A DNA stretch of 64,000 bases from Ciborinia camelliae (taxonomy: Eukaryota > Ascomycota > Leotiomycetes > Helotiales > Sclerotiniaceae), in contig JANPYM010000009.1 in the NCBI GenBank assembly GCA_025890175.1, positions 218,012 to 282,011 of the forward strand. Direction: 5' to 3'. The translations under genes were made by a program, and so were the position numbers. Below, piece by piece: positions 1-64,000 of the stretch; positions within the stretch are counted from its first letter, which is position 1, and each line of letters starts with the position of its first letter. The notes under the pieces are model-generated. The model did not search any database and had not been told where the DNA came from. It saw only the letters and a program-made list of their open reading frames with translations.

Positions 1-1639
1 GGGGGTTTGTTTGGGGGGAAGGTTGGGGGATGGGGGATGGGGGATGGTGGATGGGAGGAGGGAAGAGAGATGGGGAGGAGGGAGAGCTTTATAGGCTGGT
101 TATAGATTGAGATAGACAACAAACATACGGAGTATTGATATCTTACACGCATACCCAATCCACATCAATCCAATCCACATCAATCCAACCAACATCAACA
201 CAACCAACCAACCAACCAACCAACCAACCAACAAATAGACCCAAAACCCAACCCAACCAACCGCAGGCAAGTCCCCAAGTCCGCGTCTTTACTCTATACT
301 ACCATACTCCGACGGCACAGTACTTAAGTTAGTACTACATGTACTCTTAGACTTATCTCATGGGGAAAGTTCACCTATGAGAGTTCATCTATGAAAGTTC
401 ATCTATGAAAGTTCACCTATGAAAGTTCACCTATGAAAGTAACCACTTGGAATTTGGAGCTTGGAATTTGGAGCTTGGAATTTGGAGCTTGGAATTTATG
501 TATACGGAAGTGATATCGTGATATAGTGATATCTCCACTAAGATGCATTTGCTTAACTTACTTAACTTACTTACTTTACTTTGCTTTTGTTGGTGATGAT
601 GTATTGGAGCGGCGTAGTATGTAATATGTAGTATGTAGTAGATGTTATGTTATATTGTGTTGTATTGTGTTGTTTATCGGTAGGTAGGTAGGTAGGTAGG
701 TAAGATAAATTCATCTAAAAGGGAAAAGTGAACAGTTTTCGTACCTAAGATCGCTACCATAGGTATGTATTTTACAAAATATCATCATCGATATAATAGT
801 ATCTCATTACAAATTTACAATAAATATAGAATATTTATATGTGGTTCTTTTAATAACTTTTGTTTGTTTGATTTTATTTTATTTTTCTATTATAATTACT
901 CCGCACTGTACTGTACATACCTAGGTATATATGGTAAAAAAATTCGCTTATATATTTAGTATGTGTGTGAATACCTACGTATTGAATGAATGGTATTCCT
1001 TGCCCCTGAATTTAAGTTGGTGAGGGATCGGTATATGGATAGGTGGGTAGGTAGGTAGATAGATAGGTATCATTGTGATGTATTATATTATTTTCTAATC
1101 GATAACTTTATACGACAATATATATATTTGTAGATGTATATTGTAGATAAATAGGCAGGCAGGCAGGTAGGTAGATGCCAAGAATCTATTAAATCTATTT
1201 AGAATGAAAATAGCTTTAAATTCGCTTCGAAGAAAGATCAGCTATATGATTAGATAGTTTGCAAGTTACAACTAACAAATTACTTCCCTTTCAATTTACT
1301 ATACATATATCTATCTATTTATTCTTTACAATATATGGAGTACTACTGAGTACATCTTAATACCGTACTTTATACTAGGTATGTATTTTGATCTCCCTCC
1401 AAGTCCGGGTCCGAGTTCGAGTCCCCTACTTCCGCTTCCAAAGCTCGAGTCCAGCCTCCCGGGCCTTCATTTCTAATCCCAAGTTCCCAATAAAGATCTT
1501 TAACAAAATTTCTTAAGTTTCTTAAATTACTAATTATACCTAAAATAAATTTTAATAAATCAAACTAACCATTCAAAGCTTTTGAAATCGATTAATAATT
1601 AAAATTCAATTAAATTTTATTTAGCTTTCATTTAATTTT

Positions 1640-1860
1640 AGTATTACGCATTGTTATTGGGGAATCAGGTCACATGGTTTCCGGTCACATGATCAGGGAT
1701 CACGTGGTAAGCTATACCGCATAGGGTATGGGGGAGTAGTATATAAGGGCAGCTGGGCTGCCACCAAATATATACTCTTTAGTCAAATCAATCTACTATA
1801 ATTCTACCCTAGTACTTCCTTCCTACCGTATTACTGGTCATCCCAGGATATACGATTAAT
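1640..1860 (+). promoter_or_regulatory. Orphan promoter-like or solo-LTR-like block
   Basis: Three E-box-like words (CACATGG, CACATGATCA, CACGTGG) are followed by a clear TATA sequence (TATATAAGGG near 1740) and a pyrimidine-rich possible start region, yet no reading frame follows. A short repeat, TTTCTTAAGTTTCTTA, lies on both sides (about 1509 and 1968). This is what the U3/R part of an LTR or the promoter of a non-coding RNA could look like. The right LTR of the island at 18-31 kb also has CACGTGA near a TATA-like word, but the sequences are otherwise different. Confidence 0.3.
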
Positions 1861-2560
1861 AATTGTTGTTTTTTTTATAATTTTTATAAAAATTGTAAAG
1901 ATTAATTGGATCTACAAAAAGATACTAGTAATATAAAAAACGATCTTAATAATTAATTAAGATTGTTTCTTAAGTTTCTTATATTATTATCTCTTAAATA
2001 AATAAGTTAATTTCAAAGATCTATACCTATTTAGGGCCACTAAAGTTGGTTAGCTTAGAAAACCTAAGAAATTTTGCTAAAGACCTCTAATGCCCAGAAA
2101 ATATGTAAATGGAGAGAATCAGAGATACGTTGACAGTAACCGCTGGAGCCAAGCACAACATACCATCTCAGCAAAACAATAATGGATCCATGACTTTCGC
2201 TCTCGACTTTCAAATTTATACACTAATTACTCCGTATATAGAGCTAATGAGGACTTGGATTCCCAATCCATCTCATCTGGTCCTCTTCCCATCCACCATC
2301 CATCCAATCTCCTCTCGTGATCCTACCCACCCAAATGATATAAATCCACCCCACCCCACTTTGCGCTCGCACTGGCAAGCTCCCCCCTCCAAATCCCATG
2401 GAAATAAATACTCCACTTTCCGCCCTACTGCTCCCTTTAGGCTTCTGAGTTCTCATAATAATGCGGAGTTTGCCCGAGCCAGCTCTCTCCCCGTCTCTCT
2501 CCCGCAAAAAAAACAAAAAAAAATCTTCCACCAAAAAATAAAAAATAAAATGAAATGAAC

Positions 2561-2565
2561 AAAAA
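2561..2565 (-). terminator. RNA polymerase III T5 terminator of the tRNA-Glu gene
   Basis: An A5 run on the plus strand is a T5 run on the minus strand six bases past the tRNA 3' end, the expected pol III stop signal. Confidence 0.7.
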
Positions 2566-2571
2566 GATAAT

Positions 2572-2683
2572 TCCGAATCCGGGAATCGAACCCGGGGCTA
2601 CTCGGATCAATGATCATACAGCTGAATGAACAGATGAATGGATCGATGAAAGCGAGTTATGTTAACCCCTACACTAATTCGGA
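2572..2683 (-). tRNA. tRNA-Glu (anticodon UUC) with a 41-nt intron
   Basis: On the minus strand a full cloverleaf can be folded. The acceptor stem is TCCGAAT/ATTCGGA with 7 pairs, the D stem GTGT/ACAT, the anticodon stem ACTCG/CGAGT, and the T arm CCGGG-TTCGATT-CCCGG. The anticodon TTC is at 2650-2648. An intron at 2646-2606 starts one nucleotide 3' of the anticodon, the usual place for nuclear tRNA introns, leaving a 71-nt mature tRNA before CCA addition. A T5 run follows the 3' end. It is the only RNA gene I could support in the window. Confidence 0.95.
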
Positions 2684-5018
2684 TGTTATGATGTATGTTG
2701 TTTGATGGAGGAAGAGGGGTTGCTTGGGTATTTATTTGTGGGTGGTGGATAGGTGGATAAGTGGGGGGGGGAGGGGTTTAAGGAGAGTGGAGAGTGGAGA
2801 GTGGGAGGGAGGTAGAGGAGGTAGAAGAGGTATGATGTCGAATACCTATCTAGGTGATTTCCTTATGAGTTATTATGGAAGTAAGTGATTATGTATAATG
2901 ATTATATGATCTGATTGGATCTTCTCTTCAAGTTGTAGTACGGGATAAGTAAGATATACTCCGGAGAGCGTTGGAATTTTTGAGTTCTTTTTGAATTGGA
3001 TGGAAGATGTGTGGAATCTCGAATCTCGAATCTCGAATCGTTATTTGAATAGTTACTATACATTTTAAATATATACCGATATATATCTCACACACAACAT
3101 TCTAGTATTCTAGTATTCTAACTTGGGGCGAAAGGGGGGGAGGGGGTGCTTCTAGTTATATTTTTTTCAATATGCAGAGAGTAAGTAGTAAGTACAGTGT
3201 ACTCCGTAGCTTATGAAATTACAAATCACAAAATCATTGCCCGTGGAATCGGCTATTAATAGGTGTACTGATTCATGACTCTATCTATGAATTTCCCTCA
3301 TCTACTATCTCGAATTTACTATTTATTGATTTTGCAAAATTTATAGTTGGAAGTTATTAGACGGTAAATAGGTAGTAGGTATGAATACCTACCTAGGTAC
3401 CTAGGTATACGGGTTAAAGTCAGAAAGCTATACGTCGGCTCTTCTACCACTTAGATCCATCCATTCCCTTCCAAGGTTTTTTTTGTAGTACCTCCTTATA
3501 AGATGAGGGTGAATTATTGATGCTATAAAAACGAATAGAATAATCAATTAAAGCTAGGTAGGTATACATATATTCGCGAAATCGCGAAATCGAGATCAAT
3601 ATTTTGGTATATTGATAAATGCAATACAATACTTTCTATCTACTAACTCTTCTTTACTCAAAGACTAGAATCTAGGTATAGATAGGTACCTACCTATATA
3701 AACGATATAAACCCAGTACCCTCGATATTTACATCAAAGTCTACCTACCTAACTATACCTACCTACAATTAGATACCCAAGTACCAGTACCAATAACTTA
3801 TATCTTAGATATATTCTATATCCACGACAAAAATCGCATCAAAACTTCAAATACCATCATCAAAAGCTCCATCCCCATCCCCATCCCCATCCCCATCATC
3901 TCATAACAAGAGGACTGCGATTCACGATAGGCTACCTACCTACCTATCAATCTATCAATCAATCAAATCCGGGTGATGATTTCTTGATATTCCTGCGCAT
4001 TCGGTACGTTGTACGTTGTACGTTGTACGGTTTTCGGAAATCCATCCATCCGTTGAGGAAGGATTATCGATTTCGAATTATCGATTTCGTCTTGAGCTCC
4101 ATACATACTATCATAGCATGACGTACCCGAACTTCCATCACCAGAACGTCTATTGCCTTATGATCCACGATCCACAAACACGCCCACAGCACTTCTCCAC
4201 CGAACCCTCCCCCCCCCCCCCCCCCCCCCGAGAAAAAGTCGGAGTAGAATCTTGACAGCAATACATTTCCTAGCTTTTCAACCCCGAAAAATGCACACGG
4301 AACTTTCGATCCGTGTTTCCTACTCCCCTCTGAATGACGCAAACTAACTTAATATGGTACGTACCTACTTATTACTCTGCTATTTGCAAGCCGCGGCTTG
4401 TAGAATGAATGAATGAATGGACTTGTGAAGAAAAGAAGAGTGGGTAATCGCCGATGATTTATTTCTTTGGTTCTTTTTTGAGGGGTTTGCATTTGGAATG
4501 GAAATTGGATCTGAGCATACATACTATGTTTATTTTCTACTGCCGGAATGAATGAATCTGTTACAGATTCCCGTCATTGAATTCCAAGGTTGTATTGCAT
4601 TGAAATGAACCGAAATTTGCAAATTTCTTCCCACCCCTCATCTGCGAACTAATCTGCTTTCTTAAACCTCCTCACCAGTATCCATTCCCTTAAACTTCTT
4701 CAACCCTCCTCCATGAAACTCGCATCCCAATCTCCTCTCCATTCCTCCTCGCCACTTTCCCCACTTCACCCCTTAATCCATAATAACTAGCAAATAAGCA
4801 CCTGATATGGAAATTTTCGAATATCAAGATATAAGCTTCCGTATCGTGCTCATATCCAGATATCGAACCCGGTGACTTCAGTTGCACTTTCGTAATATGA
4901 TTCTGATATTGAAATTTGTATGCATGTATATCCGAATTGATGCTCGACTGAAGTGTAACATGTATTCTCGCGCGCTATCCAATTATCTCGCCGTTCGTTC
5001 TTGAGGAATAGCTTGGGC
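2684..5018. other. Intergenic DNA, no gene seen
   Basis: A/T-rich sequence with GGTA/CCTA repeats and palindromic TACCTAGGTA words near 3.39 kb. Short open frames here have no recognisable domain or splice structure. Confidence 0.6.
4209..4229 (+). repeat. Poly-C run of 21 bases
   Basis: An uninterrupted C21 tract (G21 on the other strand). It produces the poly-Pro and poly-Gly runs in overlapping spurious frames. Its exact length is likely to vary and to be error-prone in assembly. Confidence 0.9.
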
Positions 5019-5344
5019 TTATAGTTTTGATGGATAATGGGAATGATATATTGTGTTTGCTTGGTGTTGTGGTGAGGGTCGTATGTCCATGTTGAGAATG
5101 TTTGTGCGAGGATGCCTGATGTCATTGCTGTTTGCTGAAGGGATTTGTGACTTGGTGGATGAAGAAAGAAAGTCCAAGTCGTACTCCTGAAATCAGAAAC
5201 GTTGATTGTTGAATGTTGAGTAGATCTTGATGATGATGGATGACTCACAGTGGCATACAGCCCCTGGGTCAATGTTCTACTTTCGAAAACGGAGAGGAAC
5301 TCATCTACCAGTTGATTTTGGAGAATTGATTGATGAAGTACCAT
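5019..5344 (-). CDS. Possible small two-exon protein, unknown function
   Basis: A minus-strand ATG at 5344 opens a 32-codon exon (5344-5249). It ends at GTGAGT, and a TTTCAG acceptor leads to a second exon (5186-5019) ending in TAA, giving an 87-residue product that starts MVLHQSILQNQLVDEF. The splice sites keep the frame in phase 0 and look good, but the open frame also continues through the intron and I recognise no domain. The second exon is polar and rich in Ser, His and Asn. It could equally be a fragment of a non-coding transcript. Low confidence. Confidence 0.25.
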
Positions 5345-5929
5345 TGAAAGTAGATGTTATGGAATCACAAGTAGAGTAGAATCTGATCAACAACCAGCTT
5401 CTCACTTGGTTCTTTAGACTTGAGGTGTGTATGCTGTAATCACAGATCAGTTTGAATTCTTCATTGTGTCGACCATAAGATGTGGGACTTCAACTTACTT
5501 TTCATTCTTCTCTCTCTTCTCGTTGAAGGGAAAGTATATCGGACCCAAACTGAAGCAGCGAAAATGATTGCTAGAAGACTTGCCGGTGAATAGTAGCCTG
5601 TGGGAAAGGTCTACTAAAAGTTATTGTGCAGCATGATTTCTAACTTGTTGGGTGTATCGAGTTCAAGCTCCAAAATGGGTAACTGTGAAGACATGTCAGC
5701 TAGTATAGAGTGATCACTCTTTAGCAACATACATCTGAATGGGCTCACTCTAACGAGGACCCCTAAAAGCTGGAATTGATATACTTCCATTGGTGGTATA
5801 TCGTAATTTGCTCTTGTTGAAGTCGGAAGCTACCTATACAGGTAGTGATTTGGATCAACATAGAAATATTAATCTAAATCAATTCATCCCGCTACTAAAA
5901 GCATGCGGGGACAAACCTTTTAACGTCTT

Positions 5930-7360
5930 GCTCAGGACGCGGTTTGTCAGAAATTTCCCAACTAAATAAATAGTTGAATTCGTCCCGCCTCTGTGAGCAT
6001 GCGGGGATAAACCTATGCCCGTGTTTTTCCGAAAAGGAGGAGGGATCTTTGAGGAAATCTAGGTCCGCCGGTGCTAATGATTTGGTCGGATAGCGAGGTT
6101 GGGACAAGAGATTTTTCTCGAAAGGTGAAGTAACTCATAAAATTCTCTGCTGTCAATACCAAGCTCTGAGGTCGAATGGTGTTGCAGTTAGGATAAGAAC
6201 TTTGAAGTCAAAGTAAATTAATGTCCGGCTTATCAGGCGACGGAATTAAAGTCTCGGAAGTAAGAGGGGAGCTTTTGTAGAAATGCCCATCTGACAATAT
6301 CAGTGACTTTCGAAACTGGTCCTGGTTTGATTGGATGTTTTCTTCAAAGTGGGAAGGGAAACGAAGCTGAGGTCGATAACTCTCCGAAAAATCCTATCCA
6401 CACAGTCTACCAAACTCTGGAATGTTGTGCATTTTTTGATGGTGCTTTTCGCTTTTTGGCTTACTGGGAGATTTTCTTCAAAAAGTTGAAAGGAATCGCC
6501 GAGCTGAGCTGGTTTGTAAATAAATGATCCCGTCACGGGAATCGGCCAACTAAATGAATAGTTGTTAAAAGGAAGCAGAATAGGTCATTTCGAAAATAAA
6601 TTTCATCCGCCCACATGAGATGAACAAGTCATCAGCAGGTTAAGACAAGAAGTCTTCGAAAGGGGAAACTTTCCCACAGACGAGGTGGATAGCTCTCCGA
6701 AAAATACTACCCACACGGTCTACCAAGCTGCAATATTATGTATGTTTTTATGGTGCTTTTTGCTTTTTGGTTTGCTGGGCTCGAGATATCTTTTGGGGAT
6801 TCGAGGTATCCTTTGACAATATCGAAGGCGTTAGAGTATCGGTTTACTTTTGCCTCTTCGAAAGCTCAAGTCATTCGAGTTATCTGTTGACGTTATCGGA
6901 GAGATTTTCTCAAAAATTTGAAAGGAATCACCGAGCTAAGCTGGTTTGTAGATTAAAGATGTTCCTTTTACAGGAACGGACCAACTAAATGAATAGTTGA
7001 TTGTGTAGGAGTGGAGTGAGAAAATTTCGAAAATTATTCTGATCGCCCGATGCCAGATGAACCAGTCAACAGCAGGGTTAGGCCAAGAAGTTTTCTTCGA
7101 AAGGGGAGACTTTTCCCACAGGCGAGGTAGCTCTCCGAAAATACTACACGAATTTCATTAACCAGCGCAGTCGAATGAGGCAGTCGAATTGTATATCTGT
7201 GTCTGAATGGTCGGAGAGATCTACTGAGTTGCAGTATTATGTATTTTTCGATGGTGCTTAACGCTTTTTCGATGGATATCTTGAAATTTTGATGGATGAT
7301 TTTCGCTTCTTGGTTGATCGTTGGCTCTGTCAAAATTTGAACTTGTCGATTACCCGCCGT
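5930..7360. repeat. Three diverged copies of a roughly 430-bp tandem unit
   Basis: Several words recur in the same order. The palindrome CAACTAAATGAATAGTTG (or one-base variants) is at 5959-5976, 6547-6564 and 6982-6999. CTTCGAAAGGGGAAACTTT or a close variant is near 6654 and 7096. AGCTCTCCGAAAA is near 6391, 6691 and 7129, and GATGGTGCTT..CGCTTTTTGG-like text is near 6440, 6750 and 7252. The copies differ by many substitutions and indels, and no frame is shared between them, so this reads as a decayed non-coding tandem duplication or an old transposable-element remnant. Confidence 0.6.
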
Positions 7361-10300
7361 CCATTTCTAACTCTTCAGTGCGTAGTGGCTTCGTACGCTA
7401 TCGTATTGCGAGAGTCAGAAGAGTGAAGTGAAGAACATGAATGATGGGGTCAAATGATACTTGGGTAAACCCTTAGGTAAACCCGTGTACCACCGACCCC
7501 GGCGAGATATGTAATGTTGTCTGCAGTTATCGAAAGGGTTTGTCGCGGTTCTATAGAACGTTAGTAATGATTCTCAAAATTGATAGATGACTCGAGGACT
7601 TGAAAAAAGAAACTTGAACAAGAAGAAGAAGAAAGACCGTGATTTGAAGTAAATGGAAACGCAAATAGTCATCGCAGATGCCGCGCTTGCTGGCATATCA
7701 TTCTTTCAACTTGCAGCAACCCGATCTTAAGAATACGGTTGAAGATGAAGATTAAAGTGAAAGTGAAGACCATCTGTATGTCTGTTGCGCAAATCGCATA
7801 GATAGAGATCCCATCAAAACACAAATGTAAAGACTCATCGCAGATTCCACGTTGACATATACATCATACTTGCTTGCTTGCTTGCTTGCTTGCTTGCTGC
7901 ACTTGCCATTTTCAGAAACCAACCAAACGATCTTATATTCGATCCCCAAGTCGAAGTTGAAGCTGAAGTTGAAGATGAAAGTAAAGAGAGTCTGTCTGTC
8001 TCTCGCTCTGTCTATCTATCGCGCAAAGCGCACCCAGATTCCAAACAGAAAAGTGAAGTAAACAAACAAGCAATCCGATCCAATAACCCAACAACCTCAC
8101 GATCTGAAAATATCTCCAAAGTAAAAAAAAAAAAAGAAATCAAGAACCCAATCCCATCAAGAATAATAACAACAATAACAACAATAACTCAAGAACTCAA
8201 GAAAGAAAATAGGAATAGCATAGGAAGAAGAAACTTACCAAACTGATTGTATTGTATTGTAGATACAAAAGTCGAGATTAAATCTGACTTGACTTGACTT
8301 GTCTTTTTGTTGTGCTTAAAAAGAAAAAAAGATTGAAGATTGAAGATTACAAGATTACAAGATTCGAGGCGTGGAGCGGGAAGCGGGAAGCGGGAAGGGA
8401 GGGAAAGTGAATATTGAGAATGATCACGTGATTATGTGGATGAATAGCATGTAGGAGGAGGAGGAAGGGGATTTTTGCTTTTGGTGCATTGGATTGAGAG
8501 GAGAGGAGAGGAGAGGAGAGGAGAGGAGAGGAGAGGAGAGGAGAGGAGAGGAGAGGAGAGGAGAGGAGATTAATTTTTGTATGATGGGAGATGAGATGAG
8601 ATGAGATGGGAATGGAATGGAAATTCCCATTTGATAGCTACCTACCTAGTACCTACTACTATGTGATGTACAAATCAGATAGAATGGATAGCTGGAGAAA
8701 CCAAATCCAATTATTTGATACCTACTACTGTTGAAGAAAGATTTTTATGCTTTTAGAATCCATTTATACTTGTAGGTATAGATAGGTCCTAGATATAGAT
8801 ACTAGGTAGATAGGTAGGAATTCAAAAACCGTCCATTTCTTCCCGGTACTGGTACTGATACTCATATAACTAGTACCTAGTATGCTCTCCCATTGTTTGG
8901 ATTTAGATTTTATAGGAAGGTAGGTATAGGTACTCCGCTGGTACAAGTGAACCATCAAACCAACCCAATAAATAATCAAATCACATACTTTTAACTCTCA
9001 ATTCGGTCCTAGATCAATCTTCCTCATTCTATACTCCTACTCCTACTCCTACCTACTCCCCCTCCCCGTTCTCCTAGGTAGGTGGTACCCATAGAATATA
9101 ATATCTCCTCCCCAAGCTCAAGCTTTTCCCGAGGTCAAGAGTTCCTCTATAAATTTCGACTTATTAACTTATTAACTTACACCTAGTATATTCATATTCG
9201 AGTATTCCAATTAGTATCGGTACAGTATCGGTAAATAGGTAGGGAGATACTATAGCAAAACATATTAACATTGTAAATCCTGACGTCAATCCCTTCTTCC
9301 CACTTCCTTACAATAGGTAGATACCTAGGTATGTTGATTTATTTTTATACATATACAGAGTATATCATATATATATCAACGTCATCTTAGGTAGATATTT
9401 AATAAACAAGAACCTCGTTTATCCCTTCAGCTTGTTCTTTGATTTATCATCACCCATCCCATCCCCCCCCTCCTCCCCATCCGCCCCCCCAAAAAAATCC
9501 CCATTTAGGTACCTACACTACAATACCTAAACTAACATCTAACATCCATCCAACGAAAGGAAATTTTCCCTTTTCCCTTTTCCCTTCTTCACCTGCAATT
9601 GTCGTCACTGGTAAGGATGGTAGTGGTACAAGACCCAGACCCAAGACTTAAGATTCAAGGATTTCCATATTTAATTTCCGATTTTTCATATTGGGACTGA
9701 CTTTGGATTCGGATTCGGACTTTCAGGTTTGAAGAAGGAGGATCTGCATTATTAGGTAGGTAGGTAGATATAGATATAGGTAGATAGGTATCTAGATAAA
9801 TAGGTACTTATCCATAGCTTAGATAGATAGGAGGATTGTGATGTGATATGATGTGATGTGATGTGATATGATGAGCTTTTCAAACTCCAAACTTCAAACA
9901 TCAAACTCCAAATATCAAACTTCAAAAGTGTTAGTATCAGTGATAGTGTTAATGATAGTAATAATAACAGCCATCGATAAATCCGGAGGGTTGTCGATCG
10001 GATTTGGATTGGGTTCGAGAGATAGAGTATTAGATAGATAGATATGAATGTTATGAATAATATTAAAATCCAGAAAACGATTTCCCATCGCGAAAGAAAC
10101 AAGTGAAAATAGAAAAAATATAGAATAAGCGCCGAAAACGTTTGGATGTTAATAAATTTGTTCATAAGTTAAGTGAAGTTAAGTTGACTTCATCATAATA
10201 TATATCATCAGGTTACGAACCCAACCTAAGTCAAGTTAACCCAAGTCCCAGAATCATGTTATGTATGTTATGGTATAATACCTATGTATTCGAACATTCA

Positions 10301-13211
10301 GCCCACTGAATTGCGCCGGTAAGATGCAGGCAGGGGAGGGGACGAGACGAGACGAGACGAGGCGAGGTGAGGTGAGGGAGGCGCAATATGTTTGAGGCTT
10401 GAGATATCTATCTATACCTAATGGGTAGATAGGTAGGTAGGTTACTATCTAGGACGGGGTAATTATTTAATTAGGTATGAATCGATGTTATTGGAAAGAT
10501 GAGATGGAGTTTTTCTTACCTAGGTACCTTAGGTATAGAGAGAGGTAGGATAGGTAGGATAGGTGATATCTACGGAGTACCTACTAGGTACCTAGGTAGG
10601 TATAGACATAGCCACAGCCACGATGAAACGGTCGTTTCTTACCTACCTACTTACTAACTTTACTTCATACCTAGTCTAGGTAGGTATTGTATTGTTAGGT
10701 AGGTATGTACATTCATAACCATGTTAAGAATTTTGATTCGTGGAATCGAATTGGGATATCTTGATTAAACGCTGTTTGCTTGCTTAAAATAAATAGGTAG
10801 GTAGGTAGGTAGGTAGGTATCTAGTAGATGGATTATGGATACCCCGATAACCAATTTTGTACTTCCTTCCAACATTTGGATGTTGAGAGCTTTTTTTAGG
10901 CGCATACCTAGGTTGTTAGGCGCCGCAGTGAAGACAGACTGTGCAGGCGATATCAATGATCATTCACATATGCGATATGTTACAAATTTACAATCATATG
11001 TACTCCGTAGGTATATTGATGGTACCTGGTATACAGATTCCTGGTATCGTAACTCCCCAACCATCCATCAATGGCACACGGAGTACGAGGATAGACCATG
11101 AAGCCGGGATGGATTGGTGCACGGGATGGATATACTTTTTGGAAATCCCATTCGGGACCGTGGATAGATGTCGGATAGACTATTGATGTTGATCTTTGGA
11201 GATGGATCATGGATGATGGATGATGGGATTGGGCGGTAGGTATTGTACCGCGTATTTCATTTCATAATCTATTTGATGAGATATGCTTGAGTACTATATG
11301 TGTATGTACTACGTAATTTATGAATCAATCAATAAATATGCAATGAGAATAATCTCTATGTATTTGATCCATTAGAGATGAAAATTTGAAGTCTTCGCAA
11401 ATGCATGTATTTCAAACATTAGATTTATTAAAATATTAATGAAGGTAAGGGAAGGGGAGGGAAGATGGTCATCGTTGAAACAGTGAAACAGTGAAACAGT
11501 TATGAAAATCCATATATATTCGATTCGGCCCCATCAATACTACCTAGTACCACGGTGTAGCTGTAGGTTAGTAGCTAGTCAATTTATTTAGAGCAGGAAC
11601 CAACTTAATACTGTCTAGTAATAGACTAGTACCTACCCTAAAAGAGATAAGGATCACACTTGTCACAAACCTAACGAACCGCATAAGCTTTCTTTTCATA
11701 GAGTACGACTGTACGATGTAAATACGTACGTACCAGACATCCATCAACAAATGTTCGAGTTCAAGTTCATGAAGATATATTTGATTTGATTTGATTGTTG
11801 TCATATTGAAGAGTACTTTACCGTACTGTACGAATCATATCAATTCATTCATCCAATCTCAGCGAATCCTCTGCAGTACAGAAAAACACATTCCTCGAAT
11901 CGAAAGACGACGGATGATAATTCCAACCACAATAATAATACCCTTATCGATATAACCTTAATCCAAGAATCAATCAATTCGACCCACCATCTCATCCACA
12001 ATCTTGAATGTCCTGGTCATCATCAGCCATCTTACATTCGCCGCCGCCATCCAAGAAATCTAATATCATATTATCATCTCGTACCGGTATATCACGTAAC
12101 ATTCACGTTGAAAGTTGGAACGAACTTGGCTCCGGCCGGCTGAGAAAACGACCATCACCTACTAGGTACCTTGAAGGCTTGAACCCTGGAAGGAAAGAAA
12201 AAAAGTACCCTGGGAACTTGGAAAAAGCTAAAGAGCTAAAAGACTCACGTCCTTACTGGATTAGGTACTCCGCCGCATTTGGGTGGTTCGTGAAAGCCGC
12301 CCTGAAGTTGAGTGGTAGTGGAAGTGAAGTGGGAGTGAAGTGAAAGAATAAAAAGAAGAGGAAGCGAAAATTCTGGTCTGAGGGAAGACCTGGAGGTGTC
12401 ACTTGTCTTACATAGCTGGCACAAATGTTTGAATTCATTCATCCAATTCGTCCAATCCCTTCAATTAATCGAAAACAACTCCGAAAGCAATTCGAAAACA
12501 ATTCACTCTCATTCATTCTCCCACTATTCTGAAATCTAAACGCCTCAATTTCCACTCTCTCTCTTTTCAACTTATCTCATTCGTCGACGAGAGAAAAATA
12601 CCAGAGAGATACCGAAAGAACATCCCTCCCACCCACGATTTCAACTGTTTTACCCCTTCGTTCATTATTTACATACACTCGATCTTTTTTTCCAAACTTC
12701 CTCTCGTCGCCCAAAGATTTACGACGCCTTAATCGAATTCAAAGATCCAAATACATTTGATTGCTGTTTCTTCTCTCTCTCTTTTTTTTAATACAAACTA
12801 CCAACTACAAACTTTACAACGAGATTTATTTTCCAATTTCTGCGACGTGTCGAAACCTTCCCGAGGAATAATTATCAAAGCGGGTTCGTAATCATTATAC
12901 GAAATACGGAACTATACCAAAACCAATTTCACCCCCATCGATCTTCATCCGGTCAAGTTCGAAGGGACCTGCACCTTTCATTATTTTCAATTATTGTGTT
13001 TGAATACCTTCTTCGACCAATTCGAAACTACCGAGTACTTTGCATTATAATTCTCCACACTGCTGCAAGAACACCCACAGTTGGTTTACGTTGTGTATTA
13101 AAGGGGAAGATTGGCTGAGGGTAAGAATTTCAAGGTTATATCAATTACTCCCGAGTCATTTTGCCTAAATGTAGAGCGGGTGAATAATATAGAGATTGGT
13201 GACTAACAACG
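7361..13211. other. Gene-poor DNA and long leader before the 13.2-kb gene
   Basis: No supported gene. It contains a (TTGC)n run (about 7869-7898), a (GAGGA)n run (about 8496-8569), many GGTA/CCTA and GATGTGATAT repeats, and palindromic TACCTAGGTA and TACGGAGTA words. From about 12.5 kb the sequence turns pyrimidine-rich with many CTCTCT and TTTCTTC words, typical of the promoter and long 5' untranslated leader of the following gene. A GTAAGA...TGTAG pair at about 13,120-13,174 could be a leader intron. Confidence 0.5.
8496..8569. repeat. (GAGGA)n simple repeat
   Basis: An almost perfect pentanucleotide run of about 74 bases; purines on one strand, pyrimidines on the other. Confidence 0.9.
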
Positions 13212-14576
13212 ATGGCTACATATAGGCAGGCCGAGAGATTCGTCGCCAGGCAATTCACGATGTCTTCGAACACTACAAGTATGGCAACCAGTGCGCCTTT
13301 AACTACTTCTTCTTCTTCCTCTGAAGTCCCTTCTGCGACTTCAGAATCTGTAGCCTCCGTGTCATCTATTGCTGCTTCATCACCGAGTGCAATTGCTAAC
13401 ACAAGTCCATCGACTACAGTCACAAGTGCTGACCCTACCACACCTGCTACGAGCAGTAGTGTAGTTGTTCTCCCAACCACATCATCTCCAATAGTGACGA
13501 CACCAACGATAGCGACAACTCCAATAACAGTTGCAACTACCCCGACAACCTCCGCTGTTACAACTCCACCTACAACTCAACCAACGACGACTCAACCAAC
13601 GACCGAAGCCAATACCACACCTACAACAACAGCTGATCCTACACCAGCCTCAGTTATCGTATCCGTGGTTACTGTAACTCCAACTGATGGTGGGCAAGTG
13701 ACGACCAAATATATCACATCTACACAAGCTGTTTCTTCCAAATCATCTTCAACATCATCAACTTCCTCGGCTTCAACCGCTTCCGGAACAGCCGGTCTTG
13801 GTTCAGCGAGTAGTAATTCAGGTAGTAAAGGTATTGGAAGTGGAGGAACCATCGCGATCGCAGTAGTTGTACCTATCGTTGCAGTCGCTGCATTAATTGC
13901 CGCTGGATTATTCTTTTGGAGAAGACGAAAACAACGTAAGGATGCGGAAGAGATGAGGAGAAAGGAAGTGGAGGAATATGGATACAACCCAAATAACGAT
14001 CCAACGATTCCAGCCGTAGGATCAGGAGGAAGTGATGGACCATTTGAAATGCGTGAAGAAGAAGGATCTGGATATCGTGGATGGGGTACTACAGCCGTAG
14101 CATCATCAGGAAGAAAAGCTTCAACAACATTATCCGGTGGTCAATCCGCAGGTGGAATTGGTATGGCTTATTCGGGAGGAACTTCACCAACTCATGCAGT
14201 CTCCGATACACGATCTGACAATCCTTTAGTTGATCATCCCGAGGAAGAAGGTATGGGTGTTATGGGACCAGCGACAGCAGGAAATCGTGATATAAATCGT
14301 GGACCATCGAATGCTTCATCATCATACAGTGCAGCCAATCGATCAGATGGATCAGGTGAAGGTCCAGGTGGTTATAATGGAGGTGGACAATATTATGATC
14401 AATACGGAAGTGGAAATCCATATACTGATGCAACACCATATGGAAGTCCACCCAATCGAGCCGAAGTTTCCGGACAACCCGTTATACGTGATGTATCCGC
14501 ACGGAGAAACACACGAATTGAAAACCCATCACATTACCCAGGTCAACAAAGTGCCGGGATATCACAAAATTTTTAA
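13212..14576 (+). CDS. Ser/Thr-rich single-pass membrane protein (Mid2-like architecture)
   Basis: An intronless 454-residue frame. Residues 20 to about 205 are a Ser/Thr/Pro/Ala-rich stretch of the type that is O-mannosylated outside the cell. A hydrophobic segment at about 212-236 (starting TIAIAVVVPIVAVAAL) is followed by a strongly basic stop-transfer patch RRRKQRK. The 210-residue tail is rich in Gly, Ser, Asn and acidic residues. This order of regions is that of Mid2/Wsc-type cell-wall stress sensors and related signalling mucins, which report wall stress to the cell-integrity MAP kinase pathway. No classical N-terminal signal peptide is visible (it starts MATYRQAERFVARQF) and there is no WSC cysteine domain, so the helix would have to act as a signal anchor or an upstream exon is missing. 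The membrane topology is well supported; the sensor role is inferred. Confidence 0.75.
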   Translation: MATYRQAERFVARQFTMSSNTTSMATSAPLTTSSSSSEVPSATSESVASVSSIAASSPSAIANTSPSTTVTSADPTTPATSSSVVVLPTTSSPIVTTPTIATTPITVATTPTTSAVTTPPTTQPTTTQPTTEANTTPTTTADPTPASVIVSVVTVTPTDGGQVTTKYITSTQAVSSKSSSTSSTSSASTASGTAGLGSASSNSGSKGIGSGGTIAIAVVVPIVAVAALIAAGLFFWRRRKQRKDAEEMRRKEVEEYGYNPNNDPTIPAVGSGGSDGPFEMREEEGSGYRGWGTTAVASSGRKASTTLSGGQSAGGIGMAYSGGTSPTHAVSDTRSDNPLVDHPEEEGMGVMGPATAGNRDINRGPSNASSSYSAANRSDGSGEGPGGYNGGGQYYDQYGSGNPYTDATPYGSPPNRAEVSGQPVIRDVSARRNTRIENPSHYPGQQSAGISQNF

Positions 14577-15152
14577 TCGAATGGATGGATGGATGGCATG
14601 AATGGGATGGATGGATGAATGGATTGATGGAATCGTTGGGATTTTTTTTGGATCCATCTACACTATACGTACTCGGCGCAGCGCAGCACAGCACACACAC
14701 ACACACGTCGTCATTATACCAAAAAGTCAAAAGTTCATTTTTTTTTTCGGAAGCCGTGCTCCGATTTCTTCTAATATGCGGTGGACATGAAATGAAACCA
14801 GGAATCTTGTTGATTGTTGATTGTTTTTTTTGTTTTTTTCTCTTGGGGCGCACAGTCAGTCAGTCAGTCAGCCAGCCAGCGAAGAATCCAGCGAAGAATC
14901 CAGCGAAGAAGCTTTGTTGTTTGTTTGTTTGTTTGTTTGTAGTCATATTTATATCACAATACCATTTTTGGGGGATGGGGAATGGGAATGGGAATGAGTA
15001 TGGGCGTTTTTTTTTTTGACTTGAACTTTGAACTTTGAGTGGTGAGTGCTGAGTGTTGAGTTTGAGTTTGAATGCTTGAGTTTGAGTTTAGATACTTAAG
15101 TCTTTGCTTGAGTGTTGCTTGAGACTGAATTTGAGCTTGAGTTTTGGGGGGA

Positions 15153-15316
15153 AGAAAGGGGGGGGGAAGGGGAGAGGAGAAGGGAGGGGAGGAGAGGGGG
15201 AGGGGAGGAGAAGGGAGGGGAGGAGAAGGGAGGGGAGGAGAAGGGAGGGGAGGAGAAGGGAGGGGAGGAGAAGGGAGGGGAGGAGAAGGGAGGAGAGGGA
15301 GAGGGGGGAGCGGGTT
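15153..15316. repeat. Homopurine minisatellite, unit about GGGAGGGGAGGAGAAG
   Basis: At least six near-identical 16-base units of only G and A in a row, within a purine-only stretch of about 160 bases. Frames on both strands translate to Arg/Gly/Glu or Ser/Pro/Leu repeats, which shows they are repeat artefacts. Confidence 0.9.
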
Positions 15317-15531
15317 GTGAGTGCTCTATGAGAGTGTAGAGTGTTGAGTGTTGAGTGGGGAGGCATGGATGATGGTGGATGGATGGAAGTGAAGAGGGAG
15401 AGGGAGAGGGAGACAGAAGACGGGGGAGTAGTGAAAGAGTCAAGAGTAACAGTAAAGAGCGATATGGCATAGCATATTATACCAAATGAAAGAATGAAAG
15501 AAAGAATGAAAGAAAGAAAGACTTTTAAAGA

Positions 15532-15575
15532 TACCTACCTACCTACCTACCTACCTACCTACCTACCTACCTACT
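15532..15575 (+). repeat. (CTAC)n microsatellite
   Basis: About ten perfect CTAC units. The same tetramer family (GGTA/CTAC) is scattered through the gene-poor parts of the window. Confidence 0.9.
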
Positions 15576-15779
15576 TAGTAATAATATATCATTTTTCTTT
15601 TTTTTGAGAGAGAGATTTGAGATTTTTGAGAGAGTTGGAGTTGGTGAGATTTGAGATTTGAGATGTGTAGTGGGGAGAGGGGAGAGAAAGGGGGGGAGAA
15701 TGGGAGGGGAAAAAGACAGTGGAAAAGAGAGGGGATGGGAAATGGGGAAACCATTTTATATATACAAAATATTAAAAAA

Positions 15780-16510
15780 TAAATAAAAATATATATATAT
15801 CATCTATCTATCTATCTATCTATCTACCTATCTGTCTATCTAGATACTAGTCTGGATATTAGTGTAGATACTATCTATATAGACTAGATATTAGTCTGGA
15901 TATTAGTCTGGATATTAGTCTGGATATTAGTCTGGATATTAGATATCTAGATAGGTACTAGTCTGGATATTAGGCTGGATATTACCTAATTAAATACTAA
16001 CTTAGACCTATCTACCTACGTATCAACCTCACCAACTATCTATTAATCTTCACTCTCTCACTCTTTTGCAATATCTACCTAATTTGGAATTTTATAATAC
16101 CTACACACCATTCATTCATTATAACCCTAATTAGGTAGATACTAGTCTAGATACTAATTAGTTTAAATATTAGATATTATTTTATACTAGTTTAGATACT
16201 AGACCTTAGACCTTAAACCTATCTATCTAGGTAAATACTAGCTTAGATACTAGATACTAGCCACCAACTAGCCTAGATACTAGATATTAACTTAGATCTA
16301 GTTAGATACCTAGTTTAGATACTAATTAGACCTATCTAATTATTTAATTATCTAACTACCCAGACACTAGTCTAGATACTAGACCTTAAATCTATCTATC
16401 TATCTATTAAAATACTAACTTGTATCTATTTAGATATTAATTAGTTTAGATATTATTTTATATTTATTTAAATCTATTTATCTATTTATTTATTTATTTA
16501 GATCTTAGAT
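15780..16510. repeat. Degenerate TAGATACTAG / TAGTCTGGATAT satellite-like tract
   Basis: Roughly 730 bases built from variants of TAGATACTAG and TAGTCTGGATAT (five close copies in a row at about 15,888-15,945), mixed with CTAT runs. It looks like expanded and then mutated short tandem repeats. No coding potential is visible. Confidence 0.7.
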
Positions 16511-16526
16511 CTTAGACCTATCTAAG

Positions 16527-17100
16527 GGGGGAGAAGAAGGGGAGAGAGGGAAGGGGAAGGGGAAAGGGAAAGGAAGGGGAAGTAAGAGGAAAGGGGAGAA
16601 GAGGGAAGAGAGGAAGGGGAAGTAAGAGGAGAGAAGAGGAAAAGGGGGAGAAAGNNNNNNNNNNGGGGGAGAAAGTGAAAAGAAGGGGGGAGAGGGAAAG
16701 GGAGAGGAAGGGGAAGGGGGAGAGGGGAGAGGAATATTTGAGGGGATATTTATTTAGATATTGTATTTGTAAGAGAATCTTGGAAGAAAATCTTAGAAAA
16801 GAATTTTGGAAGAGAATCTTGAAAGAGAAAAAGAAAAAGGAGAAAAAAAAGGAGGTTTATCTTGATTCTTGATTATAAAAAGGTGGGAGAGGAGAGGGAA
16901 AAAAAGCGGAAAGGAAGAAAAAGTGAAGGCCCAGAAGGGGGAAGAAGGGAGAGGGAAGAAGAGGAAGGGAGATCTCAATTTTCAACTATAAGAAGACAGG
17001 ATTCGGAAGGGGGAGGGGGAGATAAAGAAGGAGAGAGAGGGAGGGAGATCTCAACTCTCAACTACAAGAAGACGGGATTCGGAAGGGGGAGGGGGTAGAT
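16527..17100. repeat. Purine-rich tract with two near-identical segments
   Basis: Almost only G and A on the plus strand. A segment that includes GGGAGATCTCAA and AGAAGACAGGATTCGGAAGG occurs twice (about 16,967 and 17,043), indicating a recent local duplication. Confidence 0.75.
16655..16664. other. Assembly gap (10 N)
   Basis: Ten consecutive N inside the purine-rich tract. The same GGGGGAGAAAG text stands on both sides, so the repeat probably collapsed or was joined with an arbitrary gap length. Confidence 1.
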
Positions 17101-17723
17101 AGAAAGAAAGGAAATAAGTAAAAGGAGTGAGGATTTTTAAGGGAGTATATATATATATCTCATAACAATATATTTATATACCTACTATATATATATATAT
17201 ATATATATAAATCTCCAAAAAATCTCCAATATAACATAATATAACACATCACTGAGATTTATTTGAAATCGATTTTGATTTTAATTTTAATTCTAATTCC
17301 GAGTTTCAAGTTATATTCTAAAAGTAGATAAGTATTGGTAGATAGATAAATAAGAAAACTTTTAAGAAAAATGATGGGGGATGTGGAGGTTTATACCTAA
17401 TGCGTGGGGTATATAGTATAGTATAGTATTAACTATAAACTATAAGGTAGGTGGTATAATATAGTATTAACTATAAACTATAAACTATAAGGTCAATGTA
17501 GATGAATGGTAAAAAAACGTTATGTTTTGTTGTTATTAATAAGGTATATAAATAGGTATATATGTATGTATATACTATGTATATACTATATATGAGCTTA
17601 GCTTGAAGGCGAGGAATATTATTATTGGTTGGTTGGATGGATGGATGGTTGGATGGAGGAAAGAAATGCTCGTATATATACCGGTATATATGTTAGGTAT
17701 GTATGTATAATACTTGGATATTG

Positions 17724-17868
17724 AGGAAAGGAAAGGAATTGAGGAGAGGAATTGAGGAAAGGAGAGGAATTGAGGAGAGGAATTGAGGAGAGGAATTGAG
17801 GAGAGGAATTGAGGAGAGGAATTGAGGAGAGGAATTGAGGAAAGGAATTAAGAAAAGGAATTGAGGAA
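17724..17868. repeat. Minisatellite, unit about GGAATTGAGGAGA
   Basis: About ten copies of a 12-14-base unit lie immediately upstream of the outer left LTR. The retrotransposon therefore inserted at or beside this array. Confidence 0.85.
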
Positions 17869-17884
17869 AGAAAAGGAAAAAAAT

Positions 17885-18072
17885 TGTTATACGCGTTATA
17901 TAGGATCATAAAGGTGAAATCGTAGATATACAATCTAATAAAAAAACTATACTAAAAAAAAAATTTTTTTTTTAAAAAAAATATTATTTAATATAAATAT
18001 TGATTATATAACCATAATAATCATATAATCAATTACATAATTATTATATTAAACAAAGACCTTAACATAACA
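17885..18072 (-). repeat. Left LTR (3' LTR) of the outer element
   Basis: 188 bp, aligned almost without gaps to 30,605-30,791. It starts TGTTATACGCG where the other copy has TATCATATATA: each copy has lost different C or G bases, giving an ancestor TGTCATACGCG. The first 50 bases are barely mutated, while the rest is strongly C-to-T and G-to-A. Confidence 0.92.
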
Positions 18073-18086
18073 TCACCCTCTTCCCG
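18073..18086 (-). promoter_or_regulatory. Polypurine tract of the outer element
   Basis: Directly inside the left LTR the minus strand reads CGGGAAGAGGGTGA, a mostly purine stretch at the place where plus-strand DNA synthesis is primed. It keeps its G residues in an otherwise G-free island, and it sets the orientation of the element. Confidence 0.7.
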
Positions 18087-20399
18087 AAAACAAATTTGAA
18101 ATGCCAAAAATATAAATCAGCCCCGCTTTCTTCTACATCAACTTCTTTCATTTTTAGATTTAGACTAATCCGAATAAATGATATAAAAAATCTTTATTTT
18201 CTTTTTTATATATATAAAACTGGAGGCATTATAATAAATATAATCAAGAAAATATTTTAATTATTGAATTTTATATTGTAATTATTTATAATAAAATTTA
18301 AAATTTAAAATATATTTCAATTTTTATTTTTTTTTGTTATTAATTATTATTAATATAATAAATTGTTTTATATATTAATCAAATAAAAATTTTTTTAAAT
18401 TATATTGTAATATTGATATATAAAAAATATTATAATATTTTATATATTTTAATAAAATAAATTTATAAAAAAAATTATTAAATATTTTTTTGATTAAAAA
18501 AAGATTAATAAATTTATTTTTTAATTTAATAAAAAATTATTTAAATTTTAATTATTTAATATTCAAAAAAACGAAATTGTTTATTTTAAATAATAATATT
18601 AAAATTTATTTGTTGCTAATAAAATCTTTTATTTTGATTTAAATAAAATTTATTTTATTGTAAAAAATATTTTATATATTTTTTATTTATTAAATAATAT
18701 TAAAAGTTTTTTTTTTATTTGTGATTTTTTTAAAATTTTAGTTTTGGGGTATAATTGATTGAAGATTAAAATTTATTTGAAGATTAAAATTTTTATTAAT
18801 GAAAAATAGGGATATTTTTGTAATATTAAAAATAATATTATTTATTGTAAATTTTGTAAATGTAAGTTATTTTATTTAATTGTTTTATTAATAAAATATA
18901 TATATTTAAAGATATTATTTTATTTTTTTATTAATATTTTTGGTTTGTTTATTTGATTTAGGGTAATAAAATATAAATTTATATTTTTGAATTTGCAAAA
19001 TATAAAATAAATATTATTATAGTTATAAAATAAATTGTAATTTTTGATTAAAAATAATAAAATTGAATAATTTATATAATTTAAAAATATATTAAATAAT
19101 TAATTTAATTGTTTTTTTAATAAATATTTTTTTATTATTTATAAAACAAAATATAAAATATTGTTTTTTAATTATTTAATTAATTATAATTAATATTATA
19201 TTAAAATTAAAGTTTAATAATAATTTGATAATAAAATTTATAAATGTATTTTATTATAATTAAATAAAAATTAAAAATAAATAAAATATATTTTAATAAA
19301 TTTATTATAAATATTTAATTTTTTAATAAATATAATAATTGTATATATATTACAAAACGTTTTTATTTATATAAAATTAATAATATTATTTTTTCAAAAT
19401 TATTAAGATTTTAATATTGTTAAAATAATTAATAATTAATTAATTGTAAATTTCAATAATAATCCTTATTTATTAATTCCCAGATTTTGAAATTTAAATT
19501 TTATATTTATAATAAAATAATTTATTATTTAAAATAAAACAAAATATTAAAAAGATTTTTTTATTTTATTAAATATTGTTTTTTATTATTATTATAATTT
19601 GTTTATAAAATTTATTATTATATTATATATTTAATATTATAAAACAAAAATTAAAATTTATTTTATTATAAAATAAATTAAAAATATTTATAATATAAAT
19701 TTTAAATTAAATATTTGAATAAATTTGATTATAATTTAAAACAATTTATTATTAATATTAAATTTTATTATTTATTTTATTATATAAAAAATTTTAAATT
19801 TATTAGTTTAATATATTAATTTTATTATTATTTTTTTTTGATTAATATATTATTTAAAAATTATAATTAATAAAAAATATAATTTATTAAATTTATTATT
19901 TAATAAATTTTTTTATAGTTATATAATATTAAAATATTTTATAATTAATAAATATATTTATTAAAATCTTAATTTTTTAAATATTAATTTTTCATTTTTT
20001 AAAATAATAAATAATAATAAACAATTTTTTATTATAAATTTCATAATTACATTTAATTAATATTATTTTTTTGAAAAAATAAATAATGGAATGCAATTAT
20101 TTATTATTTTTAATTTGAAAAAAAGTATTTTCAATAATATAATCAAAAACATTATATTTAATAAATATTTTTTTATTTTAATCAAAATATATTAAAATAA
20201 AAATATAAATAATAATATTTTTTAATATCAAAAATATTTTTTTGTAATTAAAAGTTTAATTAAAATTAAATATTTTATTAATTTTAATTTATAAATTAAT
20301 TAATAATTTACAAATTCAAAAATATTCATTAATAAACTATTTATAAAAATTTGTAAAATTTATAAAACAAAAAATATTTTTTACATTTTTAAAATATTT

Positions 20400-20770
20400 T
20401 TAATTAAAAATAATCTAAACTTTTACAAAATTCATTTTGATATTATCAATTAACAAAATCAAACCTAAAAACTTAATTTTTTAAACAAAGAATTTATATT
20501 TTTTATTATCAATCTATAAATCAGCTTTTTTAAAAATATCAAATATTTGATATATATAATTAATATATTTATTACAACTTTTATTATAAATCAAAATATT
20601 ATTTATATAAATAAATATAAAAACATTTAAAAAATTTCAAAATGTATTATTAATATAATACTAAAATATAATTAATCTATTATATAATTCAAATAATATA
20701 ATTTTGTAACAAAATAATTTAAATTTTATACAAAATATAATTAAATCTATATTTTTTTCGATTTTTATTT
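20400..20770 (-). pseudogene. RIP-destroyed Ty3/gypsy reverse transcriptase
   Basis: Reading the minus strand gives, in order, a counterpart of MPFGLxNxPATFQ in which every change but one fits C-to-T or G-to-A (ILFELYNRLIIF*), then FIFIYINNILIY at about 20,619-20,586 where functional enzymes have the catalytic YxDD (both Asp codons became Asn), and KIKFLGLIL at about 20,478, the FLGxxxS region. The spacing between these blocks matches gypsy reverse transcriptases. Stops replace Gln and Trp codons. The assignment to Ty3/gypsy rather than copia rests on block order and the FLG motif. RNase H and integrase could not be read with certainty. Confidence 0.85.
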
Positions 20771-22305
20771 AAATTTGATTAAAAATATAACAAATATTAA
20801 ATTTAATTATAAATTTTGATTTAATTATTTAAATTAAAATTTTATTAATTAAAAATAAAAAATAAATATTTTTTTTAATAATAAAATTAAATTTATAATA
20901 ATTGATATAAAATTACAATTTGTCTTTAAATTTCTAAATAAACAAAATTAGGAATATAAAAACTATTTTATTAAATTTAATAAAAATTTTTTTAAAATTA
21001 TTATTAATATATTTTTTAATAAAATTTAATTTTTTATTAAATATTTAAAATAATAATATATAATTAAATATATTAAATTTATCAAATTTAATATAATAAT
21101 CGAAATTATTATAAAAAAAAAATTTATTTACTTTACTTTTTTTAAATATATTTAAATAATTATAATAATCGAATAAAATTTTTTTATACAAAAATTTTTT
21201 ATTATTTTGTTTAATCTTTATATTTCATTATTAATATTTTTTGTTTATAATATTTATTATAAAAATAACAAAAATCTAAATATTTCATTATTTTGAAATT
21301 GTTAAAAAAAAAGCAGCATTAATTATATTAATATATAATAAAATTGGATTTATAAAAATAAAAATTAAATTATTATTAAATATAAAAATTTTGATAATCT
21401 TTTATTTCAAAATAATTTTTGATATAAAATATATTATATTATTAATTTTTAAAAATATATCCCTTATCCCTATATTCTTTATCGAAAATATAGGCCTTAA
21501 TTGATTTTTCAAAAATTCGATTTTTGATATATCGGGATACAAATAAAACCTTAATTTGAAAAATACAATTTTTGTTTTTGTATAAATTATAATCCTATAT
21601 TATTATATTTATTTATTCTTTATTAATATTTAATAAAATATATTTATAATATAAAATATTGTAATATTAATATAATTGTATATTTAAATTTAAACGAATA
21701 TTTTTTTATAATTAATTATAACTTTAAAAATTTTATTATTAAAAACCTTTATTTTATATAATCAAAATAAAAATATAAATTTAATTTATTTTGTTTTATA
21801 AATAAATATAACAATAATTTTATTAATAAAATTTTTATTAAAATAATATATATTAAAAAGAATTAATATTAATATCTTTATCCTTTCAAATAATTTATTA
21901 ATAAATTTTGTTACCTTACCTGTAAATATAAATTTAATAAATATAAAACTATAGTTAGTTAATATAAATTAATAAAATTATAATTTTAAAAAATCCTTAA
22001 AATCGAATTATAATTGTATTATAACTTTTAATATATTTAAATCAAAAATTACTTTTTTTTTTATTATAATATAGTTTTATTTAATTTAAATATATTTTTT
22101 TTTATAAAACAATTTTTAATAAAATAATTAATTTTTTTATAAATAAAACAAACACTCTTCACTTACAATTTTATTTATTCAAATATAAAAATTCTAGTTT
22201 TTTTTTTTGAATTTTGAATAGTAAAATTAAAAATATTCTTTTTTCTTTTAATTTTTTTTTTATATTTTAATTTACATTTTTTAATTATATTTAATTATTT
22301 AATAT

Positions 22306-22506
22306 TATTATAATGCTAAAGCATTAAGGTTGAAATATAATATCTTACTAAAAAGCCCTTATATTTATAAAGAGCAAAGCTTTTTATATATATAAAATAA
22401 ATAGTATAATTATATAGCTATACAATTTAACAAAAAGAAATATTTAATATTTTAGGTATAATTTGAAATTTTAGGTATTTTTTTAAATTTATTATAGCAA
22501 ATGTTT
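22306..22506. repeat. Left LTR of the nested element (strongly RIP-mutated)
   Basis: Aligned without gaps to 28,591-28,791. It keeps AGCCCTTATATTTATAAAGAGCAAAGC-like text but has lost nearly all other C and G. The exact ends are uncertain by a few bases: homology extends eight bases outside TGCTA and about seven beyond TAGCA. Confidence 0.88.
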
Positions 22507-25500
22507 TTCGAAAAAAGTTATTAATATTTTTATTAATCGAACTTAAAAATAATTAATAAATTAAAAAAATTAAATATAAAATAATTTTAAATTATTATAA
22601 AAGTTATTATATTAATTTTATATTTATAAATAAATTTATTATAATTAAGATTTTTTATATTTTTTTATTTATTATATTTAAATTTTTATTTTTTATAATA
22701 AATCAAATATTAAATAATTTTTTTATTATAATTAAATATTTGTTTATTAAAAAATTATTTAATTTTTTAATAGTTTAAATTTTGTTTATTATTAATAGTT
22801 TTGTTATATTAAAAGTTGTAATATTTATAAAAATTTTTGTTAGGGTTAATAAATAATTTAAACTATATAATAAAAAATATGGAATGGATATGTTAATAAA
22901 CTAAAATATTAAATTAATAAATTAATTAACTAATTTGTTTGATAATATAAAAAGGATAAATATATTATTATAATAGTTTTTTATTAAATTTTTTTTATAA
23001 AAAAAATATTATATTCTTTATGAAGATGTAATAATATTTAATTTTCAATTTTAAAAAATATAAAATGATAAGATTAATTATATATTTGTTTTATTTTTAT
23101 ATTAATTATATTAATAATATTAAAAATATTAATTTATATAAAAAAAAAAATTGTTTTGGTTAATGATTGTTTATAAAAAAAATTAAAATTAAAATTAAAG
23201 ATAATTTTATTAAATATAAAGTTAATATTAGTTTTTATGGAATTGTTAAAGATAGTTTAAAATTAAAAATAAAGTTTAGGTTATTTTTGTATATTTACAA
23301 GTATTGGGATTAAAAATTAAAAAACGATTTTATAAATAATATTAATTTTTTTATTTATTTTGTTAATTTAAAGATAATATGCAGTATTATAAAAACATTA
23401 TATATTAACATGTAGGAATAATTATTTTTAGAATATAAATAAAAATTTTTTATTACAATTAAAAATAATTATTTTAAATATATTTTAATTTATAAGTTAA
23501 AACTATTTGATAATTATATTTGTTTATTAAATTATAATTTATATAAACTTTTTAGGTATAATTATAATCTTTTTAAATATTTTGTATGTGATGGTAATAT
23601 AGCAATTAAACCCTTTCGCTAAAATTAGCAAAGTAAGGATAAAATTTATAATCAAAATATAAAATAGTGTAGGTGGAATATTAATCGGCTAAAATGTATT
23701 GTATGGAGTATGATAGCGAGTTTAATAAATACAACATTTGGGGTAAAATATTAAAAAAGTACGTAAATATTGATACAATTTGTAAATATAAAAACTACAA
23801 AAAATATAATTATAGGTTTACATAAATTCTGGATATCTCACGGTATTATATTTTATCTGTAAAATTTTTTTGATTATATTAGTTGGTATATATAATCAAA
23901 AAATATTATTATTATATTAAATAAAATTATTTTTGAAATAAAAATTAAATTAAATTATATTATTATTTAATTTTACATTTTTTTTTAATTATAAAATTAT
24001 TATATAAAATATTTTATTCTTTTTATATTCCCGTATTAACTAATCCCAAAAATTTATATTAAATTTAATTAAAATAATAGTATATTAATATTCAACAATG
24101 TAATTAAAATTTAATTCTAAAAACAAAAATAAATGGTCTATATTAGATAATTGGGAAAAAATATTTAATACGATATACTTTTTGCCAAATTTGTAAAAAA
24201 AGAAAAAATCGAATTATTATAAATATATACTAACACATACAAAAGTAAAATTTAAATAATCCATATTTTCAATTTACAAAATTTTCTAATAAACAATATT
24301 AATAATAACTTTATAATTTATAAAGATATAAAGAAAAAAAAAAACTGATTTAATTAAATAATAAATTTTTTAAATTATTTAAATAATATTTGATATCTTA
24401 AATTTTGTAATCTATAATTTTTATTTCACTAAATATAATATATAATTAAAAAATAAAATTAATTAAATATTTATTTTCCTAGATTAATCCCCTTTACGAA
24501 TAACAATTTTATCCTATATATAATAAATTATAATACCAATATTAAATTCAAAAAAAAAAGTTAATATTAATATAAAAAATATGGTTGGTAAAATTTGTAT
24601 ATATAAAAATATTAGGCTATAACAATTTATCCTTAATTATATTAAAGAATTGTTTTTTGTTAGGAATAAAAAAATTGATTTTGTATTTCTTAACAAATCG
24701 TTTTTTAATTGTTTTTAAAAAAAAAGGATTTGTTTTAAAAGGAAAAAAAAAAAATATTTTTAATTATTGTAATAGATTAACAAATGTAGTATAAAAAGGA
24801 ATATATTAATGAAATTATCCAATTAATCTAATAAAATGTTTAAGTTAAGCTAAAAAGATTAAATAATTTAAATTAAAAATAATTTTTATTTTATCCATAA
24901 TAATTGTTATATCGAAACTATTTAAATGCTAATTAAATAAATATACAAATGAAAAAGTAAAGTAATATTTAAATAATTTTAATAAAATATATTTTTTTTA
25001 TAATATATTAAAAAAATATTAAAAATAAAATAAATATTTTTTAAAATTATAAAATTAAATAATAATGTTATTAATATATTTTTAAATAAAATTTTAAAAA
25101 AAATAAAATAATTAATTAATTTATTATTATATAAAAAAAACTAAATTCTTAAATTCTATAATAATAATATTAAATTGTTTTTATTTATAATAAAAAATAA
25201 TAATAAATTTCAAATAATCTTTTACAATTATAAATTATTAATAAAAAAAAGAAATATAATTTATAATAAAAATAAACTTTACATTTACAATCAAATTCAA
25301 TATATCTTATTAAATAAAAATAAAATAAATATCAATAATAATCTCTTAATTAAAATCTTATAAATTAATAATTATTTAATTTTTAAAAAAATATTTCTAT
25401 TTAATTATAAATTATATAACAATAAAAACAAAAGCTTTAAATAATATAATTTTTTTAATTTAAAATATATAATCTATTTTATAAAACAAATTAAATATCT

Positions 25501-28500
25501 AATCAATTATATCGCATTAACAAATATCGATAAAATACATACATTATCCTTTGCATCAAAAACAATTCTACTATCCATCCCAAAATAAAATAATCATCTA
25601 TTTATTCTTTGAAATATTAATAATTGTCCCTATATCATAAAAAATATTATTAAATTTTTGAAAAAAATTAATCAGGTTTTTTATCTAACAAAAAATATTA
25701 GTATTATAAATAACGATACCACTCTCAAATTCGATTTTTTGGTCAATGTTTAATATAAAATCAGAAAGTTTAATATTTTACTTAAATAAAATAAGTTTAA
25801 CAAAAACATTTAAATTCCATACAATTTTCTTATAAAATATATTAAATAAAATAAATACTTTATTATTTATTATATAAACTTTATTAAACCATTAACTATA
25901 AAATATTATAATAAAGCGATTAAAATTATTTTAGATTATAATTTTTCAAATATAAAAATCAAAAACATATAAAAATAAAAATAAAGATTATTATTATTTA
26001 AAATCGAAAAATATATTATAATTTTTATTTTATATAAATTAAATAATTAAATAAAAAATATTATATATAAATATAAATATTATAATAACGATAAATACAA
26101 AATAAAATTATTAAAATGTTTTTTTGATATAAATATTTATTAGGATATTGATTTAATAGATCCTAATTTGAAATAATTTTTTGAAATAATTAACCTAATA
26201 TTGTTTTAAAACCAAAATATTTATACTAATAAATAAATTAATTTTAAATTTTTCTATAAAATAAAACTTGTAAATGATTTTGATTTATTTAGATTTTTTA
26301 GTTTTAATATTTGTTTTGAAAATATATAAATCAAAAACAATATATTAATTAATTGTATAACAATTATTAGTTATACTTTATATTATAAATAATTTCATTA
26401 TTATACAAATTTTTTGTTTTAATAATTTTTGCAAAAAAAATTTAAAATTGATAAATAAAAAAATATAATTAAAATTTCAATAAATAAAAATTGTTTTATT
26501 AATATTTATAAATTATATATAAACTTTTATATAAAAAAAATTTTGATAATTAAATTCGATATTAATTTTAATAATTAAAATGTTAAACTAAACAATTAAA
26601 AAAATTTTCTTAATAATTATAATATATATAAAAAATGGTGGCGAAAGAAAATTAAAAATATTTTTTCTAATTTTAAAAAAATAATTGTTTTATTTGAAAT
26701 AATAAAAAAAACTATTGTTAATTATAAACGTAATTATGTATATTTTGTAGATATAGCGGATTAAAGTTTTAAATAATATAAAATTGTTAATATAATAATC
26801 AAATTTATAATTTTCAATTTTATTATTATTTTAAATAATATTATTAATTTATTAATAATATTTATTTTATTCTTAATCTTCTTTAATTAATTTATCCGTT
26901 TTGTTATTTTCGATATATATACAACCATTATCGAAACCTCTTTAAATCGTTACTTTATTTGAATCGAAAAAAGACTAACCCATTTATTTGGAAAATAATC
27001 AATTAAAATTGTGTTTCATAGAAAAACTTTGAAATTATTATTATTAAAAAGTTTATAAGCGAATATACGAATTGTTTATAAATATATTTTTTTTATTTGG
27101 ATTTATAATAAGCAATATATATTATATAAATAACATTAATAATACTATAAAAAAATTAATAGGTTAAAAAAAATTCGAACAAGGTCCAGATCGAAAAGTA
27201 TAAGAAATCTTGAATTTGTAAAATATTAATAATTTATTTTGAAATTAAAAAAAAAAGTATTCCTCTGAAAAATAAACAAATAAAATATTAATATATTAAA
27301 CTTTTACATTATTTTGTATTTATTTTATATTATTTATAATTTGTTTTATACAAAAGTTTGAAAATATCAAGTTTTATAAAAAATATATATCAAATCAATT
27401 GTCCTAATATTATTACAAAAATAATATAAATAATTTAATAATATTTTTTTTTATTAATTTTAAAATATTAAAATATAATAAAGAATTTATATATTACCAA
27501 ATTTTTAAAAAAATATATTACACATCCATAATCTAAATACCCTTAATATTGATCTACAATATACTAAAATATTCAAAAGATTTATATTACCATCAATAAT
27601 CCTAAACAAAATATTTAATATTATAAAATTTATTAAACACCTCAATAATAAATAATTTAAAACATTTTTAAAAACAAATTTAAAAACTTTTCGATATTTC
27701 ATCTATAATACAATCAAAATATATATTAATTAATAATTTGTTATTTTATCAAATAAATATTTTACTAAAAAAAAAATTGTTAATAATATTACAAACGTTT
27801 ATTTATTTATTAAAATTAAATAATATAATAATTTATTAACAAAAGATATATATATTATAAAAAATTATTTTACTATTATATTTAAAGGTTTTTTTTTTAA
27901 CTAATTTAAAAAAATATTTAAATAAAAATAATTTAATTTAAAAAATTTAACTTTTTGTTTATTTATATTAAAATTCGTAACCTAAAAAAGGATTACAAAT
28001 TATATAAAATTGTTATTAAATAAAATAATTTACATTGGTATTATTGTTTTTGAAAAAAATATAATAAATTTGTTAAAGTTTGAAAAGAAAAAATTTAGTT
28101 TTTTATATATTAAAATTCAATTTTCTATTATAATACAAAAAGTTTTTTTTTGTTTATTAACCTAATCAATATTGTAAATAAAAATAGTTATATTTAAAAT
28201 AAAATAAAAATCGAAAAACCTTTAAAGTTTAATATAAAAATTGTCAATAATAAACTACTATACACAAATTTAATTCCGATTATAAAATAACAAAAACTAA
28301 TACGCAAATTAAATATACAAAAAAAAAATATTGAAAATATCGAATAAAGATTTTATATTAAAAATAAAAATATAAAAAAACAATAAATTTATATATTTAA
28401 AATATAAAAAAAAGATAACTTATTTTTTTTATCTTATACAAATTTTGATTCAAAACGTTTTATATATTTTTATAAAATAAATAAAAATATCAAAAATTTT

Positions 28501-28590
28501 TTTAAATAAATCTTTTTTTAATATAAAAGAAATAAAAAGCTTACTTCTTTTTAATTTATCCTAAATCTTTATACAGAATTTGCTATTATA

Positions 28591-28791
28591 TATTACAATA
28601 TTAAAACATTAAAATTGAAATATAATATTTTATTAAAAAGCCCTTACACCTATAAAAAGCGAAGCCCTTTATATATATAAAATAGATAGTATAGCCGTAT
28701 AGCTGTACAATCTAACGAGGAGAGGTGCCTAATATCTCAGGCGTAGCCTGAGATCTCAGGCACTCTTCTAAATCTACCGTAGCAAATATTT
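28591..28791. repeat. Right LTR of the nested element (lightly mutated)
   Basis: This copy keeps GC-rich text that the left copy lost, including a perfect hairpin CTCAGGC-GTA-GCCTGAG at 28,736-28,752 and a TATA-like run near 28,670. It is the better template for finding relatives. Confidence 0.88.
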
Positions 28792-30604
28792 ATAATTATT
28801 ATATTAGCCTTATATTCCAAATCCTAAATTATTATATATTTATATAAAAAAATTATAATTTGTTTTATATTTTTATTAATTTTGTATCAAAAATTATTAA
28901 TTATAATTTTTTTAATAAATTTAAATTTAGCAAAAAATTATTAGAATTTTTTTTAAAACTAAACAAATAATTATTTGTTTTAAAATAATTTGCAATATTC
29001 AATCTAAATTATTTTAATTTTATTATTATTCTTATAAATTTATATAAAAACTTTGAATATCTTTTTTATTAATATAAAAAGATTTGAATTATTAATTTTA
29101 AATTAAAATACAAAATAAACAACAATTTTATTATTAATTTATAATAATATATATATTATATAATTAATTAATATATAAAAATTATTTATATTTAATTTTT
29201 AAATTATTCGAAATTATTAAAATTTGTATTAAAAAATTTGCTATTTATCTTTATTAATTTTAAACTCGATTGGGTTAAAAAAAATTTATATTAATTAATA
29301 AAAATAAAAACTAATTATAATTGTAACAATTATTTTTTTTATATTTTTTTTAAATTATTAAATAATAATAATAAAACTAATAATTTTTTATTAATATATT
29401 TTTTAAATAATAATAAATTTATTAATCTTTATATTAAAATTAAAAATTTATATATTTTAATTAAAAATAATTAAAGCCCTATCCTTTACAATATTATCAA
29501 AATTAATAATAAAATTATTAATAACTTTGAACTTTTTTTTTAATTTAAAGATTAATATTTTTTGATTATTATAAAATGAAATAAATTTATTATAAATTAT
29601 TATAACATTATTATATTCATAAAATATATTATTTATTTAAACAAACGTAAAAACCAATTATTTTAAACTAAAATTTTTTAATTTTTTAATCTTTTTAAAT
29701 TTTTTTAATTAAAAAATAATATTGGATTTGTTTTTTTTTTAAAAAAAATTACATTAAATATAAACTTTATTATCGTTAATAATATTATTGAATAATAAAA
29801 AAACTATAATAAAACTAAAGCTATATTTGGATACAATATTTTTTATCAACAAATTATAATTATTTTATATCAAAAAAAAAATTTTTAATAATTAAAAAAA
29901 ATATATTTAATTAATTATTATCTTATTAAAAAAATATATTATTTAAAAAAATAGTTTAATTTTAAAATAATTATAAACAAAAATAAATAAAAAAATTATT
30001 TTATTATTAATAAAACAAATTCTCCGTTTTGATTTAAAAATAAATATAAAATTTGTTACAATTTATTCGAAAATAAATATAAATAAATGTTTAGTTAATA
30101 ATATACAAATATAATTAATATTTTAATAAATACCCCGTTATATAAAATCTATCACAATTTGTTTGAAAATAAATATAAATAAATATTTGGCCAATAATTG
30201 TATATTTTGGTAAATACTTTATAATATAAAATTTATTATTATTTAGTAATTTAAATAATTTGTTTATATTAAAATTTTAATTCGTAAAGTTATTATTATT
30301 ATAAATTGTTGCAAATCTGTATTTTATAAAAGTTTTATTATAACATTTTAAAACTGTTTCGTTTTTTAATATATTATAAAAATTTTATTATAATATTTTT
30401 AAATTGTTTTATATAATTATAAAATCGATATTATTATAATTTATTGCAAATCCATACTTTTTTAATTAAAAAGTTAAATATTTATAAATATTTAAATAAT
30501 TATCAAAAAACATTTTTAAAAATATAAATTTTGAAATACAAAATTGTTTTGTAAACTTTTTATATCTTCTACAAAAATATAAAATAAAATAAATATAATT
30601 CTTA

Positions 30605-30791
30605 TATCATATATATCATATAAAATCATAAAAATAAAATCGTAAATATACAATCTAATAAAAAAACTATATTAAAAAAAAAAGATTCTTTTGAAAAAAA
30701 TATTATCTAATATAAACGTTGATTATATAACCATAATGGTCATATGATCAATCACGTGACTGTCATACTAGGCAGGGGCCTTGGCGTGACA
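30605..30791 (-). repeat. Right LTR (5' LTR) of the outer element
   Basis: The last 70 bases (from about 30,722) are unmutated and GC-containing, with CACGTGA and an end ...GGCGTGACA. The first 100 bases are heavily RIP-mutated. On the minus strand it holds a TATA-like word GGTTATATAATC that could be the element promoter. Confidence 0.92.
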
Positions 30792-32111
30792 GGAATCGGG
30801 AGAACTAGAGACGAAATATTTAGAGGATGGGATGGGATAAGATTAATGGAATATGATTGATGGGATTTCTATCCCAGACTTGGAAGTTCGAGTTCGGGAG
30901 TTTGGAATTTTATAGTTTTATAGTTTATAAGTTTATAAGTTTATGTGCCGATTAGAATGAGGGGTAATTTATCTATCTAGTACTTAGTAGGTAGGTTGTT
31001 GGGTTGTTGGGTAGTATTGGATGTGAGGGGTGATGGATGGTGGATGATGGATGGTGGATAAGGGATATGGATGAGGGATGAGGGGTGATGGATGTAATTC
31101 ATATCATATCCCACTACTGCTTGTATGGATGCCATGATGGTATATACCTACCTATGTAATATGTATCAATGTATACCTACCTATATACAGAGATTTGGGA
31201 TGAAGAAAGAGGAAGAGACTCAAGAGAGAGAGCAAGAGAAAGTGTGATTTATATTGCCTAAAACAGATAAAAGATCCCGAGGTAGGCAAGGCAAGGCAAG
31301 GTAAGGTAAGGTGGGGTAAAGGGGAAGGGATCCGGATTCCGAGAGTCGAGATGTTTAATGCCGATGTGCTCCGATTGTATGGTTGGTAGGTATCTATGTA
31401 CCGTAGCTTAGCCTAGATATGTACTTCTGGGAATTGCTTGGGAACTTTCGTTAGATATGATGTGATGTGATGTGATGTGATATGGATAATGAATGGATGA
31501 ATGGATGGATGGACGAGAGAGAAATGCTCCGAATGAGTTAACCCCTCCTCCTCAATCTCATTGAGATAGGTAGGTAGATAGGTATTAGGTTGCAAAATCA
31601 TGGACCAGGCTTTGTAATACCCCAATAGGCAATTCTTTTGTATGTACGAGTAGAGTATGTAGGTACGTAGTATGTAATTAATTTCTTGCGTCTAGATGCG
31701 TATCCAAAGCTGTACATTCATTTGTAATAACAAGATTATCTAGATAGACAGAAAGATCCGAAAGAAGTCCGATCCAGCTTATCTAACCCATCACTCAACA
31801 ATAAAGTGGTCAACTCCCGCGCTCGCTTGGCTTCATCCCTGGATCCCTTTCCATTACAATTACAATTACCCCTCATTTGTCACTGACAGCTGGAGCTACT
31901 TTTACTTTCTTCCATTCTTCTTCTTGAGAACCTTCACCACTTCACATATCTTACCTTACCTTACTTATTATCATACATATTTGTTTGTACACCTTGAGAG
32001 CTTTTGCGAACGAAATATACCTTGATAGCTCGTTTTTATTGTCCGAACCACGAATTATATTACTTGTTTTACTTTACTTTACGTTTACAGAGAGAAGTGA
32101 AGTTAGGGAAT
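30792..32111. other. Intergenic DNA upstream of the formaldehyde dehydrogenase gene
   Basis: Normal base composition returns abruptly at the end of the LTR. GGAT, GATGTGATGT and GGTA repeats are present; no gene is seen. The last 250 bases are pyrimidine-rich (CTTACCTTACCTTACTT) and probably contain the promoter and leader of the next gene. Confidence 0.6.
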
Positions 32112-34232
<2,121 letters not shown>

Positions 34233-37200
34233 CTGTCTGGATTGGGATTAGGATTAGTAAAGGAAAAGGCGAGATTGTGAGGAGATGGATGAGATGTGAT
34301 GAGATGAGATGGGTGGGAAGGGATGGGTGGGAAGGGAACTTGAATGATTGGAATGTATTATGAATAGCTGAATACCAAGTCGTGATGATATATATTGTGG
34401 ATTTGAATTTGATTGGATCGGTACTGTCTGTCTTTATGGGGATTTGGATGTGGATGTGGATTTGGATTTGCATATATACATACAAGCACTTAAAGAATGG
34501 TTCGGGGTTGGGGATTGGAGGTTCGGGGATGGGGTTTGGGGGTGGGAGATCTTTGGGATCAAAGTATTAAGTTGGTAAGATGGTTGTAGGATTGTTGTAA
34601 TAGGTCGAAGTAGGAAGTAGAGGGAGGACTTATTGATTTTTTGGATTTATGGTTTGAGGTTGGAGGTTTGGGTTGAGGTTAAGGTTGGAAATCTGGTGGT
34701 GAAGGTTGGAAATCTGATGGTTGGAGGTGTTGGGCGAAGTTGTTGGTATTGGGATTGGGATTGGTATTAGCTGAGAGTATTAGCAAGTAGCTAGTAGCCA
34801 TCTCTGATATACCGATAACACTTTCCTTTCCCAGTGTCCCCTCCCCTTTATGCTCGCGAGGTTGTGGGGTGAAGGTGTGGGGTGAAGGTAAGGTAAGGTA
34901 AGGTTAGGTGAGGTTAGGTAAAATGGTATTCATATGTAGGTAGGTATATATATATATCACTCTCTGATTTCGATCTGGATCTGGATCTGGATTCTGATGT
35001 TGATCCCGATTCTTCCTTACTTTCTTTTATTACCTATATATATTAGATTATAAATAGTAGATGTTTACATCTCTAAACTTAATAACCTAATAACTATTAG
35101 CCTAGTAACCTAGTAATTATCAAGCTAGGTAGGTATTCTAGCTGCTCTAGCTGCCCTCAATCACAAAATCAAAATCAAAAGATGAGAGATTATAAAGGGA
35201 GTTAACTATAAATCACCTAGTCATGAATCAAGGAGGAACTCCAGCCCAAATTTCGGTCTAACACCAGCAGCATGTCTATCGACTTCATCGGCTTCATCTT
35301 GTCTTGCCTATAGGCTTCATCTTTCGCTAGCCGAGTTTATCCTAGATTCCTCTTGGAATAATACTCCGATTTTTGTATGGAAGTTTGGGCGTATTTTTGA
35401 AAGAAAGTTGAGAATTGAAGAATGTCTTTTATTGATTTTCTTTTGGTTTTTGGGTTTTTGGATTTTTGGATTTGGAAAATCGAAAATCGAAAATCGAAAA
35501 TTAGAAAGGTGAGAGTGAGTTGAAGTGAGTTATCAATTTCCGCTTTTTAGGAGAAACATTATTAAATCATTCTTCTCTCATATCTTTCCCATCCATTTAG
35601 CAATCGTGTTCTTCCCGAGAGAGAGAGAACACCGTCGCAATTGTCATGGCCTGGACCTCGAACCTTTCGAAGGCACACTCGGGGATCATTTTGAAGGGTA
35701 TCATCCTGAAGGCTATCATAAATGCAATCCTGCCAGTGCTCATCATACCATATTGCAAATTGGGAAATCTCTCCTCTCATCTTATTCATTCTCCATCATC
35801 TCATCATCCATCACGATTGGGATTGGTATTATAATTATATTATCAACAACCCTTTTCGAAGAGATACACACACTCCTTGTAACACAATTTGCAAAAGCGT
35901 GCATCGATGCAAAATCCCTTTTCTAGCTACATCCTCACCCTCACTTTCGCACCACACCACATCTCCAAGTGGAAAATCGCATTATGAGCTTCTACATCCA
36001 TGGTCTCGGTTCTTGTTCTTTCTTCACATGCTGATCCTGTCGCTTTCGACCGACTGTCCACGAAGTTCATTTCGTGCGTCATGTCGTCGCGATGCAGACC
36101 GAGGTGCCGAGAGACGGACGGTTCATGCTAGGATGATTTGATTTGATAGAGTGGTGCTGAGAAATTAGATGATATGGATGCTGCTGCATACTCTGGTTGG
36201 GAATCTTAGATCAACGCAACGTGCGTTTTGAATGATTTACGGAGGCGAAGAGGGGTTTGGGGTTTGGGGCTTGGGGCTTGTTGTTTTTATCTAGTGGATG
36301 GAGTAATGAGGATGGATCTAAGGATCGAGTGAAAGAAGAAGAGAAGAAGAAATTAATGCTAGAGGGGAGGAGAGGTTGGAGGAGTTAGTTATATAAGCGA
36401 GAGAAAGGAAGGAAAAGAATATTTTGTTAATGGAGAAATGGAGTATCCGAGATCATGTATGGGAGGTGGAAAGGAGAGAAAATGAATCAGGTGATATTGG
36501 GGAAGTGCTTTTATCAATAAATGGATGGATGGCACGCGATATCTTTTCGGAAATCACATCACATCATATCGCCCAATTAATCAATTAATGGCAAGACCGT
36601 CCGTTATCGTCATATCCATGGATGGTATCTTTCCTTCACTCGTGAGGCTATGAGATGTGATTCACCGCGGTCGTTGGTAGTGGTGGAGTGGAGTGGAGTG
36701 GGAATAGATAGATGTGTGATTTCAATGATTTCACATCTATGTTCTTTTCATTCATCGGCGAGTATTTCGTGCGAAGTACAAATCATATACATCATACATC
36801 GGAGAAAGAACGTCCGGTATTCGTATTCCGGAATCAGAGACGGTGAGGTAGGTGATTTGATTATATATCAAATATAAAATATGAAATATGAAATTAATCA
36901 TATACATATATACCTTAGATTGGGTACATTTTTCGAGATGCGCTTCGCGCTTCGTGTTTCGGTTCTCGTTTCGGTCTTTGTCTTTGCATCTACTTCATCA
37001 TCCACTTCATCGTCGTCGGTCCAGATGCCTCCTTGCCTTGAACCTCATCAATGAGGGAGGTATACTTTCGGAATTGAATTGATGGGTCCTTACAGTAGAC
37101 GTCTGGATTGTCGTTAGATGATGATTGAGATGATGATTGAGATGATGAGATAAGATGATGGATGGATGTTGTTTTGGAAATTCGTATTTATTGATTGGTA

Positions 37201-38168
37201 TGTATGTTTATTTATTTAGGTGGTAGTTTAGGTGCTGGTTTATTAGTATTTATGATTATGATGATATTAATTGAGAAAGGGCATTGGATTTGGTATGGCA
37301 AGGGGATGGGGATTGGGATGTGAATGTGCATGTAAGGTATCCTTGTGGATGGAAGGGGATGTGGATGGATGGATCTTGACTTCTTGATTTGACTTGACAT
37401 GATTTGTTATTGATGGGGATGGAGATGGAGATGAAGATGGAGATGAAGATGGAATTATTTATGTGGATGGGGATGGATGGGATTGTGGATGAAGATGGAT
37501 ATGGATATGGAATTACCTGTGTAGGTTGGAAGGTTGAAGTTGGAAGGTTATGTTGTTTTTTGCTTTTGGGGTGTGAATATGAATATGGATGAATAGGTAT
37601 ATATAAATCATCTTGATTCATCTCATCTAATGGTGTGGTATGGTATATATTTCTTGAAGTTTATTTTTGGTGGTTGTTCTTTTTTTTTGGTTTTGGATGA
37701 GATTGTATGTGTGTATGTGTTAATCATTAGAGTGTTGCGAATAGCATGGAATGGAATGGAATTGAATTGAATGGGTAGATATTTGGTTGGATTGGAATGG
37801 ATATTTGGTTGGAATTTGGGATTGGGATTGGGAATTAGGAATGGTTTGGTCAATGGTGATGCTGGGGTGGATATGACATGCACTTGAAAGAATGATTTGG
37901 AGTTTACGGTTGAGGGTTTAAGGTTTGAGGGTTGTGAAATGATCTATTAATTTGTATTATAATAGATCTTTTCGAAAAACAACGATTCCTTCAACTTCAG
38001 CTTTAACTTCATAATTCAATATCCAATATCCAACATCCAACATCCAACATTTCAAATCCTATAATATGTAGTGACATCGGTATCGGTAGCTCTTAGAATA
38101 CTAGCGAGTAGCAATCTCTGATATACCGCAAAGTCCCCATTCATACTCGGTTGTCAGGCAAAGTTGCC
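34233..38168. other. Intergenic DNA with repeats and a family relic
   Basis: GGAT/GATG repeats, microsatellite-like GGATTT and AAGATGGAGATG runs and no gene I can defend. A 62-codon plus frame at 35,646 (MAWTSNLSKAHSG...) has an amphipathic stretch but no splice or family support. A relic related to the 3' flank of the CaaX genes is near 34.8 kb, and a 17-base word TACAGTAGACGTCTGGA at 37,091-37,107 recurs at 43,571-43,587. Confidence 0.5.
34775..34870 (-). pseudogene. Relic of the 3' flank of a CaaX-family gene
   Basis: On the minus strand, words such as GGTATATCAGAGAT followed by GGCTACTAGC and ending in AATACTCT match the 3' flank of the first CaaX gene (about 38,086-38,150) in the same order. 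No protein-coding part is recognisable upstream; repeats have replaced it. Confidence 0.45.
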
Positions 38169-38842
38169 TACATCATCGCACAGCAACCTTTGGACTGGAT
38201 GTCAAATACAGTTTGTTAGTATGTATATACTTGTTACTTATGATTATAGATGTGCAGCGTGCTACTTACCTCTCGGCGTTGTGCATCCCTGGTGCGGGAA
38301 TATTGCCCTTCATGAAGACGTTGTCGTCGTCTTTGATCGCGACTATAATTAAATGTTGGATTTTCAAGTTGTCGAACTGCACGTACTCTAGGAGAAAGTT
38401 GTGGATTTGAATATGTCCCCGAATCGCGGGATCCTCGATCTCGACGTTTTTTCTGTGTGGCTCCCCATCTTTGACCTGAAAGTCTATCTGCTCCACGGGG
38501 TCTTGGTTCTTCATCTTCTTCATCTTCTTCATCTTCTTCATCTTCTTCAATTTCTTCAATTTCTTCATCTTGACTAATATTTCTTTGATGTCGAAGATGA
38601 GATCGTGGAAGTGAAGATTGTGAAGATTGTGAAGATTGTCTTCGATGTCCAAGATGAGATCGTGGAAGTGAAGATTGTGAAGATTGTGAAGATTGTCTTT
38701 GATGTCCACGTCCTTGATCTCCACTACCATGTGCTCGAACTGGTCCCATTTTTATCCCAGGTTCTCCAATAGCCCATGTTTCATCGTTGTCATCTATCCC
38801 AAGGATTACAGGTGTTTCTGGTCTTGAGGCCCTTCTGAACAT
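38169..38842 (-). CDS. Charged, repeat-containing protein with predicted lipid-anchored CCAMM tail
   Basis: Exon 1 (38842-38270, 191 codons) and exon 2 (38195-38169, 8 codons and TAG) are separated by a 74-nt phase-0 intron with GTAAGT, a CTAAC branch site and CCAG. The 199-residue product starts MFRRASRPETP, contains two tandem 19-residue copies with QSSQSSQSSLPRSHL (about residues 50-87), a run of about 20 Glu/Asp with Ile (about 93-112) and an Arg-rich C-terminal half, so it is probably disordered. Splicing creates the end SKGCCAMM. CAMM is a CaaX box with Met last, which normally means farnesylation, and the Cys before it could be palmitoylated as in Ras proteins. Without splicing the protein would instead end VSSTLHIYNHK. 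No known domain. The two genes upstream have the same design. Confidence 0.75.
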
Positions 38843-39541
38843 GTTTGATGGATGTTTGATGGATGAATTTGGAAATTTGGGAAGACGGTGAAGTCAGTGT
38901 GCTGTTCTTGGAGTGAGAGGTATTCGAAATCAGATGCGTAAATAGATGGATGGGTATTGCTCAACGTGGGAAGTTGAAGTTAAAGGTAAGAAAGAGGTTT
39001 GGAGTTTCTGGGTGTGGATGGATGGGGTATAAGGGAAACATTATTTTTCCTCCATGTGAGCTATCAAAATCGGTGACTCGAGTCGAGTTTGTTGGGTCGT
39101 TGGGTTGTTGGATCGTTGGGTCCGACTATAGGATAGAATGGAATAGAATAGAATAGAGAAATGAATGAGTATTCGGAATGACTGTTTGAGGAAGAGTCAT
39201 GTCTTTTAATGACGTAGCGTGGAGGAAATGGGATTTCCTTTTTGGGGGGGGAAGGGGAGTGTGGGGGGGGGGAAGAAATGAGAAGGAATGAATGATTTGG
39301 GGATTGGGGATTGGGAGTTTATGAAATGGTCTATTTGTAGGTATTATATTACAGATCGTTCGGAAAAGCAAAGATTATTAAGTATGCAGCGAGATGCTAT
39401 CCAATATCCATCCATATGTAGGCCCAAAACACTAGATAAGTAGAAAGTATCTAACACCTCGCAAAAGTCCTCCCTCGTAGAAATGCAATGAATGCAGCAT
39501 TACCCCCCCTCTATCCTTCCTAAGTAGCCGAGCTCAGTTGC

Positions 39542-39944
39542 CTACATCATCAAACAACATAATCCGCTCCCCTTCTAGCGCAAAAGATTAATCCATCAAT
39601 TTCTTTTGTTTAAAGTGATGGGAGTTATGGATGGAGTATGGAGGATATCTTACCCCGTCATTCTTCTTCTTCTTCAACTTCACATGCCCTGATGTGGGAA
39701 TGGAAAATGTTTCCGGGCGTTCGGTATCATCATTCTCCTCCTCCTCCTTCTTCTGTGTCTTCTGTGTCTTATCTCCTCCTTTCCTTTTCGTGGCCTTTCT
39801 CTTGCGTGAATGTTTTTTTCTTTTCCCTTGCGAGGTTGTAGACTTCTTCACATGCGGCGCTGGATCTTTGAGCTTCTTTGGTTGTTTTTCTTTCTTGGAG
39901 GTGGAAGTGGGATGTTGGTGTGATTTTTTTCGTGATGGTGGCAT
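39542..39944 (-). CDS. Lys-rich small protein with predicted lipid-anchored CCLMM tail
   Basis: Exon 1 (39944-39654, 97 codons) and exon 2 (39574-39542, 10 codons and TAG) are joined across a 79-nt phase-0 intron (GTAAGA...GCTAG). The 107-residue product starts MPPSRKKSHQHP, is packed with Lys/Arg clusters (KRKKHSRKRKATKRKGG), has an acidic KEEEENDD patch, and ends KGSGLCCLMM. CLMM is a CaaX box expected to be farnesylated, with an extra Cys before it. Exon 2 and the bases after its stop (TGATGATGTAGGCAAC) match those of the neighbour at 38.2 kb, although the bodies of the proteins do not resemble each other. A polybasic protein with a prenyl tail would be expected to bind acidic inner membranes; that is inference. 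Reading through the intron gives a soluble end, HHFKQKKLMD. Confidence 0.75.
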
Positions 39945-40099
39945 GGTTGATGGTTGGTTGATGGATGATGAATGTTTGATGAATGTGGATGTGGATGGGA
40001 TGTTTGATGGACAGTTGATGAATGGATGTGAATGTAGATGGAGATGTAACTCTAAACTTCTTCGATGTAGAAGGCTGGTTTGAAAAAATGATGACTGTT

Positions 40100-40515
40100 T
40101 GGGATTGAATGATTCATGATTATTGTTGAACTCCTACTTTGACAATTGAACCTTGTTATCGGGGCTTTTACTCGTAGGATGTAATGCGGAATGTAGAATC
40201 AATGCTCTAGGTTTAGGAGAGGGTATAGTTTGTTGGTATTTTTATATTCGGAGGATAAAGTTGATTGTTTTTGTTCTATGAAGAGCTTGCAGTTGGGGAT
40301 CATTGTTCGTTTTCGAGTATATGATAATAGTATTGTTCTACGAGGGCATCCAGTTGATGATAATTGTTAGGCTTCTATTCCTACTGGACTTCTATTCCTA
40401 AAATCTAATCTCAATTTTTAAGCTCCTGCTCCTATGATATAGCCTCAATGTCTGAACTTATGCCTGAATTTCTATTCCTACAGTCTAGCCTCAATCTTCT
40501 ACCCAAAGAATCCAT
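40100..40515 (-). pseudogene. Decayed relic related to the CaaX gene family
   Basis: Words on the minus strand (GGTAGAAGATTGAGGCTAGA, TAGAAGCCTAACAATTAT, GTAGAACAATACTA) match, in the same order, the relic near 43.5 kb that lies just ahead of a damaged Cys-Cys tail. Here the tail itself is missing. Part of the block has expanded into short degenerate repeats (CTTCTATTCCTA-type). Confidence 0.4.
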
Positions 40516-40956
40516 CAATCATTGGAACTAGGACGGCTATAATGATATGATATGATCTATATCATTTGATTTGATATTCATTTCACCTATGTATCTCTCA
40601 AGTATAAGGCATTCATTCATTCATTCAATTTTGCATAGAAAAAAGGCATTCAAAAAGCAACGATTATCCGATTATTATAACTACCTACCTACATACAACC
40701 CAACTATATTATATCCAAAACGTATATGTCCAATCCCATAAATACATAGGTAGTAAGATGACCATCCATCAAAAACTCATCCTCATCCTCCTCTCTTCTC
40801 CATTAAATATTACTTCTCTATCCCATTTCTATCTCTATTCGTCGAGGAATATATCATATCATATCATATAATATCCTCTCCACCATCCATCCACATTACT
40901 AACATAAAATACACATTAGCATCATCTATATCCATCATCTATATCCATCCTCCCAT

Positions 40957-42741
40957 CTACATCGCCAAACAACAACAAGATTCCTTTGCCTTCCCATCTG
41001 TATTTTCGCTTCCCTAGGTGGTGAATATAAATCAGCATGTTCTCTGCATTCACTACGAGTTGTAGTAAAACAACTCCATGTTACTTACAGGTACTACTCC
41101 CTTCTCACATAGTTCGGAATTACCATGCGGATGCGGATTTATTTCAGAGGTGTTTGAATCCCTAAGTGCTTGCGGGTTTCCTGAATTAGCGAGCTGGTTG
41201 GGATGCCTTTTTTGAAGCTTGCCTTGAGATCGCTGGGGATCTTGGGCGCGATAAGTGGAAGATTGGAAGGTCGAGTGGTGTTGTGATAGGTTCGGAGGTT
41301 GGGAATTTGTTAGGTTTGATTGATTGGGTCGTTCTTCAAAAGACTTTGGTACCGGTTTTCTCCCGGAATATTCTACAGCTCGCTGTTTTGAATAAATTAT
41401 ACCCTGCTGGAGAACATCTTCTGGCGACACCTCGAATCTCTCTAGAAGCCCATTAGGATTCGACGTTTTCATGACACCATTTTGTCTAAACGGTGGACCA
41501 TTCAGGTATCGTGGACTTATGAATCCTCCTTTCCCATCCCCGTCAAGTCTCGGCAAAAATTCGCCAGGCTCCTTGATATAATCCATGTCACTTTCCTTGA
41601 ACCTCGACTCTCCTTGTTTCGGAGGCTGCTGCATGTTGGGTTGAGGATTCGTGGCATACTTTCGCGCGATAGGTAATACGGTTATAGCATTTTTGGGAGC
41701 CCTGGTCTCGGATATCCTGTCGATCTCTTGTTGTGGTGGCAAATTGTCGGGTCGCAATGGCTTTTTTGCGAGTCGAGGATTCATGGCATGTTCTTGTGCT
41801 ATAGATGATTCGAGCTTATTAATTTTCGAGAAATCCAAGTTAGGGAACCTTTCATGCCCTCGTCGTTCTCGCAAATTTTCGAGTGGAGGTGGCTTGCTTG
41901 CGAGTCGAAGATTCATGTCATTGTCTCGCGCGATGAATGAATTGGACATGGCATTTTGACCATTTTGGTGCGAGGTGTCGACTTTGTGTTGGGATTTGAA
42001 TGCACTCAAGTTTCCTCCCCCATATCCGTCAGATCTCGTTAAACATGGGTTGGGCTTATGGCCATCATCTACGACATCCTCTTGGCTGAAAATTTCTGTG
42101 AACCTCGACTGTCCTGGTGTTCGAGGCTGGATATCAGGTCGAGCTGCCTTGCTTGCAGGTTGAGGATTCGTGTCATATTTTTGCACGATGAGTGACTCGG
42201 ACATGTCATTTGGTCGACTTTGGTTCGTGACGATGACTTGGTGTTGGGCTGGTCGGATAGCCTTGTTGTCTTCTGGGAGTAGCTTTCTCTTTACTTGTTG
42301 GGATTTAGATGGATTCAGCCCTGCATTTTGTTGTTCGTTACTCGGGCGAGCCTCGACTTTTGCTCGAGTATTGGTTTGTGAGACTTGTTGGTCCTGAGGA
42401 TAAACCGACCCAGAGCTAGCAGCATGTTGTTCTTGGTTCCCAGGGGGAGCTTCGAGTCTTGCTCGAAGATTGACTCGTGAAGCTGTCATGTTTTCTTCCT
42501 TTCCCAATTTTGTTTCAAATTCATAAGCACTCGGCTCAGGGTCCATGGAGAACGCAGCAGTTGGTTCGTAGTTCTTCCCGGGACCTTCGAGTCCTGCTCG
42601 AGTATTGGTTTGTGAGGCTGGCATGTTTCCTGGCTTCCTCAATACTTGTCCAGATTCAAAAGCACTCGGTCCAGCTCTTCCGTTTTCGCTACCTGGGGGA
42701 GCGTTGGATTCTGCCCCAGTATTTTTTCGAAAGAGTGGCAT
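40957..42741 (-). CDS. Large repeat-built protein with predicted lipid-anchored CCCLAM tail
   Basis: Exon 1 (42741-41089, 551 codons) and exon 2 (41013-40957, 18 codons and TAG) flank a 75-nt phase-0 intron (GTAAGT...CCTAG). The product has 569 residues. I chose the ATG at 42,741 because its start, MPLFRKNTGAES, resembles the basic starts of the two smaller family genes; an in-frame ATG at 42,798 would add 19 residues. The body contains two sets of degenerate tandem repeats: four units of the type SQTNTRAxxEAPPGNEQ..AA (about residues 4-150), then four units of the type SxxIA..x.MNPRLASKP..P (about 185-385). The spliced end is KESCCCLAM: a CaaX box (CLAM) preceded by two more Cys. The unspliced end would be VSNMELFYYNS. 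No known domain is recognised. The polar, repeat-rich body is probably disordered. Confidence 0.75.
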
Positions 42742-43424
42742 ATTGGTTTCAAGGTATCTAGACTGGAGTTTAAACGAGGCAGACGCGAAGAACGGCAATA
42801 GTCAGTATAGTAGCTAAGCTAGGCCAGGTTAAAATGTGTTGAGATATTTGGAGCGAGTTATTTGGAGCAAGGGAGCTGCGCAAGAATATTTGTTATTCCC
42901 GATAAACGTTTGGAAAGTTGGAGTAGTTGATTTTGAATTGTGAAATTCAGATGTTTTGTTTGGAGTTTACACAAGTAAGTAACTGTACAACGGGAAAAGA
43001 AAGAGGATGCGAAACTAAAATTGAAACTACCATGTTCCTGAATATGGTGACTATACTGTATGAGTCGTATTATTTTTTGGGGGTTGGTTCAGCCACACTT
43101 GTGAGTGAGTCTTGGAGTCATATCATATCATCCTGGTTGAGTTTTGCGGAAAAACATGATTTCTTGGGGATGGGAAAAGAGAAAAAATTGAGATTTTGAA
43201 AATTTAATGCGGTTTTGTGGTGGGTGGAAGGGTTTATTTGTAGAAGTAGAAGTCTTTCGAAGATCAACGATGAATTGTTATACACCCTGATGACATCCGA
43301 AACGTATATGATATGGCGAAACTTATGTGCCGAAATTCTATGGTATCAGTAACTCGAATAATATCAGCATCTCGAGATATTGCTGAGTGCTGTCCTCGAT
43401 GAAAATATAGCATCGGCACTACCC

Positions 43425-43587
43425 AGGCTCAGTAGCCTATGTCATCGAATAAGAGCAGCATCTAGTATTGTTCTGCCTCATTGTTGGGCTTCTACCCCTA
43501 CCCATAGAATCTAGCCTCAATGTTCTACCACGAATCATACAGTCGACCATCATTTTTGTAGCCCAAATCGTACAGTAGACGTCTGGA
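43425..43587 (-). pseudogene. CaaX-family relic with a damaged Cys-Cys tail
   Basis: On the minus strand a TGCTGC...ATGACATAG followed by GCTACTGAG aligns with TGTTGT...ATGATGTAG and GCAACTGAG of the gene at 39.5 kb. Six extra bases and an ATG-to-ACA change turn the end into CCSYSMT, which is not a CaaX box. Upstream text matches the relic at 40.1-40.5 kb. The 17-base word TACAGTAGACGTCTGGA marks its upstream edge and recurs at 37,091. Confidence 0.5.
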
Positions 43588-45108
43588 CCAAGTGATCGAA
43601 AGATGTCTTATTTGATTCCACTGCAAGGAGGTACGTTTGATAACTTTATACACTCGTGACATTAAAAATATTGAGTCTGCATCTCAAAATCCCTCTCTTG
43701 ACCCAAAGCTTGAGGACCTATAGTTATTTGATCCCAAGCATCCTAAAGATTGACTCAGTTAGTCGACTCAAACCTAGATCTAGAAGTAACAAATACTCAC
43801 CCAATTGAAATCCCCCGGTACATCAACCTGTCCTCCAAAAGTTCCAAAGATCCCTCCAGTATCAAACATATTCTCCGGGATCATACTTGTATTCAAATTA
43901 TCTCCAATCTCCGGACTAATCATCGGTATAGGTATATTTGTATACATTGGTACCACATCAGAAATCGCTTCGGCAGCATCCACATTATTAGTAGCAATAG
44001 GAGGTTGTTTAATCGGATGCGGATTAAGGTTCAACACCACGTTATTCTGAACCTTTGCCGTCAACCTCCTAATCAAACTCGTAAGGATACTCACTGCACG
44101 TTTAGCATCAATGCACTCCCCTGCAATCTCACCCCAGATATCTCTCGCTCTCACCAAGGCATCCAATTTCGTCCTTTCACCAACAGCACAATAGCTCATC
44201 CCCCCAGATCTCGGATCAGTTCGCTGATTCGTATTGAGATCTAAACACATAATCATAGCGGCCATCAAAAAATTATGATTGGTAATGGAAAATTGCCACC
44301 ATTTCATATGCTGCAGAATTCCACCTGGTTGACTCGCTTCATGCATGGAAATTTGGATGTTCAAGAGAGCCATGGAGGAGGAAACGCACATTCGTCTTGA
44401 AAACCAACGAAATTCATCGGGGTTTTCGGGGAGCGTCGCGTTCCAGTATTTGCGATGGAGGAGGAGGATGCCTTTGTAGTAGAATTTTTGAAGGAAGAAT
44501 TTTTCCGTTATGGCGGCGGGGGTTTCATTCTTCATTTGTGACAAGGTGCCGAGTTGCAGATGAGTGGGGATTATATCGTGATATTTTTTGAGCATTTCGT
44601 CGAGTTTGATTACTTCGATGTAAGGTTGGGGTTCGACGATGTGCAGAAATTCAATGACGTAGCCGTAGGCGCGCATAATGGCAAATTTTACTCATTGGTA
44701 ACAATTGCATTTGTTTTCTGTATCGGGTCGCGATGGGTGGGAGAACTGTCATGTCTTCGAAGAGCTCATCTACACGTAGGTTGCGGGGTTCTTTGGTATC
44801 GCATTCTGCGAATTTGATGGATTTGGGTAGACCAATTTGAACGGAGAAGAGCAACCTACAGCATATTGTTAACATGAAGAGGCATTGTTCAATATGCTCA
44901 ATAGTTAGACCCTGGTCTTCCGAAAGACCATGTCACCCAAGCATTTAGGTTAACCTCATGTGTTTTGCTTGACGAAACTATAGATGGAGGTTTACCAATT
45001 TTCAAGAGATTTTTGATCAATGAATGGAAAATCTGTAGAAACAAGACGACTTTTATAAACATTATCAATATCAAAGTATAGTACTAGGCTTGATTGATTG
45101 GTGTTAAT

Positions 45109-45207
45109 GGGGGCAAGCCCCCAAACCCCCTTTGCTCGCTACGCTCGAAGCTTGAAGCTTTATTTCTTTCCGAAATAGTCGGCCTCCACGGTAGCGTCCT
45201 CCGGAGG
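45109..45207. repeat. GC-rich palindromic insertion inside an intron of the broken regulator
   Basis: GGGGGCAAGCCCCC (45,109-45,122), then a GCTCGCTACGCTCG stem, AGCTTGAAGCTT and CCTCCGGAGG (45,198-45,207) lie in the intron between 45,238 and 44,856. At 383 nt this intron is far longer than the 55-80 nt typical here. Clustered hairpins of this kind look like a small mobile palindrome (MITE-like or GC-cluster-like). Confidence 0.5.
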
Positions 45208-45653
45208 GCCAGCGGAGCGTCAAATGAAAACGACTTACTCATGTTGTGTAACAATAACCCAAACTCGGCGTCTCATTTCACCCTCAAATACACTCAGACC
45301 AGCATGCTGTTCCGGATCACGATGATATCCTTGTTGTAAAGCTAGACGCATAATAGTTCCAGATAAAAGCCAAGTACCCATATCACCATCTCGTTCATAT
45401 GAATATTCAATGAACGCATAGCATAACAGTGTTTCTACCATCAAATAAACAGGTAGGTCTTGTAATATCGGCTATAACCAAACATTGCGCTGTATAAAGA
45501 TCCGTGATTGTCGCCAATGTATCTTGATATTCAGGGGGCGTATCTTTGTTGCGAGCATATGATTGTAACAAGCCTACCGCAAAAGAGAGGGTGTCGAAAA
45601 AGGTTATAAATAAGCTATTAATAGTACTGTAAAAACCTACTTATAATTAAGGT

Positions 45654-46329
45654 TCGTAGATTCGTAGATTCGTAGGTTCGTAGGATCGGAGGGAGGAGGT
45701 AGGATTGGAGGGAGGAGGTAGGTTCGTAGATTCGTAGATTCGTAGATTCGTAGGTTCGTAGGTTCGTAGGTTCGTAGGTTCGTAGGTTCGTAGGTTCGTA
45801 GGTTCGTAGGTTCGTAGGTTCGTAGGTTCGTAGGTTCGTAGGTTCGTAGGTTCGTAGGTTCGTAGGGAGGAGGTAGGATTGGAGGGAGGAGGTAGGGGTT
45901 CGTAGGTTCGTAGATTCGTAGATTCGTAGGATCGGAGGGAGGAGGTAGGATTGGAGGGAGGAGGTAGGTTCGGAAGAAGGAATTGTATGATTTTTAGGTT
46001 TTTAGATTCGTAGGTTCGTAGAATCGGAGGGAGGAGGTAGGATTGGAGGGAGGAGGGAGAAGGGAGAAGGTAGGTTCGTAGGTTCGTAGGTTCGTAGGTT
46101 CGTAGGTTCGTAGGTTCGTAGGTTCGTAGGATTGGAGGGAGGAGGTAGGTTCGGAGGAAGGAATCGTACGATTTTTAGGTTTTTAGATTCGTAGGATCGG
46201 AGGGAGGAGGTAGGTTCGTAGATTCGTAGATTCGTAGATTCGTAGATTCGTAGGATCGGAGGGAGGAGGTAGATTCGTAGGTTCGTAGGTTCGTAGGTTT
46301 GTAGGTTTTTAGGTTTTTAGGTTCGTAGA
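45654..46329. repeat. Composite minisatellite, GTTCGTAG units and GGAGGGAGGAGGTAG blocks
   Basis: Long runs of the octamer GTTCGTAG (about 18 in a row from 45,750) alternate with copies of GATTGGAGGGAGGAGG. It sits between the zinc-cluster exon and the remaining domain of the broken regulator and separates them. Confidence 0.9.
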
Positions 46330-47091
46330 TTCGGAAGTGGGGTAGATATATAGACCTCGCTGTCGCTACCCCTGTCAACCATCCAATTAAATCACTTAAT
46401 TCTGAAAACTTCAACAACTTCTTCAAAATTGCTTATTTCGGATCGGGCTTATCAATTTTCCGATCAAAACCTACTACTTTATATATATATATTATAAATT
46501 TGAAGGATTTCGAGCTGGAAAACCAACGGAAAAGCACACTTAATCAATTACTACTATATCATCTATCATCTACTACTATACTATAAATCTATAGACTACC
46601 ATGATAGACTATAGTCTATTATGATAGTCTATAGACTATAACGTTTCTTATTTTTGGTCTAGCTTTCTGTAATAGGAAATCTTCCACATTAGGAAATGGA
46701 AGCGAGATTCCTCATACAAAATTTTATACCGAAGTTTATCCACACGGAACCTACATTACTCCGTGTTATAGCCATACACATTGTTGAAAAGTATAGACCA
46801 ATCCGGATAATTCTAGCTTTGTGAGGTTCTTCCCAAAAGCGTTCAATCTATGGATAGAATAGGTCAGTCGGTCATCAAACTACAAGTAGTGATTGATATA
46901 TCTCCTCTCGCAATGCAATTCTGGCACGGTTTCTGTCTATTGCATTTTAATTTTCTCGCCCTACAAGCTTGACAAGAAAGGGGTATACGACGTCGGGCGA
47001 GTTTGGTACCTGTGGGTTTATTTTGATGTCCATTAAGTCGCTCTCCACGCTCTCCCCGCCCTCGCTGAGCAGAATGTTTTGTATTATACAT

Positions 47092-47774
47092 GATTCAGTT
47101 GGCCATGAGAGAGTCAAAGGAATAGATGATCATCTTGTGGTCAAGTGAATATGTGAGATGGTGAGATGGATACATATGCTGTGAAATGTAAGCAACCTGG
47201 AAGTCAGCAAAAGTCAGCATGTTGCAATTCAGCCCCGAAATGGTTGTTGATAATTGGTTGAAACGGGGCTTGGTTGCTGATATTGCTGAGTCATCATGCG
47301 GAATTTTATTGTAAAAAGGGAAAGAAACATTCGGCCGAACCCGTCGGAGGAAGTATTAGAAATCCTCCTGCCTACTACCACTCATTCTTTATTTGATAAT
47401 TTTAGAAAATCCCAACTCAAATCCTCAATCAACAAAACTATCATCTCTCTTCTTACGTTGCTAAATAATTGAAGCTGTTATCCAAATCATTGAAATAGAG
47501 ACAGACTTTGAAGTTGGTGTAAAAGCACAACACAACACCACAGGTACAGGTCTCTTCTAGTCCATTACCCCTGTATTAGGCTCGATCCGCTTCCCTACCC
47601 TACCCCCTTCCCTGTTGCTCACGTCAACATTCACGTCAACACCTATCTTTTCAACATATATCCTATCTTCATTATCCGTTGTTCCTTTCGAATATATCAA
47701 GTCCTATGTCATAGTACCAATTTTCAAACCAAACTGTCAAGCTTCGAGGGACGTTTTTTCACCGGCTATCCAAA
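47092..47774. promoter_or_regulatory. Divergent intergenic region between two regulators
   Basis: About 680 bp lie between the outward-pointing starts of the broken (minus) and intact (plus) Zn2Cys6 genes. A self-complementary-looking pair of blocks, GTTGATAATTGGTTGAAACGGGGCTTGG and GTTGCTGATATTGCTGAG-type words, is present; no defined CGG-N-CCG operator stands out. It probably held both promoters. Confidence 0.45.
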
Positions 47775-50001
47775 ATGTCAGTCCGACCTGCTTCAGTGGC
47801 TCTCGTGGAAGATGAACATCGTAGGAAACGTGTTAGGAAAGGAACTAAAAGTTGTTGGGAGTGTAAAAGAAGAAAAATCAAATGTCAATTGAGTTCGGAA
47901 AATGTCAGCGTTTGTTCTGGTTGTTTATCACGTGGAACGACTTGTATAAGTCAAGAATATCCAGAAGAGCACGATTCGTCAGGTGGTCCTCAGATTGGTG
48001 AACGACTTGGTCGTATAGAGCTCATCCTCGACAAATTGATGGCTAAAATGGAACAATATGAAGAGGAAGACAATGCGACAAAAATCCATACTCCAGAGAG
48101 CCTGGGTACCGGCGATGTTCTTACACCATTCGCAAATACTACCTCGAATGGATATGAGAGTGCCACAGCGGTACCAATACTTTCTCTTTTTGATAATCCT
48201 GTCGTGAGTAATCACATTTCCCAAGCAATCATGATACATCTGCTCACACATGTCACAGTTGGGTCGCCGAGAAAAGGAAAGTCACCAATCTGAGATCACG
48301 ACCCCTCAATCAGTTGGAGAAAAATCATCCAAGCAATGCCGGCCACCAACAAAAATTGAAAGAATAAAAGATGTCCTAATGGAACTTCTCCCATCACAAG
48401 AAGCTACAAATAAACTATGTTCTTTCAGTGATTGTTGGCTATTGATGCATTCTCTAACACAGCATTCGGCTCATCTAATGTTATCCCCAACAGGATTCAA
48501 CCCGAACCATTCATTCAATATCCCAAGTATTGCAAAAGAGAGTCCAGCAACGATATCGCAAACACTACTTTACATAGCTGTATGCTTACAACAAGTCCCT
48601 CATGGATACGATTCGAGTCAACTAGGATTTACCACAAGTATTGAAGCTCGAGTAGATAAGATCATGTCAACAGTCTCAGGACTCGTTACTTCGGATGATG
48701 AACTTGTGGCTTCAGTTCAAGGTTTAGAATGTTTAATACTTCAAGGATTATTTCACATGAATGCAGGAAATTTACGTCGTGCATGGCTTACTTTTCGTCG
48801 AGCTATGAATATCGGTCAACTTATGGGTTTACATAAACGTGAAGAGCTTGGTAGTGTACCTTTACCACCAGGAGGAAATCATCTTTGGAGAAGTTTAATG
48901 CAAGCAGACAGATATCTAAGCTTACTCTTAGGTATGCCTGCTGGAGCAGAGGACAGTGTTATTCTACCACACGAAACATTCAACAATCCAAATATCGAGC
49001 ATGATATCCTCTTCATTCGAAAACTTACCAATTTGGCGGGAGGAATTATTGAACGGAACCAATCCGAGTACATTCATGCATTTGCTAGTACTCAAGAACT
49101 CGATGAAAAGCTTGAAAATATTGGAAGGGCAATGCCTTCATCATGGTGGGAAGTACCAAGTTATATCGAGACAGTCAATAAAGATACAAAGTCAGCTGCA
49201 CAATTCGATCGGATCATGTCACAAATCTATTATTTCCAATTGGAATCATTCCTACACCTACCATTTATGGTTCGAGCTGCTACAGAACGTCGTTATGAAT
49301 ATAGTAAATTCACATGTCTCAAATCATCTAGAGAAATCATATACAGATATCTCACAATCAGACGCTCAGGTACGAAATCATTCTGTTGCAAAGTCGTGGA
49401 CTTCGGATCATTCACATCATGTGTAACTCTTTTATTGAGTATCCTGGAAATTCCTCCGGTAGGAGGTGACACCATCGCGGTCCAAAATCAAAAACGATCA
49501 GACAAAGAACTCGTGGAAACTGTACTAGGTGTCATGGGTGAAAGCGCTGTTGAAGAAGATGTAATGGCCATCCAAAGTGTGGATGTCATTAAAACTCTTC
49601 TTGCATCGACCAGCACAAGTGGAAATTTACGTCTCACAATCCCATATTTCGGAACCATTTCAATAGCACGTACAGCAGCATCATCTTCAACACCCACTAC
49701 AAACAACACTCAGTCGACCCCCGGGCTATCTATCAACACCAATCAATCTTCATCGAATACCACTCCATCTCTAATTCCCAATATGACTCCCGAAGAATCA
49801 TCACAAGCCCAAAACCAATTCGAACCTTCGATTAATTGTCCATGGGCTGCTCAACCAATCGTTTCTTTTCAGAGTAGTCAATTTCCTCCTTTGGAACCAG
49901 AACAACAACAACAAATTGAAGATTGGACGAATTTACCGGCGGATACGATGTTTTTTGATAGCCTGTTAAATACGGATTTGGAAGGGAATTGGTATTTTTA
50001 G
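47775..50001 (+). CDS. Zn(II)2Cys6 fungal-specific transcription factor
   Basis: Two exons (47775-48203 and 48259-50001) with a 55-nt GTGAGT...CACAG intron in phase 0 give 723 residues. The zinc cluster is at Cys27, 30, 37, 47, 50 and 57 (CWECKRRKIKCQLSSENVSVC starts it), preceded by a basic RRKRVRKGTK stretch. It is followed by a short coiled-coil-like linker (IGERLGRIELILDKLMAKMEQ). The middle homology (fungal_trans) domain covers about 240-480 (NLRRAWLTFRRAMNIGQLMGLH, LWRSLMQADRYLSLLLGMP). The C-terminal 150 residues are Ser/Thr/Gln/Pro-rich and likely the activation region, with acidic-aromatic ends. It binds DNA in the nucleus; target genes are unknown. The neighbouring MFS, dehydrogenase and GST genes are candidates by proximity only. 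Confidence 0.93.
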
Positions 50002-51055
50002 TTGATGGGGAGCACTCGTGTGGGTAAAAAAAATCGGAAAATGAATTTCTGCGTGAGGTTTAATGAGGGAAAGGGGCGTTACTACTGATATTTGAGATCG
50101 GTCTATGCGGAGTATGGGAAAACTGGACCAAAGAGCGATACCAATAGTGAACAAGGTGCGGAATTTGAAGGATGGATTTTTGAAGCACGATGTAATTCTT
50201 AGAATCTATACTTATATAATATAGAATCTACACCATTTTATAAATTTGATGTCAAAAGGTTTCGACAAGAGCTTATATAGTAACCTTGTCTTTCCATATA
50301 CGTGTAGCCTGTAGGGTAAATGAATGATCAATAGTCTATGGGGTAGGTAGGTTTAACAATCTTCTCCATAGAAACTCTCGGTTTAATATCATTCATTAGC
50401 CATCCAGAGGTCACCACCCATTTCCCCCATCATGATTGACAGCTTAGTTGCGGGGGTAAATGAGATTAGGAGATGATACAACAACCCACCGTGACAATCA
50501 TACAATCCTGAGTTGCGTATTTATAAAGAATGTACCGTACCTACTTAAGAAGAGGAAGAGAAGGGTGTCAAGATATTATCTGACACAGTGACTGGTATGG
50601 ATGGCTAAAACAGTTGTATCATGATGTCTGTCTCAGTTTCATCATTAATATTTCAACGTGTGATCAAATCAGAACGGCGTTTGCGTACGTACTGTATGTT
50701 ATTGGTAGGTAGTTGAAAGGTATAGATAGGTACCTAGGTAACAATTGTATTTAAATAGATACCTATCGAATTAGATAGTTGAATCACGCCGGGGGTAGGT
50801 AGCACACGCGTGATGGTGGTAGGTAGTGATCAATCAGAGTAGGGTCTGAATTGCATTTATGATTATCGATAAAGACCTCGCTTTGATGACGGCCCCTTCC
50901 CTTCCTCCCTCCCCTATTATCTCAATTATATTGCCGAATATACCTACTTTAATACATTTCATGATTTTCATATTCCTCTACAGACCGACCATCCATACTT
51001 TTTTAGCCCAATCAGATCTATAGATTCCAGCTCTCGCTTAATGAATGAGGTGTTT
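50002..51055. other. Intergenic DNA, no gene seen
   Basis: Contains GGTA repeats, a palindromic TACCTAGGTA at 50,731-50,740 and ordinary spacer. The pyrimidine-rich stretch near 50.88-51.0 kb precedes the MFS remnant and may have been intronic or promoter sequence of the once complete gene. Confidence 0.5.
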
Positions 51056-51872
51056 TAGGGAGGTGAGAACGCGACTATTCCTTCAAGGGTCTTGAAGCAG
51101 CGCTCCTTCCTTTTCGGCATGTTCTAGATATTTTGCGTGGGCTCTCATTTCTTCATGTGCGTCTACTTCCTTCCTATCTGGTTTCAAGGAGTCCGTGGCA
51201 CCCCGACTCTCCAGTCCTGGCATCGATACGTTGCCAATACTTCTCGCCCAGACCATTTTCGTTATCCGAGGTGGTATCTTCGTCTCTGTGACAGGCTATT
51301 ATGTCCCTTTGATGTGGATTTTGGCCTCGGTTGCCGCCGGCCTACTTACCACTCTGGCGGTCAATTCGAGCCCAGACAAATGGATCGGCTATCAAATCAT
51401 CTACGGTATTGGCGGCGGTCTTGGATCCCAACAAGGTAGCACTGCTGCGCACACCGTGCTCAACCTAGCCGATATCGCGATCGGCACAGCCGTTATGGTC
51501 TTCGTGCAGAACTTTGGAGACACGATCTTTATTTCGGCAGCAAACAACGTGTTTGTCACCAGCCTCGTAAAGAATCTGGTAACTGTGGTTCCTGATCTGA
51601 ATCCCCAGATCACAACGAGCGCGAGCGCGACGGGCATCAAACAGGTAGTGAGGCCCGAAGAATACCCTTTAGTGCTCATCATCTACAACGGTGCTCTGAT
51701 AGAGGTGTTCAAGAGAGCCTTGCTTCTCGCTTACGTGTGTGCTATCGGCGCGGCAGGTATGGAGTGGAAGAGGGGGCAGACGTCGAAAGGAAAGCCGAAG
51801 AACGAGGGTGCGATTGAAGAGAGCCAATCAAATGATGCGGAAATGTCGGCGAGTCAGATGGCCGTTTCTTGA
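51056..51872 (+). pseudogene. 5'-truncated MFS multidrug exporter (DHA14 type)
   Basis: After a TTTTAG acceptor-like site the sequence reads GGENATIPSRVLKQRSFLFG, a loop typical of 14-helix drug:proton antiporters. An in-frame TAG follows where FxYIF is expected. Then come SHFFMCVYFLPIWFQGVRG and, after a one-base insertion at about 51,221 (CAGTCCTGGC), the last helices (GIDTLPILLAQTIFVIRGG, YGIGGGLGSQQGS, VCAIGAAGMEWKRG). The stop is at 51,872. The first half of the protein is absent from the upstream DNA. A stop, a frameshift and the truncation make it a pseudogene. Its codons are GC-rich at third positions, unlike the regulators next to it. Confidence 0.85.
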
Positions 51873-52992
51873 GCTTTTGGTAGCGTGATAATGGCATGTA
51901 GACTTGCGAAAGGACATCATCGTTTGGGTGGACGCAGCCTTGGATGGTTTCCATTCTGGCGAGGGAATGGGGTGGGGCATTTGGTGATCTTTTCTACGTG
52001 TCGATTTGGGCTTTAAGTGCAGAATATTGGAGGTTGAGAGACAGGAAGCGGTATATGCGTAGTTAAATTCACCGGACGAAGCAAAGCTGGCTCTTCTCGT
52101 TGTTACCTGTTCATATGTACATTACCTGTGATAATAATGAACGCATTTTCCCAAAGCAGACATCGTTTTACAGTTCAAATCAGAGGAGGAGATGCTCAAG
52201 TCGCCACGTAGTCTTGATGTAACGATGATGAACTACAAATTGATGTATGAGATTATAGATATGGGATGCGCATCCGTGAGACCTATAGGGAAGCGAGAAA
52301 CAGGGGTTCGTGAATATATACGGCGTTTGTTTTTGAGGACCAGTGCGTTTCGTGGTAGGTGGGGGATTGAGGTCTGGCGGGGATGGGGGTAGGGTTGATT
52401 GGTGGTCAATCTTATCAGGGTTCAGGGTGGGTGGTCGTTGTTACTATGGCATTGTACAAATCGACACACCTTTGCAGATTTAATGATGATTATTAGATAA
52501 TGAATCTCATAGGCCTGAGAGAGAAGCATTTAGGGTACTAGCAAAGGTGGTTCAATGGGACTACGCGACTACATAGAAAAAGAAGAAAAAGGAACAGCTG
52601 CGATCCCCAACAGGATAAGATTGCCGCGAGTCCACACCAGCCCTGGCTCTCACATGCACTGAAGTCTGAAGCCAGCCATCTGACCTATAAATATATTACT
52701 AATCCAACCATGATATTCCATATGATTTCATATGCACACACCTAGACGTAGCGTTTCTTTATCAAAACTTCAAGAGAAGAGGAAATAGCTGGGGTGCGAT
52801 GTAAAGACTACCATAATATATATAGGTCAATACATACTACCATTTATATAGGGGATCTAGCCAGGGACACGCGGACGTATGCAGGAGGAGAAGTATGAAG
52901 ATGAACTCCATCAACTAGTTCTCGTGACAAGCTTCTCGTAACGCCTTGGACCCGATGAACGTTTTCTCAATAACTGTTATTCTACTAGCATC
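51873..52992. other. Intergenic DNA, no gene seen
   Basis: Unremarkable sequence between the MFS remnant and the dehydrogenase. The frame at 52,192-52,392 shows no recognisable protein. A short TATATATAGG near 52.82 kb could belong to the promoter of the dehydrogenase. Confidence 0.5.
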
Positions 52993-54166
52993 ATGGGCAA
53001 TACTTTCAGCAAGTTCTGCTTCATTCCATCGGCGCCGCTCACGGAGAAGAATTGTCCCGATCAGACAGGCCGAGTACGTAGCCTTACCCTCCTTTACCGT
53101 CTTGGATGCTTCTGACGCGCGCGATTGTTGATTCAGATCTTCCTCGTGACGGGCGGTTATGCAGGCGTCGGGTGTCAATTATGGAAAATTCTTTATGCCC
53201 ACAACGCCACGGTTTGGATCGCAGGCCGCTCGGAATCCAAAGCCCAAAAAGCCATATCGAATATCAAAGAAGCATCTCCCAAGAGTAACGGTAAAATCCA
53301 GTTTTTGCAAACGGACCTGTCCGACCTATCCTCCATTAAGCCCGCGGTCAAGCTTTTTACTTCGCAACAACAACGCCTTGACGTCCTCATCAACAATGCC
53401 GGTGTATGTACCTCCTTCTCTGCCCCTCTATACATGCTTTACACATGCGCACCATTTGCTTATGTCAAACCGTTGTGAACTTTTAGGTCATGTATCCTCC
53501 TAAAGGCAGCAAAGGTGCACAAGGACACGAGTTGCAGGTAGCGACCAACTGCCTAGGTCACTACCTGCTTTACCAACTCCTCCTTCCTCTCCTTGCGAAC
53601 GCCGTCACCTCCTCTCCAAAAGGTAGCGTGCGCGTCGCAAGGGCTGCCTCCATTGCCGTCCATGTCGACTCTCCACCACAAGGAATAGTTATCAACGATG
53701 ATGGCAGTCTGAAGGATCAAGGCGTGACGGCCAACTACAGCCAGACCAAAGTCGGTAACGTCTTCCTGGCACGAGAATGTGCCAAGACTACTTCGCAAAC
53801 AGGCGTTGTACACACGGCCTTCAATCCAGGTAATCTGCGCACGGAACTGCAACGGAATGGGACCGGTTTTGGCAGTTGGATCACGGTGAGTAATGTAGCT
53901 TCTCTACATTGTTAGTCATGTACATGCTGACAAGTATGCGGTTGCAGGATAAAATCATAGTGTATCCTTCAATTTATGGGGCGTACACCGAGCTGTGGGC
54001 AGCCCTTACCACCGAGGTGACAACCGATAAGAGTGGAGCTTACATATATCCTTGGGGAAGGTTTGGCAGTCTTCCCAGTGGCATCGAGACCTCAATTAGT
54101 GAAGAATCTGGCATATCAGCCAAATTTGTAGAATGGTGTGGTAAACAGACGGAGGCATTCTTGTAG
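52993..54166 (+). CDS. Short-chain dehydrogenase/reductase (retinol-dehydrogenase-like)
   Basis: Four exons (52993-53073, 53137-53403, 53487-53885, 53948-54166), all joined in phase 0, encode 321 residues. The start is set by MGNTFSKFCFIPSAPLTEKN, which matches the N-terminal PPxPxFTEKN..D.TGR region of this SDR family; the other open frame over the same DNA does not. The nucleotide-binding TGGYAGVG is at 32-39, NNAG at 113-116, a catalytic Ser candidate at 171 and YSQTK (Tyr200, Lys204) is intact, so the enzyme should be active as an NAD(P)H-dependent oxidoreductase. The substrate is unknown. It sits between a broken MFS exporter and a broken GST, as expected for a decaying detoxification or secondary-metabolism group. 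Confidence 0.93.
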
Positions 54167-54711
54167 AACCAACAGATTGAGTTCTAAATTGAAGAGATCT
54201 CTTTTTCCACACTCGCACACAATGATAGCACTGCAACATTGTCATGCCTAGGCCCTCGCCTAGTGAATGCCATGTGGCCAGTCAGGTGATCACCTCTTCT
54301 AGAAGGTGGTGATCTCTCGAAGAGGATCCTTTCCTCTTCAGCATAGTTCTCTTATCTGATTGCTAATACATGAAGCCATTCCCATAAGCTGACGTGAAGC
54401 GTGTGGCATTTAAAACCAAATTAGTTAAAACATTTACATCCAAGAAAAATCCTTTTAATTTTGAATACATATCAGATGTACAGCGGACCTCAATACCCCC
54501 AATTCCCTTTTAAGGTATGTCCGCAAGAGTAAGCACTGGCGGCTGCGTCCCTTTACATCTTTATCTACCTTAGTGCTGACTACAGCTTCAGTAATCACAT
54601 TAACGATTTCCCAGCTTTATCTTTTTACTATCAATTATTTTGAGTTAATCGAAGGAACTCTTCCACTTCCAGTGATCACTCATCACCTTATCCCAAATTG
54701 AGATAGCGAAA
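54167..54711. promoter_or_regulatory. Intergenic region between dehydrogenase and GST
   Basis: About 545 bp. It contains a near-palindrome around GGTGATCACC-like text (CAGGTGATCACCTCTTCTAGAAGGTGGTGATC, about 54,282-54,313) that could form a hairpin or bind a dimeric regulator; this is only a visual impression. Presumably it holds the GST promoter. Confidence 0.35.
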
Positions 54712-55482
54712 ATGGTTCTCAAACTTTATGGCTCAGCCATGTCCACATCCCGCGTTTTGGTCACACTACTCGAGAAAGAGTTGCCATACGAACTGATCCT
54801 TATTGACATTACAAAGGGGGAGCAGAAAAGCGAGCAGTATAAGAAGCTACAGCCTTTTGGAAAAATGCCTGTATTGGAGGATGATGGGTTGTTTATATTT
54901 GAAAGCAGAGCTATCTGCAAATATCTTGCTAAGTAATTTTTTTTCCGATTGTATATCTATACATAAGAGTTCTTATAATATATTCTATTATAAAGTATCC
55001 TTCCGGGAAGAAACTGATCCCGGAGGGCGATGATAAGGCATATGCTCGCTTTGAAGAGGCTTGTTCTATCGAGCAAAGCTATTTCGCTGCAGCAGCCGAG
55101 ACTATAGGAACTGAGCTTATCATCAAACCGTAAGTATGTTCCTACCTTTTGTGGATTTGCTTCTATTATTTTTGTATTTTAGCTAATCGGAAGTTGTTCA
55201 GAATGAAAGACCTTGGTCTCCCTGACGAAGCTAGAGTTTCACAAGCCAAATCCGACCTTGATACAGTTCTTGCTTTCTATGACAAGATTTTGTCTAAGCA
55301 GAAATACATTGCTGGAGACGAGTTGACTCTGGCTGATCTGTTTGCCTTATGGGGCGGCTTTGAAGGCAGGTAAGTGGAAGAAGGTGTTCGCTAAGTATCC
55401 GAATGCAGATAAGTGGTTCAAGGGATTACAGGAGACCGAGACATGGTTGAAAGCTGCCGCAGAGGCAAGAACAATTCCATGA
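54712..55482 (+). pseudogene. Glutathione S-transferase, apparently damaged
   Basis: The thioredoxin-fold N-terminal domain is clear (MVLKLYGSAMSTSRVLVTLL, then GKMPVLEDDGLFIFESRAI with the cis-Pro and ES glutathione-binding motif). Helical-domain pieces follow in two further exons (KKLIPEGDDKAYARFEEA; SKQKYIAGDELTLADLFAL; KWKKVFAKYPNADKWFKGL), ending at 55,482. Two junctions do not work. First, the boundary expected between AKY codons reads GCTAAG-TAATTT, so a usable GT donor would break the frame; a G seems lost. Second, after GGFEG an extra base (GGCAGGTAAG) shifts the frame, unless a 39-nt intron is spliced there. The length and order of parts match a normal GST of about 215 residues. It is either a young pseudogene or carries two sequencing errors. 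Confidence 0.75.
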
Positions 55483-55939
55483 GATATGATGAGTTTGAGT
55501 GATTAGACTGGGAATGTTGGAATGGAATGGAAGAGGAAGAAGGTTGAGAAGGGAAGCGCGATGTTGAAAGCGGTGGCTGGCACGTGTACGTACCTTGCCT
55601 AATTCCGTGTCCACTAAACTCGGACGGTTAAGCAACATGACTGAGATTATTAATTTAAAAATAATAAACACCTTGATACCTAATTATAATTATTAAAAAT
55701 AAATTTATAAGATTTTCAAGACTAGTTGTGCATATCGTAGTAAACAAGCAAAAGCGTGGGGTAGGTACATACCGGTACAGTAAATTCATGTACAGCACAA
55801 TGACCTGCAGTAAAAAAAATCCACATCTCTAAGTCAAATCCACCAATACACAACAACAAACTTCTCCATCTTTAACCCAAAAAAGAGCATAAGATCAAAG
55901 CAATAATTCCAACCTACCATATACAATTCCCAACCCACG
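55483..55939. other. Intergenic region before the Bud32 gene
   Basis: About 460 bp with an A/T-rich centre (55.63-55.72 kb). It separates the accessory region from the housekeeping block. No gene is seen. Confidence 0.5.
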
Positions 55940-56764
55940 ATGGAAATGGGAAAACAAGAGACCTCACCACCACCTCTCCCCCACCTCTTCACATACCCCT
56001 CCTCCACCCCACCATCGCTCATCACCCAAGGCGCCGAAGCCCTCCTCTTCAAAACCACATATTTAGTCCCGACTCTTCCGTGCGCACTGAAATGGCGGCC
56101 GTCCAAACCATATCGACATCCGATTCTCGATCTGCGATTGACGAAAGCGAGGATATTGGCAGAGGCAAGGGTGTTGGTGAAGTGTAGGAGGGAGGGCGTC
56201 GTGGTGCCGGCGGTGTATGCGGTGGATGAGGGGAGGGGCTGCTTGATGCTGGAGTGGGTGGAGGGAGAGGTGGTGAGGATTAGGTTGAATGAGTGGTTGG
56301 GGAGGAGGAGGGAAAGAGAGAAGGGTGGGGATGTGGATGTGAATGTGCTGGTCACTGGGGGAGAGGAGGGAAGTGAGCGGGCGGTGGAACTTATGATGAG
56401 GATTGGACGGGCTGTGGGAAGGATGCATGGGGTTGGAGTTGTACATGGAGATTTGACGACGAGTAATTTAATGTTGCGGCCTACGAAATTAGAGGGCGAG
56501 GAGGAAATGGAAAATGAGAAGGAACTGGAAGGGGAAATTGTTATAATTGATTTTGGGTTGGCGACTCAGAGTACGGCGGATGAGGATCGAGCGGTCGATT
56601 TATATGTGTTGGAAAGGGCATTTGGAAGTACACATCCGAGGGCAGAGGGACTGTTTAAAGAGGTTCTGAATGCGTATGGAACAAGTTACAAAGGGGCACA
56701 AGTGGTTTTGAAGAAGTTGGAAGAAGTGAGGATGAGAGGGAGAAAAAGGAGTATGTTAGGTTGA
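55940..56764 (+). CDS. BUD32: Bud32 atypical protein kinase/ATPase of the KEOPS complex
   Basis: A single-exon frame of 274 residues, the usual size. It has the compact kinase fold of piD261/Bud32: the catalytic Lys51 in CALKWRPSKPYRHP, the helix-C region LTKARILAEARVL, the catalytic loop HGDLTTSN at 169-176, the IIDFGLA metal-binding motif at 202-208, the family signature VDLYVLERAFGSTHP, and the C-terminal VRMRGRKRS tail. KEOPS makes N6-threonylcarbamoyladenosine on tRNAs and affects telomeres; Bud32 works beside the Kae1 subunit in cytosol and nucleus. An extra acidic insertion (about 180-196, rich in Glu) lies between the catalytic loop and DFG. Confidence 0.95.
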   Translation: MEMGKQETSPPPLPHLFTYPSSTPPSLITQGAEALLFKTTYLVPTLPCALKWRPSKPYRHPILDLRLTKARILAEARVLVKCRREGVVVPAVYAVDEGRGCLMLEWVEGEVVRIRLNEWLGRRREREKGGDVDVNVLVTGGEEGSERAVELMMRIGRAVGRMHGVGVVHGDLTTSNLMLRPTKLEGEEEMENEKELEGEIVIIDFGLATQSTADEDRAVDLYVLERAFGSTHPRAEGLFKEVLNAYGTSYKGAQVVLKKLEEVRMRGRKRSMLG

Positions 56765-56988
56765 AGATCTATGTCTCTACTTTTCATTCTATACAATATT
56801 CAAGAATTAGATATCCATTTGCTTGTCTTAGACATCCACCAGGGCTATCCAAACACTACAGACTGCAAAGTAATCTTGCCATTCCAAGTCATTTTACTAT
56901 TTTCATAGGTACGCCGTTAAGGATATAACCAGCGATTCCTTCGAGACGCCATTGCGCCAGCACTCAAATCCCCAAATTCTTTTAGTGT
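56765..56988. terminator. Short convergent 3' region of Bud32 and Gcs2-like genes
   Basis: Only about 220 bp separate two converging stop codons. The two 3' untranslated regions probably overlap. No further gene is seen. Confidence 0.35.
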
Positions 56989-57994
56989 TCACTCTCTCAA
57001 CTCTGCCGAGGCGAAGTATCCCTTATTTTCTATCACGCCACGATCCCGGACAATTGCGGTATATTTGACCACCCATTCGGGCTTCAAATCACCTTTCATA
57101 CCATCAATTCCCCGCTTGGATTCCGATAACACACCGGCGCCTCTTACGCCTTGTCCCAATAGCTCTCGCAATGTGCCACTGGGCAATATATTGGTGCAAT
57201 CATTGTGGGTGTAAAGTTCGATGTTCTCTTGTTTGGCGATCTTGAGTAAAGGCTGTGGAACTCTGCAACAATCTTTAACGTTGATCTGGTCAACTTGTGG
57301 TCGTACTCTGACGTTCCCCAGGAATCTAGCAAGTTTTGCGCTGCCAAATTCCGCCAGTCCTAACTTTTTCACAATTCCTTGCTCGTATAATTCTTCCAAT
57401 ATGGTCCAGGTTCCTAGTTCCTCGGCATCGTTTCCTTGTTCCGAATTCTTCTTGTCTGCTTCCCATTCGCAGTCGCCCTCAAAAGACATACCGGGAAATG
57501 AAACGATTAGGAGATCAATTGACTCGACACCCAATTCTTTCATTACTAAATTCAAAGCATCTTTTGTATATTTGGATCTCGACTTAGGGTCTGTGCCAGC
57601 CAGATAGAATAGTTTAACAGTTATTTCGTAATTTTCGGGTTCTTCTGCGAGTCCAGATAGAGACCAGTCGATGGTCGGGATAAAAAAGTCGTTGTCTTGT
57701 CTAGTTGTCCAAATGGAAACTGGAGGTCGACTCGGAGAACCATTCTCTTCATCTGACTCTTCGCGTCCATTGACTCCATTGACATAGGAGGGAGTAGGTG
57801 AATAGTCTTGTTGTGCAGCGAGAAAATTGCTTCGAAGAGCATTTGTGAGTTCAAGATTTGATCGGTCTGCACCAGGTTTCCTAATGATGGAAGGACCTCC
57901 GATCATAATATTTCTAGGAAGTTAATCAGTCAATCGCTTTTCTAGAGATGAATTGAACACAAACATACGAGGTAGAAAGTATTAATCTCGTCAT
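56989..57994 (-). CDS. Glutamate-cysteine ligase regulatory (modifier) subunit
   Basis: Exon 1 is only 26 nt (57994-57969, MTRLILST plus two bases). A 55-nt intron (GTATGT...CCTAG) leads to exon 2 (57913-56989), giving 316 residues that begin MTRLILSTSNIMIGGPSIIRKP, the conserved start of the fungal Gcs2-like family. This start is preferred over the internal ATG at 57,906, which would cut off the first beta strand. The fold is that of an aldo/keto reductase; family signs are IDLLIVSFPG, YEQGIVKKLGLAEF and VDQINVKDCCRVPQPLL. It lowers the feedback inhibition of glutamate-cysteine ligase and so raises glutathione synthesis in the cytosol. Glutathione also connects it to the dehydrogenase at 32 kb and the GST at 54.7 kb, but there is no evidence of co-regulation. 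Confidence 0.93.
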
Positions 57995-58550
57995 GTTGAT
58001 GTTGATGCTGATGCTGATACGAAAGTGGGATGTGCGAAATCGTTTGGAACAATTGGGATTGACAGAGGTATAATATAATAAAATCCAACGACACGGAATA
58101 CAATGGAAGGAGAAAAGGAATCTAAAAGATATAAGGGAATTCAAATGAATAGAAAAGGTCCGAAAAAAGTGTATTACAAGATAATAAAGGATAAAAAGGG
58201 AAGGGAAAATTATATTACAATATTTTTTGATTGCGCTGTCACAAGCGTTAATGCATTTGTTTGGGACTGGAGTGGACTGGACTGAGACTCTGCGCTCACT
58301 AATCTACTAATCTTCTCTATTATCATTTATGTTATCTCAACTGCCCCTCCATCATCATTCTTCTTTGTAAGCACGGGGTAGGTTTAATAAGCGTCGTGGA
58401 GGTTTCCCGAAGTTTAATACACACACCCCTGTCCTGTATGTACTCTACTGCCCAGGTGTAACAAGGCTCATTCTGCCTAGACACGACACCCTCAAGGCTG
58501 AGATTTGAGATCTGAGATACCACCCATCTCAAAAAAAAGATATTATCATC
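57995..58550. promoter_or_regulatory. Divergent promoter region of the Gcs2-like and AP-1 sigma genes
   Basis: About 555 bp between two outward-facing starts. A TGGATTTTATTATATTAT-type A/T stretch (minus strand near 58.08 kb) could serve the Gcs2-like gene. No other gene is present. Confidence 0.4.
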
Positions 58551-59578
58551 ATGGCGATTCAGTATGTATATATATATTTCAGAGGTTGAAATTGAGAACA
58601 TTGGAATTGAGCTAATATGCTACAGCTATCTGATATTGTTGTCGCGGCAGGGTAAAGTTGTACGTACTCCTCCTTTCTCAACCATGAGCCCAAGATCGAG
58701 CATACCCTAACTTTCTATAGAGACTCGCAAAGTGGTTCACAACATTATCACCAAAAGAGAAAGCCAAGATCATTAAAGATGTCTCTCAACTTGTGTTGGC
58801 ACGAAGAACGAGGATGTGCAATTTCTTAGAGTACAAAGGTTAGAATGCCTCATCAAAATTATATCTAGAGTTCCAAGCTAACCATGTTCATGACAGATTC
58901 GAAAATAGTCTATCGACGATACGCCTCTCTCTTCTTCATAGCTGGTTGTGCTTCGACGGATAATGAGCTCATTACTTTGGAGATTGTTCACCGCTATGTT
59001 GAGCAGATGGACAAATACTATGGGAATGTCTGCGAGCTGGTAAATCGAATTCCGCAAGGTCGACTCTCACACGGTATACTAATCTCAGCTTAGGATATCA
59101 TTTTCAACTTCCAAAAGGCATACTTCATATTGGATGAGCTATTGCTAGCGGGCGAGATGCAGGAGAGTAGTAAGAAGAATGTACTCAGGGTCATATCAGC
59201 ACAAGACTCGATAGAGGATACAGAGGTGAGTGTTGAAAATCAATTCGGATTGTAGTGGTTGTTCTAGACTTTCTACCATTTGCCAATCTCTTGGGGATCC
59301 TCATTCCAACTCGAATTTCTTTCATGCTGATCGAAATTCCGCAACTCCAGGTCGACGAAGAGATTACCAAGCTTATGTGAATCGTTGCTTTTATAGTGTA
59401 TTACAGAAATATATGGGTGGATGGAGTCTGGCGCGATAATATCATATACTACTTTCAAGCAATTTCAGGCGCTATGCATGATTTCTTGTGATGGGTTTGT
59501 TTGCTAACTAGGTGCTGGTTCATTCTCTAGGCTGAAGAAGAGGTAATCAGTGGACTCAGGGAGATCGGTCTTGCTTGA
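58551..59578 (+). CDS. AP-1 clathrin adaptor complex subunit sigma
   Basis: Six exons (58551-58561, 58626-58659, 58721-58838, 58897-59039, 59094-59225, 59531-59578) encode 161 residues, close to the 155-160 of the family. Exon 1 has 11 nt. Signature blocks are [62 protein letters not shown] and the conserved end SGLREIGLA, comparable to VLEEIGL of animal sigma-1 chains. It is the small chain of the AP-1 complex that sorts cargo at the trans-Golgi network and endosomes. The last intron is 305 nt, unusually long here, and hides a possible alternative last exon at 59,351-59,380 (CCAG acceptor, VDEEITKLM and TGA). Confidence 0.95.
59351..59380 (+). other. Possible alternative last exon of the AP-1 sigma gene
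   Basis: An ACTCCAG acceptor is followed in frame (phase 0 after 59,225) by GTCGACGAAGAGATTACC... and TGA, coding VDEEITKLM. Using it would replace the [14 protein letters not shown] end with a short acidic one. Whether it is used cannot be told from sequence alone. Confidence 0.4.
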
Positions 59579-60999
59579 TACCGTGTATAACTACACTGCC
59601 CACACGAATCTCGGGATTCAGGCGAATGGTACTGGCGTTTTCATGTGATGTTTAATGGTTGGCGAGATACCCAGAAGGGATTCAAGATTTGGGTACGGAT
59701 GACAAGATACCCAGAGGGCATTACAGATTTGGGTATGGATGACAGGATGTTCGAAAGCAATTGCAGATTTGGGTACAGATAACAAGTGAAGTCTGAGTAC
59801 GAACTACGGGATGGCGTTTGTATAAGGTTAGTGTGGAAGTTAAACACGATAAGTTCTTGGATTATCTGTCAACCTGACCTCTTTATTTAATATTTACTGC
59901 AGTGATTCTTGTTTGGCATTATTCCGTTATCCTCCTTCAAAGTTCAACCGAATTTACTTACTCACTACCTTTGCTCCAGATCGCCATGGAAGTTGCAACT
60001 TGATAATTACACACTCACCCCATACCTTAATAGCCATTCATATCTCCTATATTGGCCATACTAACATTTAGAGTTCGCATTCCGAGAAAGGGTCGAGACG
60101 TCCCCGGTGTCCGAGAGAACCCTTGATTACGTGATATTCTGTTTAGTGTCTTGAGAAATGTAGATGATGCTGCACAGTGCAAACGTGCTTCATTCTTGAA
60201 TTCGGATTTGAGGTAGACTGTACCCCTATGAATCTATGATTCATCATTCACGGTATTTCAAACTTTGAATCGGTAACAAACTTCGGGATTCATATCAACT
60301 CCTATCAATCCATTTATTAAACACGAGAAACATTAATTGGTCACTAGGTATTGATCTCCCCAGAATTCTGTCAATCTATCAATCCACTTGTGATACATTG
60401 TCTATCCACAACGCTAGCATATATTGAGACTAGCACCAATTTTATTCCGGTCGCAATCAAGGTTATCGTATCGTATCAACATCCATCCGTTCACCCCCAT
60501 TTCCCTTCTCCCCCCCAACATCTCTATCGTAACCACACGAAACTCAATAATACTCAACTCATCAAATTAAAATGTCCCTCACCTGCTAGACATCAAGTCT
60601 AGCTTGAAAACATCTTGATATAACCTCCGCAGCCAGCGCAGGAAGTATCAATCTTGCCTTTCCAGCCCACGCAGGTCCTACAAACACACCGATAACGAAA
60701 CAAAGAGAGCCACGTTTGGTTCCCCATACTTCACTTCACCGACGCGATCGATAAACCATCTCATCTCTCACACTCACAATACCTCGACACAAATTACAAT
60801 ACATACATGAGGTCTTAAGTACCTGGTTTTCAGTTCAACGAGTCTGAAGAGTCACCCGAAAGGTTGTTTATCTCCACAGAATACTCGGGCTCCGTAGCCA
60901 CATACTTCTCACTTCCCCCAAAACGAGCACGTCAACAAGCCGCTTTTCATCAAAGACCCCTTTATTATCCAAGTCGATTCTATTCCGACATTTGCAAAG
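59579..60999. other. Intergenic region and leader of the Maf1 gene
   Basis: Contains two copies of GATACCCAGA(A/G)GG..TT(A/C)..GATTTGGGTA(C/T)GGATGAC (about 59,665-59,750), a local duplication, and otherwise plain spacer. From about 60.4 kb the sequence is C-rich and T-rich, as in fungal 5' leaders. No gene is seen. Confidence 0.5.
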
Positions 61000-62001
61000 A
61001 TGAAGTTCCTTCCTTTGCGCGACTTCGACAATGTCACTAGTGCGTTGAATTTCAACACACCCGACTGCCACGTCATTGGCGGTTGTGATCTTTACACAAC
61101 CAAAGCCGCTGGATCCGATAAGAAACTCTATCGCAATATTGAGAACTCACTAGAATCTCAATATGAATCTCTTCTCAAACTATCCGCTTCTGTATCACCC
61201 CCTCTTGATCCCACCGAAGCCGGCGTAAACCTCTCACGCTCGAGCCCCTTCGGACCCTTGAGTCAGGTATCCAGCCGTAGGACTTACGCATATCTCATTG
61301 CAACACTTAATGCAAGTCACCCTGACTATGACTTCTCGCATACTCTCAGACCTGCGGATTTCCATAAAGAACGAAGCTTGAAGACCGTTATCAACACCAT
61401 CGATTCTACACTCTATAATCTTAGACCGAGTTCGGGTATAACGCTTCATGTCCCATCGCAGACATCATATAAAACAACATCATCTGCTGGAGCCTCAAGT
61501 CAGGCTTGGGGTCCTCAGATGTGGGCTTTGATCGATAAGGAAATGACTCTAAAAGACTGTATGGTCTACTCTTGGGCCCCTCCTGATGAACCATTTGATG
61601 GTGAATTAGGATCGATTTGGAGCCTCAGTTACTTCTTTGTCAACAAAGAAAGAAAGAGAGTGGCTTATCTGTACGTTCGAGCTGTCCCAGTCATGAGCCA
61701 TAGCCCGAGTCAAGCCCAAGGCATGACAAAACGAGAAGCCAACTATAATGATTCCGGTGCGAACAAACGCGCTAGATACTGGCTTGGTGATCGTGCCGAT
61801 GACATAAACAATTATCAAGATGGAGATGATGACACCGATGTCAATATGTGGGATGAGGACGACCAAGTAGACCCAGAAGACGAATATTGCGATGCCTATG
61901 ATGATGATGAAGTTGATGACGAATTCGACGACCAGAATTACAAGGAACCTATACGCGGTGTTAGTGAAGATATCGCGGATTCGATTGATATTGATTGTTG
62001 A
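61000..62001 (+). CDS. MAF1: Maf1, repressor of RNA polymerase III
   Basis: A single-exon frame of 333 residues. The A box is at the start (MKFLPLRDFDNVTSALNF, then NIENSLESQYESLL), the central block is TYAYLIATLNASHPDYDFS, and the B/C boxes are MWALIDKEMTLKDCMVYSW and GSIWSLSYFFVNKERKRVAYLYV. The C-terminal 70 residues are an Asp/Glu-rich tail. Maf1 is phosphorylated by TORC1 and PKA pathways; when dephosphorylated it enters the nucleus and shuts down pol III transcription of tRNA and 5S genes. A Ser/Thr-rich loop and an NKRARYW basic patch (about 255-262, possible nuclear signal) fit that regulation. The length is normal for fungi. Confidence 0.97.
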   Translation: MKFLPLRDFDNVTSALNFNTPDCHVIGGCDLYTTKAAGSDKKLYRNIENSLESQYESLLKLSASVSPPLDPTEAGVNLSRSSPFGPLSQVSSRRTYAYLIATLNASHPDYDFSHTLRPADFHKERSLKTVINTIDSTLYNLRPSSGITLHVPSQTSYKTTSSAGASSQAWGPQMWALIDKEMTLKDCMVYSWAPPDEPFDGELGSIWSLSYFFVNKERKRVAYLYVRAVPVMSHSPSQAQGMTKREANYNDSGANKRARYWLGDRADDINNYQDGDDDTDVNMWDEDDQVDPEDEYCDAYDDDEVDDEFDDQNYKEPIRGVSEDIADSIDIDC

Positions 62002-63730
62002 ACCCCCTTTCCTTTCAACCCTTATTGCATTTTCTGTTAGGCAAGCACATTGGCTGGCGTACTTGGGAAAGTCGAAAGTCGATGGCAACGGCTTTCTTTC
62101 CTATTCTCCTTCCTTTTCTTCCCATTCGTCAATACGAATAAACACCACTTTTCTGCTTGCTTGCTTTTTTCTGCTTCTTGTTTGTACTTTTGGATTTTGG
62201 GTGGGCGATCTGTAGGAACTGTGAGATGAACGATGTAATGAACTATTCGGAATGGCGTTTGGCTACGGTTCGGTTCGGTGAGAGCGTACTGGGTTGGCTG
62301 GCGTTGTCCCTATAGTTTTCTTTTCTTTGCTAGGTGGCTCATGGGAATGGATGGATGGATGGATATCGGTGGTGGCGCGGTGGATGCATGATGTTTGGAG
62401 GAGTGATTGTGCAGGCGTATGCGTATGCGTAGGCATGGTATGGTATGGTATGGTATGGTATGGTTAATCCTTTCAACAGCATGATATCGTAACAATGGAA
62501 CAGCGTCAATGAAATCCTTCGCAGGTGAATCTCGAAATTGTGAATTGTCTTTTTCTTTAGTGAGCATCGGATTTGCAGATGCATTTTCATTTTCCTGAGT
62601 TGTTGAGTTGTGATCTCCGACGTATAATACCTTGTGGTTACCCAACCTAGCTCTATCAATAAAGATTTGAATGATCGAAGTCACCGATCCGTATTTGCAT
62701 CTGCATTTTGCATCTACGTCTGCATCTGCATCGCATAGCCTTCGTTAGGTTTTGTGTGCTGGATAGGTCGATGGATGGGTGTGTGGGTGTTCTGAATAAT
62801 TTTGGACACTGGGGCAGTGACTCAGGTCTAGAGATTATGACATGGTCATCATGATGCGAATCGCGTCCGGATCGTTAAACTGAAGTGAAATGAAGTGAAC
62901 GGAAATAAAATGAAATGAAATAAAATAAAATAAAATAAAATGAATCACTACCTTAACACCAGCACAAGTAGAGCACCATCGCCCGTTTGAAAAACAAAAA
63001 AGAATTCTCAAACAAACATGTACTTGCATTGTTCTATACAGATAGATAGGTATAGATAGGTATATGTATACCCATATCTTCTCATCTTATATATACGCTT
63101 GTTCTAAAGTTTCTCTCTCTGGCCCCCATACATCTATCTCTTCTGCAAACCAGACACCAGCAGAAACACATACATATGAAAAGAGCCCGCCCAAATAATT
63201 CCCACGAGACGACAACACACGATAGCGCAAAACATTGTCGCGGTATGTACGAATCTCTAAGCCCGAGACGCCAATCCCAATGGTGGCGCAGCGGCACTTC
63301 CATTGTTCGAAAATTTTCTTCTTGATGAAATCAGAGGAGTTCGATGTGATGAGCGTAACATACGCTGTGAAATGGGGTATCATTCGCTGAAACAAAAACA
63401 AGAGGTGAAATATGCAACGCAGAATAATAAACACGAGAAGGGAAATTGGAAATCGGAAAGTTAGGTAGCTAGAGAGAAAGGTGGCCCTAGCGAGGAGGGA
63501 AGGAAGGAAGACAGAAGGGATTTGAAAAGCGTGGTGAAGAGGTGATGAAAGATTGTGGGAGGTAAAGGTGAGGTTGGTTGGATTAGGAGAAAGTGTAACG
63601 AGTGGAGTGGTGGTGGAAGGATGAGCTGCCGGTGCGGAGGAAAGATCTAGCATGATCTGGGCTGTTGAAGATCCCAAACCCCTATCTAACAATAGGGGTT
63701 ATTATATGCTAGTATATCATAGAGAAGAAA
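62002..63730. other. Intergenic region between Maf1 and the right-edge gene
   Basis: GGTAT and GAAAT/AAAAT repeats (62.44-62.46 and 62.88-62.94 kb). The minus frames at 62,310-62,684 and 63,087-63,692 lack domains, splice logic and normal composition and are not called as genes. This stretch probably includes the 3' untranslated region of the right-edge gene. Confidence 0.5.
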
Positions 63731-64000
63731 CTACTTTCTTCCCCACATCTTTGCGAATCCCCGTTGTTGCTGCTCGCGCTTCGCAGCACCATCCTGGAAT
63801 TCCTCGCTGGCTGAGCTCCCGCTGCTTTGAATCTTCGTGCTGCGTGGGTTACCGAAGACCTTGAGGAGAACGGTCATGACCATACTGCTTAAGATACTCA
63901 AACAGAGAATACCAATCATGACGAGATTGCTCTTTCGGTAGCGATGAGGTCCCTTTTTGGCATCTTCGGGCCATCCGGTATACAATGCGTAGGTGGTTGT
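63731..64000 (-). CDS. C-terminal end of a membrane protein, runs off the right edge
   Basis: The last 89 codons of a minus-strand gene, ending in TAG at 63,733-63,731. The visible part reads TTYALYTGWPEDAKKGPHR, then one hydrophobic helix (SNLVMIGILCLSILSSMVMTVL) and a polar tail ending QQQRGFAKMWGRK. A final helix followed by a charged cytosolic tail would fit a multi-helix transporter such as an MFS permease, but one helix is not enough to name the family. Confidence 0.6.
   Translation of the reverse strand, partial: TTTYALYTGWPEDAKKGPHRYRKSNLVMIGILCLSILSSMVMTVLLKVFGNPRSTKIQSSGSSASEEFQDGAAKREQQQRGFAKMWGRK

Follow-up and report, generated by a model that had tools for sequence, protein, structure and literature searches.

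Tandem genes of Ciborinia camelliae whose 3' ends are conserved and whose bodies do not align: a candidate family of lipid-anchored disordered proteins

Three consecutive minus-strand genes of Ciborinia camelliae (g1, g2 and g3), each with one intron followed by a tiny last exon, appear from alignment to be paralogues that combine conserved 3' ends with unalignable bodies. We put at roughly 0.6 the probability that they form a tandem family, restricted to this lineage, whose disordered proteins are farnesylated and probably palmitoylated, act as TeaR/Mod5-like tethers and have bodies that diverged beyond alignment. Tandem duplication in the C. camelliae lineage would have produced the protein-coding paralogues, and removal of one small intron per pre-mRNA would bring a last exon coding for C(C)C-a-a-M directly behind a disordered body. 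The CaaX cysteine would then be farnesylated (Met at X suits farnesyltransferase), the last three residues cleaved and the cysteine methylated, while one or two preceding cysteines may be palmitoylated, as in fungal RasA. The protein would sit on the cytosolic side of a membrane, most probably the plasma membrane, where its body would serve as a floppy tether or scaffold; tail and 3' end would have been retained while the bodies changed. Novelty of the tail design itself finds no support; what the analysis adds is that the genes are local paralogues, their 3' ends conserved and their bodies beyond alignment. Farnesyl-tailed disordered proteins such as TeaR/Mod5 are conserved genes, with which a local family with changing bodies would contrast. 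If the reading is true, the locus offers a clear case for the origin of new membrane-tethered proteins and for tail-exon recruitment to new bodies.

Gene structure and coding evidence

The locus lies between a dehydrogenase gene (about 32.1-34.2 kb) and what looks like a zinc-cluster factor remnant (about 43.7-47.1 kb). Its features lie as follows in the window, the whole 64,000-nt stretch of DNA analysed.

38270..38842, minus: g1 exon 1, 191 codons, with RQSSQSSQSSLPRSHL repeats, D/E-rich and R-rich stretches and no cysteine (ORF, translation, composition)
38195..38269, minus: g1 intron, phase 0, 75 nt, GTAAGT, CTAAC 20 nt before CAG (spliced translation, site inspection)
38168..38194, minus: g1 last exon, SKGCCAMM-stop, CaaX box CAMM plus one extra Cys (spliced translation, rule-based scan)
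37699..38185, minus: g1 tail codons and 3' flank, homologous to the g2 tail and 3' flank (alignment)
39654..39944, minus: g2 exon 1, 97 codons, Lys/Glu-rich (ORF and splicing)
39575..39653, minus: g2 intron, phase 0, 79 nt, GTAAGA, TTGAT 20 nt before TAG (spliced translation, site inspection)
39542..39574, minus: g2 last exon, KGSGLCCLMM-stop, CaaX box CLMM plus one extra Cys (spliced translation, rule-based scan)
39085..39559, minus: g2 tail codons and 3' flank, homologous to g1 and relic x (alignments)
41089..42741, minus: g3 exon 1, 551 codons, partly made of diverged in-frame repeats (ORF, repeat analysis)
41014..41088, minus: g3 intron, phase 0, 75 nt, GTAAGT, CTGAT 17 nt before TAG (spliced translation, site inspection)
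40957..41013, minus: g3 last exon, GSENTDGKAKESCCCLAM-stop, CaaX box CLAM plus two extra Cys (spliced translation, rule-based scan)
40630..40733, minus: g3 3'-flank stretch matching the 3' flank of relic x at 43237-43334 (alignment against shuffles)
43437..43463, minus: relic x, a decayed fourth tail, RCCSYSMT-stop, without a CaaX box (alignments, translation)

The spliced translations are 199 (g1), 107 (g2) and 569 (g3) residues long and end in SKGCCAMM, KGSGLCCLMM and GSENTDGKAKESCCCLAM, the last of which includes KESCCCLAM; these tails, and last exons of 27, 33 and 57 nt, agree with the initial annotation. Its introns were right in phase (0) and donor (GTAAGT in g1 and g3, GTAAGA in g2, all of GTAAG...YAG type) but the length range, given as 74-79 nt, was one base too low at its lower end: the sizes are 75, 79 and 75 nt, the g1 intron spanning 38195-38269 rather than 38196-38269. 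A YTRAY branch-like site lies 17-20 nt 5' of the acceptor in all three, that of g1 being a classical CTAAC. In the first exon of g1, a 57-nt unit occurs in 2.2 tandem copies. The predicted proteins do begin with the basic sequences MFRR, MPPSRKK and MPLFRK, which are too short for a test.

Retention of the introns would add 11 (g1), 21 (g2) and 11 (g3) residues before a stop, and the intron could in this way control location, the retained form being soluble and the spliced form membrane-bound. An early in-frame stop in all three introns would suit such a switch, yet at the window stop frequency (6.1% per codon) chance alone is expected to place a stop in roughly four of every five 75-nt phase-0 introns, and we consider the switch unlikely.

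At the window stop frequency, the chance of the open frames is ~1e-15 for g3 (552 codons), 7e-6 for g1 (191) and 0.002 for g2 (97). In g1 and g3 it is the annotated frame that gives the highest codon log-odds (0.27 and 0.21); the training genes give 0.24 when scored on themselves. For g2, another frame of its own strand scores higher and an open frame also exists on the opposite strand; g2 is the weakest of the three genes. Synonymous codon choice favours none of the three frames, and the protein collection contains g3 only as an unspliced 562-aa form, while the g1 query returned nothing at E<=1, not even g1. Gene callers there thus neither spliced g3 nor called g1, which illustrates how leaving a tiny last exon unspliced can hide a lipid anchor from a gene catalogue. 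The synonymous codon score and these catalogue entries would also fit a reading in which the tails are chance and the real products are those of the unspliced ORFs (202, 118 and 562 aa), or in which g1 and g2 are no genes at all. We judge this improbable in view of the good splice and branch sites in all three introns, the comparison of last exons given below, and a g1-g2 homology that starts at the tail codons.

The g3 query of the protein collection returned itself alone. The search requires shared 5-residue words, so fast-changing relatives may escape detection; Sclerotinia, Botrytis, Monilinia and Stromatinia are present in the collection, as the TeaR search showed. No Pfam family exceeded the cut-off for g1, g2 or g3 exon 1 (g1 had three sub-cut-off matches), and there was no match above cut-off in PADLOC for exon 1 of g1 and g3 or in the PDB for g3 exon 1. 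In the papers searched, judged by titles and the opening lines of abstracts, no such family is described.

Short last exons and lipid-anchor tails

Candidate genes were sought by a scan requiring a first exon of at least 90 codons from ATG, an intron of 45-110 nt with a GTRNG donor, a branch site and a YAG acceptor, and a last exon no longer than 60 nt. Together, the two window strands yielded 11 candidate last exons, three of which end in CCxxM and are precisely those of g1-g3 (g2 and g3 have one candidate each, g1 three). The same scan of 113 other loci of the genome (550,012 bases with both strands counted; 110 of the 113 chosen for a CCxxM-stop motif) gave 38 candidates, none CCxxM and none CaaX-like. 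The difference, 3/11 versus 0/38 CCxxM last exons (Fisher p=0.009), argues against chance tails. By itself, the CCxxM-TAG motif is near background, since it occurs 31 times genome-wide versus 23 for the reversed control pattern. Three of the 31 sites are g1-g3, on one strand within 2.8 kb, and any three of 31 sites fell equally close in 9 of 200,000 random placements.

The genome holds 129 CCxxM-stop sites, of which 114 were examined (108 without an inner stop and six dropped for one) and 15 were left out for an inner stop or for repetitive or repeated letters. Of the 108, only g1-g3 have an upstream ORF of at least 90 codons joined through a phase-0 intron to a short last exon; the check proposed by the initial annotation, a search for more CCxxM last exons behind a phase-0 intron, found no further copy among the 108 sites. 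The nearest approach is L030, which we take to be the Ykt6 SNARE (phase 1, 46 codons from the nearest ATG). The sole other CCxMM-TAG match (L004) cannot plausibly be read as a gene on the strand concerned. Separately, the 5.8S locus of this genome (L117) appears mutated.

The cysteine runs at the CaaX box (CC, CC and CCC in g1, g2 and g3) are those of a Ras-type dual-lipid tail, and by composition the cysteines of g1 and g2 are confined to the tail pair. The initial annotation's Ras-like pattern, a CaaX box ending in Met with extra Cys, is borne out by tails of the same kind in the genome itself: Ras (CCCLIM), Ykt6 (CCVAM), G-gamma (CCLVM), an Smr/DUF1771 protein (CCAVM) and TeaR (CCVIM). CCxxM tails are normal in this genome. 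Ala at a2, as in CLAM, is not a classical strong substrate. In a yeast farnesyltransferase screen with a Ras reporter, D/E/K/R at a2 and K/P/R at X were restrictive and M at X favourable, and CAMM (g1), CLMM (g2) and CLAM (g3) contain no residue named as restrictive in the available excerpt (PMC10320760). The cysteines adjoining the CaaX box of Aspergillus fumigatus RasA are palmitoylated, according to an excerpt of PMC5879109.

Conserved 3' ends and divergent bodies

The g1 tail and 3' flank can be aligned with those of g2 over ~480 nt (301 matches, 136 mismatches, 88 gap letters; z=24.5). Without the tail, the 3' flanks give z=10.1, or 11.1 with low complexity masked, and the masked score exceeds all 200 shuffles; dust-filtered blastn recovers just a 58-nt piece (E=1.4e-4). 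The masked 3' flanks also tie relic x to g2 (z 6.2, above all 200 shuffles) and to g1 (score reached by 1 of 200). For g3 and relic x the 3' flanks give z=7.6 (0/200 shuffles), or 3.1 when masked (3/200), whereas masked flanks show no homology for g1-g3 (103/200) or g2-g3 (25/200), and the g3-g2 tail similarity is weak (z 2.6, 5/200; masked 1.7, 13/200). These alignments suggest that g3 is tied to the family chiefly via relic x. Each of g1, g2, g3 and x also carries an ATC[GT]TTG-type element, located 182, 167, 293 and 166 nt past the respective stop.

Upstream of the tails, pairwise comparison found no homology among the coding bodies (z 0.9-1.6, score reached by 16-35 of 200 shuffles) or the introns (z -0.3 to 0.8), and after masking the immediate 150 nt 5' of the genes show no similarity, only CATC-type low complexity. 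An apparent 5'-region similarity (z 3.5-4.7) was traced to a neighbour's 3' flank or to CATC-type repeats. The initial annotation's word 'unrelated', applied to the bodies, holds for these, which are unalignable, but does not extend to the genes, whose 3' ends are homologous (g1-g2, with the relic x link).

Two sub-readings of the preferred family reading account for this pattern. The genes may be whole-gene tandem duplicates whose bodies diverged very fast, under relaxed or diversifying selection, without exchange of bodies; preservation of the tail would reflect its role as the chief functional constraint. Amino-acid-changing differences are in excess over silent ones among the g3 repeats (pN 0.297, pS 0.144; third codon positions account for 18 of the 91 differences), although one of the four repeat pairs lacks this excess, and RIP is rejected as the source (45 transitions, 46 transversions). 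The low-complexity repeats of g1 would also expand and contract easily. Against fast divergence, the bodies cannot be aligned even though the g1-g2 non-coding 3' flank can (301/437 letters identical including the tail), their lengths (97, 191 and 551 codons) and types differ, and whole-gene duplication should have copied 5' flanks. Alternatively, a duplicated 3' module (acceptor, CCxxM exon and 3' flank) may have come to serve unrelated bodies. This would explain why g1-g2 homology sets in at the tail codons and continues into the 3' flank, as well as relic x, a tail-like 3' module in whose short upstream stretch no body exon was recognised; KRAS4A, whose membrane-targeting exon came from NRAS, provides a precedent (PMC9882654, a preprint, as excerpted). 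Against tail capture, no tail-less copy of the g1 or g3 body was seen: the genome has the g3 body in one place only and matches the g1 body just twice more, in short low-complexity DNA. These genome searches are weak, and diverged copies would be missed, since a DNA search with the g1 3' module failed to return that of g2. Loss of the 5' similarity brought fast divergence from slightly favoured to marginally under an even chance, moved tail capture up a little, still as the less likely of the two, and shifted the family reading from 0.62 to 0.60. Of the modular system for placing domains on membranes proposed initially, the shared exon-intron-tail architecture is supported; modularity is only one of two readings of the unalignable bodies, fast divergence being the other.

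A more far-reaching and improbable proposal is a diversity-generating locus, with a constant anchor exon and 3' end, bodies replaced or selected to change, perhaps in self/non-self recognition or host/parasite conflict, and the small intron as a possible membrane switch.

Comparison with known systems

The tail design has precedents: TeaR/Mod5-type disordered CC-a-a-M proteins are known, TeaR being present in this genome, and the Ykt6 tail is also on a short last exon. Judged by composition, the g1-g3 bodies are probably disordered, and with their tail sequences they share the pairing of a disordered body with a prenylation tail found in TeaR/Mod5. The TeaR copy of this genome (L096, several of whose matches bear that name in UniRef) is close to g3 in size and has a long body of disordered composition, a CC-a-a-M end and no Pfam domain. 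An excerpt of PMC11602027 describes Mod5 as prenylated and as the cortical anchor of Tea1; a word search of the accessible text of PMC3094757, also on Mod5, found no mention of prenylation. In contrast to g1 and g3, which had no relatives in their searches, TeaR is widely conserved: its query returned 1578 proteins, and those of g1 and g3 returned no TeaR protein at E<=1. The exon that contains the TeaR tail is open over 500 codons or more, whereas each predicted g1-g3 tail is on its own tiny exon.

Ykt6 is a folded longin SNARE. In this genome, as in g1-g3, a small intron precedes the short last exon, here of 41 nt, that carries its CCVAM tail, but that intron is phase 1. The CCCLIM tail of L064, which we take to be a fungal Ras of the RasA type, resembles the CCCLAM of g3 in having the CaaX Cys and two more; Ras differs in its GTPase domain, g1, g2 and g3 exon 1 matching no Pfam family above cut-off. 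In KRAS4A/4B, a separate last exon that follows a phase-0 intron codes for the CaaX tail, and the tail exon was captured from a paralogue (PMC9882654, a preprint, as excerpted). Such a tail exon, membrane-targeting in KRAS4A/4B and predicted to be so in g1-g3, is common to both, though KRAS is an animal GTPase with alternative splicing, while a single predicted form is read from each gene here.

The gene cluster and its setting

Within the 46.2-Mb, 27-contig genome of Ciborinia camelliae, the camellia flower blight fungus, the window (C27:218012-282011) holds three consecutive genes, g1-g3, that are real and related. All on the minus strand, they sit between a zinc-dehydrogenase gene and the apparent remnant of a zinc-cluster factor.

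~32.1-34.2 kb, plus strand, zinc-dehydrogenase gene (domain match; extent by reading)
38270-38842, minus strand, first-exon body of g1
39654-39944, minus strand, first-exon body of g2
41089-42741, minus strand, first-exon body of g3
43437-43463, minus strand, x, a decayed fourth tail (RCCSYSMT) upstream of g3
43661-47100 (~43.7-47.1 kb), minus strand, apparent broken zinc-cluster transcription factor (by reading)

Removal of one predicted intron from each gene gives products of 199, 107 and 569 aa for g1, g2 and g3, ending in SKGCCAMM, KGSGLCCLMM and KESCCCLAM, respectively. The splice donors and acceptors are good, as are the branch sites; the introns of g2 and g3 stand as first placed, whereas the end of the g1 intron was corrected to 38195.

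The longest ORF of the zinc-cluster remnant has no Pfam match, and its parts are split by arrays of a AGGTTCGT-type minisatellite (45650-46333). An identical 16-nt sequence, TACAGTAGACGTCTGG, lies in the same orientation on either side of the cluster (37091-37106 and 43571-43586). Six consecutive 2-kb bins (18001-30000) have 7.5-11.4% GC, the rest of the window being mostly at 34-47%, and hold no ORF of 120 aa; this extreme AT island is apparently centromere-like or a heavily RIP-mutated repeat. Elsewhere, a mutated-looking, 5.8S rRNA-like locus (L117, C12:671681-671832; 85 bits) is possibly a RIP-damaged rDNA copy.

Kinship through the 3' ends

The initial annotation called the bodies of g1-g3 unrelated; this holds for the bodies, which are unalignable, but the genes themselves are akin at the 3' end. 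Starting at the tail codons, g1 and g2 align over ~480 nt (301 matches, 136 mismatches, 88 gap letters), although dust-filtered blastn recovers only a 58-nt piece of this similarity. Among 3' flanks masked for low complexity, similarity was found for g1-g2 (z=11.1), g2-x (z=6.2), g3-x (z=3.1; 3/200 shuffles) and g1-x (z=3.1; 1/200), and was not significant for g1-g3 (103/200) or g2-g3 (25/200). An ATC[GT]TTG-type element lies 182, 167, 293 and 166 nt past the stops of g1, g2, g3 and x, respectively, but is not an independent test, having been spotted by inspecting alignments. Additionally, the 62 nt directly before the x tail resemble the g3-g2 spacer (z=8.0, masked).

Neither the bodies and introns of g1-g3 nor, after masking, their immediate 5' flanks have alignable similarity. 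This combination marks g1-g3 as a tandem family, local and conserved at the 3' ends, to which g3 is tied least securely. Given that g1 and g2 remain alignable in their non-coding flank, unlike in their bodies, the bodies were either replaced or changed faster than the flank beside them. Genome searches with x and the 3' modules (tail codons plus flank) of g1 and g2 returned only self-matches and two 37-nt matches; the g1 query missed the g2 module, so diverged copies elsewhere may have escaped these searches.

Tails, frames and disordered bodies

A rule-based scan of both strands of the window for ORFs of 90 codons or more followed by a short last exon gave 11 candidate exons, with CCxxM in exactly three, g1-g3, versus 0 of 38 candidates from 113 other fetched loci under the same rules, a control that leans against the finding because 110 of the 113 were picked for holding CCxxM-stop. 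The proposed three genes with CCxxM last exons are upheld. The motif alone is not rare: genome-wide, CCxxM-TAG occurs 31 times versus 23 for its control pattern, and CCxxM-TRA 98 versus 40, many TRA matches being low-complexity. CCxMM-TAG has three matches (control 0), two of them from this cluster.

The chance of such open frames is ~1e-15 for g3 (552 codons), ~7e-6 for g1 (191) and ~0.002 for g2 (97). Codon scores back the annotated frame in g1 and g3, though not in g2; synonymous codon choice supports none of the three. Further points against the models are that g2, a short and repetitive gene, is open on its opposite strand too, that the protein collection lacks g1 and holds g3 only as an unspliced 562-aa reading, and that CLAM of g3 is a less typical CaaX box.

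As initially described, the bodies have the composition of disordered proteins: Uversky distances are 0.27, 0.53 and 0.12 for g1, g2 and g3, versus 0.08 (TeaR), 0.15 (Smr protein), 0.05 (Maf1), -0.06 (AKR) and -0.24 (FDH exon), values near enough that the contrast of g3 with partly folded proteins is small. None matched a Pfam family at cut-off; outside the tail, g1 and g2 have no cysteines and g3 has two. Repeats within the g3 body have diverged; each of the five pairs inspected is in frame. Across four partly overlapping pairs (116 codons), differences at codon positions 1, 2 and 3 number 33, 40 and 18, and pN exceeds pS (0.297 vs 0.144; Fisher p=0.009 on rounded counts), with no excess in one pair. 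These data, though small, point to diversifying selection.

Comparison with known lipid-anchored proteins

In this genome, CCxxM is an ending of known membrane-anchored proteins. By reading, we take L064 (CCCLIM) to be Ras, which shares the ending with g1-g3, and L030 (CCVAM) to be Ykt6, which likewise carries it on a short (41-nt) last exon but behind a phase-1 intron. Others are a G-gamma subunit (L100, CCLVM; PF00631 in both exon pieces), an Smr/DUF1771 protein (L080, CCAVM) and TeaR (L096, CCVIM; 100% identical to NHQ30_005310). Two small cysteine-rich proteins without a Pfam family (L060, CCVVM; L105, CCAIM) apparently form another CaaX-tailed group; they are unlinked, with MC...CGH or similar starts, several cysteines and basic C-terminal halves.

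Yeast farnesyltransferase, according to one study, accepts most CXXX except those with charged a2 or K, P or R at X; its preference in a Ras reporter is for M at X (PMC10320760). In A. fumigatus, RasA is kept at the plasma membrane by a pair of cysteines next to its CaaX box (PMC5879109). Mod5 is described as a prenylated cortical anchor of Tea1 (PMC11602027) and TeaR a cell-end marker of sterol-rich apical membrane (PMC2728830). By analogy, TeaR/Mod5 would be the closest functional model for g1-g3, although in sequence searches g1 and g3 fall outside that family. Judged by sequence, g1-g3 probably represent a local version of a type already known, the disordered protein with a (here predicted) farnesyl/palmitoyl tail; what is unusual is a tandem family in which anchor and 3' end stay constant and the bodies are unalignable.
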